Shown here piece after piece: positions 1 to 36,491 of a DNA stretch of 36,491 nt (positions within the stretch are counted from its first letter, which is position 1; every line of letters begins with the position of its first letter). The translations under genes and the position numbers were made by a program. The stretch is from a virus, in IMG/VR virus record IMGVR_UViG_3300020186_000054, positions 1-36,491 of that record. One strand, written 5' to 3'. The notes under the pieces are model-generated. The model was given only the letters and a program-made list of their open reading frames with translations. It did no database searches and was not told the origin of the DNA.

Positions 1-154
1 TGCATTTATAGCAGTCCAATACAGACGGGTCGGGTGGAGAGCATTCATTTCCCATGCAGCCGGGATCGCCGCATATCGGACACGGACCAGCCGAACCAAG
101 CAGTCCACCAAACTGCGGGGAGCGCGGGACTTCTGGTGTGGATTCAACGCTCAC
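1..154 (-). CDS. Partial Cys-rich (zinc-ribbon-like) small protein
   Basis: The reading frame opens at a GTG (154-152) overlapping the last codons of the nuclease gene and runs off the left edge after about 51 codons with no stop. The visible part is Pro/Gly-rich, then shows CPICGDPGC, a further Cys, and CYKC at the edge: several Cys pairs as in a structural zinc site. Gene overlap of this kind is the rule in this operon, which supports it. The GTG start is inferred; no Shine-Dalgarno is seen. Function unknown. Confidence 0.45.
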   Translation of the reverse strand, partial: MSVESTPEVPRSPQFGGLLGSAGPCPICGDPGCMGNECSPPDPSVLDCYKC

Positions 155-1298
155 TCGCGCCCCCCTTGTTGGTGACTTCGACGTTCACCCTTCCAACGCT
201 ACCCCTTTTCAGTTTCTCTGTGACAATTCCAACCAGTAATGTCGCACAAGCCTTGTCGAGTGCTGCACCGGACATTTCTTGATTCCACTCTTTGATCATG
301 GCCTTGATCTCCTTTTTGCTGATTGTCGCCCCGCGCACGAACCGAGCGTCGTCTATGCCGTATTTATCGCGCAACCTGGAGAACAACGCCCCCATGTCAG
401 AAACCTCGCTAGTTTTTGACCCTTCCCCTCGTTCAAGACCGGGGATGGATTCTGCGTCCACTCGCTTCTCGATTTCTTCACGGGCTGTTTTCAGGATGGT
501 TTGAGCAAACGTGACCTGATCAAATAGTTGTGCCAATCGGTCGGGTGCGAGTGATGCAATCTTGTGGGTGACGAGATCCACCGGGCCGAGCCTTTCGACT
601 ACGGCGACGGCCTTGGCGTTCGCTTCCGGGCAATTAGGCTTGAACCGGCACCATTTGCATTGTTTCTCGCCAGGGTTGCGCGGGGCGTTGGGGTCCATGG
701 CGGCAATCGCCACTCGCTCCGACCAATCAATCGCTGCGTCGATTTCTTCACCACGATAGACAACGGGCTCCGGTTTGCCTGTCATACGCTGAATGATGGC
801 TCCGGTGATTGTGAACACAGCGTCGTACGAATGCCCGACCAGTGCGACTAGGCTGCGGAGTTGCCCATTGTCTTTCGAGTCTGATACGTCGCCCGGAAGA
901 CTTTTGTAGTCAATAATAAGCGCGTGATCCCGGCTTATTACAATCCTGTCTCCCTGTCCGGTCATCAATGGCACGCCGTCCCGGCTCGACAACAGCAGTC
1001 GTCGTTCGATTAGTTCAGAGCAATCAGTGATTTCATTCGCTTGCTTCCACCATTCGACAAGATCATTGCCTTTTTTCCAGAGATCAATGGCGGCGGAGTT
1101 TACTGATTCATCAATGTCTCGATGCGCGGCGTTTCCATTAGCCATCTCGCAGAGAACGAAATGAACACGGTCGCCAAACGTGGTGTCCTTGGTTCTGGTG
1201 TCCTCGATGCCTTGGCACGCCAGATGCCTGCCGGGGCAAAGTTCCAATGCTTCCATGGATGAAGCGCTTGGAAGTCCCATTCGTGGATCGTCGCTCAT
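144..1298 (-). CDS. PD-(D/E)XK nuclease, RecB/Cas4-like with Fe-S cysteines (DUF2800-like)
   Basis: 384 aa. The N-terminus (LPSASSMEALELCPG) resembles phage DUF2800/RecB-family nucleases. The nuclease core is visible as GQGDRIVI (about residue 115) followed by ALIIDYKS, the Asp and D-x-K elements of a PD-(D/E)XK active site. One Cys near residue 21 plus a CKWCRFKPNC cluster downstream match the one-plus-three cysteine pattern of AddB/Cas4/Dna2-type Fe-S nucleases. It lies 3 nt after the SSB gene and two genes after an annealing protein, so it is probably the exonuclease of a phage recombination pair, resecting ends for the annealing protein. The C-terminal third is not recognised; the last residues (NVEVTNK) are encoded by a 23-bp sequence repeated at 36275-36297. 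Confidence 0.8.
   Translation of the reverse strand: MSDDPRMGLPSASSMEALELCPGRHLACQGIEDTRTKDTTFGDRVHFVLCEMANGNAAHRDIDESVNSAAIDLWKKGNDLVEWWKQANEITDCSELIERRLLLSSRDGVPLMTGQGDRIVISRDHALIIDYKSLPGDVSDSKDNGQLRSLVALVGHSYDAVFTITGAIIQRMTGKPEPVVYRGEEIDAAIDWSERVAIAAMDPNAPRNPGEKQCKWCRFKPNCPEANAKAVAVVERLGPVDLVTHKIASLAPDRLAQLFDQVTFAQTILKTAREEIEKRVDAESIPGLERGEGSKTSEVSDMGALFSRLRDKYGIDDARFVRGATISKKEIKAMIKEWNQEMSGAALDKACATLLVGIVTEKLKRGSVGRVNVEVTNKGGASER
164..186. repeat. 23-bp direct repeat, left copy
   Basis: Positions 164-186 are identical to 36275-36297, same orientation. On the minus strand both lie at the 3' ends of genes and both are read as NVEVTNK. Flanking bases differ on both sides. Confidence 0.8.
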
Positions 1299-1301
1299 TT
1301 G

Positions 1302-1604
1302 TCAAAAAGGAATATCATCTTCCTGCGATTGGCTGTTGGACGGTTGTTGTCGTGCTGGCTGCGATGGCTGTCGGATAGCCCCAATAGCCTTCCAGTTGCC
1401 GAGGATTGCACCTCTGACGCCTGCCGCACGCTGTTCCTTGGAAACTCCCTGAACAACAAATCCGTCGTTGCCGTAATTGTCAGGCTTATCAAAGCAAACC
1501 AGATCAATGTATTGCCCGACTTTTCCTGTAACGGCATCAGGTTTTTTTCCCGGCTTGATCAATGCCTTGTCAATTTTGGTTACGTTGATGCTTATGGACA
1601 TCAT
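1302..1604 (-). CDS. ssb: Single-stranded DNA-binding protein (phage type)
   Basis: 100 aa with a compact N-terminal domain (contains YGNDGFVVQGVSKEQR, characteristic of a small phage SSB-like family) and a Gln/Ser/Pro linker ending in EDDIPF. That acidic tail with terminal Phe is the hallmark of bacterial SSBs and recruits replication and repair partners. Its ATG overlaps the stop of the annealing-protein gene (ATGA) and its stop is 3 nt before the nuclease start. It probably coats ssDNA during phage replication and recombination. The start is fixed by the ATGATG at 1604; the second ATG is equally possible. Confidence 0.8.
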   Translation of the reverse strand: MMSISINVTKIDKALIKPGKKPDAVTGKVGQYIDLVCFDKPDNYGNDGFVVQGVSKEQRAAGVRGAILGNWKAIGAIRQPSQPARQQPSNSQSQEDDIPF

Positions 1605-2710
1605 GGCAATGTTTCCCCTTCGAGGTAGGCGCTGGTCTTTTCAAGGACGTGCGGCCAGTTGTCTAACACATAGCGGGCATCGTCATTGGACAGGTCAAGG
1701 GTATTCCATGCGCCATGCGCTTTGCCGACTGTCTGGAGATAGGCCAGAACGTCGCCCGATGTGACTTTTCCATCGGCGGATAGCTTGTCGATTCGGGAGG
1801 CTAAGGATTCGACTGGGGCGGTCTCGACGGGGACGGGGGCGATGTCATCAATGGGAACATCAACCGTTTTCGGTGGTCTGCCACGGCGGCGGGACGAAGT
1901 CGGGGTATCGATGGTTGCAGTGGTTGTCGGGCTTGCGGTTTCAAACTCGGGTTCGTATTCAAACCAGTCCTCCGGCTTGCTCATTCCGTCGCGCATGCTG
2001 GCGTAAATCTTTCGGAGTTGAACGATTTGCGCGGGTTGGATGGAGTCAATCCGGCGCTGGATGCGCTTCTCGATCTGGGTGGAAGTGATTCTCATGGCGC
2101 CGAACGCTGCGATCAGGGCCTTCACTTTCTCGGGATTTGACTCGGCGCTGCTTTGAAGAGTCACCTCGCATTGTTTAACCGCGTCTTCAACGATGTCGCC
2201 GGGAACCACCCCTAGAATACACGCACGGAGACGGCGGGCTCCATGGTTGGCGACCAGTTCATAAATGTCTCGGGGTTTAGTCAGCATTTTGACGCCTTGA
2301 TCGGTGTGCCTTTCGTGGCGAACCTGAAAGACCTTTACTTGCCGTGTGTTGGTTTCCAAATCCCACGCAAACGCCTCGACGACACTCTCGCCTTCGCGTT
2401 GTTCCAACTCGCGCACGCCGAACTGAATGTTCCCCCAATTCTGGGCAATCGTCTCAGCGAGCCGAATTGATGGGCCGCTGATGTCGGTTCCTCCCCGGCT
2501 GTAGGTGTAAAGCGCGCCCTCAGCCAATGATGGGCGGGTGCAGGCATTGAGAATCCGGTCGAGCGCAGCGACGTGATCACGCGGGAATCGACGGGCGAGA
2601 ATCATGGCGGATTGCACCTCCGCCACTGCTCGTTGGGATTCTATTTCGACTTGTGATGATGATGCCGTTCGCGAAAACGGCGAGGATTTTTCTTGTAGTT
2701 CGGTACTCAT
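1601..2710 (-). CDS. Putative RecT/Rad52-like ssDNA-annealing recombinase
   Basis: 369 aa from the ATG at 2710, chosen because it overlaps the TGA of the upstream gene (ATGA). The frame stays open to 2773, but that extension lies inside the upstream gene. The conserved core (GGTDISGPSIRLAE, then GARRLRACILGVVPGD, roughly residues 70-185) matches a widespread phage protein family usually found beside SSB and a RecB-like nuclease and annotated as a recombination protein. A Ser/Thr/Pro linker with RRRGRPPK, an AT-hook-like basic patch, follows at about residue 275. Role inferred from family memory and neighbours: annealing complementary strands produced by the nuclease. Confidence 0.65.
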   Translation of the reverse strand: MSTELQEKSSPFSRTASSSQVEIESQRAVAEVQSAMILARRFPRDHVAALDRILNACTRPSLAEGALYTYSRGGTDISGPSIRLAETIAQNWGNIQFGVRELEQREGESVVEAFAWDLETNTRQVKVFQVRHERHTDQGVKMLTKPRDIYELVANHGARRLRACILGVVPGDIVEDAVKQCEVTLQSSAESNPEKVKALIAAFGAMRITSTQIEKRIQRRIDSIQPAQIVQLRKIYASMRDGMSKPEDWFEYEPEFETASPTTTATIDTPTSSRRRGRPPKTVDVPIDDIAPVPVETAPVESLASRIDKLSADGKVTSGDVLAYLQTVGKAHGAWNTLDLSNDDARYVLDNWPHVLEKTSAYLEGETLP

Positions 2711-2934
2711 GGATTTGGTTGTTGTTCGGGTTGGAAAGTCGCGTCGTGGAATTTGAGATATAGATTGTCCCAATCAATTTCCGCGACAACGTGATCGCAT
2801 CCACCGGTGACGATTATCCGATTGATAATCTCCACCTTGAACGCCCTAAAGATTTGACGGACTTGTTCAGCCTCGTCGGTTGTGAACTCGATTTGCACGG
2901 TCAAATTCCCATCTTTGTTTGAGTTTTCGCGCAT
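2707..2934 (-). CDS. Hypothetical small acidic protein
   Basis: 75 aa, not recognised. Alternating charged and hydrophobic residues (VQIEFTTDEAEQVRQIFRAF) suggest a small alpha/beta fold; it ends PEQQPNP. Its stop overlaps the start of the annealing-protein gene, and its first 68 nt overlap the end of the mini-gene at 2867-3019, so the true start could be further in. Probably co-translated with the recombination genes. Confidence 0.55.
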   Translation of the reverse strand: MRENSNKDGNLTVQIEFTTDEAEQVRQIFRAFKVEIINRIIVTGGCDHVVAEIDWDNLYLKFHDATFQPEQQPNP

Positions 2935-3019
2935 TGCGGTTGTCGATCATTTGGTAAACGGAAAGTAAAAGTAGATACCCTGCACACATGACGGCAATGC
3001 TGATCAGTTCGATATTCAT
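2867..3019 (-). CDS. Small single-pass membrane protein
   Basis: 50 aa. A hydrophobic stretch (LISIAVMCAGYLLLLSVY, residues 5-22) is followed by a strongly basic tail (RNARKLKQRW..RANRVHNRRG). The ATG shares its A with the stop of the preceding mini-gene (TGATG), typical of translational coupling, and a weak GAAAG lies upstream. Overlap with the next gene is long (68 nt), the main reason for caution. Function unknown. Confidence 0.45.
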   Translation of the reverse strand: MNIELISIAVMCAGYLLLLSVYQMIDNRNARKLKQRWEFDRANRVHNRRG

Positions 3020-3153
3020 CACTTTTCGCTTTCTTTGGTGACGATTTGTTCGAGGAGCCCGCTGACCCCACCCTTGATTTTCCTGCGCCGCGCAATGACG
3101 ACCGCCTTTTTATCGGTGGCCAGTTTCCAGAGAATATTGCGGCGGCGTTTCAT
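3019..3153 (-). CDS. Small basic protein, first gene of recombination operon
   Basis: 44 aa starting at ATG 3153: MKRRRNILWKLATDKK, then a second basic patch (ARRRKIKGG) and an acidic end (KESEK). About one third Lys/Arg. It ends in the TGATG overlap with the next mini-gene. It is first after the divergent intergenic region, so the leftward promoter should be just upstream. Possibly nucleic-acid binding by charge only; no family recognised. Confidence 0.45.
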   Translation of the reverse strand: MKRRRNILWKLATDKKAVVIARRRKIKGGVSGLLEQIVTKESEK

Positions 3154-3279
3154 TTCGTTGCCAGTAAATACACACGTGCGCACGGGATGGCAACATCTTT
3201 TTTTCGTGTCCGCCGATTTTTTTCATTGACCATGCGTGTGTATGGATTTACATCCTGAACCGTGATCAGAACGCGCACC
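3154..3279. promoter_or_regulatory. Divergent control region between recombination and replication operons
   Basis: 126 bp between genes transcribed left and right, with T-runs (3199-3204, 3217-3223). An 8-bp inverted repeat (atacacac at 3168-3175, gtgtgtat at 3236-3243) brackets the centre and could be a pair of operator half-sites. TTGACC at 3226-3231 resembles a rightward -35, but the -10 is poor. Presence of promoters is inferred from gene layout. Confidence 0.4.
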
Positions 3280-3798
3280 ATGAACCCATGCCGGACGACG
3301 CTGATTGCCCGCAAACTTCGGGAGCGTGGCATCTGCACACAATGCCAGGTTCGGAAGGCCAAGATTTCAACCTTGTGCCCGGTCTGTGAATGCGTCCGGG
3401 TGGCCAAGATGTTCCGGTATATTGGGAAACCTCTGACCGACAACCAGCGGGCGCACCTGACCAAGCTGAGATCGATGGCTCGGGCGATTGTTGGGCCGAA
3501 TTTTGGGCGGATCGTTCCCATTGCGGCGCCATCACCCGTAATCGAATCAACCGACATTCCCGGCCCGGTGGAGATTATCCCCCCAGAAACGGCGCAAAAT
3601 CCATGCGTCACTTTCTCCATCGGGTCGCCGGTCCGGGTGAAGTCTGTCGATTTTACGGGCGAGGGCACGTTTGCCGGCTTGGTTCCAGCCGATCACCCCA
3701 CGCTCGGGCGGTTCGTGATCTCCGAGGGTCCACAATCATGGGTGAAAATCGGAGATGACCAGTGCGTTTTTGCCAGTGCGGAGGTGTTTGCCCCATGA
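3280..3798 (+). CDS. Zinc-ribbon protein, first gene of replication operon
   Basis: 172 aa from ATG 3280; a GTG at 3262 would add six residues. Two Cys pairs (CTQCQ at about residue 20 and CPVC about 14 residues later) followed by a basic segment form a probable zinc ribbon. The C-terminal half (VRVKSVDFTGEGTFAGLVPADHP) is beta-rich, ending in VFASAEVF, like small SH3/KOW-type barrels, though that is a guess. Its stop overlaps the next start (ATGA). As promoter-proximal gene of the operon it could be a regulator or a replication accessory. Confidence 0.6.
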   Translation: MNPCRTTLIARKLRERGICTQCQVRKAKISTLCPVCECVRVAKMFRYIGKPLTDNQRAHLTKLRSMARAIVGPNFGRIVPIAAPSPVIESTDIPGPVEIIPPETAQNPCVTFSIGSPVRVKSVDFTGEGTFAGLVPADHPTLGRFVISEGPQSWVKIGDDQCVFASAEVFAP

Positions 3799-4130
3799 AT
3801 CTCCAGCTGAACGGCGTCCCAAAGAATTACCGGGCCGCGTTCAAGGCCATGTGTGCCGGGGTTCCGGAGGCGGTCGGCTTTTGCCAGTTGGTTCAACTGG
3901 CGTGCCCCTCTCATTTGCGGGCGCTGCATCACATCCCGAAGCCGAACATGAACGACTACCTGCCACCGGACGTTCCCAAACGACCCGGGAACACCACTCA
4001 CGGCACCCGTGCAGCAAAGGCAAAAATGACTCCGGCTGAAATCAAGCGGCGTCGGGCCTATAAACTACGCAAGTTCAAGGAACAAAAGAATGCGTTAGCT
4101 GTGCTGGCGACCGGACAGGGCGCTCAATGA
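3795..4130 (+). CDS. Hypothetical small basic protein
   Basis: 111 aa from ATG 3795 (overlaps the previous stop). The central part is Cys/His-containing (AVGFCQLVQLACPSHLRALHH), and the C-terminal third is very basic and helical (AEIKRRRAYKLRKFKEQKNA), suggesting nucleic-acid binding. No family recognised. It overlaps the RusA-like gene by ATGA. Confidence 0.6.
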   Translation: MNLQLNGVPKNYRAAFKAMCAGVPEAVGFCQLVQLACPSHLRALHHIPKPNMNDYLPPDVPKRPGNTTHGTRAAKAKMTPAEIKRRRAYKLRKFKEQKNALAVLATGQGAQ

Positions 4131-4498
4131 CCGAAGACGATCTTCGCAAAATCGGCTATGAAAAACTCCCCGACGGAAGTTGGCAAAAGGCTGGAATTGT
4201 GGTTGCCGGGACACCTGCCGCCCAGCCTCAACCAGATCCTGTACCGACATTGGCGTTTCGTTCAGGGTATCAAAAAGGAAGCGCAGGTCGCGTTGCTCTC
4301 CTCTTTGAAATCCGCAGGCGACGGCTCCTCGATCCTGACAACACCGTCGTCAAATTCCTTACGGACGGCCTACGTCGCGCTGAACTCTTGGATGACGACC
4401 GGGAAAAAGATGTCTATATCGAGACCTGGCAAATCAAAGTCCACCGCGAAGAAGACGAAGGGACGAAAATCATCATGATTTATCCCGTTAAACAATAA
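4127..4498 (+). CDS. RusA-like Holliday-junction resolvase, apparently split between two frames
   Basis: The frame starting at ATG 4127 has a good RusA C-terminal half: RRRRLLDPDNTVVKF, with the conserved D-x-DN catalytic motif, then DGLRRAELLDDDREKDV with the second Asp cluster and a beta strand. The expected RusA N-terminal half (LPPSLNQILYRHWRFVQG, usual PPSxN..L..HW pattern) is not in this frame; it is encoded about 4185-4265 in the frame starting at ATG 4158. A full-length enzyme therefore needs a -1 shift near 4270-4310, where AAAAAGG occurs in the codon context AAA AAG G. Without it the 123-residue product has a nonsense middle. Either a sequencing indel, a decayed gene or recoding. 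If functional it resolves branched replication or recombination intermediates. Confidence 0.6.
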   Translation: MTEDDLRKIGYEKLPDGSWQKAGIVVAGTPAAQPQPDPVPTLAFRSGYQKGSAGRVALLFEIRRRRLLDPDNTVVKFLTDGLRRAELLDDDREKDVYIETWQIKVHREEDEGTKIIMIYPVKQ

Positions 4499-4504
4499 AT
4501 TGAG

Positions 4505-5386
4505 ATGAATCAATCACCAGCGTTCCAGTTTTACCCGTCTGGCTGGCTCGGTAGCCAAAGGGTCGCAATGCTGACCTTGGAGGAAGAGGGGGCGTATATC
4601 CGGTTGCTGGCATTTTGCTGGCAGCACGGCAGTATCCCGTCCGACCCCGAGAGTGTGGCGCGGTTAATTGGAAAGGGCGCATCAATCGCCCTCGCAACCG
4701 CCGTGCTGACAATGTTCCAGCCGTCCAGTGATCGTCCGGACCGATTAAATCACGACCGACTGGACAAGGAGAGGGAAAAACAATCGGAATGGAGGCGGAA
4801 AAGCTCAGCCGGTGGCAAGAAATCATCCGAGCAAAAGGCTGTTCGACAGAGGGAATCAATAAATCCAGTGGATTTCAAGGGTGGTTCAACCACCCTTCAA
4901 CCACCCTTGAACCACCCTTCCAACCATTCCTCAACCACCCTTCAACCACCCTACCAACCAAATGCCAACTCTTTGTCTTTGTCTTTATCTTCATCTTTAA
5001 ATACAAATACACCCCCCACACACCCGGTTTGTCGCTCCGCTCCTGTCCGTGGTTCTGAGAAAATCGGGGTTCCAGTTCATCCTCTCGCAATTCGGATTGC
5101 CGCCATGGTTAAACAGCGACCGACAACCGCATGGAAATCTACCGACATTCGGGCGTTCCAAAACCTGCCCGAGTTCTCAAAACAGGAAATTGCCGATCTC
5201 GAACGATTTTACGCCGATGGGTGGGAGAAAAGGAGTCGAGGCGAGACTTCCTATATTCGAGGCAATCTTTCAACTCTCCTTAACAACTTTGAATCTGAAA
5301 TTAACAAGGCCAAGGTCGAACTCGCCGCAAATGCAGTCCCAAAACCGAACGACGCAATGAAATCAGCAATCGCAGCCAAGCTCTGA
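4505..5386 (+). CDS. Replication initiator, DUF1376/YdaU-like (lambda O-type arrangement)
   Basis: 293 aa. Residues 1-75 are a clear DUF1376 domain (AFQFYPSGWLGSQRVAMLTLEEEGAYIRLL split across the usual WLG.. and EGAY.RLL motifs). Residues 115-175 are a low-complexity linker of Asn, Pro, Thr and Ser encoded by tandem DNA repeats. The C-terminal part (AWKSTDIRAFQNL, YADGWEKRSRG) is a helical module as seen in phage initiators. It directly precedes the helicase gene, the same order as lambda O then P. It probably binds the repeats in its own gene and loads the helicase. Start: ATG 4505, 7 nt after the previous stop; no strong ribosome-binding site. Confidence 0.7.
   Translation: MNQSPAFQFYPSGWLGSQRVAMLTLEEEGAYIRLLAFCWQHGSIPSDPESVARLIGKGASIALATAVLTMFQPSSDRPDRLNHDRLDKEREKQSEWRRKSSAGGKKSSEQKAVRQRESINPVDFKGGSTTLQPPLNHPSNHSSTTLQPPYQPNANSLSLSLSSSLNTNTPPTHPVCRSAPVRGSEKIGVPVHPLAIRIAAMVKQRPTTAWKSTDIRAFQNLPEFSKQEIADLERFYADGWEKRSRGETSYIRGNLSTLLNNFESEINKAKVELAANAVPKPNDAMKSAIAAKL
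4877..4960 (+). repeat. Iteron array inside initiator gene, candidate phage origin
   Basis: 11-bp units of the form ttcaaccaccc lie at 4885-4895, 4896-4906, 4907-4917 (one change), 4930-4940 and 4941-4951, with a degenerate unit at 4918-4930. The first forms a perfect 10-bp-arm inverted repeat with 4877-4886 (centre at 4887). Immediately downstream, 4961-5010 is pyrimidine-rich and AT-rich, suitable for unwinding. Iterons plus an AT-rich tract within the initiator gene is how lambda ori is built. Origin function is inferred. Confidence 0.6.
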
Positions 5387-5391
5387 CCCCA

Positions 5392-6702
5392 ATGACCGCA
5401 TTCGACACTCCTGACCGCTGGCTTCCGTTTGATGGCACCGCCGAAGAGGCATTGATCGGGTGCGCAACCGTGGATCCAGAAAAGATAATCCCTTTGATCG
5501 CCTCCGTGCCGGGTGATGACCTGTTCTATATCCCGGCCAACCGGACGATTTACGGGGCCATGGCGTCCATGCAGGAGGCTGACATGCCCATTGATGCCGT
5601 CACACTGACTTCATTCCTGCATCAGTCCGGGGATCTGGATGCCGTAGGGGGGGCGATAGCCGTCTCTCGCCTCACCCAGCTCCTCCCGACCGCCGCCAAT
5701 GCCAAGTTCTACCTGAAACTGGTCACTGATAAGCAGCAGTTGCGCCGAATCATCACGACGGCAACCGATTTGGTGTCAAAGGCACATGATTCATCCATGC
5801 CCATGGAAGATGTTCAGGAACAGGTCGAGCTGGCCTTGCATTCGCTGATCCGTTCCTCGAACACCATTGCCGAACCTGAAATGACATGGAAACAAGCAAT
5901 CAACGCGGCCCGGGATCATTATGAAGCCGTGTGTCTCGGGACGAAGGAACCGGGTTTGTCAACCGGGCTGGGCTCTTTGGATCGCATCATCGGCGGCATG
6001 GTGCCCGGAGACATGATCTGCATTGCCGGGGAATCCGGTGGAGGGAAAACCGCCCTCGCACTGCAAATTGCCGGTCGCCTCGCTCTCAAAGGTGAGCGAA
6101 TTCTGGTATTCACCCTGGAAATGACGCAGCAAATGGTGATTGATCGGCTGGTCTCAAATATCGGTGGTGTCAACCTGACTAGCCTTCGCATGCCGGAATG
6201 GCCAGCCCACATGATCGACAGGGCAGGAGCCGCCCTTCATCGCATCGCAGCGCTCGATATTATCGTGCGCGATGATTCCGATATGACCCCAACTCAAATG
6301 CGGTCCATCGCCCGGGAAGCCAATGCAAAAAAACACGTCGGCCTGATCGTTCTGGACTATCTCCAACTGGTTTCCCCTGAGAAAGCAAATAACGAACAGA
6401 ACCGGGAACGAGAGGTCGCCAAAACCTCAATGGCCGCAAAAGCCATGTCCAAGGAAATCGGTTGCCCGGTCATCGTCCTATCCCAACTGAACGAGAACGG
6501 TAAGGTTCGAGATTCCCGACAAATCTTCTTCGACGCGAAACTCGCCCTCAAAATCCTCCCAACAGAGGATTGCGAGGTCAATACCCGAAAACTTCTAATC
6601 GCTAAAAACACAAACGGCCCGTCCGGCGATGTCATCACCCTCGCATGGAACGGTCAACACGTCCGGTTCGATGATCTCTCAACCAAGGAACAACCAAAAT
6701 GA
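5392..6702 (+). CDS. dnaB: Replicative DNA helicase, DnaB family
   Basis: 436 aa, typical DnaB length. The N-terminal domain (to about residue 150) has the DnaB-type opening (EEALIGCATVDPEKI). The RecA-like motor carries Walker A GESGGGKT at residues 213-220, FTLEMTQQ (H1a-like) at 240-247, Walker B LIVLDYLQLV at 318-327, and VIVLSQLNE further on, all as in hexameric 5'-3' replicative helicases. It follows the initiator gene after 5 nt. It would unwind the phage fork after loading by the initiator. Its stop overlaps the next ATG. Confidence 0.93.
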   Translation: MTAFDTPDRWLPFDGTAEEALIGCATVDPEKIIPLIASVPGDDLFYIPANRTIYGAMASMQEADMPIDAVTLTSFLHQSGDLDAVGGAIAVSRLTQLLPTAANAKFYLKLVTDKQQLRRIITTATDLVSKAHDSSMPMEDVQEQVELALHSLIRSSNTIAEPEMTWKQAINAARDHYEAVCLGTKEPGLSTGLGSLDRIIGGMVPGDMICIAGESGGGKTALALQIAGRLALKGERILVFTLEMTQQMVIDRLVSNIGGVNLTSLRMPEWPAHMIDRAGAALHRIAALDIIVRDDSDMTPTQMRSIAREANAKKHVGLIVLDYLQLVSPEKANNEQNREREVAKTSMAAKAMSKEIGCPVIVLSQLNENGKVRDSRQIFFDAKLALKILPTEDCEVNTRKLLIAKNTNGPSGDVITLAWNGQHVRFDDLSTKEQPK

Positions 6703-6896
6703 AAAAAAACCTGGCCAATTATACCTTCACCAAATGCGCCAAAACCGCCGCATCCCTCCCGTCGATCACATATGCCGAACTGGAACGCGCATGGAAGAGC
6801 GCCAAATATCGAGCGTCCAATCAGAAAACCGCACCCGTGATCATTTGGATGGATGTCGTCAACGCAATGGAAAGTTCATCACCGCCGAAGCCATGA
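6699..6896 (+). CDS. Hypothetical protein, 65 aa
   Basis: Starts at ATG 6699 overlapping the helicase stop (ATGA) and ends by ATGA overlap with the following gene, which is the best evidence that it is translated. Basic N-terminus (MKKNLANYTFTKCAK), a Tyr/Ala/Lys helix and a Pro-Lys-Pro end. No family recognised. Confidence 0.5.
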   Translation: MKKNLANYTFTKCAKTAASLPSITYAELERAWKSAKYRASNQKTAPVIIWMDVVNAMESSSPPKP

Positions 6897-7177
6897 GCAC
6901 GACAGACCCTAAACGAGCGTTATCTGCATCCGATTTGTTGGGCATATTGCTCATATTACGGGAAATCCAAGAGATCGCCGAATGGATGCCCACCGGAGGA
7001 ATCGGCAGCGAGGGTGCCACAATGGAGGAATTGAGCCAAGCATCCGAAGAAGGGCACCCATACGATAATGACATGGATTACGACGTGGTACAACGCATAT
7101 GGCGACTTGCGGAAAGCGCAATCAATCTGATGCCTAACGATGAAACTCACGACTGCGAACCGGAGACATCCAAATGA
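6893..7177 (+). CDS. Hypothetical acidic protein, 94 aa
   Basis: ATG 6893 overlaps the previous stop; the frame is open further upstream but there lies within the helicase gene. A hydrophobic helix (ASDLLGILLILREIQEIAEW) is followed by a Gly-rich turn and a strongly acidic stretch (EEGHPYDNDMDYDVV). Overlaps the next gene by ATGA. Not recognised; acidic, DNA-mimic-like composition is noted without claiming function. Confidence 0.55.
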   Translation: MSTTDPKRALSASDLLGILLILREIQEIAEWMPTGGIGSEGATMEELSQASEEGHPYDNDMDYDVVQRIWRLAESAINLMPNDETHDCEPETSK

Positions 7178-7413
7178 CTGGCGAGGATCCGAAGCCGATG
7201 GTCGCTTGCCCCTTCTGCGGGAAGACGATTGCCAGCGAGAACCAGTGGGGGCGACTCTCTATAGATGTCGAAGACGCTGAGGCGGTCGCTGAACACTTCT
7301 TCAAGGCGATCTCCAATGATGCGCGGAAGCCACTCGAAGCTGAAATCATCCGACTAAAGGCGCTCTTATTCGATTTGCAGAACGCGGGCAGCGACGGCGC
7401 AAATGTCGAATAA
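7174..7413 (+). CDS. Small zinc-finger-type protein, 79 aa
   Basis: ATG 7174 overlaps the preceding stop. One CPFCGK knuckle near residue 13 looks like half of a Lar-type zinc ribbon; no second Cys pair is present, so zinc binding may be lost or dimeric. The rest is helical. Its C-terminus contains QNAGSDG, encoded by GCAGAAC at 7377-7383, the same core as the cassette boundary at 8995. It overlaps the next gene by 11 nt. Confidence 0.55.
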   Translation: MTGEDPKPMVACPFCGKTIASENQWGRLSIDVEDAEAVAEHFFKAISNDARKPLEAEIIRLKALLFDLQNAGSDGANVE

Positions 7414-7855
7414 CTTTATGAAATCACGAAAACCATCCAAATCACCAAAGGGCGCCGTTCGTAGGTCTCTGCGGAAAGCGTTGCTCGCAAATATAATCCA
7501 AGGAGAGGTGGGATTCTTCAATGGCTGGGCGGTCTCCAAGGAAAGTGAGCGGGATAGCTGCGAGAAAGCTGCCGAGAAGATACTCGCTCGAATCGAACGG
7601 TGGAAGAGACCAACTATGAAAACCAAACAACCCGCAGAATGGATCGGATACGTGCGCCGACAACTGGAGACGTGGAAAGCCGCTCTTGAGGGGGGACGCA
7701 ACAGAGAGGTCGCAACGATAGAGCGCGAGAATATGAAACGGAATCTGAGCGAGGCGGTCAACCTGTCTTGTTCTTGCGGCGGAAACCCCGCCGGAACAGA
7801 GGCGTGCCCGGCCTGCATGGTGTGGCATCGAATGTCGCCGAACGCCCAAGATTAG
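7403..7855 (+). CDS. Hypothetical protein with C-terminal Cys motif, 150 aa
   Basis: Starts at ATG 7403 within the end of the previous gene; an ATG at 7418 is also possible. The N-terminus is very basic (KSRKPSKSPKGAVRRSLRKALL), partly encoded by the 30-bp dispersed repeat at 7460-7489. Near the C-terminus CSCGGNPAG..CPAC forms a likely zinc site. It ends SPNAQD, encoded by GCCGAACGCC at 7837, a lone copy of the core found at cassette boundaries downstream. Function unknown. Confidence 0.55.
   Translation: MSNNFMKSRKPSKSPKGAVRRSLRKALLANIIQGEVGFFNGWAVSKESERDSCEKAAEKILARIERWKRPTMKTKQPAEWIGYVRRQLETWKAALEGGRNREVATIERENMKRNLSEAVNLSCSCGGNPAGTEACPACMVWHRMSPNAQD
7460..7489 (+). repeat. 30-bp dispersed repeat, copy 1
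   Basis: Matches 12876-12905 in the same orientation with one difference (T/C). In both places it is read in frame as RRSLRKALLA. Suggests a small element shared by two otherwise unrelated genes. Confidence 0.75.
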
Positions 7856-7898
7856 GCAGCGGATTTTCAGAACAGACAACCAAACCAGAAAAAACCAA

Positions 7899-8432
7899 AT
7901 GAGCATCAAAGACATCAAGAAGCAGGCAGAAGAAATGAGTGAATCGGAAGGCATCGAAAACACCCGCGACCTCGCGAGAATGATCGTGAAACTGTGCGAG
8001 GAACTGCACGCCATGAAGCCCATGAAAGACAAATACGGAACCGAGTGCTCTCGGTGCCATAAGTTCGCGCCATTGAGTCGGCTGACGGCACAACGTGAAG
8101 GTCTTGTTTGTGTGGATTGTTTAGATTCCGAGCTTGGTCCGTGCAGCTCATGGGGACTTCGGCCGCATCCCCACAACCAAAAAACGAAAGAACCTCTGGA
8201 GCGGGCCAGGGATGGAGCGACCGCCGATTGGCAACCGATAGAGACTGCTCCTGAAAACGTAACCGTGATGCTCTACTGTCCGCATCGACACTTCGCGAAC
8301 GTCGAGCGAATTGAAATTGGTATGGCTAGATCTGGCAGGTATTTCGCTCACGGAAAGCCCGCGAACGGAACATGGTCTCATCATGCTTGGGCAACGCATT
8401 GGGCAACGCTGCCGCCACCGCCGAACGCATAG
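7899..8432 (+). CDS. DUF551-domain protein with zinc ribbon
   Basis: 177 aa. Residues 1-45 are helical and acidic. CSRCHKF and CVDC (residues 50-75) form a probable zinc ribbon. The C-terminal part starts WQPIETAPENVTVML and ends HAWATHWATLPPPP, the signature opening and closing of phage DUF551 domains (function unknown). The ORF ends ..PPNA*, where the last codons are the first half-site of the attC-like repeat at 8420. AC-rich DNA precedes the start; no clear ribosome-binding site. Confidence 0.7.
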   Translation: MSIKDIKKQAEEMSESEGIENTRDLARMIVKLCEELHAMKPMKDKYGTECSRCHKFAPLSRLTAQREGLVCVDCLDSELGPCSSWGLRPHPHNQKTKEPLERARDGATADWQPIETAPENVTVMLYCPHRHFANVERIEIGMARSGRYFAHGKPANGTWSHHAWATHWATLPPPPNA

Positions 8433-8517
8433 CTATGCCAGCCCGAGGGCGAAAAAAGACCATGAATACAGAAACAACATCGCCGCCCTTGGGATTGGCA
8501 GCAGCGTCTTGTTCTGC
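8420..8517 (+). repeat. attC-like site 1 (integron-type recombination site)
   Basis: 98 bp. Outer cores GCCGAAC (8420-8426) and GTTCTGC (8511-8517) pair 6 of 7. An inner box TGCCA-GCCC..GGGCG pairs with CGCCC..GGGATTGGCA, leaving one unpaired extra base on one arm. Unpaired spacers of about 8 and 9 nt separate outer and inner boxes. This is the R box / spacer / L box with extrahelical base plan of attC. Consensus GTTRRRY is followed at GTT but not at the fourth position. Confidence 0.6.
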
Positions 8518-9034
8518 TTTGGGCGTGGTGCTCGATGCGTGCTGCGGATCGCGCATGATGTGGCTGGACAAGCAAGACGCCCGAGTGACGTTCCAAGACC
8601 GCCGGAACGAAAGCTACGAGATCAAACCAGATCGCGCCTACCCAAGCGGGACAACGATCCATGTCCGCCCCGATGTGGTGGCCGACTTCACTTCGATGCC
8701 CTTTCCAACCGATTCGTTCTGGCATGTGGTGTTCGATCCTCCGCACATCATCCGCAACGCGGAACTCGGCAAGATAACGAAGGCATACGGGTGCCTGAAC
8801 GGCGACTGGAAAGCAATGCTTGCGGGCGGCTTCCGCGAATGCTTCCGGGTGCTCAAGCCAAATGGAACGCTCATCTTCAAATGGTGCGAAACGCAAATTC
8901 CTCTCCGCGAAATTCTCGCGCTCACTCCTGAGAAACCACTTTACGGGCACAAGGGCGGACAAAAGTCCGTCACTCATTGGGTGGCATTCTTGAAGCAGAA
9001 CGCAAAGATCAGCGGCGATACGCCGCGCCAATAA
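8435..9034 (+). CDS. SAM-dependent DNA methyltransferase (phage adenine-type)
   Basis: 199 aa from ATG 8435; ATG 8462 is an alternative. The recognisable enzyme starts at VVLDACCGS (SAM-binding motif I) about residue 30. DVVADFTSMPFP and VVFDPPHI follow; DPPH is a DPPY-like catalytic motif of amino-methyltransferases. GFRECFRVLKPNGTLIFKW and THWVAFLK complete a family common in phages and annotated as class I methyltransferase. The first about 30 residues are encoded by attC-like site 1, so the cassette itself brings no ATG and borrows the start from the upstream site (stop-CT-ATG). It probably modifies phage DNA against restriction. Confidence 0.75.
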   Translation: MPARGRKKTMNTETTSPPLGLAAASCSALGVVLDACCGSRMMWLDKQDARVTFQDRRNESYEIKPDRAYPSGTTIHVRPDVVADFTSMPFPTDSFWHVVFDPPHIIRNAELGKITKAYGCLNGDWKAMLAGGFRECFRVLKPNGTLIFKWCETQIPLREILALTPEKPLYGHKGGQKSVTHWVAFLKQNAKISGDTPRQ

Positions 9035-9095
9035 CTATGGAAAACAAGACAGATGACCAACGCGGCGAATCGTTCGCTGCATCGCCGGGTTCGGC
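8995..9095 (+). repeat. attC-like site 2
   Basis: 101 bp. Cores GCAGAAC (8995-9001) and GTTCGGC (9089-9095). Inner boxes CAGCG-GCGATACGCCGCG and its partner CGCGGCGAATCGTTCGCTG pair almost fully with one extra base, as in sites 1, 3 and 5. GCAGAAC is the exact complement of the GTTCTGC at the start of this cassette (8511), not of the GTTCGGC now opposite it. Confidence 0.6.
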
Positions 9096-9237
9096 GAATG
9101 ACGTAAAACTCACGGCGGCACAAATAGCCTTCTGGAGGCGTGCCTTCCCGGAACTGCTGATGACTGATGAGATGGTGCAAACACTGAGAGACAATCTGCA
9201 ACGTCGGATCGGGAGTGGAGATTCGCCGAACGCATAG
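9037..9237 (+). CDS. Hypothetical protein in attC-bounded cassette, 66 aa
   Basis: Starts at ATG 9037, 2 nt after the methyltransferase stop (TAActATG), inside attC-like site 2. The cassette-specific part begins near residue 20 (ANDVKLTAAQIAFWRRAFPELLMTDEM), a short helical domain. It ends GDSPNA, encoded by the first core of site 3. No family recognised. Cassette length about 224 bp. Confidence 0.5.
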   Translation: MENKTDDQRGESFAASPGSANDVKLTAAQIAFWRRAFPELLMTDEMVQTLRDNLQRRIGSGDSPNA

Positions 9238-9319
9238 CTATGCCAGCCCTGCCCGCCAGCGACGTTGCTTTCTCACCGGCTCTCACCGGGCAGGGATTGG
9301 CATCAGCGCCTTGTTCGGC
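9225..9319 (+). repeat. attC-like site 3
   Basis: 95 bp. Cores GCCGAAC (9225-9231) and GTTCGGC (9313-9319) pair 7 of 7. Inner boxes ATGCCA-G-CCCTGCCCG and CGGGCAGGG-AT-TGGCAT pair fully apart from one extra base. Its first 26 bp (9224-9249) are identical to 8419-8444 of site 1. This is the clearest attC-like fold in the window. Confidence 0.65.
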
Positions 9320-9644
9320 AATTCGCGTGGTGGAGACTGGCCATGTGTTCCGGGGTGTAAAACCTTGCCCGTATTGTGGCGGCAAACTGTCCTTCTCGAC
9401 GAGCGAATGGCAGCAGGAAGACGACGGCTCCTGGGTAGCGACCGAAGTGCAGATCGAATGCTCGAATGAGCCGGACATCGACAGCGATGAATGGTGGGAG
9501 TGGAGCCACAATCACGGGGATCAGGACTACAACGATGCGTGGTATAGCCTGACCGGGCGAGTGCTACGGGAGTTGCGAACGCGGGTGCGCTTCATTTGTC
9601 GGGCGAACGCCGCCAGTCAGCAACAAGGGGAAGCAAACCGATGA
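9240..9644 (+). CDS. Lar-type zinc-ribbon protein in attC-bounded cassette
   Basis: 134 aa from ATG 9240, placed 2 nt after the previous stop (TAGctATG) and inside site 3, so about 27 N-terminal residues are attC-encoded. The likely native part begins VKPCPYCGGKLSFS; the CPYCGG knuckle with a later lone Cys resembles Lar (restriction-alleviation) type small phage zinc proteins. The middle is very acidic and Trp-rich (SDEWWEWSHNHGDQDYNDAW). It ends CRANAASQQQGEANR across the first half of site 4. A role in restriction alleviation is only a suggestion from the ribbon and the neighbouring methyltransferases. Confidence 0.55.
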   Translation: MPALPASDVAFSPALTGQGLASAPCSAIRVVETGHVFRGVKPCPYCGGKLSFSTSEWQQEDDGSWVATEVQIECSNEPDIDSDEWWEWSHNHGDQDYNDAWYSLTGRVLRELRTRVRFICRANAASQQQGEANR

Positions 9645-9694
9645 CAATCTCAAGCGACGATCTCCCCGAAGTTTGCTGCAATGGCTTGTTAGAT
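9602..9694 (+). repeat. attC-like site 4
   Basis: 93 bp. Cores GGCGAAC (9602-9608) and GTTAGAT (9688-9694); the latter is a perfect GTTRRRY integron core. Inner boxes CAGCAA..GGGGA and TCCCC..TTTGCTG pair with a small internal loop. Outer cores pair only 4 of 7, as expected if GTTAGAT belongs to the next cassette, whose end core is ATCTAAC (10684). Confidence 0.6.
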
Positions 9695-10735
9695 TCTGGA
9701 TGGGCTCGTGACCAAACGAGCGAAGCGAGCACTAATTGCCTTCGTCATCTTGACCTATTCTCGGGCATCGGGGGCTTCGCGCTGGCTGCACGCATGGTCG
9801 GAGGAATCGAAACGGTGGCTTTCTGCGAGCGTGAGAAATACGCGCAACGAGTGCTGAAAAAACATTGGCCGGATGTGCCAATCTGCGACGACATCCACAA
9901 AATGAAAGGAAACGAATATGGAACAATTAACCTTATTACAGGGGGATTCCCTTGCCAACCTTACAGCGTCGCCGGGAAGCGAAGAGGCAACGAAGATGAC
10001 CGTGCGCTCTGGCCGCAAATGCTGCGAGTCATACAAGAGGCAGGGCCCGCTTGGATCATTGGTGAGAATGTGCCTGGCATCATCACGATGGCACTCGATG
10101 GCGTGCTTGCTGACTTGGAAAATGAAGGATACGACTGCGAAACGCTCGCTATACCAGCTTGCGGCGTCGGCGCCAGTCACCGCAGAGAACGAATTTGGAT
10201 TGTGGGGCACTCCGCGCTGCGCGGATGGGATGGCGCATCCGCTCAGAGATCCGCAGAACATCGCGGGCAAAGGGAGATCAAGGCTGGAGGATCAAGTTGC
10301 ACTCTGGCCAACTCCCAGAGCTGGCAAGACCTCGGGAGAGAATGCCGAGACATGGCAGAAGCGAGCCGACGCGGGGAGTGTGGCAACGCCGCCGCTCGCG
10401 CTGGCGGTCAAGATGTATCCGACGCCAACGGTGCAGGGCGCGGAGAACGACGCCGGCCCCAGCCAATTCAAGCGGAATACGCCGCCGCTCAACGCCGCTG
10501 TGCATGGAGATCAGAAGCAGACTGGTTCGCTGAATCCGGCGTGGGTCGAGTGGCTCATGGGATACCCAAGCGGGTGGACCGACTTAGAGGACTCGGAAAC
10601 GCCATCGTCCCGCAAGTCGCAGCCGAAATCATCCGCTGTATCGTCGCAATCGAAAACGGAGCGGTAGCTCCAGCCCCTCCGGAATCTAACGCCGCCTTCA
10701 GCGATGGCGAGCCAAAGACTTTAGACAACCACTAA
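9641..10735 (+). CDS. dcm: DNA (cytosine-5) methyltransferase in attC-bounded cassette
   Basis: 364 aa from ATG 9641 (overlaps previous stop, ATGA). The enzyme proper starts at LRHLDLFSGIGGFALA (motif I, about residue 30). GGFPCQPYS holds the catalytic Cys (motif IV), GENVPG is motif VI, GASHRRERIWIV is motif VIII, and RLRGLGNAIVPQVAAEI near the C-terminus is motif X. All key motifs are present, so it should be active, methylating C5 of cytosine on phage or host DNA to evade restriction. The first 18 residues are attC-encoded. A second same-strand frame stays open across 9918-10667. It ends ESNAAFSDGEPK over the first half of site 5. Confidence 0.88.
   Translation: MTISSDDLPEVCCNGLLDSGWARDQTSEASTNCLRHLDLFSGIGGFALAARMVGGIETVAFCEREKYAQRVLKKHWPDVPICDDIHKMKGNEYGTINLITGGFPCQPYSVAGKRRGNEDDRALWPQMLRVIQEAGPAWIIGENVPGIITMALDGVLADLENEGYDCETLAIPACGVGASHRRERIWIVGHSALRGWDGASAQRSAEHRGQREIKAGGSSCTLANSQSWQDLGRECRDMAEASRRGECGNAAARAGGQDVSDANGAGRGERRRPQPIQAEYAAAQRRCAWRSEADWFAESGVGRVAHGIPKRVDRLRGLGNAIVPQVAAEIIRCIVAIENGAVAPAPPESNAAFSDGEPKTLDNH
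9918..10667 (+). CDS. Second reading frame inside dcm, conserved-looking (possible overprinted gene)
   Basis: A 249-codon frame, ATG 9918 to TAG 10667, wholly inside dcm on the same strand. Its translation has patterns I recall from separate phage proteins: TASPGSEEATKMTV near the start, FGLWGTPRCADG, ALWPTPRAG, MYPTPTVQG and NPAWVEWLMGYPSGWTDLED. These may be a widely annotated shadow of dcm, since they arise from codons of motifs VIII and X read in another frame, or a real overprinted protein. No separate ribosome-binding site stands out. Dcm itself has all its motifs and is the safer call. Confidence 0.25.
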   Translation: MEQLTLLQGDSLANLTASPGSEEATKMTVRSGRKCCESYKRQGPLGSLVRMCLASSRWHSMACLLTWKMKDTTAKRSLYQLAASAPVTAENEFGLWGTPRCADGMAHPLRDPQNIAGKGRSRLEDQVALWPTPRAGKTSGENAETWQKRADAGSVATPPLALAVKMYPTPTVQGAENDAGPSQFKRNTPPLNAAVHGDQKQTGSLNPAWVEWLMGYPSGWTDLEDSETPSSRKSQPKSSAVSSQSKTER

Positions 10736-10774
10736 AACCAATGCCGAGCCATTCGCTGCAAGGCGCTGGTAGGC
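10684..10774 (+). repeat. attC-like site 5
   Basis: 91 bp. Cores ATCTAAC (10684-10690, perfect RYYYAAC) and GGTAGGC (10768-10774). Inner boxes CAGCG-ATGGC and GCCATTCGCTG pair fully except one extra A, the same extrahelical-base position as site 2. The flanking spacers also share GCGCCTT/CGCCTT. ATCTAAC complements GTTAGAT at the start of the dcm cassette exactly. Confidence 0.6.
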
Positions 10775-10789
10775 GACGAACCTGAGACT

Positions 10790-11047
10790 ATGAACAAAGC
10801 CGAACTACAACAAATCGTGCGCGGCGCAATGAGCCAAGCACATGGAGACGACCTTGAGCGTGCAAACTACGCCTTCAGGGGATTGACCGCGGAACAACTT
10901 AAACTTCCCCACGGCCAATCCGGCAAGTCCAGGGAAGAAATCTGGAACGGCTACAAAGAGCACCGTGCCAAGCATGAGGAAGCGGCCAGGTATATCGAAC
11001 GTCTGATGAGCGCGCCAGAGTCGCCTACCGCACAAGATCAGCCATGA
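10790..11047 (+). CDS. Hypothetical protein in last cassette, 85 aa
   Basis: ATG 10790, shortly after a short frame that begins inside site 5 and stops at 10785, an arrangement suited to re-initiation. Helical and charged (AELQQIVRGAMSQAHGDDLE, later KSREEIWNGYKEHRAK). Unlike the other cassette ORFs it starts beyond the attC-like site. It ends SPTAQDQP, encoded across GCCTACC (11023-11029), which complements GGTAGGC at its cassette start. No family recognised. Confidence 0.55.
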   Translation: MNKAELQQIVRGAMSQAHGDDLERANYAFRGLTAEQLKLPHGQSGKSREEIWNGYKEHRAKHEEAARYIERLMSAPESPTAQDQP

Positions 11048-11063
11048 CTGATTTTGTCACCGT

Positions 11064-11102
11064 AAAATCAAAAGCCCCCGAAGCGGCGAACCTCGGAGGC
11101 TT
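11064..11102 (-). terminator. Hairpin with T-tract on minus strand
   Basis: Read on the minus strand: AAGCCTCCGA, an 11-nt loop, TCGGGGGCTT (one mismatch), then TTGATTTT. It looks like a rho-independent terminator for leftward transcripts reaching here, e.g. from the small operon 12589-11908. On the plus strand no U-tract follows. Confidence 0.5.
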
Positions 11103-11907
11103 ATGAAAAAGACAGGTCCCAAGAACCGAGGATCCCACCCTGACGGGCTGCCACTCGCAAGGAGCGGCCTCTACATTTCTTGCGCTTACCCGCCAGTAAA
11201 TTCCCTCAAATCAGCCACTCGGTCAAGCGGCTTTTCTGACCCGCTCTTTCCGTAGTACCGGGAATTAATCCCAAATCACCCCCCACCCGGCCCCATCAAA
11301 ATCGGGAAAACATCCCCTCACTCACCATTCAAACGTCACCATCACCCCGTAGAAAATCGGGAAAAATATGGTCCGCTCACAAGGAATCATCCCAGCTTTA
11401 TACCCAAAACAGGGCACTTCGCACTGTCGATGGGGATCGAATCTATATATAAGGGGCGCCCATGGGGCAAGGGTGGGGGTGGGGTCCGGGCTCGATATAG
11501 GCCCCGATCGGCCCATTCCCTGCTTCTCTATCCCGTTGTCGTTCAATTACTTGTGACTTCATTATACATGAACCTTATTGTGCCACCTTATGCCTTTGAC
11601 CCTTCGATACAGCTCCCGCTCACCCCACCCTGGGACGGGGTCGATGCGTGATTTTTACGCCCTTCGAGTAAATACGGAATTAGCGTAACAAGTCGCTACC
11701 TGGTCGCTAGGTCCCCGTCCATTGATCGGCTCACCTGGGTCCGCTACGCCCCGTCATGATCGAGCGGCTGGACGGTTGATCGAGCCTATTGAGTACGGCC
11801 CTTACCTGATATGATCGGACCGGGTTAGAGACTCTCTCGTCTATCGATAGAGAGAGTGTGCTATCGTGAGGGGACCCGCTTCCGCGTCTCCGTCTACGCT
11901 GGACGTG
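11103..11907. other. 805-bp region with no convincing gene
   Basis: No ORF with credible start or composition on either strand. Holds aaaatcgggaaaa twice (about 11299 and 11350), a C/G-rich stretch 11455-11520, TATAAT on the minus strand near 11560, several tgatcg-type words at 11730-11820 and a hairpin at 11831. A minus-strand frame ends at about 11197 in RVADLREFTGG but lacks a start and may be a gene remnant. No tRNA fold was recognised. Confidence 0.5.
11831..11857. repeat. Inverted repeat around CTATCGATAG
   Basis: Arms ACTCTCTC (11831-11838) and GAGAGAGT (11850-11857) flank an 11-nt centre that contains most of the 10-bp palindrome CTATCGATAG (11841-11850). It lies in non-coding DNA downstream of the leftward operon. 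Could be an operator, a recombination site or a simple hairpin. Confidence 0.5.
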
Positions 11908-12099
11908 CTATATCGGCGCTGCGGCTACGGGGGATCTTAAGGGGGATTTGGGGTGACATGTCAAGCTCTTTTTTTGGCTTCCCCTCTTCCATCGGATCAT
12001 TGCGATGCGACGAGCCTCTTTCGCCGACAATTTTCGCCGTGACTTCGCGCCGCCCTTTGCTCCGATTCGGGCCAGGTATTCCGCGGGCGTTTCGCTCAC
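11908..12099 (-). CDS. Small basic protein with GGAKSRRKLS motif
   Basis: 63 aa from GTG 12099, whose GTGA overlaps the upstream stop; GTG 12102 is also possible. N-terminus MSETPAEYLARIGAKGG, then KSRRKLSAKEARRIAMIRWKR, a basic helix-turn-like stretch seen in small bacterial and phage proteins, probably DNA-binding. The tail after residue 45 is unconserved-looking. The first seven residues repeat the start of the upstream gene product. Function unknown. Confidence 0.5.
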   Translation of the reverse strand: MSETPAEYLARIGAKGGAKSRRKLSAKEARRIAMIRWKRGSQKKSLTCHPKSPLRSPVAAAPI

Positions 12100-12407
12100 C
12101 ACTTCTGCCTTCTCAAGGCGTCAATGGTATCGCGTTCGGTATGCCACTCCATCCGGATGGCCTTTATCAGCCTCAGCGCCTGATAGACCGCCTTGGCCGG
12201 GTCCGCATCGGGGTCCCTGCCCCATTGCTGGGCGTGTATCGCGGCGGCCACCTGCGCCACGAGGGCAAGAGGCGGTTCATCCTCCCCGGATTGCTGCTTG
12301 GGTTTCGGTAGGACAGACGGGTTGGCCTGCCGTTTGGGTGACTTGCGGCATTTGAGTTTTTTCATTTTTGGCGTTGCTTTCATGGATTCTGCGGGTGTTT
12401 CGCTCAC
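12096..12407 (-). CDS. Hypothetical basic protein, 103 aa
   Basis: Starts at GTG 12407 (GTGA overlap with upstream stop) or ATG 12383. MSETPAES is followed by a Lys-rich segment (KMKKLKCRKSPKRQ) and then a helical half (ALVAQVAAAIHAQQW, AKAVYQALRLIKAIRMEW). Not recognised. The start region GTGAGCGAAAC.CCCGC.GAAT is shared almost base for base with the next gene. Confidence 0.5.
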   Translation of the reverse strand: MSETPAESMKATPKMKKLKCRKSPKRQANPSVLPKPKQQSGEDEPPLALVAQVAAAIHAQQWGRDPDADPAKAVYQALRLIKAIRMEWHTERDTIDALRRQKW

Positions 12408-12589
12408 CTCCCTATCACCGCTCGGTTCACCGCCTTGCGAAATGCGTCGATGGCTTCCCAGCGGCCGAACCGTGCTGCGATGATTTTCGTTGCCTGACCT
12501 CTGCGCGCCCCACGCATCCGTCGGCTTCCGGAGATAACATATTGTACGAGTCCCGTTGTCCCCATGTCTGCGAGTTTGATCCTGTTCAT
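12404..12589 (-). CDS. Hypothetical small basic protein, 61 aa
   Basis: ATG 12589 preferred over a TTG at 12625 upstream. MNRIKLADMGTTGLVQYVIS followed by an Arg-rich stretch (GSRRMRGARRGQ) and a helical end. Promoter-proximal gene of a three-gene leftward operon linked by GTGA overlaps. The T-rich triple repeat at 12625-12666 lies just upstream and may contain its promoter. Function unknown; a regulator is conceivable. Confidence 0.45.
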   Translation of the reverse strand: MNRIKLADMGTTGLVQYVISGSRRMRGARRGQATKIIAARFGRWEAIDAFRKAVNRAVIGR

Positions 12590-12624
12590 GGCCCGGAGTA
12601 TCGGATGCGTAAGCGGGTTAGGCA

Positions 12625-12666
12625 AGGATTATTTTCGGACTATTTTTCGGACTGTTTTTCGGGCCT
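12625..12666. repeat. T-rich repeat (ttttcggact units), left copy
   Basis: Aggattattttcgg, actatttttcgg, actgtttttcgggcct: three related 12-13-nt units. A two-unit version lies at 16185-16213 in the same orientation. The two copies bracket the block of small plus-strand genes. Confidence 0.65.
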
Positions 12667-12768
12667 GATTGCGGGATAAATGCGCCATTTAATCCGTCGT
12701 TGTGGGAATTATTTCACGTCGTAAAATGTTGATATCCAGCCGATTAAAACTTTGTTAAAAATACTTGA

Positions 12769-12790
12769 TTGACACGAAACCGGTTTCGTG
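12769..12790 (+). promoter_or_regulatory. LacI/GalR-type operator overlapping a -35 box
   Basis: CACGAAACCGGTTTCGTG at 12773-12790 is a perfect 18-bp palindrome with the central GAAACCGGTTTC typical of LacI/GalR-family operators. It overlaps TTGACA (12769-12774), a consensus -35. The expected -10 about 17 bp on (GAGTCT) is poor, so promoter position is uncertain. A bound repressor would control the rightward small-gene block. Confidence 0.6.
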
Positions 12791-12803
12791 AGAGTCTTTG
12801 GGC

Positions 12804-12983
12804 ATGAAAACCACCGCAGTCACCAACGCAGTCACCAACGCAGTCACAATCACCCCCGCCGGAAAGACGGCCGAGCGTAGGTCTCTGCGGAAAGCGCTGC
12901 TCGCAGCAACGACAAGCACCAAGCGTTGCTGGCAGCATCCCGTCTCACAAACACAATTCTGGGCCGCGGCAATCACTGAATGA
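12804..12983 (+). CDS. Doubtful small ORF downstream of operator, 59 aa
   Basis: ATG 12804 follows the operator by 13 nt. Residues 5-16 come from three 12-bp tandem units (12816-12851; AVTNAVTNAVTI), and residues 25-35 (RRSLRKALLAA) from the 30-bp dispersed repeat also found at 7460. The rest is unremarkable. It could be a short leader peptide or just transcribed leader DNA; coding is uncertain. Confidence 0.3.
   Translation: MKTTAVTNAVTNAVTITPAGKTAERRSLRKALLAATTSTKRCWQHPVSQTQFWAAAITE
12876..12905 (+). repeat. 30-bp dispersed repeat, copy 2
   Basis: 29 of 30 bases equal 7460-7489. It is followed by an imperfect inverted repeat (CAGCAACG and CGTTGCTG) at about 12905-12940 that is absent at copy 1. 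Confidence 0.75.
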
Positions 12984-13013
12984 CACCCCCAAACCCCAAA
13001 CCCCAAGCCCAAC

Positions 13014-13304
13014 ATGAACACACTCACCTACCCCTACCCCGTCACTCCGCTGGCATGCGCTCCCCGGAAAGGGAGCCGCGTCGGCATCGTGTGGTACATC
13101 CGACTCGCGTCGGGTGAGTACATGCGCCCGAGCTACGGCGGCGCCAACTTTTGCCCGCGCGTAGGGGCGAAAAAAGAAGCGTGGCTTTATTGCGCCACTC
13201 CGGCGGAGTCCGCCTTGCTCATGTCATCTATTGAGGCGTGGGCATCGCAGGTCGATGGAGAAATCCACGGAGAAGAATACGAATGGTATCCAGGCTGGTT
13301 CTGA
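13014..13304 (+). CDS. Hypothetical protein, 96 aa (small-gene block)
   Basis: ATG 13014 after an A/C-rich leader. Aromatic-rich and mixed (VGIVWYIRLASGEYMRPSYG, later GEEYEWYPGWF), with a beta-strand look, so a small globular protein. No family recognised. First solid gene of a run of ten in the same direction. Confidence 0.6.
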   Translation: MNTLTYPYPVTPLACAPRKGSRVGIVWYIRLASGEYMRPSYGGANFCPRVGAKKEAWLYCATPAESALLMSSIEAWASQVDGEIHGEEYEWYPGWF

Positions 13305-13356
13305 CCCCAAACCCCAACCCAACCCAAACCAACAAACAAACAAAGGAACTACGAAA
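13305..13356 (+). promoter_or_regulatory. A/C-only leader with ribosome-binding site
   Basis: 13305-13344 contains only A and C. It is followed by aaggaactacgaaaATG, where AAGGA can pair with 16S rRNA. The end caaaggaactacgaaa is identical at 15084-15099, upstream of another gene in the block. Confidence 0.6.
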
Positions 13357-13560
13357 ATGATCACATTGAAATTCGACAACGGCGAAGCGGGCAGCGACTA
13401 CGGGTTCTTCTACACGATCCAAAACGGAGAGCAGGAAACGATCGGACCATCAGCCCCGACGCAAGAAGAGTGGGAAAAACTCAACTACTCAGAGGAGGAC
13501 GCGATCAAGGAACTCCTCGCAAGTGGGTTCGAGCGGTCAGAAATCGAAATTCGGGGATAG
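13357..13560 (+). CDS. Hypothetical acidic protein, 67 aa
   Basis: Start at ATG 13357 set by the AAGGA 11 nt upstream; the open frame extends further but within the previous gene. MITLKFDNGEAGSDYGFFYT then Glu-rich (EEWEKLNYSEEDAIKELLASGF). A compact acidic alpha/beta protein; composition resembles phage inhibitors of host proteins, but that is only an analogy. Confidence 0.65.
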   Translation: MITLKFDNGEAGSDYGFFYTIQNGEQETIGPSAPTQEEWEKLNYSEEDAIKELLASGFERSEIEIRG

Positions 13561-13595
13561 AACCCAACCCAACCCAACCCAACCAACCAAACACA
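13561..13595 (+). promoter_or_regulatory. A/C-only leader, (CCCAA)n; G-quadruplex potential on minus strand
   Basis: Four consecutive CCC runs spaced by AA, then accaaccaaacaca and ATG. The complementary strand is (GGGTT)n with four G-triplets, sufficient for an intramolecular quadruplex. Related leaders precede the genes at 13014, 13357, 13877, 14173, 14502, 15100 and 15454. Confidence 0.6.
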
Positions 13596-13847
13596 ATGAA
13601 AATGCAAACCGCTCAGCCCAAAGTCAAAACCGAAAACAACCAGACCTATATCATCTGGGGGCTGCGCCGCTACTGGATCGACGACCTTAATAGCGCGACC
13701 GTCTCCTGTGTCGAATCGGCCTGCGCGGAAGTCGGCGAAACCGACGACCTCGAAATGCTTTTCGAGACAATCGACGAAAAAGTAGATGCCACTCCGGGCG
13801 CAAGGGCCGTCTATATGGACAAGCGCAGGTGGGAGGACGCGGAATAA
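13596..13847 (+). CDS. Hypothetical acidic protein, 83 aa
   Basis: ATG 13596 directly after a pure A/C leader. QTYIIWGLRRYWIDDLNSAT, then acidic helices (SACAEVGETDDLEMLFETID) and a YMDKRRWEDAE end. No family recognised. Confidence 0.6.
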   Translation: MKMQTAQPKVKTENNQTYIIWGLRRYWIDDLNSATVSCVESACAEVGETDDLEMLFETIDEKVDATPGARAVYMDKRRWEDAE

Positions 13848-13876
13848 ACGGCATCCAACCCCAACCCAACCCAACC

Positions 13877-14176
13877 ATGACAACGACAACGACAACGGCA
13901 TTGCAAGACGCAGTATCCTACTCCGCGGCAAAATTGTCGCGCGCACACAAAATCTTCGATCCGTGGCAAGTCGCCGAATCTTCGCACAAAGCGAACGTCC
14001 CGGCAATCGAAGCCCTCGCCGAACTGAGGATCCTCATGCGCGTCGCGTCGCACTTGGGCGAGACGGCAGTGGTGGACAAAATCGAAACGGCGTTGCGCCC
14101 CGGTCGAGTAAAAGCTACCGAAACATACCCAGAAAACAAATGGGTCTCCACCCCCAACCCAACCCAACCAAAATGA
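13877..14176 (+). CDS. Hypothetical helical protein, 99 aa
   Basis: ATG 13877 after an A/C leader; begins MTTTTTTALQDAVSYSAAKL. Mostly helical (IEALAELRILMRVASHLGE). Its last codons read through the next gene's A/C leader (TPNPTQPK) and the stop overlaps that gene's ATG, so the leader is here translated. Confidence 0.55.
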   Translation: MTTTTTTALQDAVSYSAAKLSRAHKIFDPWQVAESSHKANVPAIEALAELRILMRVASHLGETAVVDKIETALRPGRVKATETYPENKWVSTPNPTQPK

Positions 14177-14472
14177 AAAAACTGCCTAAAACTCGAATCA
14201 TACAGGTGCAGGGCGCTGAAGTGTATTTCACGCGCCACACCGAAGCGGATGGATCATACTTTTGGGAAGAGTATCGCAAAGACAAGTCCGCCCTCCTCCC
14301 ATACCGGGACGCAAAATTCCGGTCCATGGGTTACGGGCGACGCGGCCCGGCGCCAATGATCGGCGAGGCGTCGAGGGGAATCCCGGAGGATTTCGCAACC
14401 AGCCTCCTGTCTCCCTTCGCCCGGCTGGCATATGCACCGGGCCACAAACCCGCCACGCCGATTCGCTTCTGA
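14173..14472 (+). CDS. Hypothetical basic protein, 99 aa
   Basis: ATG 14173 by ATGA overlap. MKKLPKTRIIQVQGAEVYFT suggests a beta-rich N-terminal half; the second half is Arg/Gly/Pro-rich (MGYGRRGPAPMIGEASRG). Not recognised. Confidence 0.55.
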   Translation: MKKLPKTRIIQVQGAEVYFTRHTEADGSYFWEEYRKDKSALLPYRDAKFRSMGYGRRGPAPMIGEASRGIPEDFATSLLSPFARLAYAPGHKPATPIRF

Positions 14473-14501
14473 CCCCAACCCCAACCAAACAAAGGAACAC
14501 A

Positions 14502-14927
14502 ATGAAAATGAAAACCTATAAAACGCTGGAATTCCGCTTTTCGGAAAGCCGGGGTCGAGGCACGTGGGGCTACAATATCTGCTCGCTGTACGTAGACGGC
14601 CGCAAGGTGTCATCATGCAAGGGAGGCGGCTACGACATGCAGGGCGAGAGCCTGGGCGACTGGGTTGCGCGTGAGTATGCGGACCGGTTGTTGCGGCTGA
14701 AGGATGGCGGCTTCTACGGCCTAACATTCCACGGCAATTCCGCCAGCTCGAAATTTCCGACGCGACTGCATCGGCGCCCGCTGATACACGGAGCCTGCGG
14801 ACTGGAAAGCGTGCGGAGGATCATGCAGGCCATCAAACTTGAAATGGAATACATCACAAAATCATCGAACGCTACCATCTATCGTCTCCACGACCGGCGG
14901 CGGACCAGGGCGAAAGGAACAAAATGA
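14502..14927 (+). CDS. Hypothetical protein, 141 aa
   Basis: ATG 14502 with AAAGGA upstream in an A/C leader. Largest of the block. Beta-rich start (YKTLEFRFSESRGRGTWGYN), then GGGYDMQGESLGDWVAREYAD; it contains LTFHGN and ends basic (DRRRTRAKGTK). The YDMQG..LG..VA..Y order is reminiscent of small phage proteins of unknown function. Overlaps the next mini-gene by ATGA. Confidence 0.6.
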   Translation: MKMKTYKTLEFRFSESRGRGTWGYNICSLYVDGRKVSSCKGGGYDMQGESLGDWVAREYADRLLRLKDGGFYGLTFHGNSASSKFPTRLHRRPLIHGACGLESVRRIMQAIKLEMEYITKSSNATIYRLHDRRRTRAKGTK

Positions 14928-15061
14928 CATGGCAAAAAATGTTCATGGCCTGCGGAATCGTCATTATGATCGGCGGTATAAACGTCATAATGATCAACAT
15001 ACCCGTTGGCCTGGGAGTGATAGGAGTAGGCTATATTGTCGGCTGGTTCGGCAATGATTGA
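14924..15061 (+). CDS. Small membrane protein, 45 aa
   Basis: ATG 14924 overlaps the previous stop. Almost entirely hydrophobic: MFMACGIVIMIGGINVIMIN then VGLGVIGVGYIVGWF, enough for two short transmembrane helices with a turn at INIPVG. Role unknown (envelope interference or superinfection exclusion are possibilities). Confidence 0.6.
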   Translation: MTWQKMFMACGIVIMIGGINVIMINIPVGLGVIGVGYIVGWFGND

Positions 15062-15099
15062 CAACAACAACAAACCAAACAAACAAAGGAACTACGAAA

Positions 15100-15426
15100 A
15101 TGAAATCCATAGACTACCGCAACCTGATCGCCGCGCTCGCCGAAATCCACGAGCCATCCATTGATGAGGAAATTCGCCCACGCGATCTTGCCGGAGAACC
15201 GGCTGAACTTACGCTCCGATTCGGCATCGAATATGGGGACGACGAGGGAGAAGGAGAACTCAGGGACATCTCTAGAGCCCTCGCTCAATTCGGGGTCGAT
15301 GAGGCGGATTGGACCGGCTGCGGTGGCGGCTGTGCAATGGACGCAACTGCCACGGTCATCATCGACGATGCAACCTACGAGCCCTGTGGGTTTGGGCTGG
15401 AAAAACTCAAGTTGGCCGCGGATTGA
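15100..15426 (+). CDS. Hypothetical acidic protein, 108 aa
   Basis: ATG 15100 with the same aaggaactacgaaa leader as 13357. Very acidic middle (YGDDEGEGELRDISRAL), a CGGGC element, and DATYEPCGFGLEKLKLAAD at the end. Probably a small folded alpha/beta protein; no family recognised. Confidence 0.6.
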   Translation: MKSIDYRNLIAALAEIHEPSIDEEIRPRDLAGEPAELTLRFGIEYGDDEGEGELRDISRALAQFGVDEADWTGCGGGCAMDATATVIIDDATYEPCGFGLEKLKLAAD

Positions 15427-15453
15427 CAACAACAAACCAAACAAGCAAACAAA

Positions 15454-15759
15454 ATGAAAGAACTCAATAAAGCTAGTCTCGCATACGCGCTATATGCCGC
15501 TTTGATCGACGAGGACGACGACGGAGGGCTGACACCGTGCAATCCGGCGATATCAGCGGATGGAAATGGATCGTGCTACTACGGGAGCAGCCTCCACAAC
15601 TCGAGTGATGACCTGATCATCATGCAGCTACGGGAGGGCCTGGGCGGATACTCCGGGGTAGGGGAGCAGGATGCGCATGCCGTGTCGGCGGAATGGGCCG
15701 CAGAAATCTGGGCTGAGTGCAACCGGGAGTGGATGGATTGGAAAAGAGGAGCAAAATGA
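15454..15759 (+). CDS. Hypothetical acidic protein, 101 aa
   Basis: ATG 15454 after an A/C leader. Helical start (ASLAYALYAALIDEDDDGGL), three Cys, and an acidic Trp-rich end (EWAAEIWAECNREWMDWK). Overlaps the next gene by ATGA. Not recognised. Confidence 0.6.
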   Translation: MKELNKASLAYALYAALIDEDDDGGLTPCNPAISADGNGSCYYGSSLHNSSDDLIIMQLREGLGGYSGVGEQDAHAVSAEWAAEIWAECNREWMDWKRGAK

Positions 15760-15977
15760 AAATTTACATCACGTCAGAAGCAACCGCGTTTGCCTACCTC
15801 CGATCTCTCGAGCCATCGACCGAGATCGAACTCCCGGGAGCCTATGAGGCGAAGCCGCACGGCGCCGTTGCCGATGCCGTCTCCGTCATCACTGGCGAAC
15901 CCCCCAACGCATGGGCTACCTCCATGAATCGCTGGGAGTGGACTGCCGGGGAAATAATCGCGGCACTGGACCGCTGA
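15756..15977 (+). CDS. Hypothetical protein, 73 aa, last of small-gene block
   Basis: ATG 15756 preceded by GAGGAG (15747-15752), the strongest ribosome-binding site of the block, within the previous gene. MKIYITSEATAFAYLRSLEP..; a small alpha/beta protein. Followed 16 nt later by a strong terminator, which closes the operon. Confidence 0.6.
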   Translation: MKIYITSEATAFAYLRSLEPSTEIELPGAYEAKPHGAVADAVSVITGEPPNAWATSMNRWEWTAGEIIAALDR

Positions 15978-15993
15978 ACCCAACCCGCAACCC

Positions 15994-16029
15994 CCAAAGC
16001 CCCGAGCGCAACCCGCTTGGGGCTTTTGG
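15994..16029 (+). terminator. Strong rho-independent terminator after small-gene block
   Basis: CCAAAGCCCCGAGCG, 5-nt loop, CGCTTGGGGCTTTTGG: a near-perfect 15-bp stem whose 3' side ends in a T-run. The A-run on the other arm would also allow some termination of leftward transcripts. Confidence 0.8.
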
Positions 16030-16184
16030 CGTGTGGTCATCCGGCTTCCGTGCGCCTCGCTACGGGGTTTTCCGGACGCGAGTGGGACGTGGATGCCCGG
16101 GGCCAGTGCCGGGTTCTGCTAGGACCCGCCAATCAGGCCCTCGTTCAGGCGGTCCGCCCGCCCGCAAATGCCAGCGCTTACGCT

Positions 16185-16213
16185 AGGATTATTTTCGACT
16201 ATTTTTCGGGCCT
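16185..16213. repeat. T-rich repeat, right copy
   Basis: Aggattattttcg, actatttttcgggcct: same as 12625-12666 minus one internal unit and one G. Lies immediately before the palindrome and the 22-bp array. Confidence 0.65.
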
Positions 16214-16233
16214 TGGAATCGCCGATTCCGCCC

Positions 16234-16383
16234 GCTCCCGGAAAAGCGTTTAGCCACTCCCGGAAAAGCGTTTAGCCGCTCCCAGAAAAGCCGGGAATCG
16301 CTGGGGAATTTGGCGATTCCGTCCACTCCCGGAAAAGCGTTCAGCCACTTCCAGAAAAGCGTTTAGCCGCTCCCGGAAAAGCG
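16234..16383. repeat. Phased 22-bp direct-repeat array
   Basis: Units of the form RCTYCCRGAAAAGCGTTTAGCC at 16234-16255, 16256-16277, 16278-16292 (truncated), 16325-16346, 16347-16368 and 16369-16383 (truncated). Head-to-tail phasing is exactly 22 bp, about two helical turns, so a bound protein would lie on one face of the DNA. The interruption 16293-16324 holds ggaatcg/cgattcc words. Candidate origin, partition or packaging/regulatory locus. Confidence 0.7.
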
Positions 16384-17069
16384 AATATCCGGATTCTTTG
16401 AACCATTACAAGGCGGGCCGATTTAACTTTTTTCGATTCCCGATCACTTTTTGCTTGCGCCAAGGCGGGCGGTTGTGGATGTTTCGCCCATCCAACCGGA
16501 TTAAACTGTCGGAAAAGAGCGAGTGGATATAATTTTTGACCACCCACTTGGGGAGTACCGCGAGGCTCCTAACCTTCTCTTTTAAGGCGTTTACAAGTGG
16601 GCGGTCTCTTCTTCTAGGGGATCTTCTGCGGGACAACCGGGCGGTTCGACAACCCGGTTCGCGGCGTCACAGCGACCGGACAGCAAAGAGTGCATCGGAA
16701 CGCGGCAAAACTCGACGGGCAACGATTACGAGGGTATCGACCCGGCAAAGTCCACAAGGACGAGCGTCATGCCGCCCGCAAATGCAAATGGTCGCCATGA
16801 GACTGTGATTCCCCAAACCGGGGATAGGACGACCAGGGGAATGACAACATGACCGAGGTTCCCCTAGAGCAAGGCGGGCGGGCAACTGGATGAAAGTCCG
16901 GTCCCAAACTGCCAAAATTGCCGCCAAACCGCTCTCACTCCGATTTCAGCGATCCTCTCACCCGAGAACCGCAAGATCCCTCCTGCCATTAAGAAGTCGG
17001 GGAAAGAATCATGGGAATCGAGAGTTCAAAAGAGAGAAAACCACAAAAAAGTCCCGCGTTTGGGCTGAT

Positions 17070-20000
17070 TTAATCCCGTCTCAACCGAGGCTCATATTCC
17101 CGCTGAATTTCCTTGAGACGGCGTTTATATCGTTCCGACGCCTCGCGCTTGGTGTCATTTGCCCTGGTTGACCCGGTAATATTCCGAAGTTCCCGTGTGG
17201 CCTGAGTTTGCTGTTCCCGGCGTTCAAACAAAAGATTTCGTTCGACTGTGCGCGGATTGATTTGTGCGATTCGGACACCGACGAGAGAAAGAGCGGCCCT
17301 GCCTGGGGTATATTGCCTGCCCGTGCGAGTGTCTTCGATGCCGCGACCGCCCTGATTATTGCGCGAGAACGATTTAATTAGTTCCTGGGAGCCATATCCA
17401 CCTGCCAACGGGGGCGCCATGTTGCGAATGACGGTCTGGGCGGCGCCTTTCGCGTTTGGTTCGATGGGTTGACCGGAGAACAATTGTCGCCCCGCCATGA
17501 GCTCAGCGACTACGTTCAAGAGAGGCGTACTTCTCATACCGCCGACTGGATTATCTCCAATAATGGCGTCTAGATCCCGGTTCCAAAGATTGCGCAGTGT
17601 CTTGGTGTAGTCGCCGACGATGTTGAACGGGTCCGCGTTGATGAAATCGAATTTACCGGTCTTTTTGTTGCGCGAGAATGGAATGCGAAGTTGGGAACGC
17701 TCCATGGGACTGGACTGTCGGATCATCCGATCCCAATCCTTTTTGTCATCATCGGAAAGCATGGATGATTCCACGATTTTCTTAATGGCAAGAGGCGTGG
17801 TGACGAGCCCGGTAAGAATGGCCGCGCTGGTCATGCGCTCTTTGACGCTGAGAAGCGGGTTGCCAACATCTTCGGCCAGGTTCTTCATCACGCGAAACAT
17901 CTGATAATTATAAGTGATAAATGGATTGACGAACGGGAGTTTGCTGGCGATTTGGATTCCCTTTGGTGATGTGCCGTAGTTATGGGTGTAACGATCAGTA
18001 AATCGGAGTGCCTGAGACTCGTTCATGCCGCGAAGGCGGGAATTACGATAAGTGACGTATCGGACGAATGAATCGGGTTGGCGATAGATTTTTTTTGCGA
18101 AGTCATCCGCCGCCTTGAAAGTTGCCAGCGCCTTTTTTACAGGTCGAACGCGACCGGAAATCTGATCGGCGACACTTTCGATAAATTCATGATCAACCTG
18201 GGTTGCGCCAAAGACGCCCAATCGATCCGCTTCATCGAAATACCCGGTTTTACTGCGCAAATCCTTGAGTGCAGCATGCCATTCGACCGGGTTGAAATTT
18301 CGTGCGGCGAGAAGAAACAAAGGGATGGTCGCGTAATTGCGGGAGACTGTTGCCGGGTTCCTGAGCGTGACATTCTGCTTCACCTGACTATTGATAAAGC
18401 CGATGCCGGAATCCCGAATAACTCGTTCAAACGCGGAATTGATGGGAACGACCACACCGATTCCACGGGCGACTTCTTGATGAACCCACTTATCAGCCAA
18501 AGGTCCAAAGGACAGGTTGTCATCCAACTTAACGAACCGTTGCAAGACGGCCTTTTCCGCGTCGGTGGCGGCGTCAAGGTAGGCCGGAAAATTAATGGCA
18601 CTCAATGCTGCCGGGACATTGTCCAAATGCAACTCATCGAACATCTTTAATGCCTTGGAATTGGCCGCACTGGTGATAATTTTTGCGCCCGTGCGAGCTG
18701 CAATTTCGACCGGGTTTAGACGCTCCCCATAAAGGCGGCGGCGCGCATCGGTCATTACCTTTGCGTCGGCAATTTCCTTTTGCTTGGTCGTGGCGATTTC
18801 CAATGTGTTCTCGGCATTACGAAGGGCGGTCCTGGTCTCTTTGGTGTTCGCGTTTTTATTTGCTTTTTTTGCCTGATCCAAATCGGAGTTCATTCCATCG
18901 ATTTCCGTGGCAATCTGTCTCAACTTCATCCCCTTTTCGTCAGGGGTGAGCATCCGATGCTCATAAATAGATGATTTGATGGTCGTCTTACCACCTGAAT
19001 CCGAACCGAACCGCTCTTCATTCCGAAGCTCGGAAAGATGCTGGCGGAGATCCATGGCAGCGGCTTCACGACTGCCGCCAAACTCCCCGACAAGCTCGCT
19101 CACAGTATCCTCGAACGCCTGCGGATCGCGCTTCCATTCCCTGCCATTGACAAAGATGTCATACTGTCGCGCCCGGTAAATTCCCTTGGTATTCTGGATT
19201 GCCTTGCGTCGAACGGGGTCGGACTCGCCTTGCAATAGAGCATCTTGTAACTGACCGATTGCGTAATCAGATTTGCGCTCCGCATCCTTGTAAGCCTGGG
19301 GAATATCGGGATGCGCGAAAAACTCATCATCACTGATTATTCCGTTGACGCGCTGACGGCCGATTTCCTGCTGTCGATCCGTTAATTTAGATGCCCATCC
19401 TGACGCTCCTTCGTAGGCGCGTTGGATCAGTTTATTGTAATAACCAAGATCGCCCTGTCGTCGGGTCAAAACTTCCTGAACGGCGGGATGAAACGCACTA
19501 AAATTCTCCGTGATCATGCGCGTGCCGCGAGCGACGAACCCAGCATCAGGCGCGTGTGTTGATCCATGAGCGGCCTGAGAAATCTTGCCGGTTGGCATTT
19601 TGGTCAACGGCCCTTCAAAGAACGCCTCGTTCGGGTCCATCTTGCCCGTGGCAACCGCATGTTCATGCTCGGCCTTGAACCTGCCAACGCCGTCCCCGGA
19701 ATCATCTGCGCGCTTGTAATCTTCCTTGGCGACCAATCCCCGCACGCCGTTCCAGATATTCTCGATGTGCGCTTTGATGGACGGTCCAAACTCGCGAATC
19801 ATATTTGATGACCATTGCGTGAATTGAACGCCCTTCTGATAGATCGTGCGCCCGAAATCCACGGCGCCCCTGAATACGTCGGCATCAATGAATGCGGCCT
19901 CGCCCTTGGCTTCGATCTTATCTTTGAGAGGTTTGAGTCGAACCGGGTCTGTGATGGGGGGTTCGGGAGCAACTGGTTGACCATTCGCATCAACCTTCGG

Positions 20001-21002
20001 TGCGCTTGCCTCGACAATCGGATGATTTTGATCCGGGGAAATGCCGGGGGCGACGATCTCAGGATCGGGTTTAGGTAACGGCGTGACGGCACTCTCGGAA
20101 ATTGGGGGCGTCTCAACTGCCGGAATCGGGGCGGTTGGCGTCTCGACTGACGGGACTGTGGGGGGCGGTTCCACGATGTTCTCCGTAGCGTTTCGCGGAT
20201 AGAATACGCGTTGACCATCTCGTTGAAGCGGAGATGGTCGGTCCATTCCTGGCTCTACGTTGATGTATGGCTCGTGCAAGTCTTGTCGCGGATAGAACAC
20301 GCGCCCATCTTGTTGAATCGGGGGTGATTGATCCATCCCCGGGTCTACGGCCCTCGACATGCGTTCGCGGGGATACCTCGCCCATGCAGAGAAAATCGTG
20401 TCGGTGGCAAGTTGAGTCATGCCCTCCCGGGTCATCACATCGTGCCCGTCAAGCGCCTGTGAGCCCGCTGACAGGGCGGCTCCCCCCAGAGCGCGCCCCG
20501 CCAACGGAAGCCCTTGTAGCGCTCCAAACGCCGCGAAAGTTGGTACGGACCATGGATTACCGGTTTGCGCCTGCTGGAATGCTCCAGCGGCCACGTTCCC
20601 GGCTAGGTCAGCTACGCGAACGCCAGCTCCCAAACCGGTCGCCATCTTGGCTGCGCCCACATACGGTATGGCAAGCGCGGCGACCTGCGGGGCAACGTCG
20701 CCAACTACGAAGTCAACGACTTTCCCGGGAACGGATTGAGCGCGTTCGAGATCCGGGAACACGTTGGTTCCGGCCCAGTCAATCGGTTCATAGCCGTCGC
20801 TGGACCCCGTTTGGCCCATGTAATCCAGCCGATCAAGTGCATCGACGTAGCCTTGAAACACTCGACCCGGGATCTGCGCAGTTCGCTGAAATGCTCGGGG
20901 AATAAACCCCGTTTCCTCGGGCGGTTGAGGTGGTTGCGACGCCAACGAATACTCACTGAGAAGTGAGTCGAAGATTGATTGTGCTTCCTCGTTGAGAGCC
21001 AT
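17070..21002 (-). CDS. Very large internal virion / ejection-type protein (1310 aa)
   Basis: Last gene of the late operon. Near residues 95-190 there are Ala/Gly/Val-rich hydrophobic stretches (VAALAIPYVGAAKMATGLG), possible membrane-active segments. Residues about 218-275 carry a tandem repeat (PGMD.SP..Q.DG..VFYPR, two copies), then a Pro/Thr/Val-rich linker to about 350. The remainder is helical and charged, with a basic C-terminus (RYKRRLKEIQREYEPRLRRD). Size, position after tail genes and composition fit podovirus ejection/internal proteins injected with DNA. No catalytic motif recognised; a 'large polyvalent' type protein is an alternative. Confidence 0.6.
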   Translation of the reverse strand: MALNEEAQSIFDSLLSEYSLASQPPQPPEETGFIPRAFQRTAQIPGRVFQGYVDALDRLDYMGQTGSSDGYEPIDWAGTNVFPDLERAQSVPGKVVDFVVGDVAPQVAALAIPYVGAAKMATGLGAGVRVADLAGNVAAGAFQQAQTGNPWSVPTFAAFGALQGLPLAGRALGGAALSAGSQALDGHDVMTREGMTQLATDTIFSAWARYPRERMSRAVDPGMDQSPPIQQDGRVFYPRQDLHEPYINVEPGMDRPSPLQRDGQRVFYPRNATENIVEPPPTVPSVETPTAPIPAVETPPISESAVTPLPKPDPEIVAPGISPDQNHPIVEASAPKVDANGQPVAPEPPITDPVRLKPLKDKIEAKGEAAFIDADVFRGAVDFGRTIYQKGVQFTQWSSNMIREFGPSIKAHIENIWNGVRGLVAKEDYKRADDSGDGVGRFKAEHEHAVATGKMDPNEAFFEGPLTKMPTGKISQAAHGSTHAPDAGFVARGTRMITENFSAFHPAVQEVLTRRQGDLGYYNKLIQRAYEGASGWASKLTDRQQEIGRQRVNGIISDDEFFAHPDIPQAYKDAERKSDYAIGQLQDALLQGESDPVRRKAIQNTKGIYRARQYDIFVNGREWKRDPQAFEDTVSELVGEFGGSREAAAMDLRQHLSELRNEERFGSDSGGKTTIKSSIYEHRMLTPDEKGMKLRQIATEIDGMNSDLDQAKKANKNANTKETRTALRNAENTLEIATTKQKEIADAKVMTDARRRLYGERLNPVEIAARTGAKIITSAANSKALKMFDELHLDNVPAALSAINFPAYLDAATDAEKAVLQRFVKLDDNLSFGPLADKWVHQEVARGIGVVVPINSAFERVIRDSGIGFINSQVKQNVTLRNPATVSRNYATIPLFLLAARNFNPVEWHAALKDLRSKTGYFDEADRLGVFGATQVDHEFIESVADQISGRVRPVKKALATFKAADDFAKKIYRQPDSFVRYVTYRNSRLRGMNESQALRFTDRYTHNYGTSPKGIQIASKLPFVNPFITYNYQMFRVMKNLAEDVGNPLLSVKERMTSAAILTGLVTTPLAIKKIVESSMLSDDDKKDWDRMIRQSSPMERSQLRIPFSRNKKTGKFDFINADPFNIVGDYTKTLRNLWNRDLDAIIGDNPVGGMRSTPLLNVVAELMAGRQLFSGQPIEPNAKGAAQTVIRNMAPPLAGGYGSQELIKSFSRNNQGGRGIEDTRTGRQYTPGRAALSLVGVRIAQINPRTVERNLLFERREQQTQATRELRNITGSTRANDTKREASERYKRRLKEIQREYEPRLRRD

Positions 21003-21009
21003 GATTTCG

Positions 21010-22368
21010 TTAGTAGTCTGTTCCTAATACGTAGTTCGATGTGGCCGCTCCGACTTCCCGCAAAGCAACACCGGCCCCGAGACCTGTGCGTGTGACACCT
21101 CTTTCAAATCCAGATACAACTGCCTCGGCGTCCCCGCCAAGTGTCCGACGTTGGCTTGGCGCCTGAGTGGTTGAGCCTGCCGCCATGGCGGCTTCTGCCG
21201 CTTTTTTAAGCTCAAGATCGATCAGTTCTTTGATCATCTTTTTGCGAAACCCTGGAAATTTTGCGTCAGTGGCCAGAATTTTCGGCTCATCAGCTTTTTT
21301 TGCGATTTGCAATTGGATGTGTTCGGGAAGTTGTTGGATCATGCCGATAGATTCGGAATCCCATCGTTCCGGGATCTCAAACCCGGTTTCCTGCGCGACA
21401 AGTTGCCGAGCATAGTCAATAATTTCCAGGGGGATTTGCTTCACAATGGGTTCCCCAAGCTCGCCGTTTGGTCCCTTGTTTGGCATGACAAGAGCTTGCT
21501 TTTCTGGGTCGTAAAGTCCAATCGCATCAGCCGGTTGAATCCCACCTGTCATTTCCGAAAACCGTTTCAGCTTATTGTCCAATTGCGATTGATTGTAGGC
21601 ACGCTGATCATAATCTTCCTTGCGACGGTTTTGGTCCATGGTGGCCAGCCTCGCTCGATCTTCGATTGATATCGATGGTCCGGTCGGTAATCCAAACTGG
21701 TTCGCCATATTCACATACCGCCCTTGAGCGATTGAAGCATCGAGTGTGTTCAATTTGGTATCATTTGCGGCCCCGAACGACTTGGAATACCCAAGGTTAT
21801 AGTCTCGCATCTGCCGGACGGTCGGGACCTGATTTCCGTTCACGTCAAGATTCAAGTTCTCGATCTGTGATTGGTGACGCAAATCTTCGTCAATCGATCT
21901 GAGGTTGCTTTCCTGATAAACCTCCTGCATCTGCTGGGGACTCAAGCGGCTGAATCTCGGGTCGTTAATCAAACGCTTGTTTAACCCCGCCTGATCACGC
22001 CCCATTAATGCGCGTTCGAGTTGATTCCCAGAAGAAAACGATTCCTCGTTCTGCATTTGGTTATATTGCTGTTCCGTGAACGTGCCGTCCATGGCTTGCC
22101 CGTTTCTGAACACCTGACCGCCAGAATAGGAATACGGCCGTGATTGGGTGACTCCGTAATCCCTGACCAAACCCCTAGTAGACATTTCTTGTGCGGTGGG
22201 GGCGTTCGCCTGGATGTCAGCCTGGCGTCGGAGGTTATCTTGATACAAAAGTTGCGCCCGTTGGGCGATGGCCATATTCCATTCTTCGTCTTTCGCTCTT
22301 TGCATCTGCCAGTCATCCGGGATCATCGAATCCCCGGCCATTCTTTGAAAGTTCTGAGTGTAGTTCAT
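21010..22368 (-). CDS. Putative internal virion protein (452 aa)
   Basis: Gln/Asn/Arg-rich and helical throughout (DEEWNMAIAQRAQLLYQDNL, MQEVYQESNLRSIDEDLRHQ), with an Ala-rich C-terminus. Located between two other large non-enzymatic virion-type genes, 7 nt upstream of the 1310-aa gene. Composition and position resemble podovirus internal core/ejection proteins. No family signature recognised. Confidence 0.55.
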   Translation of the reverse strand: MNYTQNFQRMAGDSMIPDDWQMQRAKDEEWNMAIAQRAQLLYQDNLRRQADIQANAPTAQEMSTRGLVRDYGVTQSRPYSYSGGQVFRNGQAMDGTFTEQQYNQMQNEESFSSGNQLERALMGRDQAGLNKRLINDPRFSRLSPQQMQEVYQESNLRSIDEDLRHQSQIENLNLDVNGNQVPTVRQMRDYNLGYSKSFGAANDTKLNTLDASIAQGRYVNMANQFGLPTGPSISIEDRARLATMDQNRRKEDYDQRAYNQSQLDNKLKRFSEMTGGIQPADAIGLYDPEKQALVMPNKGPNGELGEPIVKQIPLEIIDYARQLVAQETGFEIPERWDSESIGMIQQLPEHIQLQIAKKADEPKILATDAKFPGFRKKMIKELIDLELKKAAEAAMAAGSTTQAPSQRRTLGGDAEAVVSGFERGVTRTGLGAGVALREVGAATSNYVLGTDY

Positions 22369-22389
22369 GGGGTGTGGTGGGTTCGTGAA

Positions 22390-23349
22390 TTAAATCGGGC
22401 TCCAGCCTGTAGCTCTGCGGGCGACATCCAGGTTGTAGCTTTGCGTTCTTTGCTGTTCGGTTTGCGCCGGTGGACCATATTGAGCCCCCGGTCTGCTCAC
22501 GGTACGAGGTCTGGGCGTGGTTCCAAGTGAGAATGGATTGTAAGATGCGGGTCGGTTTTCCATAAACCTCTGCGTTGGCGTGACGCCCGGATTCCGATCC
22601 TGCCATGCCGCGAACTGCGTGGATGGGGTGAATCTGCTGTTCATATTTGAAGTAAAACCCGAATACCCACTAAAAACGTCTGCCTGATAGGCATTTGACG
22701 GGCCGCTACCGCCACCACCTGCCGGGGCACGAACAGGCGACGTTGCCCCGGACGAAAATGCACCGCTCGACCTGGTGAACTCGTTCTGTCGATTTGCCAA
22801 TTCCGCCTGCCATTGGGCATTTTGGTTTTGGATTCCGAACATTCCTTGGTTGTAGCCAGCCAACATGGAACGATACGAGGTTTCGGCTTGGGAAATATCC
22901 TGGTTAATTCCGCGCTGATAGTTCGCCAACCCCGCCCGCTGAGACGCAGCGAACTCTTCCCCCTGCAATCGCAATTGACTGGCCTGCTGTAGACCGGGCA
23001 TCATGGATAACGCCCGCGCAACACCCGCCCCGTAGCCGCTGGTGCCATTCCGATTTGCCTGTGCTGAGTATTGCCGAGCCGCTGCGTTCCCGGCGTTCAT
23101 CCCCGCGCTGGTGACGAAGTTTGCCTGATTATTCACTGCCGCCATGTATGGCTTGTAAGCGAACGCATCGGGCGCGTTTCGTAGCGCCGTTCGGAACCCG
23201 CTCGTTGTCGCTCCGATGTCGGGCAAGTTTTGCGCCTTCAAATATTCGTTGAAGTTCGCCGGACCCACATTGTAGGCCGGTGATGTGCCGAATGAGCCGG
23301 ATGAACCGGAGCCCCCGGAAAAACCGGGCATGGAAGATGATCCAAACAT
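22390..23349 (-). CDS. Putative internal/ejection protein, low complexity (319 aa)
   Basis: Gly/Ser-rich N-terminus (GFSGGSGSSGSFGTS), then long Ala/Gln/Asn helices (AARQYSAQANRNGTSGYGAG, QWQAELANRQNEFTRS), a Gly-rich linker and a Pro/Arg/Thr-rich C-terminus. Such composition is typical of DNA-ejection proteins (compare P22 gp7/gp20 types). AAAGG lies upstream of ATG 23349. Assignment rests on composition and context. Confidence 0.5.
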   Translation of the reverse strand: MFGSSSMPGFSGGSGSSGSFGTSPAYNVGPANFNEYLKAQNLPDIGATTSGFRTALRNAPDAFAYKPYMAAVNNQANFVTSAGMNAGNAAARQYSAQANRNGTSGYGAGVARALSMMPGLQQASQLRLQGEEFAASQRAGLANYQRGINQDISQAETSYRSMLAGYNQGMFGIQNQNAQWQAELANRQNEFTRSSGAFSSGATSPVRAPAGGGGSGPSNAYQADVFSGYSGFTSNMNSRFTPSTQFAAWQDRNPGVTPTQRFMENRPASYNPFSLGTTPRPRTVSRPGAQYGPPAQTEQQRTQSYNLDVARRATGWSPI

Positions 23350-23377
23350 GTTGATAATTGCCTTTCGTTTTATGATG

Positions 23378-24157
23378 TCATGTCAACTGAACGCTATACA
23401 CGGTTCCTGCGTCATTCCAAGCAAAATACCGGATCGGACCTGTCGAATTGTAGTGGAATCCGTAGTTTTGTGAGACCGGGTATTCGGTGGTCGTTGGGGC
23501 GGATGCGCTGCTGGTTCGCCCAAGAAAGTAATTGATTTTGGTCTTGTCAGCGGATGACAGGAACCCGGCAACGCTTGTTGTGGCGTCTGCGTGCAGGGTT
23601 CCGCCTCCTCTAGCACCGTGCGTCGTGTCGTCCAGTGCCGTTACGGGGTGGGCATGGTCCGCTTTGCTGGCTGATGTGGACGAACCGGCTGACCCAGCCC
23701 CCGCGACGGTCACTGTGGCAGGAGTGGACGCTGAGAGCGGTGTATTCGTCGCTCCGGTCGCAATGCCGTCCAATTTGGTCTTGTCAGATGTCGATTCAAA
23801 CCCCGCCTGGGATGTTGTGGCCACCGTGTGCAAGGCATTCCCGCCTGTCGTCACCCGCCCAAGCGCTCCATGCTGGTTTTCGGTGATCGACCCCGTGAAC
23901 GAACCGAAATCGAAGTAAATCCACTGAACCCCATCGAACACCGCCACCCTTAAGCTGCCTGTCGAATAGTCATAGAGAATATCGTTCGGATTCGGTGCCA
24001 GAGGATACGGTGAATTGCTTCCCAACCGGGTGTAAGTCACGGTCTGGGAGTTCAGTTGATCGATCAAATCGCGCAAGTTGGATTCCAGCGCCGACCGGAA
24101 CTCTTGCGGGTCTTCGATGTCAACCAGAGCCCTCGAAACGTGGATGCGGGATCCCAT
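23378..24157 (-). CDS. Tail fibre / appendage protein (259 aa)
   Basis: N-terminal about 100 residues probably attach to the tail. Two copies of the tail-fibre repeat follow: TSQAGFESTSDKTKLDGIAT and TTSVAGFLSSADKTKINYF, interleaved with KADHAHPVTALDDTTHG, a DHAHP metal-site-like element. These are hallmarks of trimeric phage fibres. The short C-terminus (YRYFAWNDAGTVYSVQLT-like ending) would be the tip. Receptor binding is likely. Confidence 0.75.
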   Translation of the reverse strand: MGSRIHVSRALVDIEDPQEFRSALESNLRDLIDQLNSQTVTYTRLGSNSPYPLAPNPNDILYDYSTGSLRVAVFDGVQWIYFDFGSFTGSITENQHGALGRVTTGGNALHTVATTSQAGFESTSDKTKLDGIATGATNTPLSASTPATVTVAGAGSAGSSTSASKADHAHPVTALDDTTHGARGGGTLHADATTSVAGFLSSADKTKINYFLGRTSSASAPTTTEYPVSQNYGFHYNSTGPIRYFAWNDAGTVYSVQLT

Positions 24158-24164
24158 GTCGTAT

Positions 24165-26339
24165 TTACGGGTTGGCCACGATCTTCAAGACCGTGTTGAA
24201 AAACCTCCATTGCTCGTAATTGCGGTTGATGATCTTGACACCAAAGGCCCGCGATTGTTCAGCCGGTATTTCTTTCTTTACGAACCATGTATCCGTCCCA
24301 GCGGTCGGTGTGGACAGGTAGGTCACTCTGGTTGGACTGATGCTTTTGATATATCCGGTTTCATCTCGATCACGATAGTATCGGACATAGGTTCCACCTG
24401 CGTTTCTCATATTCAGCCATTGTTCGATCACGTTCTTTGACGTGCTTGGCTTCTGTGCATCGAAGTATTTCGATATGGAACATTCGATCAGGCCGATGTA
24501 GAATAGCGCCCCCTGCACCGGCACCGGGTCGAACTGCGTTTCATTACCGCCACCCACGCACAGGTCAATGGTCAGGGTTGATGCCGACACAGCGCTGATC
24601 CGTGCCCACTGCTCGTTCTCTCCCGCTGAATCCGTTACCAAAACCCAATTCCCGATCATCCCGTCGTTCGCGGTGTCAAAGTTCGTTGCCCCGCTGCGGA
24701 CGAGGGTCGTGGCAGTCGCGCTTGCCACCGTGCCCGTTGTCAATCCAGTGAGCTTATTCAGCCAGTCCGAGAACACCCCTGGGACCATGGCCGTGCCGTA
24801 AATTCCAGCCTGAGTTCCAGCCCCCGTCACTTTGGTATTCGCTGTCGTGTCGGACAAAGTGGCCGAGCAGAGCAAGTCATGATCCTCCCGAAGTGTGATC
24901 GCCCCCGACTTTGTATCCTCGAAGATGCCGAGGTCAACCAACATAACGGAATCGGCGGTGGTCACCCACATACAATTCGTTTGCGTGCGAGGATCGTAAA
25001 CGCCATGCGCTAATTCCTGTCGGGACCGGGTGGATGTCAAATCGCGCAAGGTCGGTCCGATCTCTTGCATTACCGGCCACATACGGATTCCGTCGCACTG
25101 GACGATTTCCCCATTCTCGTAGTCCATGCCGCGCAGGACGTTGGTTGCCCCCTGTCGAGCGGCGAATACGGATGCCTGATTCGTGAACGCATACACGTCC
25201 GAAATCAATCGCTTCGTAGAAAAGAAACTATCCTCTGCTGCCGCCCGAAGATTTAGCGAATACGTTTTGCTGGGGTATCGGGTGCAAAGCACCAACAATT
25301 CTTGGTTCGGCACCGTTGAAATCGACGTGCCATATCCTCCCCCGAGACGTTCTCCAAACTCGATTGGAAATTGCACGTCCGCAATTGCCTGGGTGTAGCC
25401 CCAACCGAATGGGTTGTTCAGCTTGCTCCTGTAAAGGGTCGTAGCCGGTCCCTGAATCGTCACCTGACCGCTACCGGTCGAGGGAAGCGCCACGGGTGAA
25501 GCGGAGGTGGTTGTGTAGACGGTGGCAGTCGTGGCCGTCAGCCATTTGAACCGGAACGTCCCCTGCCCGTCGTACCCCCCCGTGGTGATCCCAGCCAGTC
25601 GCACATTCATCCCATTCCTGCCATCGAACCACGTATCGCTCCCGGTCAGGGTGATCTTTCCGGTTGATCCGGTATGCGAATTGTCCCACGAAGTCGCCGC
25701 CGTGAACGTGTAGTTACCGAACCCCCAAAAATAGCTGCCATCGTAGACGCAAAACGCGAATGTCGCGGCTTCAAAATTATCCAACTCGATCTGTTCGGTT
25801 GGAGCCGATTCGTTATCCACGATTACCACGCTTCCGCCTGCCGTGTTGTTTGCGGCGAGCGACACGTAATATATCTGCCCCGCATCCGCGGCCGTCTGCG
25901 CTTCCAGTTGGGTGTCAAAGGCCGTGGTTCGATACACCCAAATCTCGGATATGTCCGCCCGAGTGGAGTAGGCGCATGTCACGTCAACCTCTTGGTTCGA
26001 GCCGCCGATTTGATGGGTCTGAACTGGCCCGGGATTGCTTCTTGGGGAAAGTTGACCGCCCCCTCCCGACACTGTTGATATCACGAACGGATACCGGGCA
26101 GTCGCCGCATACACGTATTGCCACGCATACCATTTGGTCGCCAGCAAGTTTCCCGCCCCGCCATCGGCTACGGTTGCCGCTGCGACTGGAGCGGGCAACC
26201 CTGCCGACAACACGTTCAGGTTGCTATCAATGATCTTAACCTTTTCCTCTCCATTCGCTCGCAACGCAATCCCGATGTCCGACGCAGCCGCGTAAGAATC
26301 TTTGTGTCGGGTTTGGGCAGTGGAAATAATGACTGGCAT
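24165..26339 (-). CDS. Tail hub / nozzle-like (stabilisation) protein (724 aa)
   Basis: Beta-rich throughout, with GGGYGTSISTVPNQELLVL and RQELAHGVYDPRTQTNCMWV, the latter typical of propeller-type podovirus tail tube/hub proteins (P22 gp10 or T7 gp12-like), which repeat a 'VYD....C.W' theme. A Ser/Thr/Ala-rich insert near residues 510-590 looks like an added Ig-like or carbohydrate-facing domain. Position between adaptor and fibre genes supports a tail hub. Motif-based, so moderate confidence. Confidence 0.6.
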   Translation of the reverse strand: MPVIISTAQTRHKDSYAAASDIGIALRANGEEKVKIIDSNLNVLSAGLPAPVAAATVADGGAGNLLATKWYAWQYVYAATARYPFVISTVSGGGGQLSPRSNPGPVQTHQIGGSNQEVDVTCAYSTRADISEIWVYRTTAFDTQLEAQTAADAGQIYYVSLAANNTAGGSVVIVDNESAPTEQIELDNFEAATFAFCVYDGSYFWGFGNYTFTAATSWDNSHTGSTGKITLTGSDTWFDGRNGMNVRLAGITTGGYDGQGTFRFKWLTATTATVYTTTSASPVALPSTGSGQVTIQGPATTLYRSKLNNPFGWGYTQAIADVQFPIEFGERLGGGYGTSISTVPNQELLVLCTRYPSKTYSLNLRAAAEDSFFSTKRLISDVYAFTNQASVFAARQGATNVLRGMDYENGEIVQCDGIRMWPVMQEIGPTLRDLTSTRSRQELAHGVYDPRTQTNCMWVTTADSVMLVDLGIFEDTKSGAITLREDHDLLCSATLSDTTANTKVTGAGTQAGIYGTAMVPGVFSDWLNKLTGLTTGTVASATATTLVRSGATNFDTANDGMIGNWVLVTDSAGENEQWARISAVSASTLTIDLCVGGGNETQFDPVPVQGALFYIGLIECSISKYFDAQKPSTSKNVIEQWLNMRNAGGTYVRYYRDRDETGYIKSISPTRVTYLSTPTAGTDTWFVKKEIPAEQSRAFGVKIINRNYEQWRFFNTVLKIVANP

Positions 26340-26352
26340 GAGGTATGATCGG

Positions 26353-26625
26353 TTATGCGAAAAAGTCGGCTTCTGCTATGGCCTCAACCGTTCCCGCTTT
26401 TTGAATGATGATATACGTTCCAAGCTGAGCAAATCCAAGAACCGGCGATGCACCTCGCCCGACCAATGATTTACCGGCGTCTCGGAACGCTGAATCCTGA
26501 GTGTCTGAGACACCCATGGCGGTAGACCACTTGCTTTCCCCGGTAGACGTTGGGCTGGTAAGATAGTCCGCCCCGTCGAATCCGGCGATAATGTCGTCTC
26601 CATCATTGTTTGTTTCGCGCTCCAT
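26353..26625 (-). CDS. Hypothetical virion-associated protein, 90 aa
   Basis: Starts MERETNNDGDD; the neighbouring LamG protein starts MERETKSP, so the two share an N-terminus. The C-terminus TYIIIQKAGTVEAIAEADFF resembles IIIQEAGTVVEAL at the end of the DUF1508-like protein (29965), also at DNA level. Function unknown; probably a minor tail component. Confidence 0.55.
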   Translation of the reverse strand: MERETNNDGDDIIAGFDGADYLTSPTSTGESKWSTAMGVSDTQDSAFRDAGKSLVGRGASPVLGFAQLGTYIIIQKAGTVEAIAEADFFA

Positions 26626-26628
26626 GGG

Positions 26629-27630
26629 TTACGAGTCGGGGAACTGCTCAGTTGGCGGCGTGAACCCTGCGGTGTTGTAAAACACGGACTTGGAAAGGCG
26701 GGCTTCGTCGCGATAAATCTTTAATCCAGTGCCGTAAATCACGTCGCCCGTACCTAAATAAAAACTTGAGTAGTTTACGCCAGCTATGGTTGCTAGTCCA
26801 TTCGCGGATGTGAGTTTCAAAACGCCGTTCACATAAAACTTAATGTTATTTCCGTCTCGTAATACGCAAATATGATACCATTGTCCCGTAACCATTCCAT
26901 GCGGGGCCGATTCCTGTGTGTCTACTCCGTTGAGATTTGTAAACCAGTAAATGTTCGTGCCATTAAAATACATATCCGAACCGAAATATTCAATATCGCT
27001 TCCATAGTAGGAGCCAAAAGTCCCAATGAGATATGGGTCATCAAAACTTAAAATGTTTATCCACATTTCCGCCGTCCATGCGCCCCATTGCCCCTGATAG
27101 AATGTGTTATCATTGGTTAACCATTCAATTGCGCTTTTGTTCGCCGATGCCCCGCCGAACTTGAAGATGCTCGTATTCGCTGATGCCGTTGTAGTAAATT
27201 CAGGATTCGTCTCAGTCGTCCGGTTCGCCTTCGTTTCCTTCCAGGCGTATCTACCGTTGACAAGCGCCACATCAACGGAATTCAAATGGCACAACAGGAT
27301 AACGTCCGAATAAAGCGGCTGACTCCCCGTTGGGATCGTGTAGTCAATTGTCGTGTCGGTGAACTCAATCGTGGTTCCCGTCACTGATCCGAGAAGTTGC
27401 TGCAACGATACGAGGTAGCCGAACGGACTCCAGAACTGGAATAATCCCATGATCTGAGTTCCAAGATTGTCCGTCAGGCTTTTGCCGGGGCCTCGCCGGT
27501 TCTCTCCGGGCCTAGTCGCGTCAATCCCAGCCCCAGTCCAAAGCGACGGGTCTTGCGATGTCTGGCCAACGAGCTGGTTCATTCCGCCAGCCCCAAGAAC
27601 CAAGATCGGGGATTTTGTTTCTCGTTCCAT
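26629..27630 (-). CDS. LamG-like lectin-domain tail protein (333 aa)
   Basis: Residues 1-100 are phage-specific. Residues about 105-325 look like a LamG/concanavalin-type jelly roll: YSDVILLCHLNSVD..., AWTAEMWINILSF, HGMVTGQWYHICVLRDGNNI, KFYVNGVLKL and LKIYRDEARLSKSV, all in the usual order ('W..GQWYH....R......YVNG'). It probably binds host polysaccharide. This stretch is visibly richer in A+T than neighbouring genes, hinting at acquisition from elsewhere. Confidence 0.75.
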   Translation of the reverse strand: MERETKSPILVLGAGGMNQLVGQTSQDPSLWTGAGIDATRPGENRRGPGKSLTDNLGTQIMGLFQFWSPFGYLVSLQQLLGSVTGTTIEFTDTTIDYTIPTGSQPLYSDVILLCHLNSVDVALVNGRYAWKETKANRTTETNPEFTTTASANTSIFKFGGASANKSAIEWLTNDNTFYQGQWGAWTAEMWINILSFDDPYLIGTFGSYYGSDIEYFGSDMYFNGTNIYWFTNLNGVDTQESAPHGMVTGQWYHICVLRDGNNIKFYVNGVLKLTSANGLATIAGVNYSSFYLGTGDVIYGTGLKIYRDEARLSKSVFYNTAGFTPPTEQFPDS

Positions 27631-27636
27631 GGCGCA

Positions 27637-28503
27637 TCAGAAGGCGAGGTCTTGCAGGATCTCTTTGTATTGCTGGCGCGCCCGCTCTTTGAACAGTCCA
27701 AATCGCTTCGCGTCCATGTGGTAGCTGTCCACGGTTGCGCAGGTATCCGACACAAGTATTTCGCTCAATTTCTCCACTTCAGGCGTGTCGTCCGGGTTGT
27801 AAAGGCGACGGGGCACCCGCTGCCACGCATACCGGATTGTCTTTCCGTATTCCGTGAATTGTGGCGTCATCACAATCATCGGCCCGGTCGCCGGTCGGAT
27901 CGCATATTTCGCCTGAGTCAATGCCGCTCCTCGATATGCCTCCTCAAGAACCAGTGTTGTCGTGTTAGTCACGCTGGCGATCTTGTATCCGTAATTTCCG
28001 CCGCTGGCCGTGCTGGTTGCCGAGTAGCCGAACCGCATCCATTTCCCGGCATGGGCCGCGCTGGTCCAAGTCGTTCCCGTACCGGTCACGCCGGTTGACT
28101 CGTTGGCTACAGTCGCCGAACCCGTTGCGTAAAGGTCACTGCCCACGTTCCCACGGATCACCGCACCATACGGCCTGACTCCCTCGGCAAACCTGGCGTA
28201 TCGCTGGACACTGCTGGGGTCCATGATGACATTCAATGATTGTCCGGTCCCAATGTCAGAGTTATAGTCGTATAGAAATGTTCCGGGTTGCAGGTTCGAC
28301 AACGCGTACGGGGCGACGTAGGAGTATGTGTCCAGTGCGGTGTCAAACTCCTCTCCGTACACGATCAGTTCACGCCAGTTCTGTTTCCTGGCATATTCCC
28401 GATAAACCCGATTTAACGTCTGTTCGATGAGCGAATCGAGACCCTCGAAGTTGTTCACCCGAGATTCGTTCTTCACGAACTGCTGCATGTCGTAGTAGTT
28501 CAT
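27637..28503 (-). CDS. Head-tail adaptor, P22 gp4 / tail tubular A-like (288 aa)
   Basis: N-terminal helices (LDSLIEQTLNRVYREYARK) and C-terminal helices (HMDAKRFGLFKERARQQYKE) enclose a beta-rich middle, the plan of podovirus adaptors that sit under the portal. The middle (about 115-190) has an insert, TGSATVANESTGVTGTGTTW...GYKIASVTNTTTLVLEEAY, that looks like an added beta domain. RYAWQRVPRRLYNPDDTP is typical of this group. It lies before the tail hub gene. Confidence 0.6.
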   Translation of the reverse strand: MNYYDMQQFVKNESRVNNFEGLDSLIEQTLNRVYREYARKQNWRELIVYGEEFDTALDTYSYVAPYALSNLQPGTFLYDYNSDIGTGQSLNVIMDPSSVQRYARFAEGVRPYGAVIRGNVGSDLYATGSATVANESTGVTGTGTTWTSAAHAGKWMRFGYSATSTASGGNYGYKIASVTNTTTLVLEEAYRGAALTQAKYAIRPATGPMIVMTPQFTEYGKTIRYAWQRVPRRLYNPDDTPEVEKLSEILVSDTCATVDSYHMDAKRFGLFKERARQQYKEILQDLAF

Positions 28504-28506
28504 GCC

Positions 28507-29157
28507 TTAGCCGGTCCAGTTGGCCGCGTAATCAAGGAAGGGTCGCATCGAAAGAAACAGATTCCGCTCAGACCGACGGCGCCGCACCAACCCCCGCAGA
28601 ACCCTTCCGCCACCACGCGACCATTTCAAAAATTCATCCGCCGCCACACTCCGCCGCCCCTCGTTAAGCCTCGCCAGTAACGAACTGCGATGCAGCGCGC
28701 CGGTGTTAAAATCAAAGGAGACCAGCGCCGCGAATTCATCATCGTTCACTGGCACCCTCACCAGCGCCTGCACGCGACTCTCGAACTGGTGCATGTCATA
28801 CCGCAGCAACTCCACCGCCTCCTCGCGAGTAAGCGTACGCCCGGCATACACCGTCCCATCCTTGTGTTGTAGCCCCGTGTGACCCCAGCCAATCGTCCAC
28901 ACGCCCGCCGGGCACCGATAAGCCTTCAGGAAAAGCCCCTCAAACTCCTTCACTAGCATCAGTCCGTCCGCACTGATCACACGATGCGCAAGGGGACGTC
29001 CCGGCGAGCAGCCTCGCTCAAATCGTTGCTCCATTGCCGACCCGCCACAATCCTGAGTCCCGTCATGGAGACTCCCGGCGCGCTCGCCCCCGACCCCGAG
29101 AACGCGACTCCCGCCGCGACCGAATCGGCCAAAAGTAAGCAAAGAAAGCCAACTCAT
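28507..29157 (-). CDS. Endolysin, GH24 lysozyme
   Basis: 216 aa. KEFEGLFLKAYRCPAGVWTIG gives the lysozyme triad spacing E-x8-[D/C]-x5-T (E73, C82, T88), with Cys in the Asp position as in many phage lysozymes. WGHT and FNTGALHRSSLLARLN are further family landmarks. The first about 55 residues are Gly/Arg-rich and unlike the family, so translation might start later (Met42 or Met67). Start chosen by overlap with the holin-like gene. Cuts peptidoglycan glycan strands at lysis. Confidence 0.88.
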   Translation of the reverse strand: MSWLSLLTFGRFGRGGSRVLGVGGERAGSLHDGTQDCGGSAMEQRFERGCSPGRPLAHRVISADGLMLVKEFEGLFLKAYRCPAGVWTIGWGHTGLQHKDGTVYAGRTLTREEAVELLRYDMHQFESRVQALVRVPVNDDEFAALVSFDFNTGALHRSSLLARLNEGRRSVAADEFLKWSRGGGRVLRGLVRRRRSERNLFLSMRPFLDYAANWTG

Positions 29158-29534
29158 GGCCGCTTCTCCGGCTCATTCCACACCACCGGCACCGCCTGCC
29201 TCACCGGCATCCCCGTCTGCTCACTCACAGCCGTCGCCGTTTTATCCCCCCACCACCCATCCACATCCAGTTGGTATCCCAGTGACTGTAGCCACCTCTG
29301 CACGGGCTTTACAGCCTCTCCCAAAACCCCATTCACCTTCGTCAAGATCGTGACCATCAGCACCGCCATGATCATCACCGAGAGCTCATACGGGTTCACA
29401 ATTTCCAGCAACGGCTTCATCCACGGCATCGATCCAGCCAATCTCGTCATCGCCGCACTCACCGCCGCCGACACCACGGCCAGCAAAATTCGGCCCATCG
29501 ATGATACCAATAGATTCGCGATGAACTTCTTCAT
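29154..29534 (-). CDS. Holin-like membrane protein with peptidoglycan-binding tail
   Basis: 126 aa. Hydrophobic segments at about 10-30 (SSMGRILLAVVSAAVSAAM) and 48-66 (YELSVMIMAVLMVTILTKV), then AVKPVQRWLQSLGYQLDVDG with WWGDKTATAV, the classic opening of a PG_binding_1 domain (usually LQ..L..LGY..DVDG.FG..T..AV). Placed directly before the lysozyme with ATGA overlap. Probably forms or regulates the inner-membrane lesion; fusion with a cell-wall-binding module is uncommon. Confidence 0.65.
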   Translation of the reverse strand: MKKFIANLLVSSMGRILLAVVSAAVSAAMTRLAGSMPWMKPLLEIVNPYELSVMIMAVLMVTILTKVNGVLGEAVKPVQRWLQSLGYQLDVDGWWGDKTATAVSEQTGMPVRQAVPVVWNEPEKRP

Positions 29535-29968
29535 GGCAGCCCTCCCGCCTTCACTGATTCGAGATACAGCCCCTCCGCGTAAGCACTCAAAAGCGCCCCC
29601 ACCTCCTCGGGACTCCGTGGCTTTGCCTGTTCGAAATTAGCAGCCAGCGTCTCCGCGACGCCCGTCCAATGTGGCTTGTTTGGGGTCCATGCCCGCACGA
29701 TCTCGTCGACCGTGGACCCATTGACCGCCGTCGGTAGCTGCTGCCAGAGCGCTCCGCTGAGTCCTTGTAGAAAATCGACTTTCTTTCCCTTGTCGAGTTG
29801 CCCCACCGCAGCCTGCAACACCGCCGACGCAGCCAGTTGCCCAGCCTCGCGAGCAGCGATGAGCACCGTGCCACGGATGGCGGAGCGATGATCCTTGATC
29901 CATGCCTGTGTGCCCGCGCAGCCCGATAGCGTTATTGACAGCGCCATCAGTATCGTCGTGATTTTCAT
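29531..29968 (-). CDS. Predicted lipoprotein in lysis module (145 aa)
   Basis: ATG 29968 chosen for the GGAGG 5 nt upstream and because it gives a signal peptide, MKITTILMALSITLSGCAG, with lipobox LSGC (Cys17). The mature part is helical and Ala-rich (GTVLIAAREAGQLAASAVLQ). Overlaps the holin-like gene by ATGA. Role unknown; an outer-membrane partner in lysis is possible. Confidence 0.65.
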   Translation of the reverse strand: MKITTILMALSITLSGCAGTQAWIKDHRSAIRGTVLIAAREAGQLAASAVLQAAVGQLDKGKKVDFLQGLSGALWQQLPTAVNGSTVDEIVRAWTPNKPHWTGVAETLAANFEQAKPRSPEEVGALLSAYAEGLYLESVKAGGLP

Positions 29969-30159
29969 AGTGCCTCCACTACTGTTCCCGCTTCTTGGAT
30001 GATGATATCGCCAAGAGTTTTCTGAGTCAGGATAATGTTTTGTCGAGCCTTGCGCGCACTGGAAAACGCCTCGCTCGACGCAGCGATAATTCGGTAGTTC
30101 TTGCCGGTTAGCCGCCACCGATAGCCTGTTTTGGTTTTGTAAAGATACAGTTTGCTCAT
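29965..30159 (-). CDS. DUF1508-like small protein (64 aa)
   Basis: LYLYKTKTGYRWRLTGKNYR followed by IIAASSEAFSSARKARQNI matches the DUF1508/YegP pattern (YRWRL....G.IIA.S.E.Y.S...A). One repeat unit only; YegP proteins often have two. Overlaps both neighbours. Its C-terminus is shared with the protein at 26353. Function of the family is unclear. Confidence 0.55.
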   Translation of the reverse strand: MSKLYLYKTKTGYRWRLTGKNYRIIAASSEAFSSARKARQNIILTQKTLGDIIIQEAGTVVEAL

Positions 30160-30599
30160 TTGATTTTCTTGGGGGTTGATTGTGGTGCTGGAAATAGGGT
30201 CGGCTCCGGGAATGTTTCGGGAGCCTTTAGGTGGACAAATATCTGGTCATCAGTTCGTAGGTGAAGCTCACCCGTTTTGTTGTCATACTCAGCTAGCCCA
30301 CGGTCCAGAAGCGCTTTCCAAGTCTGCATTCCGTAGGCTTTAGCCCCTGAATCAGTCGTGTTAACAACCTTGGTTTCCGTGCGGACACGCTCTGGAGATA
30401 TGGCAATCGTTGCGATGGCTGTCACAATAGCAGTTCCAAGAACTGTTGAGCCATACAAGAACCAGTCGAAATTTGGTTTCACCAGTCGATCCTTCCCCTG
30501 ATCCCGATAGATTTCGGTATAGGCTTTCCCGTTTTCGGGTCGATCTCCATCGGCACCCACGGCCGGATCGACTTGAGCAGTTTCAGTAGGGTTTTCCAT
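30156..30599 (-). CDS. Single-pass membrane protein in lysis module (147 aa)
   Basis: ATG 30599 preferred over longer starts that overlap the previous mini-gene. Acidic N-terminus of about 45 residues, then WFLYGSTVLGTAIVTAIATI as one transmembrane helix, then a soluble domain of about 80 residues with AYGMQTWKALLDRGLAEYDN, a winged-helix-like stretch, and a Pro-rich end. Not recognised. Confidence 0.55.
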   Translation of the reverse strand: MENPTETAQVDPAVGADGDRPENGKAYTEIYRDQGKDRLVKPNFDWFLYGSTVLGTAIVTAIATIAISPERVRTETKVVNTTDSGAKAYGMQTWKALLDRGLAEYDNKTGELHLRTDDQIFVHLKAPETFPEPTLFPAPQSTPKKIK

Positions 30600-30603
30600 A
30601 GTT

Positions 30604-30777
30604 TCATTTCCGGGTGAAGTAGTCTTGTGCATCATACGCAAATGGGCTGGCATCGTCACTCGCATTCTCGTCCGCGGGGTATCGGCCGGTCGCCAGTGCG
30701 AACCAACACAGGCCCACCACACCGGCAATCAGTGGTGGCAAACAGAACGCGAGCGTGATAATGTCGCCGGTTTTCAC
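30604..30777 (-). CDS. Small membrane protein, 57 aa
   Basis: GTG 30777 overlaps the preceding stop (GTGA). One hydrophobic helix (TLAFCLPPLIAGVVGLCWFA) followed by GRYPADENASDDASPF, an acidic tail. The plan resembles CcoS-like small membrane proteins, but similarity is only in layout. Part of the continuous lysis-region operon. Confidence 0.5.
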   Translation of the reverse strand: MKTGDIITLAFCLPPLIAGVVGLCWFALATGRYPADENASDDASPFAYDAQDYFTRK

Positions 30778-31100
30778 GGCCCGACCCTTCTCTTATCAAG
30801 TTCCATCCGAACCCGCTCCTGCTCAGTCTTCATGGCTTCCATAGTATCCGCCAACTGTTTCTGTCTGGAGTCGAACTCCGCCTTCGTGACCATCTGCCCA
30901 ATGGATACTTTCATGTCGGCGATTGATGCCTGAATATAAGGAAGGCTTGTCTTGATCTCTGTCAGTTTTTCGGCATTCGCCTTGGAACCTGATAACAGCA
31001 CCGATATGAGTAGGATCACGACGCCAGAAGTAATCGTCGTTACAACCGTATTTATGTTGATCCCGACCACTCCGCGGTTCGTGTCTGGCTCTTTATCCAT
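30774..31100 (-). CDS. Membrane-anchored coiled-coil protein, i-spanin candidate (108 aa)
   Basis: ATG 31100 chosen (longer starts overlap the lipoprotein gene). Short cytoplasmic N-terminus, one transmembrane segment (TSGVVILLISVLLSGS, about 25-40), then a long heptad-like helix (AEKLTEIKTSLPYIQASIAD ... QKQLADTMEAMKTEQERVRM). This is the topology of inner-membrane spanins. It directly follows a tiny lipoprotein gene, the usual o-spanin partner, though the order is reversed from Rz/Rz1. Confidence 0.55.
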   Translation of the reverse strand: MDKEPDTNRGVVGININTVVTTITSGVVILLISVLLSGSKANAEKLTEIKTSLPYIQASIADMKVSIGQMVTKAEFDSRQKQLADTMEAMKTEQERVRMELDKRRVGP

Positions 31101-31104
31101 TATA

Positions 31105-31233
31105 TTACAATCCTTTCGCATTGAGAAACCGAATTGCCTCCGCCTCACCCGCAGGTCGCGCGGCGCAACCCGGCAGAGCCAGTGTCGCGAACGTCAGTGT
31201 GGCGAGAACTAATGATACGATGCCAAATCTCAT
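31105..31233 (-). CDS. Tiny lipoprotein, o-spanin candidate (42 aa)
   Basis: ATG 31233 overlaps the previous stop and has GAGGA 7 nt upstream. MRFGIVSLVLATLTFATLALPGCAA is a lipoprotein signal with lipobox LPGC; only about 20 residues remain after Cys (ARPAGEAEAIRFLNAKGL). Size and neighbour fit an outer-membrane spanin subunit. Confidence 0.6.
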   Translation of the reverse strand: MRFGIVSLVLATLTFATLALPGCAARPAGEAEAIRFLNAKGL

Positions 31234-31994
31234 GCCGAAATCCTCATTCCGGCTCCCGCAGCCGGTCGATATTCGCACGGGCCGATACATGGATAGACCG
31301 CTTTGAACGGTCGCGAGAACCCTGCCGCATCCATCACGGGCATGCCAACATAAGCAAGACCGGCCCCGATCACGCCGACTTTTCCCTTGATCGGGACGAC
31401 ATTGATTGGGGTGAGGAGGTTTGTCGTATTCGGCCAAACAACAGCCGGATTAACCGCAACACCCGACCCGCTGCCGAAGCTCCAAGTCTGATAGGCAAGA
31501 CCATTTATAATCGTGTTTTTCGCCGTGGCGGTAATGTCTCCCAAGGAATCATTCAAGAAAACTTCACCAAGCACGATGCAATGGTTTATATACACGTACG
31601 CGGAGGCTCCAATACCTCCAAAAGTTCCCGCTTCAACGTAAATGTTGTCAGCGAAAACGCAGTTATTGAGCACCACGTTTATTGATACACTTCCAAAACA
31701 AGCAAAAAATACATTACTCGCAAAGTAACAATTAGTAAGCGTCAAAGTGATATTCTGACCACCGGAGTCTTCAAGGAAAACGGATAACGAGCTCGGTGCG
31801 CCAAGAAAACCAACTCCAGTGATCGATCTGGTTCCCACCGATAAAAAGTTAACGAGCGAAGAACAGATTGGGGCTGACAGAGCGTTAAGAAGTGTTTTGC
31901 CTCGAAACCCCGTAAACCCTGCCGCGACGTAATCATTCGGCGTCTCGAAATCAGCGGTTCCGTAATTCCCCGGAGGTAAATAAACGGTAGCCAT
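31230..31994 (-). CDS. Beta-helix-type fibre/appendage protein (254 aa)
   Basis: MATVYLPPGNYGTADFETPN then many short beta repeats with Asn ladders (NITLTLTNCYFASN, INVVLNNCVFADN, YVYINHCIVLGE), the pattern of right-handed parallel beta-helix proteins (pectate-lyase/P22-tailspike fold). No catalytic residues assigned. The C-terminus (AAGFSRPFKAVYPCIGPCEY) resembles the ends of right-handed beta-helix surface proteins. Probably part of an appendage. Confidence 0.6.
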   Translation of the reverse strand: MATVYLPPGNYGTADFETPNDYVAAGFTGFRGKTLLNALSAPICSSLVNFLSVGTRSITGVGFLGAPSSLSVFLEDSGGQNITLTLTNCYFASNVFFACFGSVSINVVLNNCVFADNIYVEAGTFGGIGASAYVYINHCIVLGEVFLNDSLGDITATAKNTIINGLAYQTWSFGSGSGVAVNPAVVWPNTTNLLTPINVVPIKGKVGVIGAGLAYVGMPVMDAAGFSRPFKAVYPCIGPCEYRPAAGAGMRISA

Positions 31995-31996
31995 GG

Positions 31997-32491
31997 CTAA
32001 AATCCTGTCAGCAACGGAAACACATCAAACGTGTCGGTCTGCGCGTTGTAAATGACCGTCAGGTAATCGTAGGCACCGGCACCGGTGGACAGGACAACCG
32101 CCGTAACATCATCCCCAAGATTGAATTTTGTCCCCAGCGTGATGATGCGCCCGCCAGTGCCATCCTGCGAGATTCTCCATGTGATGCGCTGGCCGTTGTA
32201 TGCGCCAGTCGGATTGGCGAGCGTGAAGTTGCTGGTCGCCGTGAAGTAGAAAATGCTGCCGGTCGAGGCGTTCGTGCTGAGCGGAGTGGCAAATGTGATC
32301 GCTAGCGCGGTCGCGTAAAACGGACCACCAACAATCTTCGCCTTCACCGCAATCTCACCTGTGGCGGTTGCTCCAACTGTGCCAATTGGAACGCCGTTAA
32401 GTGTTGATGCCCCCGAAGGAGCCGCAGCAAGGTTCGTAACGGTCAGCGTGGCGTTGTTGCCATCCAGAATGAGATTGGGTTGATGGCTCAT
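31997..32491 (-). CDS. Fibre/decoration protein (164 aa)
   Basis: N-terminal half (NLILDGNNATLTVTNLAAAP ... TATGEIAVKAKIV) is a paralogue of the 54-aa protein upstream. C-terminal half is beta-rich (NGQRITWRISQDGTGGRIIT, LTVIYNAQTDTFDVF), like fibre C-terminal domains that end in 'Y....D.W'. Starts by ATGA overlap. Probably a surface appendage. Confidence 0.55.
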   Translation of the reverse strand: MSHQPNLILDGNNATLTVTNLAAAPSGASTLNGVPIGTVGATATGEIAVKAKIVGGPFYATALAITFATPLSTNASTGSIFYFTATSNFTLANPTGAYNGQRITWRISQDGTGGRIITLGTKFNLGDDVTAVVLSTGAGAYDYLTVIYNAQTDTFDVFPLLTGF

Positions 32492-32652
32492 GATACGATG
32501 ATGATTTTAAGGACGATCTCGCCCGTCGCCGTATCGTCCGATGTGCCAAGCGGAAGCGCCGTAAGGGAGCTTGTTCCTGACGGTGCAGCCGCGAGATTGG
32601 TCACGTTCAGGGTCGCATTGGACCCGTTAAGAATGAGATTTTCGTCGCTCAT
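32488..32652 (-). CDS. Small structural paralogue, 54 aa
   Basis: ATG 32652 with AAGGAG 10 nt upstream. MSDENLILNGSNATLNVTNL ... DDTATGEIVLKIIIVS corresponds nearly residue for residue to the first 50 residues of the next protein. Likely a tandem gene duplication that kept only the N-terminal module. Confidence 0.65.
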   Translation of the reverse strand: MSDENLILNGSNATLNVTNLAAAPSGTSSLTALPLGTSDDTATGEIVLKIIIVS

Positions 32653-32678
32653 AGGATTTCACTCCTTGAGAGCGGCAA

Positions 32679-33101
32679 TTACTCGCTCTCGGTGTTTATC
32701 GTCGTCACGGTAAGGAAAATAGTTGTCACCCCCGCGCCATCGGGAGTTCCACCTTGTTTATAATAAATCGCCGTGTCTGCATCGATCCTCTTTTGGCCGA
32801 TCACGTTGTTCGCCGGAAGGACAGTGCCCCCGGTTGCAGCGGTCGCCGTCGATACGGTCGAAAGCAAATCGGTGTATGTGCTGGCGGTGTAACCAAGGCT
32901 GAGAGTCGGGCTTCCACCGCCATCAGCTGTTGACACACACGCCTTAGCCTCAAGCAAAACCGGGTTCGACGGGCTGGCCTGCACGGTCAACCAGTGTTTC
33001 GCCGTGGTGCTCGTATTAGCCGAGATTACCAGTGTGTGACGAACCGGAATACTCCCTTGTCGGTCGTTGTAAATCGCCCCCGTTGCGTTTGTAGCGCTCA
33101 T
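32679..33101 (-). CDS. Putative capsid decoration/structural protein (140 aa)
   Basis: ATG 33101 chosen for GGAGA 10 nt upstream; the frame is open further into the capsid gene. Thr/Ser/Ala-rich, beta-type sequence (HTLVISANTSTTAKHWLTVQ, TVSTATAATGGTVLPANNVI). Immediately downstream of the capsid gene, a usual place for decoration or minor head proteins. No family recognised. Confidence 0.5.
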   Translation of the reverse strand: MSATNATGAIYNDRQGSIPVRHTLVISANTSTTAKHWLTVQASPSNPVLLEAKACVSTADGGGSPTLSLGYTASTYTDLLSTVSTATAATGGTVLPANNVIGQKRIDADTAIYYKQGGTPDGAGVTTIFLTVTTINTESE

Positions 33102-33126
33102 GGTGATAGGTTCTCCGGTTAACGGT

Positions 33127-34092
33127 TCAAATGCCAACCCCGAACACGCCACGGGCGGACCCGAACACGCCGACCCCGAGGATGGAACGCATGCGAGTGA
33201 AGTATGCATCCGGGTTGTTGCCGCTTTCTTTGAGGGGCGACAACTGCGGTTCCGAAAACACCTTCATCCTGATCGGGAAATATCGCTTCGAGATATCGGC
33301 ACGAACGAACCACTTGGTTGAGCTGGTGAAGTTATTGATCGGCTCGCAACTGATCGGGAACTTGGAACGAAGGGTATTCACCGCACGATCCGCCGTCTCG
33401 GGGTTGTCGGGCGACATGCAGATTTGATCCGCCGCCTTCATCCAGTCGGGTTTCAAGGTAGGAATCAGCATTGTAAATGCCGTGTCCATTCCGATGAAGT
33501 TTCCCACGTTGTCTTGATACCGCTTAAAGGTCGCGATGATCTCATACATCGTGGCCAAATTCGGAGGCAGGGCGACGTTCAAAAAGTTCGAGAATGTCGC
33601 GCCATTGTCTTCCCGCTTGTGCGTTGTCGAGAACAGCGCCCGCTGGGTACCATCCGCTTCGGTTAAGTCGTAGGGCTGAACTGAAAACCCGTTGTTGTAA
33701 ACGTCAGCCGCCACCTGGTTCCGCAAGGTCTTTTCGCTCTCGATGAAGTCCTGCATGTTGTCAAGCGGGGCGGTGTTGTTTGCGTCGGGCGCCTCGATCA
33801 TCAGTCGCTCAATCGTCATACCGGATCGGTATGAGGTCTGAATGATCTTGCTGGTATTCGACTTTACCGGGGAACGCTGGGGGATTGGCTCAAGGTCGCG
33901 GTTCGCAACCGGCTTGGCGATGCCCTGCGCACCGGCATACTGGTCGAACCATCGGCTCGTCGGCTCCACCTTTAGCAGCCTGGAATATTCTTCCGGTGCT
34001 TTGTCGTAGATGTAGCGGAAATAATCCGAGATGTTCCGGTTCAGTGTATCCGCCCACTGTTCCAGCGTCATTGGTGAGGTTGTGGTTGCCAT
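33127..34092 (-). CDS. Major capsid protein (HK97-fold type)
   Basis: 321 aa. N-terminal helices (LEQWADTLNRNISDYFRYIY), ending in a Gly-rich tail. RSGMTIERLMIEAPDANNT, QVAADVYNNGF, LFSTTHKREDNGATFSN and MLIPTLKPDW follow the order and spacing of podovirus capsid proteins of the Mu gpT/P22-like kind. TAGGAGA lies 10 nt upstream of ATG 34092. It sits after the scaffold-like gene. The last residues repeat GVFG. Confidence 0.75.
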   Translation of the reverse strand: MATTTSPMTLEQWADTLNRNISDYFRYIYDKAPEEYSRLLKVEPTSRWFDQYAGAQGIAKPVANRDLEPIPQRSPVKSNTSKIIQTSYRSGMTIERLMIEAPDANNTAPLDNMQDFIESEKTLRNQVAADVYNNGFSVQPYDLTEADGTQRALFSTTHKREDNGATFSNFLNVALPPNLATMYEIIATFKRYQDNVGNFIGMDTAFTMLIPTLKPDWMKAADQICMSPDNPETADRAVNTLRSKFPISCEPINNFTSSTKWFVRADISKRYFPIRMKVFSEPQLSPLKESGNNPDAYFTRMRSILGVGVFGSARGVFGVGI

Positions 34093-34131
34093 GGTGGTTT
34101 GTCTCCTATGTTGGGTTGAGTGGGTTGTGGA

Positions 34132-34641
34132 TTACTGCCGAACGCCATCGGCGAGCGAAACATAAACGCGCCCGTTGAAATCGGTGGAGGCGTCGCCTTC
34201 GTATCGTCCTTGCACAATGAAGAAATCATTGGTCGTATCGCTCTTGTCCACGAAGGCGATGCCGTCGTAGTCACCGCTACCGAGGTAGAGAGCATACGCA
34301 GTGCCAATGGCTACGTCGATCTGACGGGTTGATCCGCTGCCGACTGTGCCGCTGCTGTCCGTGATGTTCACCACGAATTGCGCATTAGCGGGGTCAATGA
34401 CTTCATGCAACTCTCCGAACGGCGCCACAAAAGGTGCGTCGGTCGAGGTATGCGATGGGTCCATTACAAGGCCGTAGCAAACCACGTCATCGGTGGCGCA
34501 TTCGGCGAGAGCGTTGGACGAGACCTTGACGAACTGATAGGCAGCGAACGTGTTGCTCGAATCAGTAATCTGGGGTCGTGTGACTGCGATCTGGCCGTTG
34601 TCAGAGGCGAGCCAGGGAAATGTAACGGGTGCGGATGCCAT
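34132..34641 (-). CDS. Putative head decoration / minor capsid protein (169 aa)
   Basis: AAGGAG 12 nt upstream of ATG 34641. Beta-rich, low charge (MASAPVTFPWLASDNGQIAV, HEVIDPANAQFVVNITDSSG, AYALYLGSGDYDGIAFVDKS). It sits directly before the major capsid gene; proteins like this (DUF2190-like or decoration) stabilise the shell. Assignment from position and composition. Confidence 0.5.
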   Translation of the reverse strand: MASAPVTFPWLASDNGQIAVTRPQITDSSNTFAAYQFVKVSSNALAECATDDVVCYGLVMDPSHTSTDAPFVAPFGELHEVIDPANAQFVVNITDSSGTVGSGSTRQIDVAIGTAYALYLGSGDYDGIAFVDKSDTTNDFFIVQGRYEGDASTDFNGRVYVSLADGVRQ

Positions 34642-34691
34642 GGTGCTTGTGTCTCCTTAGTGTGGTGGTTGATTGAGGATTCTGGTGGTGG

Positions 34692-35129
34692 TCAATCGGC
34701 GTCTGGATTATCAACGACGCGGGTGTTGTAGTCGGATTCTTCAGGTTTCATGCCGGTCTTTTCCAATCCGACACGGGCCACTGAACGGGTTCCATCGATT
34801 CGATCCCGGCTGAGCCTTGCCTCGTCGGCCTGCTTTTCGTCCATTTCCTCTTTGGGAATGATCATCTCGACCAATTTCATACCGGCGTATTCGACGATGT
34901 TCTCCCCGCCTTCCTTGCCGGGTTTGCGGTATCGTTCCCAAGCAGAACCTGCTTTGCCGATGTGGGAATAGACCTGTCGCTGGTTCAATACGTTCTCAGG
35001 TTGAAACCCGTCACGCGGGGTTCCTTCGATCACGCCGAACGTGCTACGGAAACGGGTCTGATCAGCCCGCGTCCGAAAGATTCCGGCAGCGGGTTCAATT
35101 GATTCATCGATGATTTCGAGGGATGGCAT
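34692..35129 (-). CDS. Hypothetical protein in head module (145 aa)
   Basis: Charged, with FRSTFGVIEGTPRDGFQPEN and GGENIVEYAGMKLVEMIIPK. A/C-rich DNA precedes ATG 35129, after the terminator hairpin. Located between scaffold and capsid genes; may be a minor head protein or assembly factor. Not recognised. Confidence 0.55.
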   Translation of the reverse strand: MPSLEIIDESIEPAAGIFRTRADQTRFRSTFGVIEGTPRDGFQPENVLNQRQVYSHIGKAGSAWERYRKPGKEGGENIVEYAGMKLVEMIIPKEEMDEKQADEARLSRDRIDGTRSVARVGLEKTGMKPEESDYNTRVVDNPDAD

Positions 35130-35169
35130 TGGGTTTGGGGGGGTTGTTTCAGGTTTGGTTTTGGCAAAG

Positions 35170-35199
35170 AAAAACCCGACCGTGTTTAGGTCGGGTTTC
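35170..35199 (-). terminator. Rho-independent terminator after scaffold gene
   Basis: On the minus strand AAACCCGACC, 7-nt loop TAAACAC, GGTCGGGTTT followed by TTCTTT. Perfect 10-bp stem. It would lower transcription into the capsid genes unless they have their own promoter in 35130-35169. Confidence 0.8.
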
Positions 35200-35252
35200 T
35201 CGCTGTTGCCCGATCCTTTACGGACCGGGACTTGTTGGGAAAATGTTGGGAT

Positions 35253-36008
35253 CTACTTGAGTCCCATCCTCGCTTTCAGTTCGGCGTCGAGCTGGCGCTG
35301 ACCATCATTCATATTGGCCTGCGGATTTACTTGCGGCCGTATATGGAACCCCGATGCTCCCTGGAAGGTTTGTCCCGCGAACTGGAGGGGCGCTGGGGCC
35401 GGTTGCTGCGGTTGTTGCTGGGTGCGCTGCAAGGCATTGAGCCTGCCGAACACCATGTACGCCGCGTTTTGGACCATCTGTGCGTTGGGGGCGACCCCTT
35501 GACTGGCGTTATATCGAACGATGTCCTCCATTTCCCTGTATGCGGCTGGGTTCTGGAGTAGTTCGGCCACAATTGGGTCGGAGTTCGCCGTCTGCTGAAT
35601 CACGTTTGGCAATTGAGAATGCGCCTGTGACGCGTTCAACTGGCCGAGGATGGGTTGCAGGGCGGCGTTCACGCTCGATCCGAGAGCGAAGGCCATGTCT
35701 TGAGCGTCTTGTTCCTTGAATCCCTTCGATTTCAACGCCGTGTAGGCGTTTTGAGCGGCGATGTCAGCCGGGGATGATGGAGCTTGCTGCTCAGGTGCGA
35801 ATGCGTTTCGCATCCGGTCCACCTCGCTCTGGTACTTCCGGGCGACTTGCTCGGTTCGTTCCAGCTTTTGCCGAAGCTCCTCGATCTCTTTCGACTGAGG
35901 AGGCGGTGTCGGCTGCGGTGGCGGTTGCTGCTGATTTGTCGGGGTTTCGTCCGAAGCGATCACTGGCGTCTGCTCCGAAATACCTTCCGTATGCGTGATG
36001 TCTGCCAT
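35253..36008 (-). CDS. Capsid scaffolding protein (251 aa)
   Basis: Pro/Gln/Thr-rich disordered start, a coiled coil (KEIEELRQKLERTEQVARKY, about 40-65), helical middle with QDAQDMAFALGSSVNAAL, Gln/Pro-rich segment and a short charged C-terminus (QRQLDAELKARMGLK) of the kind that binds capsid protein. Composition, size and place just before the capsid module are typical. TAGGAAA lies upstream of ATG 36008. Confidence 0.7.
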   Translation of the reverse strand: MADITHTEGISEQTPVIASDETPTNQQQPPPQPTPPPQSKEIEELRQKLERTEQVARKYQSEVDRMRNAFAPEQQAPSSPADIAAQNAYTALKSKGFKEQDAQDMAFALGSSVNAALQPILGQLNASQAHSQLPNVIQQTANSDPIVAELLQNPAAYREMEDIVRYNASQGVAPNAQMVQNAAYMVFGRLNALQRTQQQPQQPAPAPLQFAGQTFQGASGFHIRPQVNPQANMNDGQRQLDAELKARMGLK

Positions 36009-36016
36009 ATTATTTC

Positions 36017-36268
36017 CTAGGTGTCAATCCCTTTTTTTTGAGAATCTTCATCCGGGGATGTGGCGGTTGAAGCTCTGAGGTGGTCCAAGATGTTTTTCCA
36101 GAAGCGGCATTCGTCGGCCGCTCCCTGGTCCTGCCGGATTTGGTCGATTGCCCTGTCCTTGGTGGCGCATCGTTTCATCGCGGCGATCTCACGCTCCCCT
36201 GCCACGGCCTGAATCAAGATCAGAAACCGGGTGTTGGATGCGAGTTCTCTGGCTGTTTTCAGGTCCAT
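36017..36268 (-). CDS. Hypothetical helical protein, 83 aa
   Basis: ATG 36268 overlaps the end of the upstream gene. MDLKTARELASNTRFLILIQ, then helical and charged (AADECRFWKNILDHLRAST), acidic tail. Position just before the scaffold suggests a small head-assembly or packaging accessory, without direct evidence. Confidence 0.55.
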   Translation of the reverse strand: MDLKTARELASNTRFLILIQAVAGEREIAAMKRCATKDRAIDQIRQDQGAADECRFWKNILDHLRASTATSPDEDSQKKGIDT

Positions 36269-36491
36269 GTGGGTTCCTTGTTGGTGACTTCGACGTTCTG
36301 CTTACTCAAAATCCGCCCCATATGGATCACAGCAACCTTGTGTCCTGTGCCTCCCCACTCGCGGCGGCCAGTGCCATAGCTCCATCCGAGATATTCCAGC
36401 GTAACGACGGGCACGCCTTTCCCATAGCCATTGCTAAATTCAACCGATCCATATTTCTTCCCTTCCAGCCGCGACAGAATCCACCTTTTCG
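36259..36491 (-). CDS. C-terminal part of an unidentified protein (partial)
   Basis: A frame entering from the right edge and stopping at 36261-36259, about 76 residues: KRWILSRLEGKKYGSVEFSN, then YGKGVPVVTLEYLGW and ending SKQNVEVTNKEPTWT. Beta-rich. Its stop overlaps the next ATG. The NVEVTNK near the end is encoded by the 23-bp repeat. Upstream portion and identity are outside the window. Confidence 0.5.
   Translation of the reverse strand, partial: KRWILSRLEGKKYGSVEFSNGYGKGVPVVTLEYLGWSYGTGRREWGGTGHKVAVIHMGRILSKQNVEVTNKEPTWT
36275..36297. repeat. 23-bp direct repeat, right copy
   Basis: Identical to 164-186. Both are read NVEVTNK near protein C-termini on the minus strand. Confidence 0.8.

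Follow-up and report, generated by a model that had tools for sequence, protein, structure and literature searches.

The window, meaning the whole stretch of DNA that was analysed, is a 36,491-base virus record (G000) classed as linear and carrying no completeness estimate. Rightward genes between ~3.2 and 11 kb encode a primosomal-type protein, a DnaB-like helicase and DNA methyltransferases, while the structural and lysis genes run leftward from ~36 to 17 kb. Behind the rightward set come ~1.7 kb without a convincing gene, then a short palindromic site and a block of small genes (12804-15977). Pfam searches of ten proteins from this block (14924-15061 left out) gave no confident match and one weak hit below its cut-off. 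Seven intergenic gaps of the block between 12983 and 15454 are C/A-rich linkers built of CCAACC or CAACAA-like units, and some linkers end in AAAGGAAC ahead of ATG. A nucleotide search with 12000-22000 returned no match in the phage collection, and no close cultured phage was found through the RecT-like, DnaB, capsid-like, terminase-like and portal-like proteins.

The site is a perfect 18-bp palindrome, CACGAAACCGGTTTCGTG, with all nine pairs formed and CG at the dyad center. It shares two bases with a TTGACA hexamer, and 13 nt separate its end from the first ATG of the small-gene block, which places it at -31 to -14 relative to that codon (Table 1). No other perfect 18-bp loop-free palindrome exists in the window, and CACGAAACCGGTTTCGTG has no second match there at up to three mismatches (mean of 0.05 in 100 shuffles). 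Of 400 windows simulated under a first-order Markov model, 63 contained a perfect palindrome of any sequence that was 18 bp or longer, and 2 contained one with the LacI-like core AANCGNTT; taken alone, therefore, CACGAAACCGGTTTCGTG is only moderately unusual. The idea of a restriction site was dropped, as ACCGGT occurs nine times in the window, an unremarkable count below the 12.9 expected. An earlier note had described this spot as a LacI/GalR-type operator over a phage -35 box, and the overlap of palindrome and TTGACA is borne out. A candidate -35 hexamer of a sigma-70 promoter is present as TTGACA in the window and in a related contig, L003, and as TGGACA at a second copy of the palindrome. 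However, the hexamer by itself is not evidence, because the window contains 23 copies of TTGACA, 8 on the + strand and 15 on the - strand. At 15-19 nt spacing the best TATAAT-like hexamer matched 3 of 6 positions in both the window and L003, and a promoter scan of 10500-16000 listed nothing at the palindrome. With neither a -10 box nor a scan match at the site, a working promoter over the palindrome is not supported.

Table 1. Features at and around the palindrome, in window coordinates
Feature	Position	Strand	Remarks
Non-coding upstream region, 3' end A+T-rich	12674..12768	+	94/95 positions same in L003
Candidate -35 hexamer TTGACA	12769..12774	+	
23-nt unit GACACGAAACCGGTTTCGTGAGA	12771..12793	+	one mismatch to L007:16146-16168; 1 or 3 mismatches in three further contigs
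Candidate operator, perfect 18-bp palindrome CACGAAACCGGTTTCGTG	12773..12790		
First ORF of small-gene block, 59 aa	12804..12983	+	no confident family match; differs in L003
Remaining small-gene block, ten ORFs picked by eye	13014..15977	+	mostly C/A-rich linkers between; nine ORFs scanned, no confident Pfam match

A second copy of the palindrome, GACACGAAACCGGTTTTGTGAGA, occupies a different intergenic gap in four sister contigs. These derive from nearly the same phage, with ~99% identity where they overlap the window: L007 matches 182-7228 at 99.3%, L034 (the other end of the L007 contig) matches 31352-36275 at 99.4%, and L041 (3300020203_000126) matches the right end at 99.6% over 851 bp, with the second copy ~5.9 kb beyond. 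The copy is identical in L007, 3300020203_000126 and 3300020186_000261; in 3300020192_000100 it has two further changes. In L007 it reads CACGAAACCGGTTTTGTG (16148-16165) and lies 15 nt ahead of an ATG; the two sites share their orientation and end 13 or 15 nt before a start codon. None of the contigs examined carries both copies. Upstream of the second copy is the stop of a large gene of at least 757 codons, portal-like by its position and without a family match; its neighbor is terminase-like by position and a GGKTT stretch, likewise without a family match. Downstream of the copy, the ATG belongs to a gene for a basic protein of 58 aa, and the genes behind it encode a family 9 glycosyltransferase, a methyltransferase, a glycosyltransferase of family 2 and a radical-SAM protein. 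In L034 (4363-8539) the glycosyltransferases, methyltransferase and radical-SAM protein form a single run behind the portal-like gene. The window lacks ~13 kb that L007 holds between DNA matching the two window ends, including the terminase-like and portal-like genes, and the window ends themselves (1-186 and 36276-36491) fall in variable small genes.

It is the existence of this second copy that lifts the palindrome above chance. When the sequences were shuffled, 2 of 600 trials produced a 23-mer common, with no more than one mismatch, to the window and the part of L034 that is not orthologous to it; a previous run of the same test gave 1 of 40. In the real data, 120 of the 121 shared 23-mers found lie in paralogous genes. 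CG-centered 18-mers with at least 8 of 9 pairs occur in the window, L007, L034, L039 and L040 solely at these sites, with exactly one in the window and one in L007/L034, namely the two copies; such dyads are absent from L003, L035, L038, L051, L052, L058 and L059. Their number in the window does not exceed chance (1 versus 1.93 expected), and that in L034 is close to expectation (1 versus 0.67). It is not the counts of the dyads but their identity that matters.

Six sites were sampled, comprising the first copy in the window and L003 and the second copy in four contigs, among them L038. CG stands at the center of all six. Symmetry is perfect or near-perfect in four (nine pairs of nine in the window, eight in each of three second-copy contigs) and is not strictly kept, since the L003 first copy and the L038 second copy retain only six of nine pairs. 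Between the window and L003 there is a single change in the 109 positions from 12674 to 12782, at 12767. Of the next 17 positions, 11 differ, three of them in the right arm, and the first genes downstream of the site differ too. A junction between conserved upstream and exchanged downstream DNA therefore falls inside the palindrome, and a mosaic boundary at this point is another reading. A pattern search with the upstream DNA matched the L003 contig alone. The alignment of L038 with L039 shows 10 differences in 13,295 columns, two of them inside the dyad, where simple arithmetic predicts ~0.01. Because five of the ten cluster within 120 nt, exchange of a short tract explains the L038 changes as well as selection does, and an assembly error might also be their source.

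LacI-family proteins are the main sugar-sensing repressors of bacteria. Like the operators of that family (LacI, PurR, RbsR, CcpA, FruR and others), the window site is an even palindrome, within the 16-22 bp range of such operators, that lies upstream of a start codon and has a central CG and a AANCGNTT core; we take this core to be a signature of LacI-type operators. Of 1303 LacI-TF motifs, 1251 are palindromes of even length and 1173 carry CG at the center, and >75% of sites fall in the zone from -140 to -30 (PMC4052901). The palindrome also lies upstream of its start codon but nearer than that zone, closer than most operators of the family, and it differs from them further in its phage location, in the loss of symmetry at two of six sites and in the cognate regulator, which was not found in the phage records searched. 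The LacI domain PF00356 was detected in none of three phage records (the window and the L003 and L007 records), while the same profile was found in 14 of 14 control genomes, over its cut-off in nine. Pfam scans of 40 submitted stretches (a subset of ORFs) revealed no helix-turn-helix family; a dksA/traR zinc-finger hit among the scanned phage proteins was weak and below its cut-off. The exact 18-mer is in no record of viral_contigs, a set from which close relatives may be missing. In genome_contigs, a GTDB genome set that may not include the host, it occurs once, in a Spirochaetaceae MAG (L002), on the minus strand inside a coding-like open stretch of 454 codons; the occurrence was taken as chance. 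With this sole genomic match and none in viral_contigs, a bacterial regulon with the exact site was not seen. The looser pattern GGACACGAAACCGNNNNNGTG was found in nine stretches of viral_contigs, three of them contigs of this phage, and TTSATKGACACGAAASCG in 15 stretches, five from contigs of this phage group; the remaining six and ten, respectively, have no nucleotide similarity to the window, L034 or L007. On the PF00356 result, the statement in the earlier note that the window encodes no LacI-type repressor holds. Its interpretation as a LacI/GalR-type operator is partly supported: the even CG-centered dyad directly before the small-gene block speaks for it, as do the near-identical second copy in sister contigs and the absence of a LacI gene from the phage records searched, and the degraded symmetry in L003 and L038 speaks against it. 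A host regulator with the exact site gained no support, and carbon as the signal that such a regulator senses is not supported by any result.

We favor, tentatively and at somewhat less than even chances, a candidate promoter/operator for a dimeric repressor that is shared by two transcription units, through which an outside regulator may switch both gene sets. Both the even dyad with its central CG and AANCGNTT core and the absence of a LacI gene from the phage records suggest a LacI-family protein of the host as the repressor, an identity that is plausible but not demonstrated; promoter activity, repression, membership of the LacI family and host origin of the regulator are all features that we infer from the DNA. 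A dimeric helix-turn-helix repressor would bind the 18-bp dyad, and since the dyad begins inside the -35 hexamer and ends just before the first start codon, RNA polymerase would be blocked at the small-gene block. The second copy would act in the same way ahead of the small basic protein and the glycosyltransferase/methyltransferase run, and the host LacI-family protein would serve as the signal read by the phage. We consider it unlikely that the fullest form of this proposal is correct, in which a single host LacI-family operator sits at two phage promoters, one for a small block of host-interaction type and one for a glycan-modifying run in the structural arm, both come under a host regulator that responds to a sugar or metabolite, and L003 and L038 are operator-constitutive escape variants.

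Host regulators acting on phage promoters are already known, CtrA being an example (PMC9437464). The CtrA sites in phages of Alphaproteobacteria are likewise host-regulator sites in phage promoters, with a timing by host state proposed under the name 'lytic deferment'; in that case experiments demonstrated both binding and regulation, and the sites are dense in one region, while here there are two sites, known from sequence alone (PMC9437464). Cyanophage genes under Pho boxes and the PhoB protein of the host are similarly reported to be tied to a host nutrient regulator, although in that system the regulator is of another class and the host is known (PMC10976474). In the titles and abstract openings searched, a partial coverage of the literature, we recognized no description of LacI-type host control of phage promoters. 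If correct, our favored reading would add the LacI family to the host regulators that control phage genes, and wild phages would supply intact and broken versions of one operator as ready test pairs.

Ranking next is the rather doubtful alternative that what is conserved is a promoter element acting in one direction, TTSATKGACACGAAASCG (an extended -35 region with A+T-rich DNA upstream), which host RNA polymerase or an activator would recognize, with the palindrome a by-product in some strains. The left part is constant at all six sites while the right arm varies, and the abrupt loss of identity between the window and L003 after 12782 agrees with such an element. However, four of six sites are perfectly or near-perfectly symmetric, the -10 box was not found, and the left part has no third copy in any of the window, L034, L003 and L007, where the best further match is 15/18. 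As a plain promoter element, the site would still mark both start points, that of the small-gene block and that of the glycan-gene run.

It is unlikely, though still deserving of consideration, that the palindrome serves as operator for a repressor encoded by the phage itself, or for a host regulator from another family that the profile searches missed. Room for such a regulator is left by the many small phage proteins to which no family could be assigned and by the fragmentary, incomplete state of the known records. Against this, the Pfam-scanned subset of ORFs yielded no helix-turn-helix family and only the sub-cut-off dksA/traR hit, and the AANCGNTT core is presumably a LacI-type signature. 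The central CG likewise argues for the LacI type (PMC4052901). Very improbable, in our view, is a palindrome that arose by chance, was duplicated by chance or accident and has no regulatory role: the frequency of perfect palindromes in simulated windows and the loss of symmetry at two sites would suit it, but an unrelated intergenic gap holds the second copy at the same distance from an ATG, and shuffled sequences rarely share the 23-mer. Least probable of all is an RNA element, either a leader hairpin or a mini-ORF controlling translation of the next gene, for although the site keeps a constant 13-15 nt before ATG, the outer five pairs are present in all variants if G-U is allowed and the second copy can be read by eye as an eight-codon frame, ATGGACACGAAACCGGTTTTGTGA, we rejected the hairpin because all four sequences fold near the shuffle mean and no better than shuffles (z of 0.22, 0.99, -0.21 and 0.26), with that hairpin forming in the window sequence only, and the leader peptide because changes between the window and L003, counted by eye, are spread roughly evenly over the three codon positions.

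Several further observations concern the DNA on either side of the site. The long stretch from 11284 to 12782, without convincing genes and with ~86% or higher identity to L003 over most of its length, is a candidate control or origin region. Within it, at 11828-11859, the center of a short hairpin stem (GAGACTCTCT...AGAGAGTGT) is oppositely oriented in L003 (1736-1765), as if inverted by template switching. The sequence GTAGGTCTCTGCGGAAAGCG is present twice, at 7461 and 12877, in two different small genes. Beyond the small-gene block, 16197-16391 consists of repeated CCACTCCCGGAAAAGCGTTTAGC-type units, which in L003 (2262-2349) lie on the other side of the block.

Follow-up and report, generated by a model that had tools for sequence, protein, structure and literature searches.

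In an uncultured tailed phage, an operon of small accessory genes carries leaders made almost exclusively of A and C in front of most of its genes. The reading that we favor, with a probability of roughly 0.6 for its two parts combined, is that these leaders are unstructured translation-initiation spacers, and that their similarity to one another also makes them seams for the exchange of gene modules.

The phage and its accessory-gene operon

The window, by which we mean the whole stretch of DNA that was analysed, is an entire virus record of 36,491 bases and a fragment of the phage genome. Its products include a PD-(D/E)XK type exonuclease, a DnaB-like helicase, two DNA methyltransferases and a lysozyme, and the virion genes form one block on the minus strand. 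Contig G003 (loci L039 and L013) matches the window at 182–7228 (99.3%) and 31352–36275 (99.4%), with ≈12.8 kb between the two matching parts that is absent from the window. The window is therefore incomplete, and we infer that it is part of a genome of ≈49 kb. No isolate phage was similar to the window, and a DNA search of the public phage collection returned no close phage. On the minus strand, 11106–11194 matched the DUF3800-VII RNA (RF02967) at 66.8 bits, far over the gathering score.

About eleven small genes lie in a row at ≈12804–15977, eight of them preceded by A/C leaders (Table 1). Locus L008, on another contig, is 99.4% identical to window 16314–21451 and carries an operon with the same flanks; the longer locus on that contig, L037, is 99.6% identical across 16314–28302. 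Upstream, the homology between the two 5' blocks stops 12 nt past the start of the first ORF's ATG. The sequence ACGAAACCGGTTTCGT, at 12775–12790 upstream of g0, is a 16-nt perfect palindrome; it is operator-like and is broken in L008. A scan of the plus strand at 12600–16100 for sigma-70 promoters found no consensus site, and a simple scan did not return the probable terminator. The operon is bracketed by a direct repeat (12618–12650 and 16178–16210) and by 22-nt repeats of the CGTTTAGCCACTCCCGGAAAAG type, which lie at 16201–16404 in the window and on both operon sides in L008 (2262–2350 and 5462–5560).

Homologues of g6 occur in Klebsiella, Salmonella, Listeria and other phages (43 phage records, all below 60% identity). 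The L008 copy (4062–4616) has ≈45 additional codons in mid-gene. As a two-gene unit, g6–g7 (14502–15061) has a positional parallel in 072/073 of Klebsiella phage Seifer.

Table 1. Features of the operon in window coordinates, with the corresponding situation in L008.
Feature	Position	Strand	Remark
Conserved 5' block, putative promoter region	12674–12815	+	92% identical to L008 2364–2505
g0, 59-aa ORF, first gene, without A/C leader	12804–12983	+	ORF a in its place in L008
g1 A/C leader	12984–13013	+	minus-strand G4 motif 12986–13010
g1, 96 aa	13014–13304	+	no family match; absent from L008
g2 A/C leader with AAAGGA	13305–13356	+	last 24 nt as in g8 leader; minus-strand G4 13305–13325
g2, 67 aa	13357–13560	+	in L008 after g7 (4790–4996), not before g3
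g3 A/C leader, (CCCAA)4, no SD	13561–13595	+	L008 homologue (CCAA)n + AAAGGA, no G4
g3, 83 aa	13596–13847	+	common to window and L008
g4 A/C leader, no SD	13848–13876	+	
g4, 99 aa	13877–14176	+	end reads through next A/C run; absent from L008
A/C run before g5, doubling as g4 C-terminus; no SD	14148–14172	+	
g5, 99 aa	14173–14472	+	absent from L008
g6 A/C leader with AAAGGA	14473–14501	+	near-identical leader precedes g3, not g6, in L008
g6, 141 aa	14502–14927	+	small phage protein, homologues distant
g7, 45 aa, membrane-like	14924–15061	+	ATGA overlap with g6
g8 leader, CAA type + AAAGGA	15062–15099	+	same g7-leader stretch precedes g2 in L008
g8, 108 aa	15100–15426	+	absent from L008
g9 leader, CAA type, no SD	15427–15453	+	
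g9, 101 aa	15454–15759	+	absent from L008
g10, 73 aa, last gene, AGGAG, without A/C leader	15756–15977	+	common to window and L008
Probable terminator AAAGCCCCGAGCGCAACCCGCTTGGGGCTTTT after g10	15997–16028	+	read by eye; identical in L008

Composition and predicted structure of the leaders

The first-pass annotation had described leaders of almost only A and C at eight sites, and this was borne out. A/C-only runs of 19–41 nt occupy 12983–13006, 13304–13344, 13561–13596, 13855–13877, 14148–14173, 14472–14493, 15061–15087 and 15426–15444. The region 12.7–16.1 kb contains eight such runs with a length of 14 nt or more, versus 0.1 expected per 3.4 kb under a third-order Markov model trained on the remainder of the window. 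The A+C fraction at −30 to −1 was 0.87–1.00 in the eight leader genes versus a mean of 0.62 in 24 others, the upstream regions of some of which overlap other genes. Overall, the leaders contain 2% T and 8% G. They stand directly 5' of the start in 8 of the 11 operon genes; the other three, g0, g7 and g10, lack such a leader.

Other details of that description required revision. A gradation into AAAGGA before the ATG, presented as general, was seen in three of the eight leaders (those of g2, g6 and g8, with starts at 13357, 14502 and 15100), and no Shine–Dalgarno match was found for g1, g3, g4, g5 or g9. Two leaders reported to end in the same 16 bases do end identically, but over 28 nt (13333–13360 and 15076–15103, before g2 and g8), consisting of 24 leader nucleotides plus ATGA. 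The proposed common regulatory signal did not emerge, as no motif is conserved among the leaders beyond their composition and the optional AAAGGA.

The suggestion that the leader RNA is unstructured agreed with predicted folding, in which the start regions have little secondary structure: mean unpaired probabilities near the eight leader-gene starts were 0.55–0.92, compared with 0.35–0.82 for other phage genes, with most but not all of the eight starts above the latter. CAA-repeat and A-rich unstructured leaders are used in translation studies. The leaders described here resemble the (CAA)n-type study leaders in their structure-free 5' region, but they are natural and stand at successive cistrons of one operon.

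The leaders had also been placed between the small genes, which is correct for most of them; the one near 14149 is at the same time the C-terminus of the upstream ORF. This ORF (13877–14176) continues through the A/C run, ending in WVSTPNPTQPK, and its TGA at 14174–14176 overlaps the g5 ATG at 14173. ORF a of L008 likewise continues through the leader that follows it. Because A/C-only DNA contains no start codon, stop codon or Shine–Dalgarno core, a gene without a stop of its own would be expected to read through. We speculate that ORFs extending through leaders may have been truncated when recombination took place at a leader.

Gene order and leaders in a sister phage

The window operon reads g0, g1, g2, g3, g4, g5, g6, g7, g8, g9, g10, and the L008 operon reads a, b, c, g3, d, e, g6, g7, g2, g10. 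Five genes are common to both, six window genes are exchanged for five others, and g2 lies before g3 in one phage and after g7 in the other. The search for A/C leaders in a related genome, proposed along with the first-pass annotation, had a positive outcome in L008: the style is kept in seven leaders despite the differing genes, and b, c, d and e, which the window lacks, have leaders of this kind.

Divergence of the shared genes between the two phages was uneven, with dN and dS of 0.12 and 0.60 for g3, 0.039 and 0.19 for g6, and 0.032 and 0.050 for g2; dS was 0.14 for g10 and 0.11 for g7. These dS values, spanning 0.05–0.60 beside a 12-kb flank that is 99.4–99.6% identical (a difference of about half a percent), indicate modules with separate histories, and the modules appear to have been drawn from a diverse pool. 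In every shared gene dN was lower than dS (ratio ≈0.2 for g3 and g6), so that at least the shared ORFs look, from their sequences, like real genes under selection.

Homology between the two operons ends inside the operon at eight places. Leaders make up 8% of the operon, and six of these ends fall inside a leader or no more than 6 nt away from one. A naive binomial test gives p = 5 × 10−5, a value to be read with the facts that the ends are not independent, that gene edges are also favored by selection and that the comparison involves two operon haplotypes. At the clearest joint, homology runs through g7 and the following leader to the ATGA (15103), after which the window continues with g8 and L008 with g2. 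The L008 leader at 4757–4793 is homologous to both the g2 and the g8 leader of the window; together with the 28 shared nucleotides, this is as expected for a crossover at the leader. The g2 leader and gene form a block (window 13325–13560, L008 4757–4996) with 95% nucleotide identity. Leaders have also changed partners. The L008 g3 leader scored 23.5 against the window g6 leader and 15.5 against the window g3 leader, with a shuffle maximum of 19; window 14475–14516, at the g6 leader, is 95% identical to L008 3228–3269; and the leader nearest to that of window g3 is the one of L008 gene c. The breakpoints and the leader exchange back the proposal that gene order varies by recombination between leaders.

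Homologous g3 leaders vary in both the unit and the number of their repeats, (CCCAA)4 in the window and (CCAA)n in L008. This variation is what would be seen if the CCCAA, CCAA and CAA tracts were simple-sequence repeats that, by slipping, adjusted the expression of the small genes or turned it on and off. We consider such a role unlikely, as the tracts are short and mixed and lie 5' of the ATG, where slippage leaves the frame unswitched.

The four G-triplets noted on the minus strand at the g3 leader are present, as (GGGTT)4 at 13563–13580, and similar motifs lie at 12986–13010 and 13305–13325. Quadruplexes on this G-rich strand could in principle regulate transcription or provoke recombination, but the motif occurs at three of the eight leaders, leaving five without it, and the recombined seam after g7 is of the CAA type and G4-free. 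Between window and L008 it was not conserved at homologous leaders: at the two pairs flanking g3, one phage has it and the other lacks it, in opposite directions. Since the motif is not kept at homologous leaders and the g7 seam has none, we rejected a quadruplex function of the leaders, the probability of which we take to be very small.

Shuffling elsewhere in the phage

Compared with G003, the window is also mosaic at 7.2–11.5 kb, where the joints lie at other short repeats and no A/C leaders are found; such leaders are therefore not required for shuffling in this phage. A stretch encoding a cytosine methyltransferase (9615–10687) is missing from L039 and has AACGCCGCC at both ends, suggesting that it was lost or gained via this short direct repeat.

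An attC-like imperfect palindrome (GCCGAAC...GTTCGGC) lies at 9225–9319, with a DNA fold of −25.4 kcal/mol (z −3.7). It has relatives at window ≈8420–8530 and at 1150–1244 and 1419–1521 of L039, at gene joints that differ between the sister phages; attC sites are known to occur in phages (PMC9892861). The presence of this palindrome would fit a system dedicated to the site-specific mobilisation of genes at the leaders, whether integron-like or of another type. We regard such a system as most improbable: no attC-like site, and no palindrome after each gene as in integron attC cassettes, was found in 12.7–16.1 kb, no integrase was recognised among the scanned proteins, and the leader sequences are too variable for a site-specific target. 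A common mobilisation principle had been suggested for the leaders, and what stands of it is the gene shuffling at leaders; dedicated mobilisation machinery was not found, and shuffling elsewhere proceeds without A/C leaders.

Phage recombinases tolerate short, diverged homology (PMC2327257, PMC3945230). Beside the PD-(D/E)XK nuclease, the window encodes a phrog_3657 protein (1601–2773), which gave a structure model with a core pLDDT of about 90; no fold in the PDB matched it at E ≤ 0.001. Our guess, from overlapping annotations (two mycobacterial prophage records), is that it is a single-strand annealing protein. No homologue of the nuclease was found in 25 other loci that contain relatives of the phrog_3657 protein.

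Leaders beyond the sister phages

An exact (CCCAA)3 leader pattern was found in three viral contigs; in L005, the one of them that was inspected, the repeat lies within an apparent coding region. The pattern AACCAAACAAAGGAA followed by ATG returned only single, unrelated leaders, and near-identical leaders of this type occur one at a time in unrelated phages and bacteria. We rejected the idea that the leader is widespread across phages or throughout the host, as the scans returned nothing beyond these contigs and single leaders. Searches with g2, g3 and g9 by tblastn against the public phage collection gave no match. In a distant phage, L009, the homologue of g6 stands without an A/C leader, which shows that such leaders do not belong to the gene family as such.

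A/C bias is also seen at other genes of the window, with fractions of 0.83 upstream of 33127–34092 (a major head protein candidate) and 0.83, 0.93 and 0.90 upstream of the genes starting at 34641, 35129 and 7899. Together with the single AACCAAACAAAGGAA leaders in unrelated genomes, this indicates that convergence contributes to the likeness. The leaders could thus be open-RNA initiation spacers and nothing else, with the shuffling as ordinary mosaicism and the resemblance as convergence, an account to which we give a lesser but real chance. In addition to the bias at other true intergenic leaders and the near-identical leaders in unrelated phages and bacteria, it has in its favor the other seams used at 7.2–11.5 kb and the expectation that breaks within genes are lost, leaving breakpoints in leaders. 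It is contradicted by the 28-nt identity of the g2 and g8 leaders, by the dual homology of L008 4757–4793 and by a leader exchange that exceeds shuffle maxima.

Comparison with known systems

The promoter early stem-loops (PeSLs) of T4-type phages are mobile regulatory cassettes (Arbiol 2010; Comeau 2014; described in PMC4503421). Like PeSLs, the A/C leaders recur in the intergenic spaces of small accessory genes and lie at joints of module shuffling, as seen at six of eight breakpoints between two haplotypes. A PeSL, however, comprises a promoter and a terminator-type stem-loop, whereas the A/C leaders are defined by their lack of structure: no sigma-70-like promoter was found in them on the plus strand, and the plus-strand scan for a stem-loop or terminator was empty, with the leaders predicted to be open.

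The Start-Associated Sequences (SAS/ESAS) of Cluster K mycobacteriophages, a 13-bp GGGATAGGAGCCC with a proposed role in translation initiation (PMC3203893), are likewise repeated a few nucleotides 5' of the ATG in many small non-structural genes, as the leaders are in 8 of 11 operon genes. SAS, however, is a fixed motif, while the leaders share composition and not a motif; the consensus GGGATAGGAGCCC was not found 3–7 bp before the starts, in leaders with 2% T and 8% G. Because the defining features of both PeSL and SAS are lacking, we class the leaders as members of neither, but as a variant of the same general kind. The exchange of modules via short, diverged homology at their edges also recalls homeologous recombination of the Red/RecT type (PMC2327257, PMC3945230), except that low-complexity leaders would supply the homology here and the recombinase is putative.

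Discussion

Taking the leaders as both spacers and seams, the stretch would be a single early-type operon comprising some eleven small accessory genes. Each leader would act as a spacer nearly free of G and T, and hence free of structure, with no start or stop codon, and, judging from composition and predicted folding, such open spacers would allow ribosomes to load on every cistron. Because the leaders resemble one another, most gene boundaries would have 20–40 bp of sequence in common, and there homology-driven recombination by a putative phage enzyme could insert, remove or move genes and pair them with other leaders. The differences in CCCAA, CCAA and CAA units between homologous leaders are probably due to slippage. 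The shuffling pattern itself is seen between two sister phages, and exchange by leader homology is our interpretation of it.

Several points weigh against this reading. Two haplotypes of the operon were found, the 7.2–11.5 kb region is shuffled with no A/C leaders at its joints, and the recombinase candidate has no fold match. Selection against broken genes after random joining would equally leave breakpoints at gene edges, ribosome loading is putative given that five of the eight leaders have no Shine–Dalgarno sequence, and low-complexity leaders can come to resemble each other by convergence.

More tentatively, the leaders may amount to a plug-and-play standard, in which interchangeable translation leaders double as homology seams for small accessory genes. 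If so, genes could be swapped in and out and expressed immediately, with no need for a promoter, a stem-loop or a site-specific recombinase. A long-standing debate sets random joining followed by selection against homology at module edges as the origin of phage mosaicism. In this operon the module edges are recognisable by their unusual composition, and one element plausibly accounts both for the translation of a new gene and for its entry.
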